A stretch of DNA of 34,661 bases from an uncultured Bacteriovoracaceae bacterium (GTDB lineage: Bacteria > Bdellovibrionota > Bacteriovoracia > Bacteriovoracales > Bacteriovoracaceae): assembly GCA_913053615.1 (NCBI GenBank), contig CAJXHA010000005.1:1-34661 (forward strand), written 5' to 3'. Position 1 is the first letter of the stretch. Each line of letters starts with the position of its first letter. The notes beneath the pieces were generated by a model. That model saw only the letters and a list, made by a program, of their open reading frames with translations. It did not search any database and was not told the origin of the DNA. The position numbers and the translations under genes are program-made. Positions 1-34,661 of the stretch are shown one piece after another.

Positions 1-399
1 ATACATGAACTCATTAAAAATTTCACTTACGTGTTCTAATTCAATTTCAGTATTAAGAACCCATTTATCATTAAATTTATAACCAAGGTAAATAACATAG
101 CGATAGGCCTCCACTGTAGGATCGTTATCAACTGGATCACCGTCTTGATTCTCTGCAGATTTGTGATTATAAAAAATTTCACCATAACCACCAATACTTA
201 GACCTTGGGGGATAAAGTAAACTTTTGAAGCTGATGGTGATAGTCCATAAGCTTGCTGGTTCTTAGTGATATTCATTTGGTAAGCTTTAAGGCTTGTAAT
301 TTCTTCTGAAAGGATATCAATTCTTCTCTCAAGTTCAGAGTTTGATAATTCAGCATGTGCAACACCCATAAATAAGAGCATTAGTCCTAACAATCGCAT
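1..399 (-). CDS. Porin-like outer-membrane protein, 3' end outside window
   Basis: This is the N-terminal 133 codons of a gene read leftward out of the window. It begins with a signal peptide (MRLLGLMLLFMGVAHA), then a short heptad-like segment (ELERRIDILSEEITSLKAY), then a glycine and aromatic-rich region (GLSIGGYGEIFYNH ... YVIYLGYKFNDKWVLNTEIELEHV). Alternating strands of this kind are typical of outer-membrane beta-barrels with an N-terminal coiled coil. The start at 399 is supported by AAGGAG placed 6 nt before the ATG. It lies downstream of the histidine kinase on the same strand, with 103 bp between them. The substrate cannot be judged from this part. Confidence 0.75.
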   Translation of the reverse strand, partial: MRLLGLMLLFMGVAHAELSNSELERRIDILSEEITSLKAYQMNITKNQQAYGLSPSASKVYFIPQGLSIGGYGEIFYNHKSAENQDGDPVDNDPTVEAYRYVIYLGYKFNDKWVLNTEIELEHVSEIFNEFMY

Positions 400-418
400 T
401 TGTTCTCCTTGGTATTTG

Positions 419-453
419 ATCTGTTTTATTTTTGTTCGGTATATCAAACAGAT
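419..453 (-). terminator. Imperfect hairpin between kinase and porin genes
   Basis: ATCTGTTT (419-426) and AAACAGAT (446-453) form an 8-bp inverted repeat with a 19-nt loop. It sits between the leftward kinase gene and the leftward porin gene. It could weaken read-through from the kinase or be a regulator site for the porin. No clean T-run follows the hairpin, so a terminator function is uncertain. Confidence 0.3.
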
Positions 454-502
454 AGGGCGTATGTAAAGTCTATTCTTAATTTTCTTAATCAATAGAGCTT
501 AT

Positions 503-1984
503 TTATGCATGTTTCTTTAAAGGAATAGCAAGTGGAAGTCTTATAAAGAAGGTTGTACCTACTGCATCATTATTATTTTCAAAATGAATACTACCTTGAT
601 GCTTTTGAATTATATTGCTTACAATGCTTAAACCAAGGCCTTTATTAAAATTATTAATATGAGTGGTAAAAAAAGCATCATATATTTTATTTCGATGTTT
701 CTCATCTATGCCATGACCAGTGTCTTTAATTTCAAGAGAGAGAAATTTAGAACCAATTATACGAGTGGTGATTTGAATCTTCTTTACATCACTGTCTTCA
801 ACAGCACACTTTGCATTGGCCAAAGTATGAAAGAGAACCTGTTGGATTTTTGCAGCATCTCCTTTGATCCATAAATTCTTATCAATTGGATTAAAGCTTA
901 GATCAATTCCATCTTTCTTATAACTAGTGTGAAAAATGCGAACTGTTTCATCGATTAATTTATCAATATGAACATCTTTAATTTGCTTAGATACATAATG
1001 ATCTGGATGCAGACCTTTAAGATCTCCTACAATATCTTTAATACGATCTGAAGCTTGTAAGCATTTATCAATTACTTTTAGAGTAAGCTCATCATCGGGA
1101 TTATTTTTCTTTAATTGATTTAAGTATCCATAGATAATTGTAAGTGGATTATTGATCTCATGGCCTAGTCCTGCTGCTAGTTCTCCAATTGATTCTAGTC
1201 TGGCCTGTTTCGCTTTTTGTTCACGAGCGTACTCTAGCTTTTCCTCTAAATTAACTCGATCAGTGATATCAAAAACAATTCCATCCCAGATAGAGACACT
1301 TTCATTATCTTCAGTACAAAGTGCCTGCACTCCAATATGTTGGAGCTCTCCAAATTTGTCAGTAAACTTCCCACGCCAATGCAATGGTTTCTGGGTAACA
1401 AGTGCTTTATTAATTGCACGCATAAAACTATCACGGTCTTCTTCACTTAAAAGACTATAAAGGTAGTGAGGATTATACTTTTCAAGTTTAAATATCTCAC
1501 TTGCTTTATTACTTACAAATGGAATGGTTAGTGCTTGTTTTTGATAATCATAAGTTGCTCTGACTACAGCTCCAGGAATACTTTCAAGAATAGAAGCAAA
1601 TTGCTTATTCTGATCATCAATAGTCTCAGACATTTTTTTGATATCAGTTATATTATTTGTGGTAAAGAGCACATACCTTTCATTATTTATTTCAACTGGA
1701 CGGGCCAAGCCTTTAAACCACTGTAGGCCACCGAGGGTGTCGATTGAGTAGGTGATAGGACATTCCTTATTTGATTTAAAAACATCCACCACAAATTGAT
1801 TAAGGCCTCTGCCGGCCTCTCCAGGGATAGTGTCAATAATTCTCTTACCTAAGAGCTCATCAGCGTCAAAAGCTAGGTTTCCTGAATCTTTGGTCCATAT
1901 CTTTACATAAACCCCGGTTTCAGAAAACAAGAAAACAATGTCATGATTGGATGCAGCCTCTCTGCATACCTCAAACTCATTCAT
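503..1984 (-). CDS. PAS-domain sensor histidine kinase
   Basis: A 493-aa cytoplasmic histidine kinase with no transmembrane segment or signal peptide. Two PAS-like domains occupy roughly residues 5-115 and 125-245. The second ends in the usual WDGIVFDITDR linker before a short coiled coil. The HisKA box is LGHEINNPL with phospho-accepting His275. The HATPase domain shows an N box near residues 385-397, a G1 box DTGHGID (421-427), an F-box region (FFTTH) and a G2 box GLGLSIV (449-455). It would autophosphorylate in response to a ligand or redox signal sensed by PAS and pass the phosphate to a response regulator. No regulator gene is adjacent, so it is an orphan in this window. AAGGGG precedes the ATG at 1984. 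Confidence 0.92.
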   Translation of the reverse strand: MNEFEVCREAASNHDIVFLFSETGVYVKIWTKDSGNLAFDADELLGKRIIDTIPGEAGRGLNQFVVDVFKSNKECPITYSIDTLGGLQWFKGLARPVEINNERYVLFTTNNITDIKKMSETIDDQNKQFASILESIPGAVVRATYDYQKQALTIPFVSNKASEIFKLEKYNPHYLYSLLSEEDRDSFMRAINKALVTQKPLHWRGKFTDKFGELQHIGVQALCTEDNESVSIWDGIVFDITDRVNLEEKLEYAREQKAKQARLESIGELAAGLGHEINNPLTIIYGYLNQLKKNNPDDELTLKVIDKCLQASDRIKDIVGDLKGLHPDHYVSKQIKDVHIDKLIDETVRIFHTSYKKDGIDLSFNPIDKNLWIKGDAAKIQQVLFHTLANAKCAVEDSDVKKIQITTRIIGSKFLSLEIKDTGHGIDEKHRNKIYDAFFTTHINNFNKGLGLSIVSNIIQKHQGSIHFENNNDAVGTTFFIRLPLAIPLKKHA

Positions 1985-2121
1985 TTAGAATCCCCTTAGA
2001 TATATTTTCGGCATAATTTATTAGAAAAATTAATAAGTTAACCTTAATTTTTCTTAGATTAGTGGACATATAAGTCGAATCCTGAATTTTAAGTGAATTT
2101 TTAGTAATTGCATCTAATCAA

Positions 2122-2156
2122 AATCTAAGCTATAAAAAGTAGAGCAAGCTTAGATT
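2122..2156. promoter_or_regulatory. 10-bp inverted repeat upstream of XRE regulator gene
   Basis: AATCTAAGCT (2122-2131) and AGCTTAGATT (2147-2156) are a perfect 10-bp dyad separated by 15 bp. It lies 34 bp before the start of the XRE regulator gene and in the divergent region shared with the histidine kinase. This placement fits an autoregulatory operator. A leader hairpin is the alternative. Confidence 0.4.
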
Positions 2157-2189
2157 ATAGTTAGAATTTATTTAGATTTTTTATATATT

Positions 2190-2837
2190 ATGACAAGTAC
2201 AGATTTAGCATTATACAGATTTACCTTAAACCTCAAGCACTTAAGACTGGTCCGTGGAATCTCACAAGTTGAGCTTTCAAAAGAACTTAATATTTCATCC
2301 CGTAAACTGCAAAGGCTTGAGTCAGGTGAAGCTGTACCGAGCTTGGACCTCTTAATTAATCTTTCGAGCATCTTAGATACCAGTATCGAAAATTTAATTT
2401 ATTATAATGAGACTAATCCTTATGCTGTGAAAACTATTTCAGAGGATCTGGTGTCATTGGACTTTATAAAGTTAAATAAAGAGCTTTTAAAAGATACGAG
2501 TCTTGAATTGCAAGAGATTGCTGATCATAAACTTTTTCAAGACTCATCAGCTCCTTTAAAGGTAACAAATTATTCCCAGACAATTTTTAATAAGGCATTC
2601 ACAGATCTTTTGGATAAAATAATTATCAAACCTCAAATCACTTATAGGGCAGGCGATTTTTGGCATAATCGCAATGATTTTATTCACCTTGCCAATAATT
2701 TATTAAGCTATAAAGATACATACTTCTCTTTTGAGACCAATCTAAATGATACAGATAGGGTCTTAAGTGTGAAGGGGATTGGTAAGCATAAACTTGATGA
2801 TAATAAGGTCTTAAGCCTCGTTATGCTCAAGAAATAA
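2190..2837 (+). CDS. XRE-family HTH transcriptional regulator
   Basis: A 215-aa protein whose residues 9-65 form a classic Cro/CI (HTH_3) helix-turn-helix: LKHLRLVRGISQVELSKELNISSRKLQRLESG followed by PSLDLLINLSSILDTSIENL. The remaining ~145 residues contain no catalytic motif. The last 80 (YRAGDFWHNRNDFIHL ... FETNLNDTDRVLSVKGIGKH) could be a small ligand-binding or PAS-like fold, but this is not certain. It is transcribed divergently from the histidine kinase and convergently with the transglycosylase. No clear Shine-Dalgarno precedes the ATG. A dyad just upstream suggests autoregulation. The target genes are unknown. Confidence 0.85.
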   Translation: MTSTDLALYRFTLNLKHLRLVRGISQVELSKELNISSRKLQRLESGEAVPSLDLLINLSSILDTSIENLIYYNETNPYAVKTISEDLVSLDFIKLNKELLKDTSLELQEIADHKLFQDSSAPLKVTNYSQTIFNKAFTDLLDKIIIKPQITYRAGDFWHNRNDFIHLANNLLSYKDTYFSFETNLNDTDRVLSVKGIGKHKLDDNKVLSLVMLKK

Positions 2838-2848
2838 TATCACAAGAC

Positions 2849-4807
2849 TTACTCTTCAGCATCTGCAATTTCTTCAACTTCTGGCAAGAGAATCACCTGA
2901 CCTGCATTAAGGGTATTTAAATCATTTTGATTCTTTTGAACTTTTCTTAAAAGCCAATATGGAAGGGAGTTATCATAGAGGATTCTAGAAAGAGTCATGC
3001 CTCGTGGAATTCTATATTCTTTAAGATTAATAACTTTATAATTTGAGTAAAAGTCTTCTTGTTGGGATAAGTGAAATTCAAGTCTTTCTTTATTAAAGTC
3101 TTCAATATCTTTTACTGGAATAAGTAGCTTTTGACCTAAGCGAATATGAGAGCGATAAGACATACGATTGGCATTTCTCACACTTTGCGTTTTTATCTTT
3201 GCCCATTCACCATAATGGCCTAGAGTCTCATCTGGTTCCACGTGAATCTGATAGAGCCCAGCTCTTTTTTCCACCACATCTAAGAGGTAGGAATCAAGGC
3301 TAATTTCTGGATTATAATCTTCTAATAAGACAAAGCTATCTCTTGGCTCTTCTTCTTTAGTAATACTGGAGAACATACTTGTTAATAATTGAGAGTATTT
3401 TTCAAAATTATTCTCACGAGGTTTCGCTTCAACTTTTAAATCGGGTCTAAGCATTGGGTGATCACTTGGAATATTAGATTTCTTAGGTGTCACAATCGCA
3501 ACTTTCTTCTTATTGGAAGGAATTTTAATTTTCATCCCTGGGTATATTCTTCTTGGGTTTACGATATTATTAAACTCAATTAAGTTTTGTAGGCTAACTC
3601 GATATAGTTTTGATAGGTAGTAAAGTGATTCTCCGCGCCCAATAACATGCACATGATCAAGAGAAAGCTTCTCTCTTTGAATTTTAAGATCTTTAAGAGT
3701 TTTACTATACTCAGTCACTAAACGCTGACTTGTCTTTGGAATTTTTAAATTAAAGTTTCGAGGCATGTATAGGGGCGAGCGAAAAGCAGAACGTCTAATT
3801 TCTGGGTTATATTCTTTAAGTGTATTTAAACTTATATCTATTGTTTGTGAAATCTGACTTAAGGTAAGTGATTTAGGAACTTTTACAATTGAAAATTCAA
3901 AACGAGGAGGTGGAGTAAAGCTAGGAAAATATTTTTCAGGGTCTTCAGAGATTTCTACTGTGGCCATAAAAGTTGCATAAAAATTCTTTGAAGCAAAACC
4001 AAAGCGCCTATTCTTATACTTTTGAATAATGGTATTGATATTATCTGTCCCTAAAGTACGCTTGGCACGCTTCATACTTTGTGCCCCATGATTATAAGCA
4101 GTAAAAGCTAAAGGCCATGAATTTAATTGGCGATAATTATCTCTTAATAATCTTGCCGCAGCATCAGTGGCCTTAAAGGGGTCGCGTCTTTCATCAATAA
4201 TATAATTTATTTTTAGCCCATAGATTCGACCAGTTGAGCGCATAAACTGCCACATACCAGCAGCACCAACTTTTGAGTAGGCATTATAATTAAATGAACT
4301 TTCAACATGGGGAAGAAAACGACCTCTTTGAGGAACTCCATACTTTCTAAAAGTACTTTTTATAAAATCCATATATCGGTATGAGCGAATCAGCCCCTGA
4401 TAATAACGTTTCTTTAAACCATTTTGCACTCGAATCTCGCGAGCCATTTCATATAGTCTGGCACTAGGACGATCTCCAATGAGGCGAAACATTTTCTTTT
4501 CATCCAGATTAAATTCACTCTCAGTTTTTTTGGCCATTGATCTTAGAATTTTTTGTAAGCGTTTTTTTTCATTTCTAAGAATGCGCAGACGTTGGCGACT
4601 AGGCTTTGGAAGATCAACCGTAGAGTAAACCACCCATGGTTCATCTGGGTCATGTAAGAAAGCTTGATCATAAGTTATTTCTGTATAAACCCTTTTCCAA
4701 AAATCTACTCGTTGGCGCATTTCACCCTCAACAGGAAAGTCCTCTGAGGCAAGAGCAGTATAAGAAAAAGTTAAAAGGAATAGCCCTAAATATAAAATGC
4801 ACTTCAT
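2849..4807 (-). CDS. mltD: Lytic murein transglycosylase with LysM domains (MltD-like)
   Basis: A 652-aa exported enzyme that cleaves the MurNAc-GlcNAc bond of peptidoglycan, forming 1,6-anhydro-MurNAc. The signal peptide is MKCILYLGLFLLTFSYTALA. The SLT domain (about 145-285) carries the catalytic glutamate E169 in HVESSFNYNA, then GAAGMWQFM (181-189) and FTAYNHG. A clear LysM peptidoglycan-binding domain is at about 387-431 (HVIGRGESLYYLSKLYRV). Two diverged LysM-like segments follow at roughly 515-565 and 595-645. E. coli MltD has 452 residues, so this version has a longer N-terminus and extra C-terminal repeats. No lipobox is visible. The gene follows the 809-aa secreted protein on the same strand, and its start codon lies inside a strong hairpin. 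Confidence 0.9.
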   Translation of the reverse strand: MKCILYLGLFLLTFSYTALASEDFPVEGEMRQRVDFWKRVYTEITYDQAFLHDPDEPWVVYSTVDLPKPSRQRLRILRNEKKRLQKILRSMAKKTESEFNLDEKKMFRLIGDRPSARLYEMAREIRVQNGLKKRYYQGLIRSYRYMDFIKSTFRKYGVPQRGRFLPHVESSFNYNAYSKVGAAGMWQFMRSTGRIYGLKINYIIDERRDPFKATDAAARLLRDNYRQLNSWPLAFTAYNHGAQSMKRAKRTLGTDNINTIIQKYKNRRFGFASKNFYATFMATVEISEDPEKYFPSFTPPPRFEFSIVKVPKSLTLSQISQTIDISLNTLKEYNPEIRRSAFRSPLYMPRNFNLKIPKTSQRLVTEYSKTLKDLKIQREKLSLDHVHVIGRGESLYYLSKLYRVSLQNLIEFNNIVNPRRIYPGMKIKIPSNKKKVAIVTPKKSNIPSDHPMLRPDLKVEAKPRENNFEKYSQLLTSMFSSITKEEEPRDSFVLLEDYNPEISLDSYLLDVVEKRAGLYQIHVEPDETLGHYGEWAKIKTQSVRNANRMSYRSHIRLGQKLLIPVKDIEDFNKERLEFHLSQQEDFYSNYKVINLKEYRIPRGMTLSRILYDNSLPYWLLRKVQKNQNDLNTLNAGQVILLPEVEEIADAEE

Positions 4808-4831
4808 CGTTAAATACTAACGTGAAGTGCA
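4798..4831 (-). promoter_or_regulatory. 14-bp hairpin enclosing the mltD start codon
   Basis: On the minus strand, TGCACTTCACGTTA pairs with TAACG-A-TGAAGTGCA: 9 + 5 bp, loop GTATT, with the single bulged A being the first base of the mltD ATG. No Shine-Dalgarno sequence is seen upstream. Immediately after the stem the coding sequence reads TTTTATATTT. The structure could therefore hide the start codon or work as an attenuator/terminator for the upstream 809-aa gene. The stem itself is seen directly; either function is inferred. Confidence 0.6.
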
Positions 4832-4880
4832 AATTAAGTAAAAAAGTTAAAATTAGACGAGTGTAAGGCTCGGTTATTTA

Positions 4881-7310
4881 TTAATCATTATAGAATACAT
4901 CACCTGAAGATGGATCACTCGGAGTGCCGCTATCATCAGTTTGCGGAATATCCCCATCGTTAATTACATCTCCGCGAGTATGGTTATCACAACCAAAGGC
5001 CGGTTGACGATTAAGATTATTGGCCGCCTCAACCTCAGCAATGACTTGATCAATTATTTGATCTTGTTCTGCTGGGTCTAAGTTATCGTAGTTTTTACCA
5101 TTGCGACGAGCATAGTCTCTTAGTTCATGAACGCGGATTTCACGATTTCCTTTTACTTTTAAAGCTCCACCCCAATTAACATAATTACTTAAAAAGCCTT
5201 GAGTCGCTCTCCACGCCTGCCTTCTTCCGCGCTTAGAAAGATCTAATGCAAAGAGATTACCCCACTGGAGGATAGGAGGAGTTTGTCCAGGTTCACGACA
5301 ACCCTGACAAAAAAGTGAAATGCCAGTTGTAATAGGTGACACTGCAATAGTTGAAGCAGCACCTACCACCGCAATGGCCGGTAGAGTAGCAGCAGTAACA
5401 ACTTTTAAAGCACCTTTTAAAACACCTTGTAGTCTTACTTTCTCAGTTTGCATAGGAGCAAGTTCACAAGTATACGATTGAATCTTTACTAAACTTTTCA
5501 TCGCAATTTGTAATTCTGGAGTCATTAATTCTTCTGGAATTCCAAATTCATTTACTTTTTCTACGCTACCAGAGATCCTTGCCATTTTAAATTGATTAAA
5601 GAGCTCTTCATCCCATTGATCTTTAAACTCTTGACTCGCACCACTAGCGTCTCTTTGTTCATAGTATTGAGATAATTTTTCAACCATCACAAATTGACCT
5701 GCATTGGTTTGAAATTTTGGCTTAGACTTATCGTCCTCAAGACTACTAATTCGGGTATTAATATCATGTAGGTCTTGTTGAAGTTTTTTCTTTTGTGCCA
5801 TGGCAAGTTCAGCTTCATGAATGTATTGAGACATAATAACTTGTTGATCTTCAATTAAGCGCAGATCAGTTCTTTCCATATCATTTTTTAAGGCATCATA
5901 ATTCTGACGAATTCCACGTCTTCCATTTCCACCATTTAACTTTTCATTAAGAGCAGAAATCTCAATCTCAATACTAGCTTTCTTAGCACTCAGTTCATTT
6001 ATTTCTTCATCAATATCACTAAGCTCTTTAGTTAAGGTATCTCTAAGATACTGTGCTTCTAGTTCTCTTTGAGCACCACTAGCATTTGGGTCTGGTCCAT
6101 AATTACCAGGCGTATTATCAGGTCTTAAATACTCTGGATGTTTTACTTCAACAACTTCAGCAAAAGCATCTTGATCTGTAAGCCATGCCGGTGCATCTTC
6201 TAGTCCTTCACACTTTTTTTGTAAGCGATCAAATAAGTACTTACGAGTAAAGTCCCCACGCTTTGCAGCTAGATCTGGAGTGTAGTCATTATATAAGTTT
6301 CTTGAAGCTTCAATTTGAAAATTAGGAGTCATCCCATTGGCAGCAATTTCACATAATTTATCAGCAGTCTCATTTAATTGCCTTACACCTTGTCCTGCAC
6401 GATCTGGATCTTGATTACAGTATTGATCACTTCCAGCAGCAGCTTTATTCTCACTTGCACCTACTAGTTCACGAGCTTCACTCTCACTTAGTCCAGCTCC
6501 TACCATGTAAGAACAGTCATTATGAAAACTATCTTGAATATTTACATTCTCACATAATTCACATGTCTCAGGTTCAAATTCTTCTTCCTCTGGAAATTCA
6601 TCACCTTTAACCACACACTTATTTCCATTGGCACCTTGAACTACCACATTCATAGGGTAGGTTTCATTCTTATCAAAGGCACCAGTGGTAAAAGCATCAG
6701 AAGGGTTATTTGACTGTGCCATTAAATCATCTAGATGGGGCACCTGTTGACGAATACGATTCATCATATAATTACTAAATTCTTCCTTACTCATATTTTC
6801 AACTACACTTGGATCAATATCAGTATTCAGGTTTAAATTCAGATTACGAGTACCGCTATTGCGCATAATTTTTTTCTTAGATTTAAAAGCAACTTGTACT
6901 AAACGACCTAATTGCATATTGCCTAAGAGTTCTCTGGCTACAGCACGCTTATAGGCCTTGGCCTTTTTCTTACATTGACGACGCATTTTTCTTTGCATGC
7001 GTTTCTTTTCACGTCTTGAAGGATTGTCTCCTCCATATAAAAGACGCTTATTACAAAAATTAATTGGCCTATCATTAGTAGTAGGACTTAAGGCCTCTAG
7101 ATCAGCAAATGGACTTGAGTCCTCAGTACTGTCTGGGGTTTCATTACAATTGGCAATTCCCGTTGTATCAGTTGATCCACTTTCACCTAGATTATTTACT
7201 ACCTCTTCAGGTTCAGCTAGGTTGCTATAGTCATCGACAACATTAACCTGCATGGCAAAAGTCTGAGTACTAAGAAGCATTGCCAAGAATAAAGTGCTTA
7301 ATTTTTTCAT
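4881..7310 (-). CDS. Large secreted coiled-coil protein, unknown function
   Basis: An 809-aa protein with signal peptide MKKLSTLFLAMLLSTQTFA. No known enzyme motif was recognised. Visible parts are: an acidic, low-complexity N-terminus; a very basic patch (KKRMQRKMRRQCKKKAKAYK, residues near 100-120); a Cys cluster CELCENVN; a long coiled coil around 430-540 (LSDIDEEINELSAKKASIEI); a hydrophobic stretch of about 25 residues (TAATLPAIAVVGAASTIAVS) that could be a membrane anchor; a CQGC motif; and an acidic Ser/Gly/Asp-rich tail. It may be anchored in the envelope with the coiled coil in the periplasm. It is followed 73 bp later by the MltD-like gene, which may share its transcript. Confidence 0.85.
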   Translation of the reverse strand: MKKLSTLFLAMLLSTQTFAMQVNVVDDYSNLAEPEEVVNNLGESGSTDTTGIANCNETPDSTEDSSPFADLEALSPTTNDRPINFCNKRLLYGGDNPSRREKKRMQRKMRRQCKKKAKAYKRAVARELLGNMQLGRLVQVAFKSKKKIMRNSGTRNLNLNLNTDIDPSVVENMSKEEFSNYMMNRIRQQVPHLDDLMAQSNNPSDAFTTGAFDKNETYPMNVVVQGANGNKCVVKGDEFPEEEEFEPETCELCENVNIQDSFHNDCSYMVGAGLSESEARELVGASENKAAAGSDQYCNQDPDRAGQGVRQLNETADKLCEIAANGMTPNFQIEASRNLYNDYTPDLAAKRGDFTRKYLFDRLQKKCEGLEDAPAWLTDQDAFAEVVEVKHPEYLRPDNTPGNYGPDPNASGAQRELEAQYLRDTLTKELSDIDEEINELSAKKASIEIEISALNEKLNGGNGRRGIRQNYDALKNDMERTDLRLIEDQQVIMSQYIHEAELAMAQKKKLQQDLHDINTRISSLEDDKSKPKFQTNAGQFVMVEKLSQYYEQRDASGASQEFKDQWDEELFNQFKMARISGSVEKVNEFGIPEELMTPELQIAMKSLVKIQSYTCELAPMQTEKVRLQGVLKGALKVVTAATLPAIAVVGAASTIAVSPITTGISLFCQGCREPGQTPPILQWGNLFALDLSKRGRRQAWRATQGFLSNYVNWGGALKVKGNREIRVHELRDYARRNGKNYDNLDPAEQDQIIDQVIAEVEAANNLNRQPAFGCDNHTRGDVINDGDIPQTDDSGTPSDPSSGDVFYND

Positions 7311-7514
7311 TACGTCCCCATAGTCTTTAAATTCAATAATGGCTTTATCTATATAAATTATCGGCTAGTGTAGGGAATATAGTGAAGTAAATTTGTCGGA
7401 AACTAATAATCTTAATATGTTAAATAAGCTGAATTAAGTGTACTTGCCACTAATTAAAGGCATTTAATGGCATTTTTCTTTATGATCTAATTAAAATTCA
7501 GTTATAATTTGAAT

Positions 7515-8012
7515 ATGAATAAACAAGTATTTATCCTCGCACTTCTTATTGGCATTATCTATGGTGGAAAAAAGCTTTTAAAGAATGTGCAGTACTTTTT
7601 AAAAGCAGATGAAATCAGAAGAGAGCTTGAGCCAAAGTTTGAGGGAAGGGCTTGGGAGATCAGTCAAAGTGAACTCTATGACTTCGTTCAAATTAGTAGT
7701 AAGACCGAATTAAAAACCAAAGAGGATAATTGGAAGCAATTATGTGAAGCCCAATTAGATTTTAATTGTCGTCTGTATGCTGACCTGATTTACCTCTCGC
7801 AAAATAAATCAGAAGGTCTAAGGCTTGCACTAAAATACTGTAAGGTTAATAATCTACAAGCATGTATTGCGGCCAGTAAGATGAAGGGCTTTGACAATAG
7901 TCATCCCGATTTTTTTAATGTTACTAATCAAATCATCTCTCAATGTGAAGATGAGATGGCAGCCCTTAAAGACGCTGACTTTTGGGCCTGTGACTATTAT
8001 ACAAAAAAGTAA
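7515..8012 (+). CDS. Small membrane-anchored protein, unknown
   Basis: 165 aa from the ATG at 7515; a TTG two codons earlier is less likely. One N-terminal membrane segment (VFILALLIGIIYGG) is followed by a charged domain with six cysteines, spaced in a way that would allow disulfides in the periplasm (for example QLCEAQLDFNC and CEDEM ... FWACDYY). No family was recognised. The gene is separated by only 2 bp from the next one, and the M23 peptidase gene follows, so the three may form one transcription unit linked to the envelope. Confidence 0.75.
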   Translation: MNKQVFILALLIGIIYGGKKLLKNVQYFLKADEIRRELEPKFEGRAWEISQSELYDFVQISSKTELKTKEDNWKQLCEAQLDFNCRLYADLIYLSQNKSEGLRLALKYCKVNNLQACIAASKMKGFDNSHPDFFNVTNQIISQCEDEMAALKDADFWACDYYTKK

Positions 8013-8014
8013 TT

Positions 8015-8434
8015 ATGCATATTAGTGGTCTAAGTCTTAGTGAATGCGATGAATTAAAAGCATTACTCGATGCAGAGGGGATTAAGTACTCTGTTGTTAT
8101 AGATGAAGAATTAGTTCAACTCAATGAAGCCCAAAAAACTGATACACTAGCTCATTACCTGCCTGGCAGAGTGAGTACAAATCTTTTAAAAGTTGAAATT
8201 GAATCCAATGAATTTGCTAAAATCTCTGAAAACACCTTAAAACTCATGCAAGAACTTGGTCTTTATTCTGAAAACCATCCCCATCCTAGTGAGTTCGAAG
8301 TTTATAATGAAGAGGACCCTGAGTACTTAAAAGAGCATAAGCTCTTAAAGGCCAAGCGCTTAAACTATATCCTTATTATGACTAGCCTCATTTCATTTCT
8401 TACCTATATTATTTTTAGCTTCTTTGAAGACTAA
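8015..8434 (+). CDS. Small protein with C-terminal membrane anchor
   Basis: 139 aa. The N-terminal ~85 residues (LSLSECDELKALLDAEGIKY ...) begin like a DUF2007-type small alpha/beta domain (ECDELKALLDAEGI resembles the 'several positions up a helix then a Gly-Ile turn' pattern), but the match is weak. The C-terminus is a single transmembrane helix (YILIMTSLISFLTYIIFSFF), giving a tail-anchored layout with the soluble domain in the cytoplasm. It starts 2 bp after the previous gene, which suggests translational coupling. The function is not known. Confidence 0.75.
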   Translation: MHISGLSLSECDELKALLDAEGIKYSVVIDEELVQLNEAQKTDTLAHYLPGRVSTNLLKVEIESNEFAKISENTLKLMQELGLYSENHPHPSEFEVYNEEDPEYLKEHKLLKAKRLNYILIMTSLISFLTYIIFSFFED

Positions 8435-8488
8435 GAGCATTTTGAGCTTTAGTTAAAGAAAACTTGAAAAAATGTCGAAAAGTAAGCT

Positions 8489-9817
8489 ATGCTATCTTCA
8501 ATGTATAAGTCATTAATTTTGTTAACGTTTCTAGTCATCGCGACCTTTAGCCAAAAGTCCTTTTCTTATGAGTCAACTTTTGATTTTAGCTATAGGCCAA
8601 GCCCCCTTATCTCAGAGAGTTTTGTTAAAGAGAGCACTGTAAAAAGTGGTCAAGGTCTTTATCAAGCATTAAGAGATGTAGGGATTGAAAATGAATTAGC
8701 ACTTGAGATGATTAATAACCTACGAGATGAAGTGGAGTTTTCTAAGCTTAAAGTAGGGGATAATTTAAGTGCTGAGTATGATTATTATAATCACTTAAAA
8801 CGTTTTACATTCTCTAAGAACCCAGCAGAAAAACACATTGTTGAAAGAAAAGACGGAGCATGGGTTTATTCATTTAAAGAGGAAGAGACTCAATGGTTTA
8901 GTCGTATGATTACTGGAGAGTTAAGTATTGGTTCAACCTTGCAGGGTGAGCTCTTAGATATGGGAGTGAATCCCGAAGTTGCCAATGAAATTATCAGTGC
9001 ACTTATGTGTAAAGTTAATTTTAGAATGCACGCTCGTATTGGTGATCAGTTTAAAGCACTTATTCAAGAACGTATGTTTGAAGATCAAGTGATTGAAACA
9101 AAAGTTCTCTATACTGCATATGATGGTAAAATTGCTGGGCTTCATGAATCTTTTTATTATGAAGACAGTGAAAAGGCCTCTACTTATAATGCTCATTACA
9201 CTGAAGAGGGACAAGCTCTTATTCGTTCAGGTCTAAGGTATCCTTTATCTCGTTTACACATTCGTTCAGGCTATGGATGGAGAAGACATCCAGTGACAGG
9301 TAGAAGAACTATGCACCGTGGAATTGATTTAAGAGGTCGAGTTGGAAAAGCTGTACACGCAGTGGCCGCAGGTAAAGTGGTTGAATCAACTTATAATAAG
9401 TATGCAGGAAATAAAATTGCTATTCGCCACCGTGATGGCTCAAAGTCATATTATATGCACCTTAATAAAAGAGGTGTGAATAAAGGTGAGTGGGTTCGCT
9501 CTAATCAAGTGATTGGAACAGTTGGATCAACTGGTAGAGTAACTGGTCCTCATTTGCACTTTGGTTTTAAAAAGGCCAATGGGCGTTGGATGAATCCTTT
9601 AAATAAGAGAATGATTGCGACACCAAAATTAAGAGATGAAAAACTTCTGGCCTTAAAAGCACAAGTTCAAAAAACACGTGAGCTAATTCAAGACCTAGCT
9701 ATAAGTGATAAAGTTAAATATCTCTTAGCTAAAATACCTAATCGCTATCCAGCTTCGGTAGATGAATCAAGTGAATTAATTCTTACACTTAATCAAATAT
9801 TTAAGGACTCTAATTAA
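8489..9817 (+). CDS. M23-family zinc metallopeptidase (murein endopeptidase)
   Basis: A 442-aa exported protein. The signal peptide is MYKSLILLTFLVIATFSQKSFS, so translation may begin at the second ATG (8501) rather than 8489. Residues 45-240 resemble the two OapA/LysM-like domains seen in MepM/YebA-type enzymes. The LytM/M23 domain (about 250-375) carries the zinc ligands H276 and D280 (MHRGIDLRG) and the HLH motif H355/H357. These enzymes cut the peptide cross-links of peptidoglycan. The C-terminal 70 residues are helical and charged. A strong intrinsic terminator overlaps the last codons. Together with the MltD-like enzyme this is a second cell-wall hydrolase in the window. Confidence 0.92.
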   Translation: MLSSMYKSLILLTFLVIATFSQKSFSYESTFDFSYRPSPLISESFVKESTVKSGQGLYQALRDVGIENELALEMINNLRDEVEFSKLKVGDNLSAEYDYYNHLKRFTFSKNPAEKHIVERKDGAWVYSFKEEETQWFSRMITGELSIGSTLQGELLDMGVNPEVANEIISALMCKVNFRMHARIGDQFKALIQERMFEDQVIETKVLYTAYDGKIAGLHESFYYEDSEKASTYNAHYTEEGQALIRSGLRYPLSRLHIRSGYGWRRHPVTGRRTMHRGIDLRGRVGKAVHAVAAGKVVESTYNKYAGNKIAIRHRDGSKSYYMHLNKRGVNKGEWVRSNQVIGTVGSTGRVTGPHLHFGFKKANGRWMNPLNKRMIATPKLRDEKLLALKAQVQKTRELIQDLAISDKVKYLLAKIPNRYPASVDESSELILTLNQIFKDSN

Positions 9818-9832
9818 AGAGTCCTTTTTTTA
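9803..9832 (+). terminator. Intrinsic terminator of the M23 peptidase gene
   Basis: AAGGACTCT pairs with AGAGTCCTT around a short AATTAA loop, followed by seven T. The 5' arm is inside the last codons of the peptidase gene and the loop carries its stop codon. Confidence 0.9.
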
Positions 9833-9880
9833 TTTTCTTTGCATTTTATTTTCTTTGCATTTTATTTTCTTAGCATTTTA
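9830..9880. repeat. Three tandem copies of a 16-bp unit
   Basis: The unit TTTTATTTTCTTTGCA occurs three times in a row; the last copy has TTAGCA. The repeat straddles the stop codon of the leftward secreted-protein gene (SVNKMLRK end). Loss or gain of one unit would move that stop. Slippage is the likely origin. Confidence 0.75.
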
Positions 9881-10539
9881 TTAACAGAGGAACTACTTAA
9901 GCTTCTCACATGTAATAGATACTGCTTTTCAGGAATATTATCTGGAACCGTAATATCATATTCAATTGGTGTTAATTTTCTGGGACAGAAATCACTCGTT
10001 CTAACAAGTTTTGGTAAGACGGTGATGGTATCCTTATTATCACTAATATATTCCACTTCACCTTTAATAAAGCAATCACTTGGTTTAAAGGCCTTTAAGA
10101 TTACGCGATCAGATCCCGGCTTTGTTACAATATACTCGATTAATGGATAATTAAATTGATCAATATCTCCACTTCTTCTATCTTGAACAGTTAGGGTATC
10201 TTTAATGATTGTATTTTGGGCAATCACCTGAACTTGATAATCACCTTTGGCCAGAATTCCTAACTCCACCACTTTAGTAAAAGGTACAATGGCCTCTGCA
10301 CATGCCTTGTCAGTAATAACATTGGCATAGACATTAATACGGATTAAGTTTCCGATTCTTTCTTTCTTAGTAAATACATTCTTATAACAAAGGTTAGGGT
10401 AATAACCGCTGATAATAACTTCACTTGTATCATTGGCGTCAAAACCTTGTGGGGTAAAAACTTTTTCAATTGGTACTGGGTTTATACTTTGTGCAAATAG
10501 TGAAGCACTCATAAATAAACTGACAAATAAGTATTTCAT
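9862..10539 (-). CDS. Secreted protein of unknown function
   Basis: 225 aa from the ATG at 10539, which is preceded by AAAAAAGGAG; a more upstream in-frame ATG would be translated through this ribosome-binding site and is rejected. The signal peptide is MKYLFVSLFMSASLFAQS. The mature protein is rich in beta-strand patterns and has four or five cysteines. It looks like two similar halves: VEKVFTP-type and EYIVTKP-type openings, each followed by a Cys-containing strand and a V-rich strand, so it may be a duplicated Ig-like domain. No family was recognised. It is convergent with the M23 peptidase gene. Confidence 0.8.
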   Translation of the reverse strand: MKYLFVSLFMSASLFAQSINPVPIEKVFTPQGFDANDTSEVIISGYYPNLCYKNVFTKKERIGNLIRINVYANVITDKACAEAIVPFTKVVELGILAKGDYQVQVIAQNTIIKDTLTVQDRRSGDIDQFNYPLIEYIVTKPGSDRVILKAFKPSDCFIKGEVEYISDNKDTITVLPKLVRTSDFCPRKLTPIEYDITVPDNIPEKQYLLHVRSLSSSSVNKMLRK

Positions 10540-10669
10540 TAAAACTCCTTTTTTAAATGTCATTTCAAATCATTTGTATTTATTAAAACAACGAAGAGTC
10601 ATAATGAATTACAGGGATCGTTTTAAGAATGTGTAGATTATTACAAATTTAATACATAAGACTAAGAAG

Positions 10670-10775
10670 TTTTAAGAGGAAAGTCGCTTATTCTAATAAC
10701 AGGTTAAATCCTTAACCGACTCTTGAAAACCTCTCTGTCTATCGAAAAAGCCCCATTAATTTGGGGCTTTTTCCT
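10670..10775 (+). ncRNA. Candidate small RNA ending in an intrinsic terminator
   Basis: The region holds nested stems: AGAGG (10675) with CCTCT (10730), AGTC(G) (10682) with (C)GACT (10717), and an internal perfect hairpin GGTTAA-ATCC-TTAACC (10702-10717). Together they form one long irregular hairpin, and a strong terminator follows within 10 nt. No ORF fits. There is room for a promoter upstream (10564-10660). The terminator is symmetrical, so the strand is not fully certain. No known RNA family was recognised. Confidence 0.45.
10745..10772. terminator. Bidirectional intrinsic terminator
   Basis: AAAAAGCCCC (10745-10754) and GGGGCTTTTT (10763-10772) form a 10-bp stem with a short AT-rich loop. 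A-run and T-run on the two sides allow termination in both directions. It would end the candidate small RNA (+); the leftward lipocalin gene could also use it. Confidence 0.88.
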
Positions 10776-10811
10776 TTCACTATTTTTATTTATTTAATTA
10801 TTCGGTTTTTA

Positions 10812-11345
10812 TTATTCGATATCACTTGGCCAAGTTGGCGTCTTTTGCATGCGACTGGTGTCAAAGCCTTGAGTTTCAGCTTTGGCCTTAAGGTTTTCAA
10901 TTATATTTTCATCAAGAGTCTTGGTTCTTGCCAGAATCCATAAGAAATCGCGACTAGGTGAACCAACTAAAACATAACTATAATCATCTGCAAGATCTAA
11001 AATATAATAATTAGGTCCTCCAAACCATCTTTGTAAAAAGAAAAAAGATACTTCTAGCACAGCATTTGTTTCATAATTAGCAATGGTTGCTCTACCATTA
11101 GCAGTATCAATACTACCATTTTTAGTAATACATCTATTTACAACTTTAATATCGCCCTTTCTTCTTAAAGAATAATTGGCCTGAGTTGCACCACACTTTC
11201 TTTGAAAGCGATTAGGTATCTTTTCAATTTCATACCACTTACCTAAGTACTTATTAACATCCACATAATCCACTGTTTCCAATTGGTTTGATCCACCAGC
11301 AAAGGCACAGCTAAGACTTAAGAACATCATTGCTAAAAACTTCAT
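10812..11345 (-). CDS. blc: Bacterial lipocalin (Blc-like)
   Basis: 177 aa, the usual size for the Blc family. It has a signal peptide ending near AFAGG and no lipobox cysteine at the cleavage point, so it is probably periplasmic rather than a lipoprotein. The first lipocalin signature is KYLGKWYEIEKIPNRFQRKC (G-x-W). The second and third conserved regions appear as YYILDLADDYSYVLVGSP and FLWILARTKTLDE. These proteins form an eight-stranded barrel that binds lipids and are linked to membrane stress. GGAGG lies 7 nt before the ATG. The gene stands alone. Confidence 0.92.
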   Translation of the reverse strand: MKFLAMMFLSLSCAFAGGSNQLETVDYVDVNKYLGKWYEIEKIPNRFQRKCGATQANYSLRRKGDIKVVNRCITKNGSIDTANGRATIANYETNAVLEVSFFFLQRWFGGPNYYILDLADDYSYVLVGSPSRDFLWILARTKTLDENIIENLKAKAETQGFDTSRMQKTPTWPSDIE

Positions 11346-11539
11346 ATTTCCTCCATATTTCTAATTGCTTTTAACATAAGATGTTAGCAATGACTCTGAA
11401 CAAGACTTGTACAAAGAATGGACTATAAAATTTTTATAATCACTAAATGACTTATAAAAAGCTTATATATCAGACTTGTATGGCCTTGGAATTGGTCTAT
11501 TTGGGCATTTTTATAAACAATCTAGCTAAGGAGATAAAT

Positions 11540-12949
11540 ATGAGTGATATTAGTTTTTTACAACAAGTTGATAAGGCCTTTGATGATGCTGCTAAGTATA
11601 CCAATATAAGCGATGATATCTTAAATCAAATTAAGCGCAATAATTCAGTTATCAATATCTCTTTTCCCATCAAAAGAGATAATGGGCGAATTGAAATTAT
11701 CGAAGGCTGGAGAGCTCAACACAGTCATCACCGCACTCCTTGTAAAGGTGGGATTCGTTTTGCTGAAATTGCCAATGAGGATGAAGTAAAGGCACTAGCG
11801 GCTCTTATGAGTTATAAGTGTGCAATTGTAGACGTTCCTTTTGGTGGAGGTAAGGGAGCGATTAAAATTAATCCCAAAGACTATTCTGAATCAGAGTTAG
11901 AAAGAATTGTAAGAAGGCTTACTTTTGAATTACATAAGCATAATTTTATAGGCTCAGGCATTGATGTCCCAGCACCTGATATGGGCTCTGGACCAAGAGA
12001 GATGGCATGGATCGCTGATACATATAAATCTCTGACAAATGATATTAACGGTTCTGCTTGTGTCACAGGAAAGCCTGTGGCCCAAGGTGGGATTCGTGGC
12101 CGTAATGAGGCCACGGGAAGTGGTGTGGCCTATGGATTAAAAGAATTTTTTAGCTGTAAGGAGATGTATTCCCAATATAATTTAGAGGGGGGACTTGAAA
12201 ATAAGAGTGTGGCCATTCAAGGCTTTGGTAATGTTGGTTATCATAGTGCTCTTTTTCTAAGTCAGATGGGAGCCAGAGTAATAGCTATCGGAGAGTCAGA
12301 TGGCATGATTTATAATGATAATGGATTCGATATTAAAGAGCTTAGAGATTATCGCGAAAAGCATACCACCTTAAAAGGCTATCCAGGTGGAAAATTTGAT
12401 GAAGATATCAATGCAATACTTTATTGTGATTGTGATATTTTAATTCCCGCAGCACTTGAGGGACAAATAACTAACGAAAACTGTGAGCGCATTCAGGCAA
12501 AATTTATTGCAGAAGCTGCCAATGGTCCCGTTACCTATGAGGCCAATAAGATACTCTTTAATAGAGGAGTCGTGATCTTACCAGATGTTTATCTCAATGC
12601 AGGTGGGGTGACAGTTTCTTATTTTGAGTGGATTAAAAATCTTTCGCACATAAGATTTGGGAGAATGGAGAATCGCTTTAATCAAAAAACATATAAGAAT
12701 ATAGTCTCACTGCTTTCAAATGTGACTGGCAATGAAATTAAAGAAGACCTTATTAAAGAATTCTCTCATCATAGTGATGAAGAAAACTTAGTAGCTTCAG
12801 GCCTTGAAGAAACTATGGTTAATTCTCTTCATCAAATCTTTAATATTTGTAAAGAAAATGACTTTAAAATAGATCTTAGATGTGCGGCATTCATTAATGC
12901 AATTGAGAAAATTGCAAGGGCCTATGAAGATAACGGAATTTTCCCATAG
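11540..12949 (+). CDS. gdhA: Glu/Leu/Phe/Val dehydrogenase, probably glutamate dehydrogenase
   Basis: 469 aa from the ATG at 11540, chosen because AAGGAG is placed 6 nt before it. A longer frame opens at 11447, but that extension is a poor protein. The family active-site signature VPFGGGKGAIKINP contains catalytic Lys105. The substrate-binding segment PCKGGIRF is upstream and the Rossmann motif GFGNVG lies near residue 230. The likely reaction is reversible oxidative deamination of glutamate to 2-oxoglutarate and ammonia. The length and the TGKP...GGIRGRNEATG segment fit the GdhA/RocG-type family. Coenzyme preference cannot be set from the sequence alone. For an amino-acid-feeding bacterium this would be a central catabolic enzyme. 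Confidence 0.9.
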   Translation: MSDISFLQQVDKAFDDAAKYTNISDDILNQIKRNNSVINISFPIKRDNGRIEIIEGWRAQHSHHRTPCKGGIRFAEIANEDEVKALAALMSYKCAIVDVPFGGGKGAIKINPKDYSESELERIVRRLTFELHKHNFIGSGIDVPAPDMGSGPREMAWIADTYKSLTNDINGSACVTGKPVAQGGIRGRNEATGSGVAYGLKEFFSCKEMYSQYNLEGGLENKSVAIQGFGNVGYHSALFLSQMGARVIAIGESDGMIYNDNGFDIKELRDYREKHTTLKGYPGGKFDEDINAILYCDCDILIPAALEGQITNENCERIQAKFIAEAANGPVTYEANKILFNRGVVILPDVYLNAGGVTVSYFEWIKNLSHIRFGRMENRFNQKTYKNIVSLLSNVTGNEIKEDLIKEFSHHSDEENLVASGLEETMVNSLHQIFNICKENDFKIDLRCAAFINAIEKIARAYEDNGIFP

Positions 12950-12958
12950 GTTTCAAAT

Positions 12959-13093
12959 TTGCTAAGTTTAGCTTTTCCTCTGATAATTTTAGTAATAACC
13001 GTTTACTCTCATGATGGACATAAGCACCATCAATTAGAAGGTCATACTCATGACTGTGAAGCAAAGAGTGCTGATAAAAAATCTGATAAATAA
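12959..13093 (+). CDS. Possible 44-codon His-rich secreted peptide
   Basis: A short open frame, starting with TTG, reads LLSLAFPLIILVITVYSHDG and then a His, Asp and Lys-rich tail ending KKSDK. A hydrophobic stretch followed by a His-rich tail looks like a small exported metal-binding peptide. It is in the same frame as the glutamate dehydrogenase, directly after its TAG stop, so it could also be a remnant or a read-through extension. No good ribosome-binding site or ATG is present. Support is weak. Confidence 0.3.
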   Translation: MLSLAFPLIILVITVYSHDGHKHHQLEGHTHDCEAKSADKKSDK

Positions 13094-13102
13094 ATTATTT
13101 CA

Positions 13103-13315
13103 CTAACAGGGCGAGCTAGGCTTGCCTTGTTTCTTATTCTCTGTTGATGTGTAAAATTCTTTTGGTACCGAAAGTGTGAAGTCATCTGCAAAGGATTCCC
13201 AGACACTCTCAAACCTTGAACTTCCCTTATGCTTTGTTTCTTTAGGAAATTCGTTACTAGACATAAGGCCTCTGAATTTTGACTCATTCTCATTCTTTTT
13301 CTGATTTCTTTCCAT
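13103..13315 (-). CDS. Small basic protein, unknown
   Basis: 70 aa. The start at 13315 is favoured by AAGGAGG ending 6 nt before the ATG, the best ribosome-binding site in this part of the window; an ATG further upstream lies within the site itself. The protein is hydrophilic and basic (MERNQKKNENESKFRGLMSS ...), has no membrane segment, and ends in PSSPC. It is probably intrinsically disordered with a central FESVWESFADDF helix. No family was recognised. It is flanked by the decayed gene at 13390 and the glutamate dehydrogenase. Confidence 0.6.
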   Translation of the reverse strand: MERNQKKNENESKFRGLMSSNEFPKETKHKGSSRFESVWESFADDFTLSVPKEFYTSTENKKQGKPSSPC

Positions 13316-13389
13316 AGATAACCTCCTTACCAAGATAAGTTAGTTTTACTTTTAAAAAAATCAAGAGTGGCTGATCTTAGAAAATAATT

Positions 13390-14023
13390 AGACATTAAAG
13401 TGCTAAAAATCTTGCCTATGCGGTTGATAAAGAAATCAAGGCCTTTGAATAAAAGACTAAGGATCAAATTCCTGGAGCTCCTGGGTATCCAGAGCAGTAT
13501 CAAAAGCTGATGGAAAATATTATCTCTAGAAGAGAGAAATTTTCTGAGAACTTAGAAGGTCTCAATGAACAATTAAATAAAGACTTGTGAAATTGAATTT
13601 ACTTATAATGATGATGCTGGATCAATTTTTAAAACTAGATATAGTTCAGAAATTAAATTTAATTATACAGATACGGAGAAAACAGCAAGAACTCTTCAAT
13701 ATACTCATGAGGAATGGTCTTATGACTATAGAAAGTTAGAAATGCAAAATATTGTAAAAGTTGTAAAGAGTATGCTTGAAAGCGGTGAGTGTTATGCCTC
13801 AGAAACTAAGCTTGCAAGAAAAGAGGCAAAAGAAAGATATGAAATCGCTAAGAACTTATATCTTCTAGATAATGAATTAGATCCACATGCAGAATTACGT
13901 ATCTTATTTGGAATTGAAAAGGTTGCGATTGCAGATCTAGAGCGTGGTGGCTACTTAGGTAAAGATTATCCGGTTGGAAATCTTGGACCAGTGGAAACAA
14001 ATAATAAAGCTATTAAAAACTAA
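13390..14023 (+). pseudogene. Remnant of a helical protein gene, broken by stop and frameshift
   Basis: One frame reads AKNLAYAVDKEIKAFE, hits TAA at 13450-13452, then continues KTKDQIPGAPGYPEQYQKLM ... to TGA at 13588. The coding pattern resumes in another frame just before this TGA (CEIEFTYNDDAGSIF ...) and runs without interruption to the stop at 14021-14023. The end part contains a helical YASETKLARKEAKERYEIAK segment and GIEKVAIADLERGGYLG. The 5' end, with any start codon or signal peptide, is missing. The 93-codon open frame from 13742 is the intact tail of this remnant. The original function is unknown. RNA copy A begins 8 bp after the stop. Confidence 0.75.
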
Positions 14024-14030
14024 AAAAGAA

Positions 14031-14275
14031 AAACAAAGGCGGGTTAAAAACCCGCCTAAGGTTCTAAAAGCAAGGATTACTAAATAGGCTTGCTATTAGT
14101 AAAATCAACACCTTCAGAACTAGTTTGAATCTCTCTTCCATTGAGAATCTCCTAAGAGATTAGGTCTTCATTGACCTGAAAAGAGATCCATATTAAAATT
14201 TGTTATGCGTCTAAGGTTTTAAACCAGGACTAGTTTGAATCAAAAACCCACCCAACTATTCCGGTGGGTTTTTTT
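14031..14275 (+). ncRNA. Structured repeat RNA, copy A
   Basis: The first of four related units. It begins AAACAAAGG and folds a 5' hairpin GGCGGGTT/AACCCGCC (14038-14056). After this come CCTAAGGTTCTAAAAGC, a hairpin TCTCTT/AAGAGA (14131-14158) and a hairpin AGGTC/GACCT (14162-14177), and it ends in the terminator AACCCACC/GGTGGGTT plus T-run. The word ACTAGTTTGAATC occurs twice (14119-14131 and 14229-14241), the second time just before the terminator. No ORF is present. The stems differ in sequence from the other copies but stay paired, which argues for a conserved RNA. It starts 8 bp after the pseudogene stop. Confidence 0.8.
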
Positions 14276-14310
14276 ATTTCTGCAAGTTCATGCCAACTTA
14301 TAAATTTGTA
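14276..14310. repeat. 35-bp segment repeated after RNA copies A and B
   Basis: The sequence after the terminator of copy A (ATTTCTGCAAGTTCATGCCAA and on) is repeated almost exactly after the terminator of copy B at 15558-15592. Copies C and D lack it. A and B therefore arose by duplication of a segment longer than the RNA itself. Confidence 0.7.
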
Positions 14311-15142
14311 AATATCTAAAACTTAAGGCCTTCCAATAAAAGGTATTTAAAAACCTAACAAATCACTTAAATTTTTTTATTAGATGAGCTCTAGCGAATT
14401 ATTATATTTCCAAAAAATCCAAAAGCGCCCGATGATAGTTCTACTGTTTGCGAGTAGCGACGCAAGCTTAATACCTCGAGGGTGCAAGTCCCTCCCACAG
14501 GGCACCTAGTGAATGTGGAAATCAGGATTCAAGATTTTTTTGGTGACAAAAATTTCTAAGAGCGAATCTGGAATAATTTTACCAATCACCCAATTGGTAA
14601 AGTTTATGGACCAGCAGGTTGTAGCAATAGTGAACCATGCAAATCCAAAGACCCCTTATAAGTTCATGGGACCTTATAAGACTAACGGGAAAAGCCGAGC
14701 TGACTGGCAAACTCAGTGAAGGCCAAAGTTATCAGTGAAGAATTAGGTACACGCAGCTGATAAGTTTCCTTAGGATGAAGAGTGGATGACATGTTGGGAA
14801 GGGTAGTTAAGTGAAAGCGCGGAACAACTTAAAGACACGTTTTTGACAATCATCAAGAACAAGTTTTAAAAAACTGACCAAAGTTTTTAAAATGTTTTTT
14901 AAGTTGGGCGGATGAGGTCGACTAAGCGTTAATCAAATGTGCAACATAACACATTTGAGAGCGAGGACCTCAGAGGGTTGTTAGGACTTTGTTGACATGA
15001 AGTCTTGGCTTAAAACATGTGCATCTCTGTCAATAGACTGCACTTAAGCTTTAAGTATAACTAGGCCGAATTAATTTGTATGTTTGATTGAACTTAAGAA
15101 TTAAAGAAAGTCTGGGAAATCTAAAGTGGATGTTTACCTTGG

Positions 15143-15175
15143 CAACCGTACTAGAGAAAATCTAACGTGCGGATC
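15143..15175 (+). ncRNA. Group II domain V-like hairpin
   Basis: A 33-nt element: CCGTAC (15146) pairs with GTGCGG (15167), followed by a two-base AC bulge (15165-15166), an upper stem TAGA/TCTA and a GAAAA loop. Canonical domain V has 34 nt, a 2-nt bulge at this point and a GNRA loop. The triad position reads AAC instead of AGC, and the outermost pairs are partly broken, so catalytic competence is doubtful. The next stem GGAAATGG/CCATTTCC (15199-15229) carries an extra A on its 3' side at 15220, 9 nt from its end, as in domain VI. Confidence 0.4.
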
Positions 15176-15275
15176 CGAAAACGAAAGATTTGGTTTTTGG
15201 AAATGGGAGCAACTAGCTTATCCATTTCCAGGCCTCATCTTAAAAAAAGAAACGATACCAACATCGTAATGCTTT

Positions 15276-15306
15276 AAAACCACCTCTAACGGGGTGGTTT
15301 TTTTTT
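15276..15306 (+). terminator. Intrinsic terminator after the large RNA
   Basis: AACCACC pairs with GGTGGTT, followed by a run of nine or more T. A smaller hairpin ACGAT/ATCGT precedes it at 15252-15267. RNA copy B begins only 6 bp after the T-run. Confidence 0.9.
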
Positions 15307-15312
15307 GCTAAA

Positions 15313-15557
15313 AAACAAAGGTGGGATTGCTCCCACCTAAGTTCTAAAAGCATGGCTTACAAATAAGAAAACTCATCAGTAAAATCAATGCTTTTAAGAA
15401 GTTTAGCAATATCTCTTCCATGAGACCTCCCAAGAAGAGAGGAGTCTTCATTGACCCCAAAAGAGATATAGTGCTAATATATGATTAACCTAAGTTCTAA
15501 AAAGTATTTAGGAAGTTTAGCATTACAAAACCCACCCAAATTCTGGTGGGTTTTTTT
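15313..15557 (+). ncRNA. Structured repeat RNA, copy B
   Basis: 245 nt, the same plan as copy A: 5' hairpin GGTGGGA/TCCCACC, CCTAAGTTCTAAAAGCA pairing with TGCTTTTA before word 1, hairpin CTCTTC/GAAGAG (15412-15439), and terminator AACCCACC/GGTGGGTT. The copy-specific word GAAGTTTAGCA occurs at 15398-15408 and 15512-15522. The segment GAGATATAGTGCTAA (15463-15477) can pair with word 1 (GAGATAT/ATATCTC plus GCTAA/TTAGC) or with word 2 (TAGTGCTAA/TTAGCATTA with one G-U). Both cannot form together. The unit starts 6 bp after the previous terminator, so it has no promoter of its own immediately upstream. Confidence 0.82.
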
Positions 15558-15650
15558 ATTTCTGCAAGTTCATGCCAAGTTACAAATCTATAAGTACTCA
15601 TTATTACGGCCATAATTTATCAACCAATTATCTAGGCCTTAGCTGCCACA

Positions 15651-15737
15651 AAATATTAACACTTTCTTAAGAATATCCGATAAGTTTACTAGGTAAATAG
15701 CTGATTTTTAGTGGCTATTTGTAAAGTGTTAATATTT
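15651..15737 (+). promoter_or_regulatory. 15-bp inverted repeat with nested hairpin upstream of Big2/PA14 gene
   Basis: AAATATTAACACTTT (15651-15665) is the exact reverse complement of AAAGTGTTAATATTT (15723-15737). Inside it AAATAGC (15695-15701) pairs with GCTATTT (15714-15720). The outer stem ends 47 bp before the lipoprotein ATG. It could be a structured 5' leader, or a pair of binding sites for a dimeric regulator that loops the DNA. No T-run follows. Confidence 0.6.
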
Positions 15738-15784
15738 ACTTAGCTTTAAAGCAATATAGTAATAGAAGAAGGTTTAGCACTATT

Positions 15785-17950
15785 ATGTTTAAGCATTTGA
15801 TTATCATATTTTTGAGTGCAATTTTTTTAGTCTCATGTGCTAATGAATCTGAATCTTCGTCTAGTTTATTAAAAGGCCCTAATCAATCTGAGAGTAGTAC
15901 TAGTGAAGTAAGTCTAGTTTCTATTAATCTCTTTGCAAGTGCTACTAGCTTTCAGGTGGGAAGTGAAGTTAGTCTCTATGCCATTGGTTATTATGATAAT
16001 GGCAGCCAAGGTAATATTTCAAATATCGTGAGCTTTACTAGTTCTGATGAAGCTATTGTTTCTATCTCTGGTACTAGTGCAAGTGCAGTGAGTGCTGGTG
16101 TGGTACAAGTGAGTGCAAGTCTAGATGGAGTTAGTAAATCAATTACACTGGCTCCCTTTTCTGCAACACTTACTGGTATTGAATTAAATCTCAACGCCCT
16201 TACTTTACCTAGTGATGGTTCTAGTCAGCTAATTGTTTATGGTGTGTATGATAATAACCAAACTCAAGTGGTAACTAGTTTGGCCACACTCTCTTCTCAG
16301 GATGGTGCAGTGGCGAGTATTGATAGTGATGGATTAATAAGTGCCGTCGCCAGTGGAACTACAACTTTAGATATTTCATATAATGGCTTTAGTACGACTT
16401 TAAATGTGGAAGTGACCAGTGCTACTATCGATTCCATTCAAGTGACGCCAGCTCTTGGAAATAAGCCCATCGGTGTGGATCAACAATTTAGTGCTACCGC
16501 TAGTCTCAGTGATGGTACTACTTTAGATGTGACAAATTCAGTTAGCTGGAGTTCTTCTAATACAGATCGTTTAACTATTAATAGTGCTGGTTATGCCGAG
16601 ATGGTAAGTGCAGGCAGTGTAGAAGTGAGTGCGACTTTAGATGGTGCGAGTAGTACCGTTGATTTTGTGGTGCTAGCTAAAACCCTTGATTCCATATCAC
16701 TTACTATTGAAAGTCCAAGTATAGGTGTAGATGTATTAAGTGATGTTACTTGTCTTGCAAATTACTCTGATGGCTCAAGTGAAGATATAAGTACTGAAGT
16801 AAGTCTTAGTTTAAGTGATACGAGCATCGCTCTTATTAATCAAAGTGATAACATTAGTCTGCGCTCACTGGCCATTGGAAGTACAGATCTAACTGCTAGC
16901 TTTGGAGGAATGAGTGCAAGTGCAACTCTGACTGTAACTGGAGCCAGTCTTGTGAGTATTGAAGTGCAAACAGATAATTCATTACTTTCAGCTGGAGTGA
17001 ATGCTTATTTTAAGGCCATGGGAACTTATGATGATGCCAGTGTAGTTGATATAACTAATAATGTTAGCTGGTCGTTAGATAATGCAAGCTATGGAAGTAT
17101 TTCTAATAGTCCAAGTAATAAAGGACTTTATAATAATACCTTTAATGGTGGAGCAACAGCGAATCTAACAATTAGCGCAACACTAGGAGCGATAAATGGC
17201 AGCTTAGAAATTGTCTTAGCACCTGGAACAATTAATAGCATTTCCATTACTCCTTCTAGTGTGAGTACAACGAGCTTTAATAATTTAAATTACCGTGCCT
17301 ATGCTCACTTTGATGATGGTGCCAGTGTTGAGATCACAGATATTGCAACATGGACTAGCTCCGATACAAGTATTGCGATTATTAGTAATGATCAAAGCGA
17401 TGCTGGATTACTGGCAACATTGGGCGAAGGGAGTGCAAATATTCAGGCCAATTATAAGGGCAATAGCTCAAACATTTCAGTTCTCACTGTCGATGATGGA
17501 GCACCTGAGGAGATCCCAGAAGAGGGGGATGGATTACTTGCAAGTTATTATTCTGGAAATAATTTTAATACCCTTAAAGGTCAACGTATCGATGGGCAGA
17601 TTAATTTTAACTGGGCAACCGGACAAGCACCACTTGGTGTTGGAGATAATTTCAGTGTTCGCTGGACGGGACAGATTAAGGGTAAATTTACAGGAGATTG
17701 CCAAGTGTCTTCTCGCTCTGATGATGGTTTTAGAATGTGGATTGGTGGCAATTCCATTATTGATGTTTGGTTCCCTCACGCTCCAAGATGGGATCATAAT
17801 TACGCCGTACCTTTTGTGGAAGGTGAAAAGCAAACCATCACAGTTGAATTCTTTGAAAATGGTGGGCATGCAGTGGCCGAGCTTTACTGGCAATGTCCAG
17901 GAGATGCGACTTTAGATCCTATTCCAACCGAGTATTTATTCTCTGAATAA
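15785..17950 (+). CDS. Surface lipoprotein with Big2-type repeats and C-terminal PA14 domain
   Basis: 721 aa. The lipobox LVSC makes Cys18 the lipidated residue (MFKHLIIIFLSAIFLVSC). After a Ser-rich linker there are about six Ig-like bacterial (Big_2) domains of 85-90 residues. Each has a pattern such as SIQVTP ... GVDQQFSATASLSDGTTLDVTNSVSWSSSN ... SAGSVEVSATLDG. The last ~140 residues form a PA14 domain (GLLASYYSGNNF ... RWTGQIKG ... SRSDDGFRMWIGG ... ENGGHAVAELYWQCPG), which binds carbohydrates in many proteins. It is likely an extended outer-surface stalk with a glycan-binding tip. AGAAGG is upstream; the start region overlaps a 10-nt match to RNA copy B. Ser/Thr use is very high, written largely with AGT and ACT codons. 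Confidence 0.9.
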   Translation: MFKHLIIIFLSAIFLVSCANESESSSSLLKGPNQSESSTSEVSLVSINLFASATSFQVGSEVSLYAIGYYDNGSQGNISNIVSFTSSDEAIVSISGTSASAVSAGVVQVSASLDGVSKSITLAPFSATLTGIELNLNALTLPSDGSSQLIVYGVYDNNQTQVVTSLATLSSQDGAVASIDSDGLISAVASGTTTLDISYNGFSTTLNVEVTSATIDSIQVTPALGNKPIGVDQQFSATASLSDGTTLDVTNSVSWSSSNTDRLTINSAGYAEMVSAGSVEVSATLDGASSTVDFVVLAKTLDSISLTIESPSIGVDVLSDVTCLANYSDGSSEDISTEVSLSLSDTSIALINQSDNISLRSLAIGSTDLTASFGGMSASATLTVTGASLVSIEVQTDNSLLSAGVNAYFKAMGTYDDASVVDITNNVSWSLDNASYGSISNSPSNKGLYNNTFNGGATANLTISATLGAINGSLEIVLAPGTINSISITPSSVSTTSFNNLNYRAYAHFDDGASVEITDIATWTSSDTSIAIISNDQSDAGLLATLGEGSANIQANYKGNSSNISVLTVDDGAPEEIPEEGDGLLASYYSGNNFNTLKGQRIDGQINFNWATGQAPLGVGDNFSVRWTGQIKGKFTGDCQVSSRSDDGFRMWIGGNSIIDVWFPHAPRWDHNYAVPFVEGEKQTITVEFFENGGHAVAELYWQCPGDATLDPIPTEYLFSE

Positions 17951-18056
17951 AAAGTGTCAAAAGTTTTAACAGGGCTAAAATTATTTCAAAACTAGCTTAT
18001 TCTCAGACAAGTTCATAGTAAGATTTCCTCAATTGAGTTTAAAAAAAAGGATTGCT

Positions 18057-18500
18057 ATGAAGTTTTTGTCAGCACTTGTGCTATTAGGTAGTTTAAATGT
18101 TTATGCTAATACAATTGAAATTGAGACCAGTATTCGCTGTGATAAGTATCAATTTGGAATTGATAATCTTAATGAAAAATTACCAGAGGACAGACAAATT
18201 ACTTTAAACTGTGAAGGCACTGAAAAGTCGGCCCTTGGTGGATTAGTGACTTATGGAGCGAAAAGCGTTGTTAGTATTTCAACTTCACTTCCTCTATGTG
18301 AAACATCTGAGCAGGTTTATTCAAAGGTTCATACCTTTGGAAAAGGCGGAGCATTTGTTGGCTATGATATGAACGGAGTACACCCAGTCATTGAACTCTT
18401 AGAGGCCAATGGAATCGTTGTAGACGCTCTTAGATACGGTACTGGCACAGGCATGCTAGGACATGAGGTACACGGAATTCAATTTCCATACTGTGAATAA
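18057..18500 (+). CDS. Small secreted protein, unknown
   Basis: 147 aa from the ATG at 18057, preceded by AAAAGGA; the in-frame extension upstream is not needed because the signal peptide MKFLSALVLLGSLNVYA starts here. The mature part has four cysteines (RCDKYQF, LNCEGTE, PLCETSE, FPYCE at the very end), probably disulfide-bonded, and a Gly-rich C-terminal half (YGTGTGMLGHEVHGIQFPYC). No family was recognised. It stands between the Big2/PA14 gene and another small secreted-protein gene. Confidence 0.78.
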   Translation: MKFLSALVLLGSLNVYANTIEIETSIRCDKYQFGIDNLNEKLPEDRQITLNCEGTEKSALGGLVTYGAKSVVSISTSLPLCETSEQVYSKVHTFGKGGAFVGYDMNGVHPVIELLEANGIVVDALRYGTGTGMLGHEVHGIQFPYCE

Positions 18501-18550
18501 AATACCATATTAACATAGGATAATTATTTAATTTTAAAATCACCTTATAA

Positions 18551-18577
18551 GCTCCTAGAACGAATATTTCTAGGAGC
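18551..18577 (+). promoter_or_regulatory. Shine-Dalgarno-sequestering hairpin
   Basis: GCTCCTAGAA (18551-18560) pairs perfectly with TTCTAGGAGC (18568-18577), loop CGAATAT. The 3' arm contains the AGGAG ribosome-binding site; six C separate it from the ATG at 18583. Folding would block initiation. There is no T-run, so it is not a terminator. Confidence 0.7.
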
Positions 18578-18582
18578 CCCCC

Positions 18583-19080
18583 ATGTCTAAAAATTTAGTA
18601 TTTAAATTATTACTCTTACTTTCAATGTCTTTTTCAAGTGCCTTTGCAATGGATCTTACTCAAGATGCTGAGCTTGATGATGTTGCTTATATTCAATCAG
18701 TGCTTAAGGCGACCGAGTTAGAGCTAACTAAAAATGAATTAGCTTGTAAGCTTTCACTTTCTAATAATCCACAGGCAAGTGCTTATAAAATTTCTTCTAA
18801 AGCTCTCTTATTAAATCTTATTTCAAAATATGTAGACGAGACTAGTCTTATTCAATTTTCTAATGAGGGGTATATTGAAGAGATTACTATTGAAATAGAA
18901 AGTGAAAAATACTTATATAAAATTCAAATGAATACTGAGTATGATTATCGCAAGATTAATTCCATCTCGATAACTAAGTATGAGCTTATTAATACCAAGT
19001 ATAATCTTGGAACCTTAGAAAAACCACACTTTCAAGATGATGTAAGTCTGATCTTTCATTCAATTAAAATATGTGAATAA
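18583..19080 (+). CDS. Small secreted protein, unknown
   Basis: 165 aa with signal peptide MSKNLVFKLLLLLSMSFSSAFA. The mature protein is acidic and lacks recognised motifs; two cysteines are visible (NELACKLSLS and the terminal KICE). Alternating hydrophobic strands (IEEITIEIESEKYLYKIQMN) suggest a small beta-sheet domain. Its ribosome-binding site is inside a perfect 10-bp hairpin, so translation is probably controlled by an RNA structure, a protein or temperature. Confidence 0.78.
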   Translation: MSKNLVFKLLLLLSMSFSSAFAMDLTQDAELDDVAYIQSVLKATELELTKNELACKLSLSNNPQASAYKISSKALLLNLISKYVDETSLIQFSNEGYIEEITIEIESEKYLYKIQMNTEYDYRKINSISITKYELINTKYNLGTLEKPHFQDDVSLIFHSIKICE

Positions 19081-19143
19081 AGCTAAGCTCTGTCTAGTTA
19101 ATATAAACCATATATATCATTCAAATAAGGTCATTCCCATGGT

Positions 19144-19172
19144 GTAATACTCCTAAATAAAAGGAGTATTAC
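19144..19172 (+). promoter_or_regulatory. Shine-Dalgarno-sequestering hairpin before SDR gene
   Basis: GTAATACTCCT (19144-19154) pairs perfectly with AGGAGTATTAC (19162-19172), loop AAATAAA. The ATG follows directly, and T19143 can extend the stem to the A of the ATG. The AGGAG is fully paired. The arrangement matches the hairpin before the preceding gene, with a different sequence. Confidence 0.75.
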
Positions 19173-19862
19173 ATGAATGATAAAGTATTATTAATTACAG
19201 GTGCTTCAAGTGGGATTGGAGAGTCTAGTGCCTTTGCTGCTGCCAAGGCCGGATATAAAGTTGCCCTTTTGGCCAGAAGTGAAGATAAGCTAAATAAAAT
19301 TGCTAATGCCATTAATAGTGAATTTGGAAATGATACTGCCCTTGCTATTAAAACCGATGTGACTCAATTAGAAGAACTCGGCAAGGCCATTCACACAACT
19401 ATAGAAAAATTTGGAAAATTAGATGCAGTCTTTGCCAATGCAGGTAAGGGATTAAATAAAGCAGGCACAGAAAACGGTGATCCTAGAGAGTGGGATGAGA
19501 TGATTGATCTCAATGTAAAATCACTTCTATGGACGGCCAAGATGACCTTGCCACATCTAAGAGAAACTTTGGGACACTTTATCATCACTAGTTCAGTGGC
19601 GGGAAAAATCTATTTACCAGGATCCGTTTATGGAGCATCAAAGTGGTTTGCTTCAGGCTTTGGCCATAACCTTGCTCGCGAAATGAAAGAGTGGGGCGGA
19701 CGCTGCACAATCATCTGTCCTGGCATGGTGGATACACCCTTTTTTGATGAACCAAAACCTGATAAACTTAAACCAAGCGATATCGCAGATGCACTAGTTT
19801 TCGCTCTCACTGCACCGGCCAGAAGCACTGTGCGTGAAATTGAAGTGATGCCGACGAATTGA
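19173..19862 (+). CDS. Short-chain dehydrogenase/reductase (SDR)
   Basis: 229 aa, a classical SDR. The N-terminal Rossmann motif is TGASSGIG (residues 8-15). Arg36/Ser37 after the second strand (ALLARSEDKL) favour NADP(H). NAG (FANAGKG) and the catalytic Ser of ITSSVAGK with the YGASKW motif (Y-x-x-x-K) are present. CPGMVDTPFF follows. The substrate is not predictable; the closest general type is the YdfG/serine 3-dehydrogenase-like group of cytoplasmic oxidoreductases. The length is slightly short but complete. Translation starts directly after a stem that buries its ribosome-binding site. RNA copy C begins 38 bp after the stop. Confidence 0.9.
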   Translation: MNDKVLLITGASSGIGESSAFAAAKAGYKVALLARSEDKLNKIANAINSEFGNDTALAIKTDVTQLEELGKAIHTTIEKFGKLDAVFANAGKGLNKAGTENGDPREWDEMIDLNVKSLLWTAKMTLPHLRETLGHFIITSSVAGKIYLPGSVYGASKWFASGFGHNLAREMKEWGGRCTIICPGMVDTPFFDEPKPDKLKPSDIADALVFALTAPARSTVREIEVMPTN

Positions 19863-19900
19863 GTGGAAGAATTATTTAAAGCGTGCTTTTAATATCTAAA

Positions 19901-20146
19901 AAACAAAGGTGGGAAGTTTCCCTCCCACCTAAGTCCTAAAAGCAAGGTCTACAAAACAACATCGTTGCCAGTAAAATCAATGCTTTTAGAAATGCATACA
20001 ATACCTCTTCCATGAGACCTCCAAGAAGAGTTGAGTCATCATTGACCCTAAAAGAGATATTGTGCTAAAATTAAATACGCCTAAGTTCTAAAGCTTTAGG
20101 ATTGCATACAATATTAAACCCACCCAAAATTCCGGTGGGTTTTTTT
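19901..20146 (+). ncRNA. Structured repeat RNA, copy C
   Basis: 246 nt with the same plan: 5' hairpin GGTGGGA/TCCCACC with a longer loop, CTAAAAGCA pairing with TGCTTTTAG, hairpin CTCTTC/GAAGAG, and terminator AACCCACC/GGTGGGTT. The copy-specific word TGCATACAATA occurs at 19993-20003 and 20103-20113; with the conserved flank the internal repeat is about 20 nt long. The segment GATATTGTGC (20055-20064) can pair with either word (ATATTGT/ACAATAT plus GC). Its first ~75 nt are almost identical to copy D. Confidence 0.82.
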
Positions 20147-20154
20147 ATGCTTAA

Positions 20155-20407
20155 AAACAAAGGTGGGAAGTTTCCCTCCCACCTAAGTCCTAAAAGCAAG
20201 GTCTACAAAACAACACCGTTGCCAGTAAGATCAATACTTTTAAGATAGTCACAAATACCTCATCCATGAGTGGACCTCCTCTTGAGGCTTTGAGTCACTA
20301 ATTGACTCAAAATAAGGTAGCGTGATAGTATTTTTTACGCCTAAGTCTTAAAGGTTTTAGGATAGTCACAATTATTAAACCCACCCAATTTTCCGGTGGG
20401 TTTTTTT
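20155..20407 (+). ncRNA. Structured repeat RNA, copy D
   Basis: 253 nt, beginning 8 bp after the T-run of copy C, so there is no room for a separate promoter between them. It keeps the 5' hairpin and terminator. The central hairpins have changed sequence but still pair: CTCA/TGAG and TTTGAGTC/GACTCAAA (20289-20312). The copy-specific word GATAGTCACAA occurs at 20244-20254 and 20361-20371. Pairing of the words with the middle segment is weaker than in B and C (GTGA/TCAC plus a few pairs). Confidence 0.8.
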
Positions 20408-20482
20408 ATGTCTAAAAAGCCATATGCAAGAAGTCTGACAAATTACAGAGACATAAGCCCCTAAAATCAAAGAAATAGCCAC

Positions 20483-20511
20483 TTTCCCAAAACAAATAAT
20501 TTTGCTATACT
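20483..20511 (+). promoter_or_regulatory. Probable sigma-70 promoter of ssrA
   Basis: TATACT at 20506-20511 is a good -10 element. A weak -35 (TTTCCC, 20483-20488) lies 17 bp upstream. Initiation would be ~8-10 nt later, just before the mature tmRNA 5' end at 20529. Confidence 0.55.
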
Positions 20512-20620
20512 ACAAGCTCGCAATTCATGGGGGTGCACTGGTTTCGACAGGGCCGTAGATGAATTGAGTGCGTGTCTAGGTTGATCGACCGGCCTAGTAA
20601 AAAGTCGATCAAATGTATTC

Positions 20621-20653
20621 GGAAACGAAACAGAATTTGCAATGGCTGCATAA
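20621..20653 (+). CDS. ssrA: tmRNA proteolysis-tag frame
   Basis: GGA is the resume codon; the frame reads GNETEFAMAA then TAA. The encoded tag (with the charged Ala in front) ends in AMAA instead of the common ALAA, but keeps the small hydrophobic C-terminus recognised by ClpXP-type proteases. Confidence 0.9.
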   Translation, partial: GNETEFAMAA

Positions 20654-20886
20654 TCCAACTGATTATTGCGCATGCTGCGGGGCCTACACCAATAACAAAA
20701 AGTAGGTAAAGACCTCATGAGGGGAGGTCCGTAAACTAAGCTCTCGCTGCTAGCCGGGACCGCAGTTTAAACTTTCACCGGGTTTTGTGAATTTGACAAG
20801 ATTCTCACAGGCGTCACTTCCTCTAATGTGACTACACACGTAGGACTCTCTCTCGGAAGCGGTTTTGGACGTCGGTTCGATTCCGA

Positions 20887-20897
20887 CCACCTCCACC
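20887..20897 (+). repeat. Attachment core 1 (3' end of ssrA)
   Basis: CCACCTCCACC at the tmRNA 3' end. The same core occurs at 22251, 25091 and 29160. It forms the left boundary of the island. The base after it is C here and A in the other three copies. Confidence 0.8.
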
Positions 20898-20938
20898 CGA
20901 GGATATTAGCTTTTAAAGTTTGTATGTTGGGGTGGGGG

Positions 20939-22195
20939 TTATTCCCTTGAATTGCGATTCTTATATTCTTCTATTCTTTTTTTGATTGCTCTGTTTGATT
21001 CATTTTTAAAACTGTCTAGATAAAAATCTTTTGGCATTCCAAAGTAAACCTCTTCAGGAGTCCTTTCGTTTAAATAACTGTGTGGAATAATATTATTATA
21101 TTGTTCTATGTAATACCGAGTATGCCTATGAAGATCACCGATTGATTTAATTTTAATCTTTGATAAGTAATTGCTCTTGAGCGTACGAAAGAATATTTCT
21201 ATTTTTGAGTTCGAATAATAGGTATTATGTTTTGAAATTAGGGCTTTAATTTCCTTTTCTTTGAGATAAGTATAAACATATCTGTTTAGGTTTTCTGAGC
21301 CAGCATCCATCATGATTTCGATTGGGTTAATAAATGAATTAATTGATTTTGAAATAAGAGATCTAGTATGTTTTCCATCCCATTGCTCAATGATATGCCA
21401 ATTGATTACATATCTTGAATGGTTATCCAAAATTACTTGAAGGAAATATTTTTTATTTCTTACTTTTATTTCAGAGATATCTATATGCCAGAGTTGATTG
21501 GGATGTTCTCTTTCAATACCAATAGGATAGCTTTTGGAATATTTTACTTTTAGATTAGGTCTTTTCATTTGATAAAGCTTTGCATATTTTCTCCAAGTAG
21601 CTGGAGATGAAAAAAGTTCTCCATTTCTCTTGGCAATGCTACAAAGTGCATGTAGAGGTAAATGAAAAAGATTCGGATCTGTGTAATACTTCTTTATGAC
21701 TAAAAATTCTTGATATGTTATAGCTCTACTCGAAGATTGATAATATTTTTTAGGTTCATTGTGAAACTTTTCATAGTCTACTATTTCTTTGTTCCACTTT
21801 TTAAATCTAGAGAAGCTTATTGACAGGTCATCTAGGAGAGTTCTTAAGCTAGTTCTTTTTTTATGAGTATAAATTAATTCAATGATTCTTTTTCTCTTCT
21901 CATAATCTTGAACATGTTTTTTATCGAGGGATAGTTTGCAAACGTTTTGAATCATTTTTATTAATTTAATTCGATTTTTTAATTCTCTATTTTCTTCTTT
22001 ATATTTTTTGATAATTGATTTTAATTTTTGTATTTCAAGATTTTCATCAATTTTATTTGAATTTCCTAAATGGTATTTGGAATTTATCCAATATCTAGCA
22101 GTTGTTTCAGGAATTTTTAATTCTGGGAAAAGATTGACTTCTTTTGTCTTTGAAATAAGAACTTTTGCATAGTGTGGATACTTTTTATAACGCAT
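20939..22195 (-). CDS. DDE (rve) transposase
   Basis: 418 aa. The N-terminal half has a helix-turn-helix-like start (IPETTARYWINSKYHLG) and a coiled coil near residues 50-85. The integrase core (about 230-400) shows the DDE triad: D239 in WHIDIS, D297 in MMDAGSEN and E333 in SKIEIFFRTLKSNYL. The C-terminal YNNIIPHSYLNERTPEEVYFG segment is typical of IS3/IS481-type transposases. It is a full-length single frame. It fills the interval between attachment cores 1 and 2, ending 41 bp from the tmRNA 3' end and starting 55 bp from core 2. No clear terminal inverted repeats or short target duplication were found. It may be a solitary insertion sequence or the recombinase of the first cassette. Confidence 0.88.
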   Translation of the reverse strand: MRYKKYPHYAKVLISKTKEVNLFPELKIPETTARYWINSKYHLGNSNKIDENLEIQKLKSIIKKYKEENRELKNRIKLIKMIQNVCKLSLDKKHVQDYEKRKRIIELIYTHKKRTSLRTLLDDLSISFSRFKKWNKEIVDYEKFHNEPKKYYQSSSRAITYQEFLVIKKYYTDPNLFHLPLHALCSIAKRNGELFSSPATWRKYAKLYQMKRPNLKVKYSKSYPIGIEREHPNQLWHIDISEIKVRNKKYFLQVILDNHSRYVINWHIIEQWDGKHTRSLISKSINSFINPIEIMMDAGSENLNRYVYTYLKEKEIKALISKHNTYYSNSKIEIFFRTLKSNYLSKIKIKSIGDLHRHTRYYIEQYNNIIPHSYLNERTPEEVYFGMPKDFYLDSFKNESNRAIKKRIEEYKNRNSRE

Positions 22196-22250
22196 AGTTC
22201 ATTCAACTATCTCAATAACGAAATTTTGTCGAACATGGGTTCTTTTTCCG

Positions 22251-22262
22251 CCACCTCCACCA
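22251..22262 (+). repeat. Attachment core 2
   Basis: CCACCTCCACCA. The preceding GGGTTCTTTTTCCG resembles the tmRNA T-arm (GGTTCGATTCCG), so the copied segment is probably longer than the perfect core. Confidence 0.8.
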
Positions 22263-22354
22263 GTGGATGGAAAGATTTAAAAACTATGCAGCGATATATT
22301 CGCAAAGCAGGGGTAGATATTCGAGGAGTAACCGATGACTTAAACCTAATATAA
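22251..22354 (+). pseudogene. C-terminal fragment of a tyrosine recombinase (cassette 2)
   Basis: From the attachment core onward the frame reads TSTSGWKDLKTMQRYIRKAG and ends DDLNLI. In tyrosine recombinases the His/Trp residue stands nine positions before the nucleophilic Tyr; here W and Y have exactly that spacing (GWKDLKTMQRY). The catalytic Arg-Lys-His-Arg part that should precede it is absent; upstream sequence belongs to the transposase leader. Coding identity begins at the tmRNA-derived core, so the crossover point lies within the integrase gene. Confidence 0.75.
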
Positions 22355-22454
22355 TGACTCAGCTATTATTTCTTAGTTCATAAACAAAACTGAGTTTTAT
22401 GTTTTGATTTATTTATTTTATAATTGATTAAAAGCGTAAAAATATAGGTAATTT

Positions 22455-24122
22455 ATGGAAAGCAAGGTAATAAACGATTGGAGAATGTTTTTTTCTCTAG
22501 ATAAAAATACTGAGAAATTAGAGTCAGGGCAAATTTTAATAATACCAAGTGAAGACAAGTGGAATGATTTCAAACACAAAATACAAGTACGTGTTTATTT
22601 TAAAACCGAGAATAATGACTTATTTTCTTTCGAGTGTTTTTTTGCCTTTGTTCCTGAAACATCTAACGAAGTTGAAGAAGGTCTTAGATTTAGATTACAA
22701 GAATATCTAAAAAATACGAATTCTAAAAAAGATTTAATTTTAATTGATAATTTTGAAACGTTTATTACGATGTTGCCGACTATTGGAGATTACAGGAAGT
22801 TAGTTAAAGCAGTAACTCCTGTAGTCGCAAACTCTGTACTAAAGTCAATCTCTGATATGGTGTATTGGGAAGAACATCATCAAAAAACGGATGAATGGTT
22901 TATAAACGGGAAGAAATCATTAGTTTTTCGTGAAGCCTTTATGAGAAGTTCTGAAAGTTACTTTGCTTTCCATAGTGCTGGAGACATTTTAAAGGGCCTT
23001 GATTTTGAGAGTTTTGATGTAATATCAAAAGATTTGGATTTAAATTTTCAGTTAGACTCTTTTTCTAATCCTCATCAGATAAACTTTCGTTTTAGCCAAG
23101 ATGCCATCCTTCCTAAAAGAATAAATATTATGATTGGCAAAAATGGTTTAGGTAAAAGTCAGGCTTTAAACAAAATTGTACATTCTTTAGTTGGAAGACC
23201 AGACCATTTAAACAATTTACGAGACCCAAAAGGAAAAAGTCCTCGACCTCTTATAAATAGGCTTATAGCAATTGGAACTCCTGGAGAAGTTTTTAATACT
23301 TTTCCACGTCCTAGAGTAAAAAGGCCAAGGATAAAATATAAACTGCTTAATATGGCTAGGAATAGTAAAAGTCAGAATGCAGTTACAGGGGCGTCGTTTC
23401 AACAGCTTCTTAGAAGTGAAGATGTTATTGGTAATCGATTTCGGTTTGATATTTTCTATGATTCAGTTAGTAAGTGCTTGCCTGTTGATGACATTGTTAT
23501 TCCCATAGACGATTATGATGGACTTCCACCGTTCTATCCTCTTTCGGGATTTAAAGAAAGAAATTTAGGAGAACAGAAGAGACTTTTATTGTTGGGCGCT
23601 ATCAGTGAAAAAGCTGAACCCAAAATATTTAGAGATGGAACAATATATCCATTAAGCAGTGGTCAGCTTTCTTTCTTTAAAGTTGCATTACTAGCTTGTT
23701 TACACATTGAAAATGGTTCACTCGTTTTACTAGATGAGCCAGAAACTCATTTACATCCAAATCTAGTCTCAGATTTTATTTCATTGTTGAATACTTTGTT
23801 AAAATCGACCGGTTCTTATTCTATTATCGCAACTCATTCTGCCTATTTTGTTCGAGAAACATCAAGAGAACAAGTTCACGTTTTTAAGGAGATGCCTGAT
23901 AGGGGTATAAGTATAGTAAATCCTAGACTGAAGACATATGGGGCAAACATTGGAGATATTTCTCATTTTGTATTTGATGACAATATTGATGATAAACTAA
24001 CTGATAATATTTTAGAGAATATTCGTGATGAAAAAGGCAATATTGATTTCGACCTAGATTCACTCAAATCTGAATTATCAACAGAAGTATTGATGTCATT
24101 AAAACGAGAAATTAGCAGTTAA
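22455..24122 (+). CDS. ptuA: Septu-like defence ATPase PtuA
   Basis: 555 aa. After an ~210-residue N-terminal region without recognised motifs comes an ABC/SMC-like ATPase: Walker A GKNGLGKS (228-235), signature LSSGQ (400-404), Walker B LVLLDEPE (423-430), LHP D-loop region and switch His in IIATHSA (457-463). In Septu systems PtuA forms oligomers that hold the PtuB nuclease in check until phage infection. The gene lies 3 bp from the HNH gene, the diagnostic arrangement. The N-terminal region is long for PtuA, so this could be a subtype or a related ATPase-HNH pair. No reverse transcriptase is present, so it is not a retron effector. Confidence 0.82.
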   Translation: MESKVINDWRMFFSLDKNTEKLESGQILIIPSEDKWNDFKHKIQVRVYFKTENNDLFSFECFFAFVPETSNEVEEGLRFRLQEYLKNTNSKKDLILIDNFETFITMLPTIGDYRKLVKAVTPVVANSVLKSISDMVYWEEHHQKTDEWFINGKKSLVFREAFMRSSESYFAFHSAGDILKGLDFESFDVISKDLDLNFQLDSFSNPHQINFRFSQDAILPKRINIMIGKNGLGKSQALNKIVHSLVGRPDHLNNLRDPKGKSPRPLINRLIAIGTPGEVFNTFPRPRVKRPRIKYKLLNMARNSKSQNAVTGASFQQLLRSEDVIGNRFRFDIFYDSVSKCLPVDDIVIPIDDYDGLPPFYPLSGFKERNLGEQKRLLLLGAISEKAEPKIFRDGTIYPLSSGQLSFFKVALLACLHIENGSLVLLDEPETHLHPNLVSDFISLLNTLLKSTGSYSIIATHSAYFVRETSREQVHVFKEMPDRGISIVNPRLKTYGANIGDISHFVFDDNIDDKLTDNILENIRDEKGNIDFDLDSLKSELSTEVLMSLKREISS

Positions 24123-24125
24123 TAA

Positions 24126-24986
24126 ATGAAATCAGTAAACAGACCAAATATTGACGATATTCAATTACTAAAAGATTTATGTGGTAAAACACATATCAAG
24201 TGTCACCCATACCTTTCTCACGAGTACCTAATTATGCTTGCTCAATATCAGCAGTTTATAAATAATAATGGTGACCCTCACTTTTGTCCCCCTGTTCAGA
24301 TTAGTACAGACCTAGAGGATGCTCTAGAATATCATTATAAAAATCCACTGAAGAGTTTGAGTTTTATTCCTCAAATAAGATATGAAGTATCAACAAGTTG
24401 TTGCCCTATGTGTGGGAGTATCGGGACTGGGACTGTTGACCATTACTTACCTCAGTCAACCCATCCTGAGTTTACAATCCATTCAAGAAATCTAATTCCT
24501 TCATGTTTATGCAATTCAAAAAGAGGAAATGTGATTACTGGAGCAAATGCCAATGAAAGAATTATTCATCCATATTTTGATAATTTTTTAAATCAAAGGT
24601 TAATCACTTGTGAATTTTCTGGCGATTTATCTGCACCAGTCGTTAGACTGAGGCAATTAGTTGTAAATCAAACAGTTAATTTCCATATCAATAACGTTGT
24701 AGAAAAGACGAATATTCTAAACTGGTTAAGTGATAAGTGGGCCAGTCTTGTAAGGTCTCCCCAGGTAATGCTTCCCCATCTTCCAAGGGGAAGGCATGTA
24801 ACTGAGCAAGAGGTACAAAACTCATTTATTTCAACACGAGATGATAAAGATTTAGAGTTTGAGTCTTTCAATAATTGGTTCTCTATATTCTTTTCAGGTC
24901 TAGAAAATTCAAATGGAGTCGCAGCCTGGATTAGAGACATTCAAAATAGTCTAGTTACTAGAAGAATAGAAGAAGACGAGCAGTGA
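24126..24986 (+). CDS. ptuB: HNH nuclease PtuB of the Septu-like pair
   Basis: 286 aa. The HNH domain spans about 90-135: zinc-binding CPMCGSIG (93-96 CxxC), the catalytic DHYLPQS with His106, the middle Asn122 in SRNLIPSC, and a second Cys pair SCLCN. HNH enzymes cut DNA or RNA with a single metal. Expected role: the effector nuclease activated by PtuA during infection. The C-terminal ~120 residues are unassigned. The start is 3 bp after the ptuA stop. No promoter or terminator is visible between the two genes. Attachment core 3 follows 104 bp after the stop. Confidence 0.85.
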   Translation: MKSVNRPNIDDIQLLKDLCGKTHIKCHPYLSHEYLIMLAQYQQFINNNGDPHFCPPVQISTDLEDALEYHYKNPLKSLSFIPQIRYEVSTSCCPMCGSIGTGTVDHYLPQSTHPEFTIHSRNLIPSCLCNSKRGNVITGANANERIIHPYFDNFLNQRLITCEFSGDLSAPVVRLRQLVVNQTVNFHINNVVEKTNILNWLSDKWASLVRSPQVMLPHLPRGRHVTEQEVQNSFISTRDDKDLEFESFNNWFSIFFSGLENSNGVAAWIRDIQNSLVTRRIEEDEQ

Positions 24987-25090
24987 ATTGTTAATTCTTT
25001 GGATTTTAAAATTTAAAAAATTGTAATGTAGTGATTTGTAGTAATGACTTCATGCTATATCAATAATATTAAGGTGTTTGAAGATTCCCA

Positions 25091-25102
25091 CCACCTCCAC
25101 CA
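25091..25102 (+). repeat. Attachment core 3
   Basis: CCACCTCCACCA, preceded by GATTCCCA; the tmRNA has GATTCCGA at the same place, so 18 of 19 bases match the tmRNA 3' end. It separates the Septu cassette from the DarTG cassette. Confidence 0.85.
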
Positions 25103-25197
25103 GTGGTTGGAAGGATCTTAAAACTATGGCTCATTATATGCGTTTGTCTGGTATTGAAGAGAAGGGAGCGACTGAGGTCTTAGGATTTTTAAATTAA
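25091..25197 (+). pseudogene. C-terminal fragment of a tyrosine recombinase (cassette 3)
   Basis: The frame from the core reads TSTSGWKDLKTMAHYMRLSG and ends TEVLGFLN. It has the same start point and the same W-x8-Y spacing as the fragment at 22251, but the sequence beyond GWKDLKTM differs. This shows two related but distinct integrases cut at the identical place. The N-terminal part is missing. darT begins 33 bp later. Confidence 0.78.
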
Positions 25198-25230
25198 GAC
25201 AACTATTGTTTATTTTGATATAGGTTATTA

Positions 25231-25857
25231 ATGAAGTTGAGTGTACAAATAAAAGCAAAATACGAATTAGGTGATGTATTACACATGACGGATATTTCTA
25301 ATTTAGATTCAATATTTGCTTCTAAAGTTATCCTATCTAAGAATAAGCTAGCAGCTCAATCAAAAAGCTATTCTGATATTTCCAATGAATCTGTGCAATC
25401 CAATCGTTCTAGTAAACAAGTTTTAACTACAGCAACTGTTGTTCATGATTATGTACCTTTTTATTGGGGAAGAAAGACTCCTATGGTAGCAGCTTTACAA
25501 AGTAAAAATCAGGACTTAATCTTTCTTCAGTTTTCAACCGACTTACTTGATGATTATGACTGTGTGGTTTGTAATGGAAATGCAGCAACTTCAGACACAG
25601 TATTTAAAGAGTTTACTGGAATCACTGACCTAGACTTTTTAGATAGTAAGAGCATAAATACTGTTAAATACGCATCTGATGTGAATGTTAGAAAGGCAAA
25701 GCAGTCTGAATTACTTGTACATGATTTCATAGGTTTAGAGCATTTAAAATGCATTATCTGTTATGACGACAGTGTAAAATCTAGAATTGAAACACTTAAA
25801 ACTACACATGGAGTCAAATGTGCGGTATATATAAATCCAGGAGCGTACTATTTTTAG
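25231..25857 (+). CDS. darT: DarT-type DNA ADP-ribosyltransferase toxin
   Basis: 208 aa, the usual DarT length. Family features: the NAD-site start LHMTDISNLDSIFASKVI, the central DYVPFYWGRKTPM (74-85), and Glu160 in RKAKQSELLVHD at the place of the catalytic glutamate. DarT enzymes attach ADP-ribose to thymidine or guanosine bases in single-stranded DNA and block replication, acting against phage. The gene lies directly before a macro-domain gene, as in DarTG operons (2 bp between stop and start). A weak ATAGG site precedes the ATG. Confidence 0.9.
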   Translation: MKLSVQIKAKYELGDVLHMTDISNLDSIFASKVILSKNKLAAQSKSYSDISNESVQSNRSSKQVLTTATVVHDYVPFYWGRKTPMVAALQSKNQDLIFLQFSTDLLDDYDCVVCNGNAATSDTVFKEFTGITDLDFLDSKSINTVKYASDVNVRKAKQSELLVHDFIGLEHLKCIICYDDSVKSRIETLKTTHGVKCAVYINPGAYYF

Positions 25858-25859
25858 CT

Positions 25860-26390
25860 ATGATTACTTATAAAACTGGAAACATATTCAACTCATCTGC
25901 ACAGGTTATTACAAACACTGTTAATTGTGTTGGTGTTATGGGGAAAGGCCTTGCACTAGCTTATAAAAAGCAGTTCCCTGAAATGTTTGAAGACTATAAA
26001 GCTCGTTGCTCTGAAAACATGGTAAAGCCTGGAGTACCATATCTATGGGAAAATGATTCAGTTCAAATTTTAAACTTTCCTACTAAAAGACATTGGAAGC
26101 AAAACTCATTATTAAATGATATTGAAATGGGACTTAAGTACCTATCTGAGAATTATAGAGACTTGGGAATTTCTTCTCTTGCTCTTCCACCTTTAGGATG
26201 TGGACTTGGAGGACTTAATTGGGCCGATGTTAAAAATTTAATAAATAAATACCTAGGGCCACTAGAAGATTTAGATGTCTACGTTTATGAGAGTTCTGAA
26301 TCAAAATCAGAAACTCCTGATAAAGATAATCAGGCGTGGCAGAATAAGCAATCTAATGATGGGCTAGTTGCTCAACAGTCTCTTATCTAA
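25860..26390 (+). CDS. darG: Macro-domain antitoxin DarG, short form
   Basis: 176 aa from the ATG at 25860, two bases after the darT stop. The macro domain is complete: TNTVNCVGVMGKGLALAYKK near the start and ALPPLGCGLGGLNWADV near residue 120. It would remove ADP-ribose from DNA and so reverse DarT. Typical DarG has a further C-terminal domain of ~150-200 residues that binds DarT directly; here only ~25 hydrophilic residues follow the macro domain. The gene ends with a normal stop, followed by a terminator, so no extension is hidden in the next bases. It may be a natural macro-only antitoxin or a truncation. Confidence 0.88.
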   Translation: MITYKTGNIFNSSAQVITNTVNCVGVMGKGLALAYKKQFPEMFEDYKARCSENMVKPGVPYLWENDSVQILNFPTKRHWKQNSLLNDIEMGLKYLSENYRDLGISSLALPPLGCGLGGLNWADVKNLINKYLGPLEDLDVYVYESSESKSETPDKDNQAWQNKQSNDGLVAQQSLI

Positions 26391-26481
26391 AACCACTCTA
26401 TATTCATACTCTATAGACTTACTGTCTGAAAAAAGGCTAATAAGTGAAAAAGCACAGCTTAAATAATCTTTGATCGTTTTT

Positions 26482-26514
26482 AAAAAGAGACCACATTACT
26501 TGTGGTCTCTTTTT
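26482..26514. terminator. Bidirectional terminator between darG and GIY-YIG gene
   Basis: AAAAAGAGACCACA (26482-26495) is the exact reverse complement of TGTGGTCTCTTTTT (26501-26514), a 14-bp stem with loop TTACT and A/T-runs on both sides. It ends darTG (+) and the convergent GIY-YIG gene (-). Confidence 0.92.
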
Positions 26515-26520
26515 AAAAAT

Positions 26521-26952
26521 TTAGTATGAAGCATAAAGACTTCTAGTATCTCTTACTGTGAAGTCACTGTTTAATAATGCAGTTTCACCACTTAGCTTAA
26601 TGTTAACAGATCTAAAAGGGAAACTCGAAACATACTCAGTGTTTACAACAGGTTTATGTTTGTAAATTAAAGCAGCCTCTGCCCTAAAGCGATCGCTAAT
26701 AGGAGCAAAAGAAAAACATAGAATTTCACCATATTTAAGGTGTTTTTTCCATTCTCTTTCCTTTTCATGTCCTTGAATCCTATCTTTGGCATTTTCTGAT
26801 TCGCCAATATAGATAAGCTCTTTTAGGGATACAGTACCTGCACTTTGGTTATAGGTTGCCCTATAAACACAATAGATCCCGCTTTTAGCTGGAACTCCGC
26901 TTTTGTTAATTTCTCGCCAGTAACCTTCAAATTCTAACTTGATTGTGTCCAT
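26521..26952 (-). CDS. GIY-YIG domain protein, probable nuclease
   Basis: 143 aa. The motif is split as SGIYCVYRAT (22-31) and ELIYIGES (44-51), followed by a conserved-type Arg in AKDRIQGHEKE and a late Glu in RAEAALIYKHKPVVN, where the metal-binding glutamate of the domain is expected. It is a single-domain nuclease without a DNA-binding part. AAGGAGG precedes the ATG at 26952. It is divergent from the sigma-like operon and shares a 127-bp intergenic region full of dyads. The role is not known; a nuclease effector of the neighbouring operon is possible. Confidence 0.82.
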   Translation of the reverse strand: MDTIKLEFEGYWREINKSGVPAKSGIYCVYRATYNQSAGTVSLKELIYIGESENAKDRIQGHEKEREWKKHLKYGEILCFSFAPISDRFRAEAALIYKHKPVVNTEYVSSFPFRSVNIKLSGETALLNSDFTVRDTRSLYASY

Positions 26953-27000
26953 GTATTCCTCCTTAAAAGTAAATTGGACGTTATTATTCTCTACATACTA

Positions 27001-27056
27001 TTGCCGACGAGAAAAATTTTTTGCCGTCAAACGGCAAAAAAAATTATATAACGGCA
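27001..27056. promoter_or_regulatory. Operator cluster with overlapping promoter
   Basis: Four TGCCG/CGGCA sites occur at 27002, 27022, 27031 and 27051. The middle two form a perfect 11-bp dyad TTTTTTGCCGT-CAA-ACGGCAAAAAA (27017-27041). A rightward promoter fits inside: TTGCCG (27021) as -35, an 18-bp spacer, and TATATA (27045-27050) as -10. A protein bound to the dyad would block it. The dyad could also act as a terminator-like hairpin, but its location between divergent starts favours an operator. Confidence 0.65.
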
Positions 27057-27079
27057 TAAGAAATTGTAGGTTTATGTTA

Positions 27080-27766
27080 ATGACTAAGAATGAAACACTT
27101 AACCAGCTGAAATTACTAGAGGACTTTGATTGGGAAGCCGAGATACCTGGTTTAATTGCCTATGCTGTGGCAATGGCTCGTCTTTACCAATGGAAGTCGC
27201 CATCAGGCACTTTGGCCAAGGGAAACGAGATTGATGATCTTGTATTTTCATCAATTCACAAAGCTTATGAAGGTGTACAAGCTGACTTAGATAGAAGCCC
27301 TAAAAAGATAAAAAAGGGTAAAAGGTTTTGGGATATGGATAAATGTCCCTCTTTGAAGGTTTTTATTAAGGGGATAATCCGTAGTGATATTAATCATTTA
27401 GTAAATTCTGCTGAACATAAGACTACTCAAGTTTATACTGAAGACACCTCTTTGCTAACTAATAATGTCTCTGTTGGGAACTCACCAGAAGAGGACCTAA
27501 TTGAAGTTGAGGAAGATTACAACCGCCAGAAATTTGCTAAGGATGTATTTTCTAAAGTGGAGAAGGAACTAGAGGAAGATGAGAATGCCTTACTGGTTCT
27601 TAGCGCTTATAGACTTCTTACTGAAGATAATGACTTTGTCAGCAATCAAATGATTTCAGAAGAAGTTGGTATTGAAGTTAGGGAAGTCGAAAATGCAAAG
27701 AAAAGAATTAAGAGAAAGACTTTAAAAATATGTGAAACATTGGAGGGCCAACATGAAGAAGAGTGA
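27080..27766 (+). CDS. Sigma-70/ECF-like protein
   Basis: 228 aa from the ATG at 27080 (TAGG 9 nt before it); the upstream open frame runs through the promoter and is rejected. The region NEIDDLVFSSIHKAYEG resembles sigma region 2. The C-terminal ISEEVGIEVREVENAKKRIKRKTLK is a region-4 helix-turn-helix. Between them are a basic stretch (RSPKKIKKGKRFW) and an acidic linker (EEDLIEVEEDYNRQ). It is longer than most ECF factors and diverged, so it could be a sigma factor or a sigma-derived regulator. It overlaps the next gene by 14 bp. The operon with an ImmA/IrrE protease suggests proteolytic control. Confidence 0.65.
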   Translation: MTKNETLNQLKLLEDFDWEAEIPGLIAYAVAMARLYQWKSPSGTLAKGNEIDDLVFSSIHKAYEGVQADLDRSPKKIKKGKRFWDMDKCPSLKVFIKGIIRSDINHLVNSAEHKTTQVYTEDTSLLTNNVSVGNSPEEDLIEVEEDYNRQKFAKDVFSKVEKELEEDENALLVLSAYRLLTEDNDFVSNQMISEEVGIEVREVENAKKRIKRKTLKICETLEGQHEEE

Positions 27767-28160
27767 ATTAGATAAGCTGATTTCACTTGTAGAAGATGAT
27801 GGTATTGATTCCTCTGACTTGGAAATACCACAACTAGAAGAAAGATCTAATAATCTTACTAAAAGGGTTATGAACTTTATAAGTGAAAGGAAGGAGGAAC
27901 GTGAACTTCCATGGCTTAAAAGATCAAGAGAGAAAATAGATAAGTTTTCTAAGATAGGCGAAAGTGTGTCCATTTCAGTCGAAGAGGCTAAAAAATATAT
28001 AACTGATCTTTTGGCGGGAAAAGGAGACTTTGGGTCACAAAACTACGCTGCCCAATTTTTTAGAGAAAAAGACAGTGAAAAGCTTTCTGATGAAGAGATT
28101 TTAAGTTTTTATAGAGATTTAAAGATTTTAGAAGAATTAAGTAAAGAAGAGAAGAAATAA
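27753..28160 (+). CDS. Small acidic/basic helical protein, unknown
   Basis: 135 aa from the ATG at 27753, with GGAGG 6 nt upstream, inside the end of the sigma-like gene. It has no cysteines and no membrane segment and is almost entirely helical (KSELDKLISLVEDDG ... EEILSFYRDLKILEELSKEEKK). Position between a sigma-like protein and an IrrE-type protease makes it a candidate anti-sigma factor or protease substrate. This is inferred from context only. Confidence 0.75.
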   Translation: MKKSELDKLISLVEDDGIDSSDLEIPQLEERSNNLTKRVMNFISERKEERELPWLKRSREKIDKFSKIGESVSISVEEAKKYITDLLAGKGDFGSQNYAAQFFREKDSEKLSDEEILSFYRDLKILEELSKEEKK

Positions 28161-28943
28161 TTGAATGATGTAAGTATCCCCAAAATTAAAGCCATACAGC
28201 TATTAAATAATCTGAAAATTACAAAGTTAGATTATTTAAAGTATCTAGAAGAAATTTGCTGCGAAGTAGGACCTCGGGTTAAGTATGAAGAAATATTGGG
28301 AGCAGAGGGGAGACTTGTTACAAATGGTGATTTGGCGATTATTACTGTTCCCAAAGATGAGAATTATAAGGGACGAACACGTTTTTCTATTGCTCATGAG
28401 CTCGGCCATTATATTTTACATCTAAAGGAAGATAATTTTTTTAATTGTAGTGCTTTGGACATGACTTCATGGGGAAATTCATCCAATCGGAATATTGAAT
28501 ATGAAGCAAATGTTTTTGCTTCTGAGTTATTAATGCCTTCTTCATTTTTGAGTGAGCACATTAAAGACAATGAATTAACGTTAGAATTCCTCAAAGAAAC
28601 AGCTAATGAATTTGAAACGTCCTTAACTGCGACAATTTACAAAATGGTTGAAGTATCAAAACGTGCTGTTGCAGTCGTAGTTTTTAGAGATGGAGCTGCA
28701 AAATATTCATTTCGTTCAAAAATCCTTCAAGGAGAAGGACTATGGGTGGAACTAGGAATTTTAAATGATAAAACACTTGCTTCGCAGTGTTTTAAAACAG
28801 GTCAAACTTATATAGCCAGACAACAAATTGAACCAATGAGTTGGTTTGATGACAAAAGAATAACAAATTATGGTCTCAGAGAAGAAGTTATTTTTTTTAA
28901 ACATCTAGGGTTCGGTATGTCTATTCTAGAGATTATAAATTAA
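28161..28943 (+). CDS. ImmA/IrrE-family metallopeptidase
   Basis: 260 aa starting with TTG directly after the TAA of the previous gene; no in-frame ATG exists before the conserved part. The zinc motif HELGH (79-83) and the downstream EYEANVFASELLMP (113-126, third ligand Glu) define the ImmA/IrrE family. Members cleave repressors or regulators upon DNA damage or infection. No HTH domain is fused, so the cut partner is likely a neighbour, either the sigma-like protein or the 135-aa protein. The C-terminal ~90 residues resemble the regulatory tail of IrrE-like proteins only in position. Confidence 0.88.
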   Translation: MNDVSIPKIKAIQLLNNLKITKLDYLKYLEEICCEVGPRVKYEEILGAEGRLVTNGDLAIITVPKDENYKGRTRFSIAHELGHYILHLKEDNFFNCSALDMTSWGNSSNRNIEYEANVFASELLMPSSFLSEHIKDNELTLEFLKETANEFETSLTATIYKMVEVSKRAVAVVVFRDGAAKYSFRSKILQGEGLWVELGILNDKTLASQCFKTGQTYIARQQIEPMSWFDDKRITNYGLREEVIFFKHLGFGMSILEIIN

Positions 28944-29247
28944 GAGTAGAATATTTAATCTCATTTTTTCTAGAATATATTTCGTCTATACTAAAGTTAA
29001 TAACAATTTTTTAAGTAACTACACTTTTAAGTAGTTTTGCCGTATAGTTAATCAAGAACTCTAAAAGTTTCAAACCTGTCTCAACTTGTCTGAAGCTGTC
29101 TAGAGAAAACAACGCTGTGGCTATTTTGGCTACCCTTTGAAAATTTCATTGATATAGGGCCACCTCCACCAAATCAAGTTAAGGTGTTGAAATTAAAGGA
29201 CTTTTTTAGTTATTTTGTTGTTTGTGTGGCAGGGTTGTGGCGGGTTA
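28944..29247. other. Gene-free right end of the island
   Basis: 304 bp without a credible ORF. It contains attachment core 4 at 29160. Upstream of the core are short CTGTCT/TTGTCT repeats (29076-29104). The sequence before the core shows no integrase reading frame (a stop lies 3 codons upstream in the relevant frame). Confidence 0.6.
29160..29171 (+). repeat. Attachment core 4, right end of island
   Basis: CCACCTCCACCA, followed by AATCAAG rather than an integrase fragment. It is therefore the likely outer boundary (attR), with the original chromosome or an older element to the right. Confidence 0.75.
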
Positions 29248-29610
29248 TTAATCAATCGTCGTGAGGGTTTTTATTAAGTCGACCATTTTTACTAAGCCCT
29301 GGTCATTATAGTTGTTCGTATCACTTAACGAGCTAAATATTTCTTGAATTCTTTTAAAGTTATGTTTAGTAATTTGATCAATATTAAGGAATTCGTCTTC
29401 TTGAGAAATAACTTTCTTTTCATCTTCTAGTGTTGGGTATTTCGGTTTGTATATTCCAACATTATTACTACTTTCATCTTTATATAAAGTGATTACCTTT
29501 ATATAGGAAGCAGGAGTGTCATTATCAGACCCACAGCTACCTAATAGTAATATGAGTGTTAATGGAGACCATGTAGTTACTTGCTCTTTCAAATTTGAAA
29601 GTAGTTTCAT
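29248..29610 (-). CDS. Small lipoprotein, unknown
   Basis: 120 aa from the ATG at 29610; the frame extends upstream but the signal sequence begins here (MKLLSNLKEQ ... LTLILLLGSCGSDND). LGSC is a lipobox. The mature part is charged and helical, with no recognised domain. It is divergent from the metal-efflux operon. Its n-region is longer than usual (about 15 residues), so the start is less certain. Confidence 0.6.
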   Translation of the reverse strand: MKLLSNLKEQVTTWSPLTLILLLGSCGSDNDTPASYIKVITLYKDESSNNVGIYKPKYPTLEDEKKVISQEDEFLNIDQITKHNFKRIQEIFSSLSDTNNYNDQGLVKMVDLIKTLTTID

Positions 29611-29746
29611 GATATTTTGCTGATTCCACTCTCTTCTATATTTTATTTCTACCAACGGATACGCACCAAATATGGAGAGGATTATCTGCTTTTAACGATA
29701 GCTGATCCATCGAGTCATCTAAAAAAATTCTAGGGAAACCATTTAT

Positions 29747-29773
29747 AAACTCCTTCATCTATATGAGGAGTTT
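29747..29773 (+). promoter_or_regulatory. Hairpin with buried AGGAG
   Basis: AAACTCC-T-TCAT pairs with ATGA-GGAGTTT (7 + 4 bp, one bulged T, loop CTAT). The 3' arm contains GAGGAG. No gene starts right after; only a six-codon frame (MSKVLM) follows at 29794. It could be a leader structure of the metal operon. Confidence 0.35.
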
Positions 29774-29839
29774 CAAAGGGATAACAGATACTTATGAGCA
29801 AAGTTTTGATGTAAAATGTCTATATATTATTGAAAAATA

Positions 29840-29859
29840 ACCGATAATACAGTATAGGT
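29840..29859 (+). promoter_or_regulatory. Imperfect dyad before metal-efflux operon
   Basis: ACCGATAATACAGTATAGGT has dyad symmetry (ACC ... ATA ... TAT ... GGT) and ends 6 bp before the first ATG. Its 20-bp size and position would suit a metal-responsive regulator, but no regulator gene is adjacent. Confidence 0.3.
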
Positions 29860-29865
29860 ATTATA

Positions 29866-30198
29866 ATGAAGTTATTTTTAGCTCTAATATTAATCTTCTC
29901 AACACTTGCTGATTTTACATCGGCTTCTGTCATTGATTTAGAAAATACATCAATTTGTAAGAGTTCTGCTTCATGTGATGATGTAGATTTGCACCAAGAA
30001 TCAGATAAAGAGCATGAAGAAGAGAATCATGAGCATCACTGTCATTGTCATACAGGACACTCTCATACAGCAGTAAATTACTTCACCTCAATGTCGGTGA
30101 AGCCAGTTTTAAATCAAACAAAATCCAAATATCCACTATTCCAAAATGGTAAAACTCAAAATTACCATTCCGATGTCATTCGTCCTCCTATTGCCTAA
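29866..30198 (+). CDS. His-rich periplasmic protein, first gene of metal operon
   Basis: 110 aa with signal peptide MKLFLALILIFSTLADFTSA. The centre is dense in metal ligands (HEEENHEHHCHCHTGHSHTA, plus two nearby Cys). The tail ...YHSDVIRPPIA is typical of the small 'leader' proteins found before CzcCBA/CusCBA operons. Likely role: periplasmic binding of a divalent or monovalent metal ion. The next gene follows after 51 bp. Confidence 0.8.
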   Translation: MKLFLALILIFSTLADFTSASVIDLENTSICKSSASCDDVDLHQESDKEHEEENHEHHCHCHTGHSHTAVNYFTSMSVKPVLNQTKSKYPLFQNGKTQNYHSDVIRPPIA

Positions 30199-30249
30199 TT
30201 TTATTATTCTCTAGTTATTTAGGTATTAATTTTAATTAGGACATTTAAT

Positions 30250-31473
30250 ATGTATGCGTATGTAACAGCATTACTGATATTTTCAGTAAGTGCGAGTTTT
30301 GCAAATGAAAACTGCAAAATCACTAATATAAACAATTTTTACAATTATGTGAGAGATAATGGCCCTACACTTCGTGAGGTTGAGAAACAAAAAGAGCAAG
30401 TTAGTTCTGAGATAGACCTTGCTGAACAAAGGCCTAATCCCCAAGTTGATTTTGATTATTTAAAAGGAGATCAATTTGGAATAGATGTTAATAACTACAC
30501 TCTCTCGGCTCAACATATAATTGAATTTGGCTCAAAAAGAGATAAACGAATATCTAAGGCCAAAGCTTTTAAAACTTTAAATGAATCTAAATTAGATTTG
30601 AGCCTATATAACTCGAACTCTAATTCAGCTTTGATATATCAAAAAGTTGCTCAACTAGCGATTCTTACTGAATCAGTTAAAGAAGCCAGTAATACATTTG
30701 ATAAAGTTATAAAAAAGCTAGCTTCTCGAAAAAGGTTAAACCCTGAAGAGACGGTTTCTTTATCAACTTTAAGACTTGCTTCAAATGATTATAAGGCCCA
30801 ATTAAATGACCTTGAAAATCAAAAAAATCTGCTAGAAGGAAAATTAGAGTTTTTTACAAAATGTGAAGGCCTAAAACCTAAATATCATAATTTCAAGTTC
30901 CCTGAGAGCGATAGTGCTACGGATAGTAATGAACAATCAGGACTTGTTAAGCTTGAAGATTTTAAAGTTGATCTTGCCAGTGAAGAGCTTGAGGTTCAAA
31001 AATCACTAGGCTATTCAAATATTCAAATAGGGCCAATGGTTGAATATCAAACTCAAGGAAATGATGAGTTTGTTTCGGCTGGGGTTTCTATCTCTTTTGC
31101 GTTGCCACTTTTCCATACTAATGACGGAGGGAAATTAAAGGCACTCAATGGGCTACGAACGCAAAAGGTTCAATCATCAAACGCAAAAAATATGCTTTTG
31201 ATTGAAAGAAAAAACCTTGTAAAAAAATACAATCGTTCTTTAAGAACATATCAAAATATGCCCACTCTAAAAGAGCTTGAGAAAAAACACACACAAGTAG
31301 AAAGCTTATTCGCTAGAGGGGTTGTTTCAATTCCAATGACAATTGAATCTCACAGACAACAAGTGGATTTTCTTAGATCAAGATTTGAAACAGAAAATGA
31401 CCTACTATCAACGTACATAAAAATAAATTTAATAGATGGAGACTTAAAAGGTTTCGATAACTTAATAAGATGA
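30250..31473 (+). CDS. Outer-membrane factor of metal efflux (CzcC-like)
   Basis: 407 aa, exported (signal MYAYVTALLIFSVSASFA). TolC/OMF features: early NPQVDFDYLKGDQFG, the long helical hairpins rich in Lys, Gln and Glu, and the second repeat with VSAGVSISFALPLFHTNDGGK, the usual 'PLF...G' sequence before the second helical pair. OMFs trimerise to form the outer-membrane exit duct of RND pumps. It is in a tight operon with the following genes. Confidence 0.85.
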   Translation: MYAYVTALLIFSVSASFANENCKITNINNFYNYVRDNGPTLREVEKQKEQVSSEIDLAEQRPNPQVDFDYLKGDQFGIDVNNYTLSAQHIIEFGSKRDKRISKAKAFKTLNESKLDLSLYNSNSNSALIYQKVAQLAILTESVKEASNTFDKVIKKLASRKRLNPEETVSLSTLRLASNDYKAQLNDLENQKNLLEGKLEFFTKCEGLKPKYHNFKFPESDSATDSNEQSGLVKLEDFKVDLASEELEVQKSLGYSNIQIGPMVEYQTQGNDEFVSAGVSISFALPLFHTNDGGKLKALNGLRTQKVQSSNAKNMLLIERKNLVKKYNRSLRTYQNMPTLKELEKKHTQVESLFARGVVSIPMTIESHRQQVDFLRSRFETENDLLSTYIKINLIDGDLKGFDNLIR

Positions 31474-31484
31474 GGAGTTTTTGT

Positions 31485-32129
31485 ATGAAAAACATAGTTA
31501 CTATTATTTTACTATCACTGACATTTTATTCTTGCAGCAAAGGTGGGGATGAAAGACTCAAAGAACAAGAAAGTATTCGTTCTCAAGAACAAATTAATGC
31601 TCAAAATGAAAATCAGCGTGAATGGGCCGAAAAAATGGAAAAAGATCTTAACCAAAGAAAACATTTCATAGAAGCAATTGAAGGTAGCTTCAGTGGAGAA
31701 GTTGCTGTTGGTGATATTGACTTTGACATTAAGGCCAGATTCACTTCAAGTATTCCTATTGCTTATTCAGATAGAATAAGAACTTTGGATGAAATTAATT
31801 ACGATTTATCTAACTTAGCACTTAACATGAATATCAAACTTGAAAACCCAAGAGTTAGTAATAGTGCTGTTAGCTGTATTGTGGAGAACTATCGCCCTGA
31901 CATAAATAAAGGAATTATCAATATTATTTCTGAGTCTTGTAAAAATATCTTTAAGCTGATGCTTGCAGACGATTTCACTGTTAGCGATTTTCAAACTCAA
32001 GAAAGAAGAGCAACGCAACTAGCTCAAAGTGTTAGAAATAACGAGATCGAGCAAATTGATATTTTGAGTGGACTATTTGAATCAAGTGTTAGCACTAACG
32101 AATATGAATTTAAGCTAAAGAGAGATTAA
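31485..32129 (+). CDS. Lipoprotein of metal-efflux operon, unknown
   Basis: 214 aa from the ATG at 31485, with AGGAG 7 nt upstream. Lipobox FYSC (MKNIVTIILLSLTFYSCSKG). A coiled, Gln/Glu/Arg-rich segment (DERLKEQESIRSQEQINAQN) follows, then a beta-type domain (FSGEVAVGDIDFDIKARF) with two cysteines. No family was recognised. Its place between two outer-membrane-factor genes suggests an accessory of the efflux apparatus. Confidence 0.75.
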   Translation: MKNIVTIILLSLTFYSCSKGGDERLKEQESIRSQEQINAQNENQREWAEKMEKDLNQRKHFIEAIEGSFSGEVAVGDIDFDIKARFTSSIPIAYSDRIRTLDEINYDLSNLALNMNIKLENPRVSNSAVSCIVENYRPDINKGIINIISESCKNIFKLMLADDFTVSDFQTQERRATQLAQSVRNNEIEQIDILSGLFESSVSTNEYEFKLKRD

Positions 32130-32130
32130 T

Positions 32131-33381
32131 ATGAAAAAACTAATATTATTATTCTTTATTTTCCTTAATCAAATTGTAGTGGCCCAAGATACAGTTATAT
32201 CTTTAGATCAGGTTGCTCAGAAGGTTAAGGAAACGAATTATTCTGTTTTAGAAAATGCTCAAAGAGTATATCAGGCCAAAGAAACAATAAATTTTAGTAA
32301 AAGAAATTTACTACCTAGACTTAATTTTTGGAACATTTTGAAACTTCCCTTTGATTGGGCATCTGCTATAGATATTGTCCAAGATTTAGCTCCCTTTTTA
32401 GTTCCAAATAACTGGTTTAGGGTTTCTGAAAGTAAGCTTTTTTACTTAGCGCAAAAAGAGCAATATAGGGCATTATGGGCGAATGAAGTAATGACCTCTA
32501 AGCTTTTATATATCAATACACTACGAGATATTGATTTTTTGAGTTTATTAGAAAATCAAAGTCGTCAATTAAAAGAGCTTATTGATATTGTTGAGACAAG
32601 AGCTGTTTTTGGTGAAGTACCTCCCCAAGTTTTAAAATTTTTGAAAATTAGAAAACTGGAAGTACAAGAGGATATTCGATCCCTTGAAACTCTTGTATTT
32701 GAAGAGACTAAAGCTCTTACTTATTTAATGGGCCTACCTCAAGAAACAAAGCTTAGATTACAGAGTATTCAACTACCCAATGTGGAAGATTTGTCTGCAA
32801 TATCTTTCGATACATTTATTTTTAGGGCCATAGATAACGCTCCTGAGATAAACCAGTACATATATGTCAAGGAAGCTCTTAAATATGTTAGAAAGGAAGC
32901 ATACTTCTCATTCCTTGGCTCATCAACGACATCAAGAGGAATCTCTAGTGGTGTTTTCAACAATATTCCCATTCAGGATGGGCTTGGATTTGGTTTAGGT
33001 AGTTCTATACGAATTTCTAAGAGTGAAGGTCAGATTATTGATATTAACAAGCAAGCAACTACAGAAGTAATAAAGAAAAGTCTTTATGTCTTAGTTAATA
33101 ATTTTAACTCTTATATTGAAAATATAGATAATCAAAACGAAAGATTTAAGCTCGCAGAAGAAAACTATGAAGTTGTTAAAACTCAGTTAATCCTCGGTAT
33201 GAGTCTTGATCCTATAGAAATACTCGAAAGTATTCAGAACCTTTTTGATGCTTCAATTTCTCTTACAAACTACAAATATGAAGTAGTCAACACAGTGGAA
33301 AAAATTAAAAGAAGTATTTTTAATGAAGATTATTCAAAAAAAGAAGGAAAGCTTGAAACTCTCTTGGAAGGAGTAAATTAA
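32131..33381 (+). CDS. Second TolC-like outer-membrane protein
   Basis: 416 aa with signal peptide MKKLILLFFIFLNQIVVA. It shows the OMF pattern: SLDQVAQKVKETNYSVLENA, SKRNLLPRLNFW, then the first helical pair and the inner repeat with SEGQIIDINKQATTEVIKKS and LILGMSLDPIEILES. It is only distantly like the first OMF (30250), so it is not a simple duplicate. Two OMFs in one efflux operon are unusual. ATG overlap with the next gene (TAATG) indicates coupling. Confidence 0.78.
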   Translation: MKKLILLFFIFLNQIVVAQDTVISLDQVAQKVKETNYSVLENAQRVYQAKETINFSKRNLLPRLNFWNILKLPFDWASAIDIVQDLAPFLVPNNWFRVSESKLFYLAQKEQYRALWANEVMTSKLLYINTLRDIDFLSLLENQSRQLKELIDIVETRAVFGEVPPQVLKFLKIRKLEVQEDIRSLETLVFEETKALTYLMGLPQETKLRLQSIQLPNVEDLSAISFDTFIFRAIDNAPEINQYIYVKEALKYVRKEAYFSFLGSSTTSRGISSGVFNNIPIQDGLGFGLGSSIRISKSEGQIIDINKQATTEVIKKSLYVLVNNFNSYIENIDNQNERFKLAEENYEVVKTQLILGMSLDPIEILESIQNLFDASISLTNYKYEVVNTVEKIKRSIFNEDYSKKEGKLETLLEGVN

Positions 33382-33854
33382 TGAAAAAGATATTATTAAT
33401 GGCCAGTTTTGTGATTCTATCATCTTGTAGATATGATGGGACATTTTCTAGGGTTAAAAACCTTAAAGAAGGTAAAGAAAAAGTTGAGGCGATTGTTAAT
33501 GATGAATTAACATCTGAGAATCAAGCTTTACTCAGAGACTATTTTGGGCAAATTAAGAATGTTATTTATGAAATAAAAAATAATTCTAAAATCCAAAAAT
33601 ATGTTCACAAGAAATTTAACAAATTTTTCAAAAACACTATTTGTAATGAAATTCTTCTGGATGAAGTTAGCTACCAAACAATTATGGAAAAGTGCCAAGT
33701 TAGTGGCTTTTATATTTGCTCAGAGGAAGTCCGTGAATACAAAGCATTACTAGCTGTGTCTAAAGAGATTCTTTCTGAGTCTGAATTTAGCAAGGTTATA
33801 GAAGAAGAAAAATGCAAAGAAAAATTAACGAATCTAGGAGTAATAAATGAATAA
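33381..33854 (+). CDS. Small lipoprotein of metal-efflux operon
   Basis: 157 aa. Signal and lipobox MKKILLMASFVILSSC; AAGGAG lies 9 nt upstream. The mature protein is helical and has five further cysteines after the lipid Cys (NTICNEI, EKCQVSGFYICSEE, EEKCKEK), which could bind metal or form disulfides. It overlaps the preceding gene by 1 bp and the next by 8 bp. The role is not known. Confidence 0.75.
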   Translation: MKKILLMASFVILSSCRYDGTFSRVKNLKEGKEKVEAIVNDELTSENQALLRDYFGQIKNVIYEIKNNSKIQKYVHKKFNKFFKNTICNEILLDEVSYQTIMEKCQVSGFYICSEEVREYKALLAVSKEILSESEFSKVIEEEKCKEKLTNLGVINE

Positions 33855-34494
33855 GAAGTTATTAATGGTATTGATTGTTTTGCTTACATTAAATTTTCAA
33901 GCCTTTGGAGATGAAAACTCTTCAACCCATCAAGATAATAATGAAGAGCATTCTGAAAATGATGGTCACAACCATAAAAAAAAGAAGTCTCACTCTGAAG
34001 ATGAACATAAGAAAGAAGGTCACAAGCATGAAAGCGAAGATGAACATAAAGATGGAGATGAAGAGGAACATGGGCATGGTCATGGTGATGAAACATCACA
34101 TAAAGAAGATGAGCATGGTCATGGGCATGGCGGTGGAGGAAAAGCAGTTGGAGAAGGAAAGGCCATCGTAGAGATAAGTGAAGAAAAAGGATTTAAGCTC
34201 TCCAAAGAAGCAATAAAAACGCTTGAACTAAAATTACTTAATGTTGATAGTGACGAATTTTTAATTGAAAAAACGACTCTAGTTACTTCAAAAAAGCTTA
34301 AAGGTGTTTACCGTTTTAGAGGTGGCTTTTTCAAACTTCTTCCTGTTGAGCTAAAAAAAGAAGTTGATGGGAAGTATCTTGTAAAAGTTAAAGGAGTTGA
34401 TTTTGGAGATCAAATAGTAATTAACGGAGTTGGACTACTTCGAGTTGCTGATGTGTATTCAACAGATAAGGCAGAGTACTCTCACTCTCACTAG
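33847..34494 (+). CDS. His-rich miniature membrane-fusion (adaptor) protein
   Basis: 215 aa with signal peptide MKKLLMVLIVLLTLNFQAFG-like. Residues 25-100 are an extreme His/Asp/Glu-rich metal-binding stretch (HGHGHG repeats). The rest looks like the two ends of a CzcB/CusB adaptor brought together: AIVEISEEKGFKLSKEAIKTLELK (beta-domain opening) and KYLVKVKGVDFGDQIVINGVGLLRVADVYSTD (membrane-proximal end with the GLLR-type motif). The ~150-200 residue helical hairpin and lipoyl domain that should contact the OMF are missing. It is 11 bp from the RND gene. Confidence 0.72.
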   Translation: MNKKLLMVLIVLLTLNFQAFGDENSSTHQDNNEEHSENDGHNHKKKKSHSEDEHKKEGHKHESEDEHKDGDEEEHGHGHGDETSHKEDEHGHGHGGGGKAVGEGKAIVEISEEKGFKLSKEAIKTLELKLLNVDSDEFLIEKTTLVTSKKLKGVYRFRGGFFKLLPVELKKEVDGKYLVKVKGVDFGDQIVINGVGLLRVADVYSTDKAEYSHSH

Positions 34495-34505
34495 GATGTA
34501 TAATA

Positions 34506-34661
34506 ATGATAAATAAAATTATTGAGTTTTCAGTTGGTAATAGAATGTTTGTCTTTATGGCAACAATACTACTGCTGATATTTGGTTATCGCTCATTTCA
34601 AACATTATCAATTGATGCTGTCCCTGATATTACAAATACTCAGGTGCAAATCAATACTTCA
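34506..34661 (+). CDS. RND heavy-metal efflux pump (CzcA/CusA type), 5' end only
   Basis: 52 codons to the window end. MINKIIEFSVGNRMFVFMAT and the first transmembrane helix (IILLLIFGYRSF-like), followed by LSIDAVPDITNTQVQINTS, match the family start, where A(V/F)PD(I/V)TN.QVQ is the heavy-metal RND signature. The full protein would have ~1030 residues in the inner membrane and drive metal export with the proton gradient. AGGA precedes the ATG. Confidence 0.93.
   Translation, partial: MINKIIEFSVGNRMFVFMATILLLIFGYRSFQTLSIDAVPDITNTQVQINTS

Follow-up and report, generated by a model that had tools for sequence, protein, structure and literature searches.

Four units within a 34,661-nt stretch of DNA from an uncultured Bacteriovoracaceae bacterium (the whole stretch is referred to below as the window) each contain a short sequence word twice, and the question they raise is why the two occurrences agree within a unit when the words of different units differ. 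The pairs are ACTAGTTTGAATC in unit A (positions 14119 and 14229), GAAGTTTAGCA in unit B (15398 and 15512), TGCATACAATA in unit C (19993 and 20103) and GATAGTCACAA in unit D (20244 and 20361), all as given in the preliminary description, which was also right that their spacing is nearly constant (110, 114, 110 and 117 nt, respectively) and that the scaffold around them is otherwise conserved (alignable, with a mean column identity of 76%). Repeats of this length appeared in 0 (A), 14 (B), 4 (C) and 10 (D) of 3000 dinucleotide-preserving shuffles of the downstream segment, and the four pairs together are therefore not due to chance. Word A has no further occurrence in the 3.47-Mb genome, and word C has three additional exact matches elsewhere in it, as chance predicts for an 11-mer.

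The two words belong to different strands. On the minus strand, each of the four units has an ORF for a 25-aa hydrophobic peptide with a Shine-Dalgarno (SD) sequence, an ATG start and its own terminator, and word 1 lies inside this ORF. On the plus strand, a promoter-like pair of boxes is found between words 1 and 2 in all four units, and the short RNA predicted to start there comprises word 2 and a terminator. The features are as follows.

14037..14057, minus strand: unit A, terminator of the toxin-like gene (hairpin plus TTGTTTTT)
14064..14141, minus strand: unit A, peptide (toxin-like) ORF, MEERFKLVLKVLILLIASLFSNPCF, with SD tAGGAGattctca-ATG
14119..14131, minus strand: unit A, word 1, putative antitoxin target, toxin codons 4-8
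14162..14177, minus strand: unit A, covarying 5'UTR hairpin of the toxin mRNA, AGGTC-TTCATT-GACCT (plus-strand letters)
14171..14199, plus strand: unit A, putative antitoxin sRNA promoter, TTGACC-17-TAAAAT
14206..14275, plus strand: unit A, predicted antitoxin sRNA up to its intrinsic terminator (start placed from the -10 box)
14229..14241, plus strand: unit A, word 2, pairing address in the sRNA
15319..15338, minus strand: unit B, toxin terminator
15344..15421, minus strand: unit B, peptide (toxin-like) ORF, MEEILLNFLKALILLMSFLICKPCF
15398..15408, minus strand: unit B, word 1, codons 5-8
15441..15458, minus strand: unit B, covarying 5'UTR hairpin of the toxin mRNA
15451..15480, plus strand: unit B, putative sRNA promoter, TTGACC-18-TAATAT, TG extension
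15487..15557, plus strand: unit B, predicted antitoxin sRNA including its terminator (15527-15554), predicted start
15512..15522, plus strand: unit B, word 2
19907..19930, minus strand: unit C, toxin terminator
19936..20013, minus strand: unit C, peptide (toxin-like) ORF, MEEVLYAFLKALILLATMLFCRPCF
19993..20003, minus strand: unit C, word 1, codons 4-7
20033..20048, minus strand: unit C, covarying 5'UTR hairpin of the toxin mRNA
20042..20071, plus strand: unit C, putative sRNA promoter, TTGACC-18-TAAAAT, TG extension
20078..20145, plus strand: unit C, predicted antitoxin sRNA including its terminator, predicted start
20103..20113, plus strand: unit C, word 2
20161..20184, minus strand: unit D, toxin terminator
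20190..20267, minus strand: unit D, peptide (toxin-like) ORF, MDEVFVTILKVLILLATVLFCRPCF
20244..20254, minus strand: unit D, word 1, codons 5-8
20290..20310, minus strand: unit D, covarying 5'UTR hairpin of the toxin mRNA, TTGAGTCACTAATTGACTCAA
20302..20331, plus strand: unit D, putative sRNA promoter, TTGACT-18-TAGTAT, TG extension
20338..20409, plus strand: unit D, predicted antitoxin sRNA including its terminator, predicted start
20361..20371, plus strand: unit D, word 2
Toxin mRNA hairpin, sequence: GGTCAATGANGACC

This arrangement very probably represents a back-to-back gene pair, one gene coding for a tiny, likely membrane-damaging peptide and the other for a small RNA, the two forming a divergently arranged type I toxin-antitoxin locus. 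Since word 1 occupies approximately codons 4-8 of the peptide gene, word 2 makes the small RNA antisense to the peptide's own mRNA, and two words that read the same on the plus strand would be complementary to each other in the two transcripts. Three general features of type I systems are present: a gene for a small hydrophobic peptide that has signals for translation, an adjacent small RNA gene complementary to the peptide mRNA, and a complementarity that is kept as RNA pairing. In the window units, a search of the minus strand detected no consensus promoter for the toxin. Rfam covariance models reached threshold only for tmRNA when run against the window, and the units match no Rfam family. 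A reading of each unit as one structured RNA of 240 nt was discarded, as the strong folds (z about -5 to -6) owe their stability to elements of two separate genes: a terminator in each, the hairpin of the 5'UTR and the helix at the start region.

Model searches recovered approximately 50 units from 22 genomes, every one of them within the window's own family, the Bacteriovoracaceae, with up to eight per genome. Their peptide ORFs specify 24-32 aa, of which roughly 58-77% are hydrophobic residues, and have an SD, an ATG and their own terminator; ORF, SD and word occur together even in units with only weak model scores (1e-6 to 8e-3). Two matches lay outside the family, G295 and G234 (E 0.005); G295 has neither a peptide ORF nor a word and was treated as a chance match. 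An early BLASTn match inside a coding region (L012) was likewise due to chance, while another (L011) was real. A search of phages, plasmids and viral contigs for the toxin retrieved nothing, and a search for related loci through the protein of the neighbouring Ig-like gene gave nothing useful. Decayed toxin copies and apparent orphan antitoxins occur among the units.

The same word is present twice in all but one of the approximately 50 units with an intact peptide gene, and the words differ between units, which bears out the proposal that the word is a specificity element. The longest exact run is mostly 9-19 nt, and about 8 nt in a few units where it is broken by single differences. The lone exception among the units whose ORF is intact comes from G026 (contigs C21/C10). 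It was obtained by joining two contig ends with 96 nt in common and may be chimeric, with assembly as the possible cause. Between a small RNA and its own toxin, the longest word match averages 12.6 nt, versus 5.7 nt for cross pairs, and in 2000 random sRNA-toxin pairings the mean never exceeded 6.8; for a second pairing site, the own and cross values are 8.8 and 6.0. The own duplex is the most stable within the genome for 4/4 pairs in the window, 5/5 in G026, 5/6 in G054 and 5/8 rows in G012; the toxin N-termini of G012 are near-identical, and three of its eight antitoxins are predicted to pair at least equally well with a sister toxin. We read the repeated word as a private pairing code through which each small RNA would single out its own peptide's message from all others.

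How the words diverge indicates what has been conserved. Among the 24 transitions that distinguish word 1 from word 2, 22 leave a G-U pair in place (12 A>G and 10 C>T) and two lose the pair (G>A 2, T>C 0), an asymmetry that is a strand-specific sign of RNA-RNA pairing. When units are compared in pairs at synonymous codons, word 2 follows word 1 in 303 of 335 cases, and in G014 a single C/U difference between the two words represents a wobble intermediate. The identity of the words had been attributed to selection or gene conversion; selection stands, but the differences preserve pairing and not DNA identity, which argues against conversion. Direct repeats at a near-constant spacing could also arise at the DNA level without any RNA function, by target-site duplication, recombination or gene conversion. 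However, the scaffold is conserved outside the repeats as well as between them, the repeats differ between paralogues, and a DNA process is not expected to leave strand-asymmetric, wobble-compatible differences, which makes this origin extremely improbable.

The same data bear on the idea, put forward in the preliminary description, of a single programmable or addressable RNA that carries the word twice, which would be guided by both copies to outside targets. Words that are identical within units and variable between them would suit such an RNA, but a promoter lies between them, and the small RNA contains word 2 alone, word 1 being part of a conserved ORF of the opposite strand. The differences between the words obey the wobble rule of an sRNA-mRNA duplex, and word A has no other genomic match. 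The conserved words also track the toxin, and the matched word is gone from the units with a broken toxin (G029_1 and G026_7). With word 1 in a peptide gene and no sign of aiming at phage or prey, a guide RNA of this kind is very improbable. Both the minus-strand ORF containing word 1 and the promoter between the words had been overlooked in that description.

Upstream of the toxin start codon, the 5'UTR hairpin shows 24 double-sided changes, versus 7.1 in shuffles, and many toxin mRNAs have a 5'UTR that could fold back onto their own start region. This start-region helix scores 17.8 for own and 14.1 for cross combinations, and random pairings reach at most 15.6. Folding pairs word 1 with the AAGAGATA region, as would be seen in an attenuator-like switch in which words 1 and 2 compete for an intervening 'antiword'; but on the plus strand a unit's antiword pairs no better with its own words than with those of other units, and the segment is better explained as toxin 5'UTR folding onto the start region, so that there is very little to recommend such a switch.

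In the type I reading, the minus strand would give an mRNA that has the covarying hairpin and an SD and specifies a hydrophobic peptide of 24-32 aa, probably active at the membrane, and the promoter between the words would give an RNA of about 65-75 nt with a 5' hairpin, the word in single-stranded form and a terminator. The word of this RNA would pair with the peptide mRNA at codons ~2-8, and the duplex may block initiation, become exposed to RNase III, or both. A weaker second contact, between the 5' part of the sRNA and the mRNA at the peptide stop codon and terminator, could add to the pairing. Given the fold-back of the 5'UTR, free toxin message is probably partly self-silenced, and as co-resident copies have different words, the pairs should be largely orthogonal.

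Toxicity is predicted from sequence, and comparison of 14 peptides with Pfam and NCBIfam gave no family above cut-off, as might be expected if the product were a small membrane peptide with, for example, a regulatory or signalling role, placed under the same antisense-RNA control. This alternative is unlikely, as genomes contain multiple copies that have diverged and are each accompanied by a private antisense RNA, the 24-32 aa peptides have a single-helix hydrophobic composition, and the 5'UTR is self-folding; decayed toxins and apparent orphan antitoxins also speak against it. Such multicopy hydrophobic peptides with private antisense RNAs, self-folding 5'UTRs and decayed or orphan copies are the usual picture for type I loci. 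One peptide group (MLKxLKxLELIILILKLL) presumably bears a general resemblance to ZorO.

The units very probably constitute a family, not filed before, within a known class of bacterial switches that act through a self-toxin. Searches of the open-access literature for type I systems retrieved no account of one from Bdellovibrio or Bacteriovorax, and the units would add a lineage to the known distribution of such systems. On balance we favour a family-wide class in which the recognition address lies inside the toxin coding sequence, toxin residues 4-8 being hypervariable because their codons serve as a barcode for the antitoxin, which would allow arrays of mutually orthogonal pairs in one genome. 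Paralogous type I pairs need a way to avoid cross-talk; here, about 50 natural pairs show sRNA-mRNA specificity diverging in step, and the evolution of orthogonal antisense pairs becomes directly testable.

Among known type I systems, Ibs/Sib and Ldr/Rdl are multicopy and chromosomal, and resemble the present units in that one genome encodes several tiny, hydrophobic, paralogous peptides and a separate antisense RNA for each of them. Sib, however, lies opposite ibs and covers its coding region (PMC4147584) with long, continuous complementarity, whereas the antitoxin here lies beside the toxin and has only a word in common with it. Fst/RNA II (par of pAD1) is among the closest mechanisms, as it pairs across direct repeats at the toxin start, makes a second contact at the terminator, and has a toxin mRNA that hides its own SD (PMC7472228). 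The Fst genes converge on a common bidirectional terminator, whereas the units here have repeats but diverge and have separate terminators; unlike the start-spanning Fst repeats, theirs fall in codons ~4-8 and vary between paralogues, and none of the 14 peptides matched Fst or Ldr in Pfam or NCBIfam.

Also among the closest are ZorO/OrzO, TisB/IstR-1, ShoB/OhsC and DinQ/AgrB of E. coli, which are likewise divergent pairs of a small hydrophobic toxin and a trans-like sRNA with one short complementary stretch. The target specificity of OrzO and OrzP stems from a short variable region, and OrzO pairs about 73-91 nt ahead of the start of zorO (PMC3919570). OrzO matches over 18 nt (PMC3919570), and the exact word matches here, at 8-12 nt, fall short of this, a point against the type I reading unless the wobble pairs on either side and the second site are included. 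The divergent E. coli antitoxins pair in a long 5'UTR, without overlapping the initiation site or coding sequence (PMC4147584), whereas in the present units the predicted pairing is right after the start codon, at codons ~2-8, with a second site at the toxin 3' end. What is new with respect to the closest known mechanisms is that, in a divergent locus, the predicted pairing falls within the toxin's coding sequence.

The four pairs of short repeated words that the preliminary description placed in units A to D all lie exactly at the positions claimed for them. The unit scaffold has a mean column identity of 76%, the four units have no further strong copies elsewhere in the 3.47-Mb draft genome, and repeats as long were found in 0 (A), 14 (B), 4 (C) and 10 (D) of 3000 shuffles each. 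The minus strand of each unit carries a Shine-Dalgarno (SD) sequence, an ATG and a hydrophobic 25-codon ORF, and word 1 falls within codons 4–8 of this ORF. What had been read as the 5' hairpin of a single RNA is actually the intrinsic terminator of the minus-strand peptide gene. All four units have a sigma-70-like promoter in the middle, between the words; it consists of TTGACC or TTGACT, a spacer of 17–18 nt and a -10 box, and in three units a TG stands ahead of that box. A consensus scan found no promoter for the putative toxin gene.

Peptide genes and plus-strand promoters of the four window units
14057-14037, minus strand: terminator of the unit A peptide gene, encoding MEERFKLVLKVLILLIASLFSNPCF
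14171-14199, plus strand: unit A promoter (scan)
15338-15319, minus strand: terminator of the unit B peptide gene, encoding MEEILLNFLKALILLMSFLICKPCF
15451-15480, plus strand: unit B promoter (scan)
19930-19907, minus strand: terminator of the unit C peptide gene, encoding MEEVLYAFLKALILLATMLFCRPCF
20042-20071, plus strand: unit C promoter (scan)
20184-20161, minus strand: terminator of the unit D peptide gene, encoding MDEVFVTILKVLILLATVLFCRPCF
20302-20331, plus strand: unit D promoter (scan)

The whole promoter scan returned 30 sites where shuffles would give 20.9. A lone match therefore weighs little, and the case rests on the same position in every unit and on conservation of both boxes across homologues. 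With start sites inferred from the promoter boxes, the mid-unit promoter would give a short RNA (sRNA) in which a small hairpin is followed by word 2 and then the terminator. Word 2 would thus lie in this RNA as an antisense match to the word-1 stretch of the peptide mRNA. Judged from sequence, the unit layout is that of a type I toxin-antitoxin system, in which repression would proceed through an initiation block or RNase III cleavage.

Homologous units were collected with successive search models. The first, built after one blastn homologue, matched additional units in four related genomes (G026, G029, G034 and G038), and the second added ten more (E-values 2e-6 to 8e-3); in all ten, a hydrophobic ORF is present and the word recurs identically or nearly identically. 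The third was searched against 369 genomes of the phylum and 124 of the family. The final set numbers about 50 units from 22 genomes, each a member of the window's own family, and several of these genomes are drafts with contig ends falling at the repeats. The word match is lost in G029_1, where the peptide gene is broken (MEQVKPLLMTISPISPKLKR, not hydrophobic), and in G026_7, where it is truncated; the sole intact-ORF unit without a match is a join that we made of G026 contig ends sharing 96 nt. Two apparent orphan antitoxin RNAs, L172 (G007:C6:20001-20182) and L190 (G005:C13:18997-19159), belong to the MLKxLKxLE group by their -10 box, word and terminator and have no adjoining toxin ORF.

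At least three groups can be told apart among the peptides (MEExxxxxLKxLILL..., MEDxLLxLELxIxLLxLLxIL... and MLKxLKxLELIILILKLLTTxL...), and none matched Pfam or NCBIfam above cut-off. In group 1, residues 4–8 are among the most variable (entropy 2.1–2.9 bits) and residues 13–15 are invariant. Residues 16–17 and 20–22 vary about as much as residues 4–8, so that reading the N-terminus as a 'barcode' is suggestive, not proven.

Predicted pairing is largely specific to the unit. When the word region of the sRNA is compared with codons 1–14, the longest match averages 12.6 nt for the unit's own mRNA and 5.7 nt for others; none of 2000 random pairings had a mean above 6.8. A second match lies between the 5' part of the sRNA and the mRNA region around the stop codon and terminator of the peptide gene; its mean length is 8.8 nt (own) versus 6.0, with a largest random mean of 6.8. 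The two sites are collinear in antiparallel order, making a two-site contact between sRNA and mRNA possible. The own toxin gave the best predicted duplex for 4/4 antitoxins in the window, 5/5 in G026, 5/6 in G054 and 5/8 in G012, the last a genome in which toxin N-termini are nearly the same and the words therefore constrained by the protein. If the mRNA carries word 1 as its complement and the sRNA carries word 2, differences of type A>G or C>T (word 1 given first) keep a G-U pair, and those of type G>A or T>C break the pair; the former number 12 and 10, the latter 2 and 0 (one-sided sign test, about 2e-5). If differences shared by related units are counted a single time, the tally is about 18 to 2 (roughly 2e-4); the units are not fully independent. 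At synonymous codons of the MLKxLKxLE group, word 2 tracks word 1 in 303 of 335 pairwise, non-independent differences. By these comparative measures, what is maintained between the words is RNA pairing.

Upstream of the SD, the toxin mRNA has a hairpin, GGTC-NTCATT-GACC in plus-strand reading, in which 90.8% of cells are paired, with 24 double-sided changes (7.1 in shuffles) and a covariation score of 0.54 (0.16), far lower when partners are slid. It belongs to the toxin mRNA, since it is also present in another peptide subfamily lacking the displaced sRNA word. A helix between part of the 5'UTR and the first codons, overlapping the sRNA target, can form in group-1 units (15 bp in C, for example); this pairing is weak in the MLKxLKxLE group. 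Such modelled folding suggests that the toxin message may be self-silenced, a feature known from other type I systems (PMC4147584, PMC7472228). A sister group of peptides (e.g., MEEMIRVLTLFILLLQLAVIIRMS and MEDFIRVLTLVTLILQLIVVVLEMTK) has the same hairpin and SD without a displaced word, at loci L195, L196, L199-L206, L208, L210, L211, L214 and L217 of genomes G050, G027, G097, G022, G115, G044, G120, G117, G086, G098, G105, G053 and G087. In several of them a TGnTAnnnT-like box stands on the 3' side of the toxin, which suggests a fully overlapping antisense RNA as their antitoxin instead, and some are in tandem arrays.

Between units A and B, an ORF-less stretch of ~820 nt after a terminator (14420-15250) resembles a group II intron RNA by eye, with a GCGCCC start, a GGGTGCAAGTCCCT motif, a domain-V-like hairpin near 15150 and a long final hairpin; it had no match to Rfam group II families at E<=5. 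Between units B and C (15785-17950) is a gene for a secreted protein that combines bacterial Ig-like (Big_2) repeats with a PA14 domain at its C-terminus. In three genera the tmRNA gene is immediately preceded, on its own strand, by a unit (19900-20900, L044 and L116: window C/D, a decayed copy in G029, and G026_5), which suggests a preferred or ancestral location just ahead of ssrA. ARAGORN gives the tmRNA (20529-20898) an unusually short tag peptide, GTAV*, possibly a mis-called tag frame. Downstream (20939-28943) are an IS-type integrase/transposase and then a defence island with a PtuA/PDC-M01A-like ATPase and PDC-M01B-like partner, DarT and DarG, and a capP-like metallopeptidase.

In the Fst/RNA II system, oppositely transcribed direct repeats hide the toxin start and the genes converge on a shared terminator (PMC7472228). 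The present units likewise have direct repeats at the toxin start, transcribed in opposite directions, but their genes are divergent. ZorO/OrzO-type loci are divergent and owe their specificity to a short variable region, although pairing there is far upstream in the 5'UTR, outside the coding sequence (PMC3919570, PMC4147584), whereas the present loci would pair by a start-site word inside it. As predicted here, these loci have divergent genes and would pair through a start-site word as well as a second contact on the 3' side.
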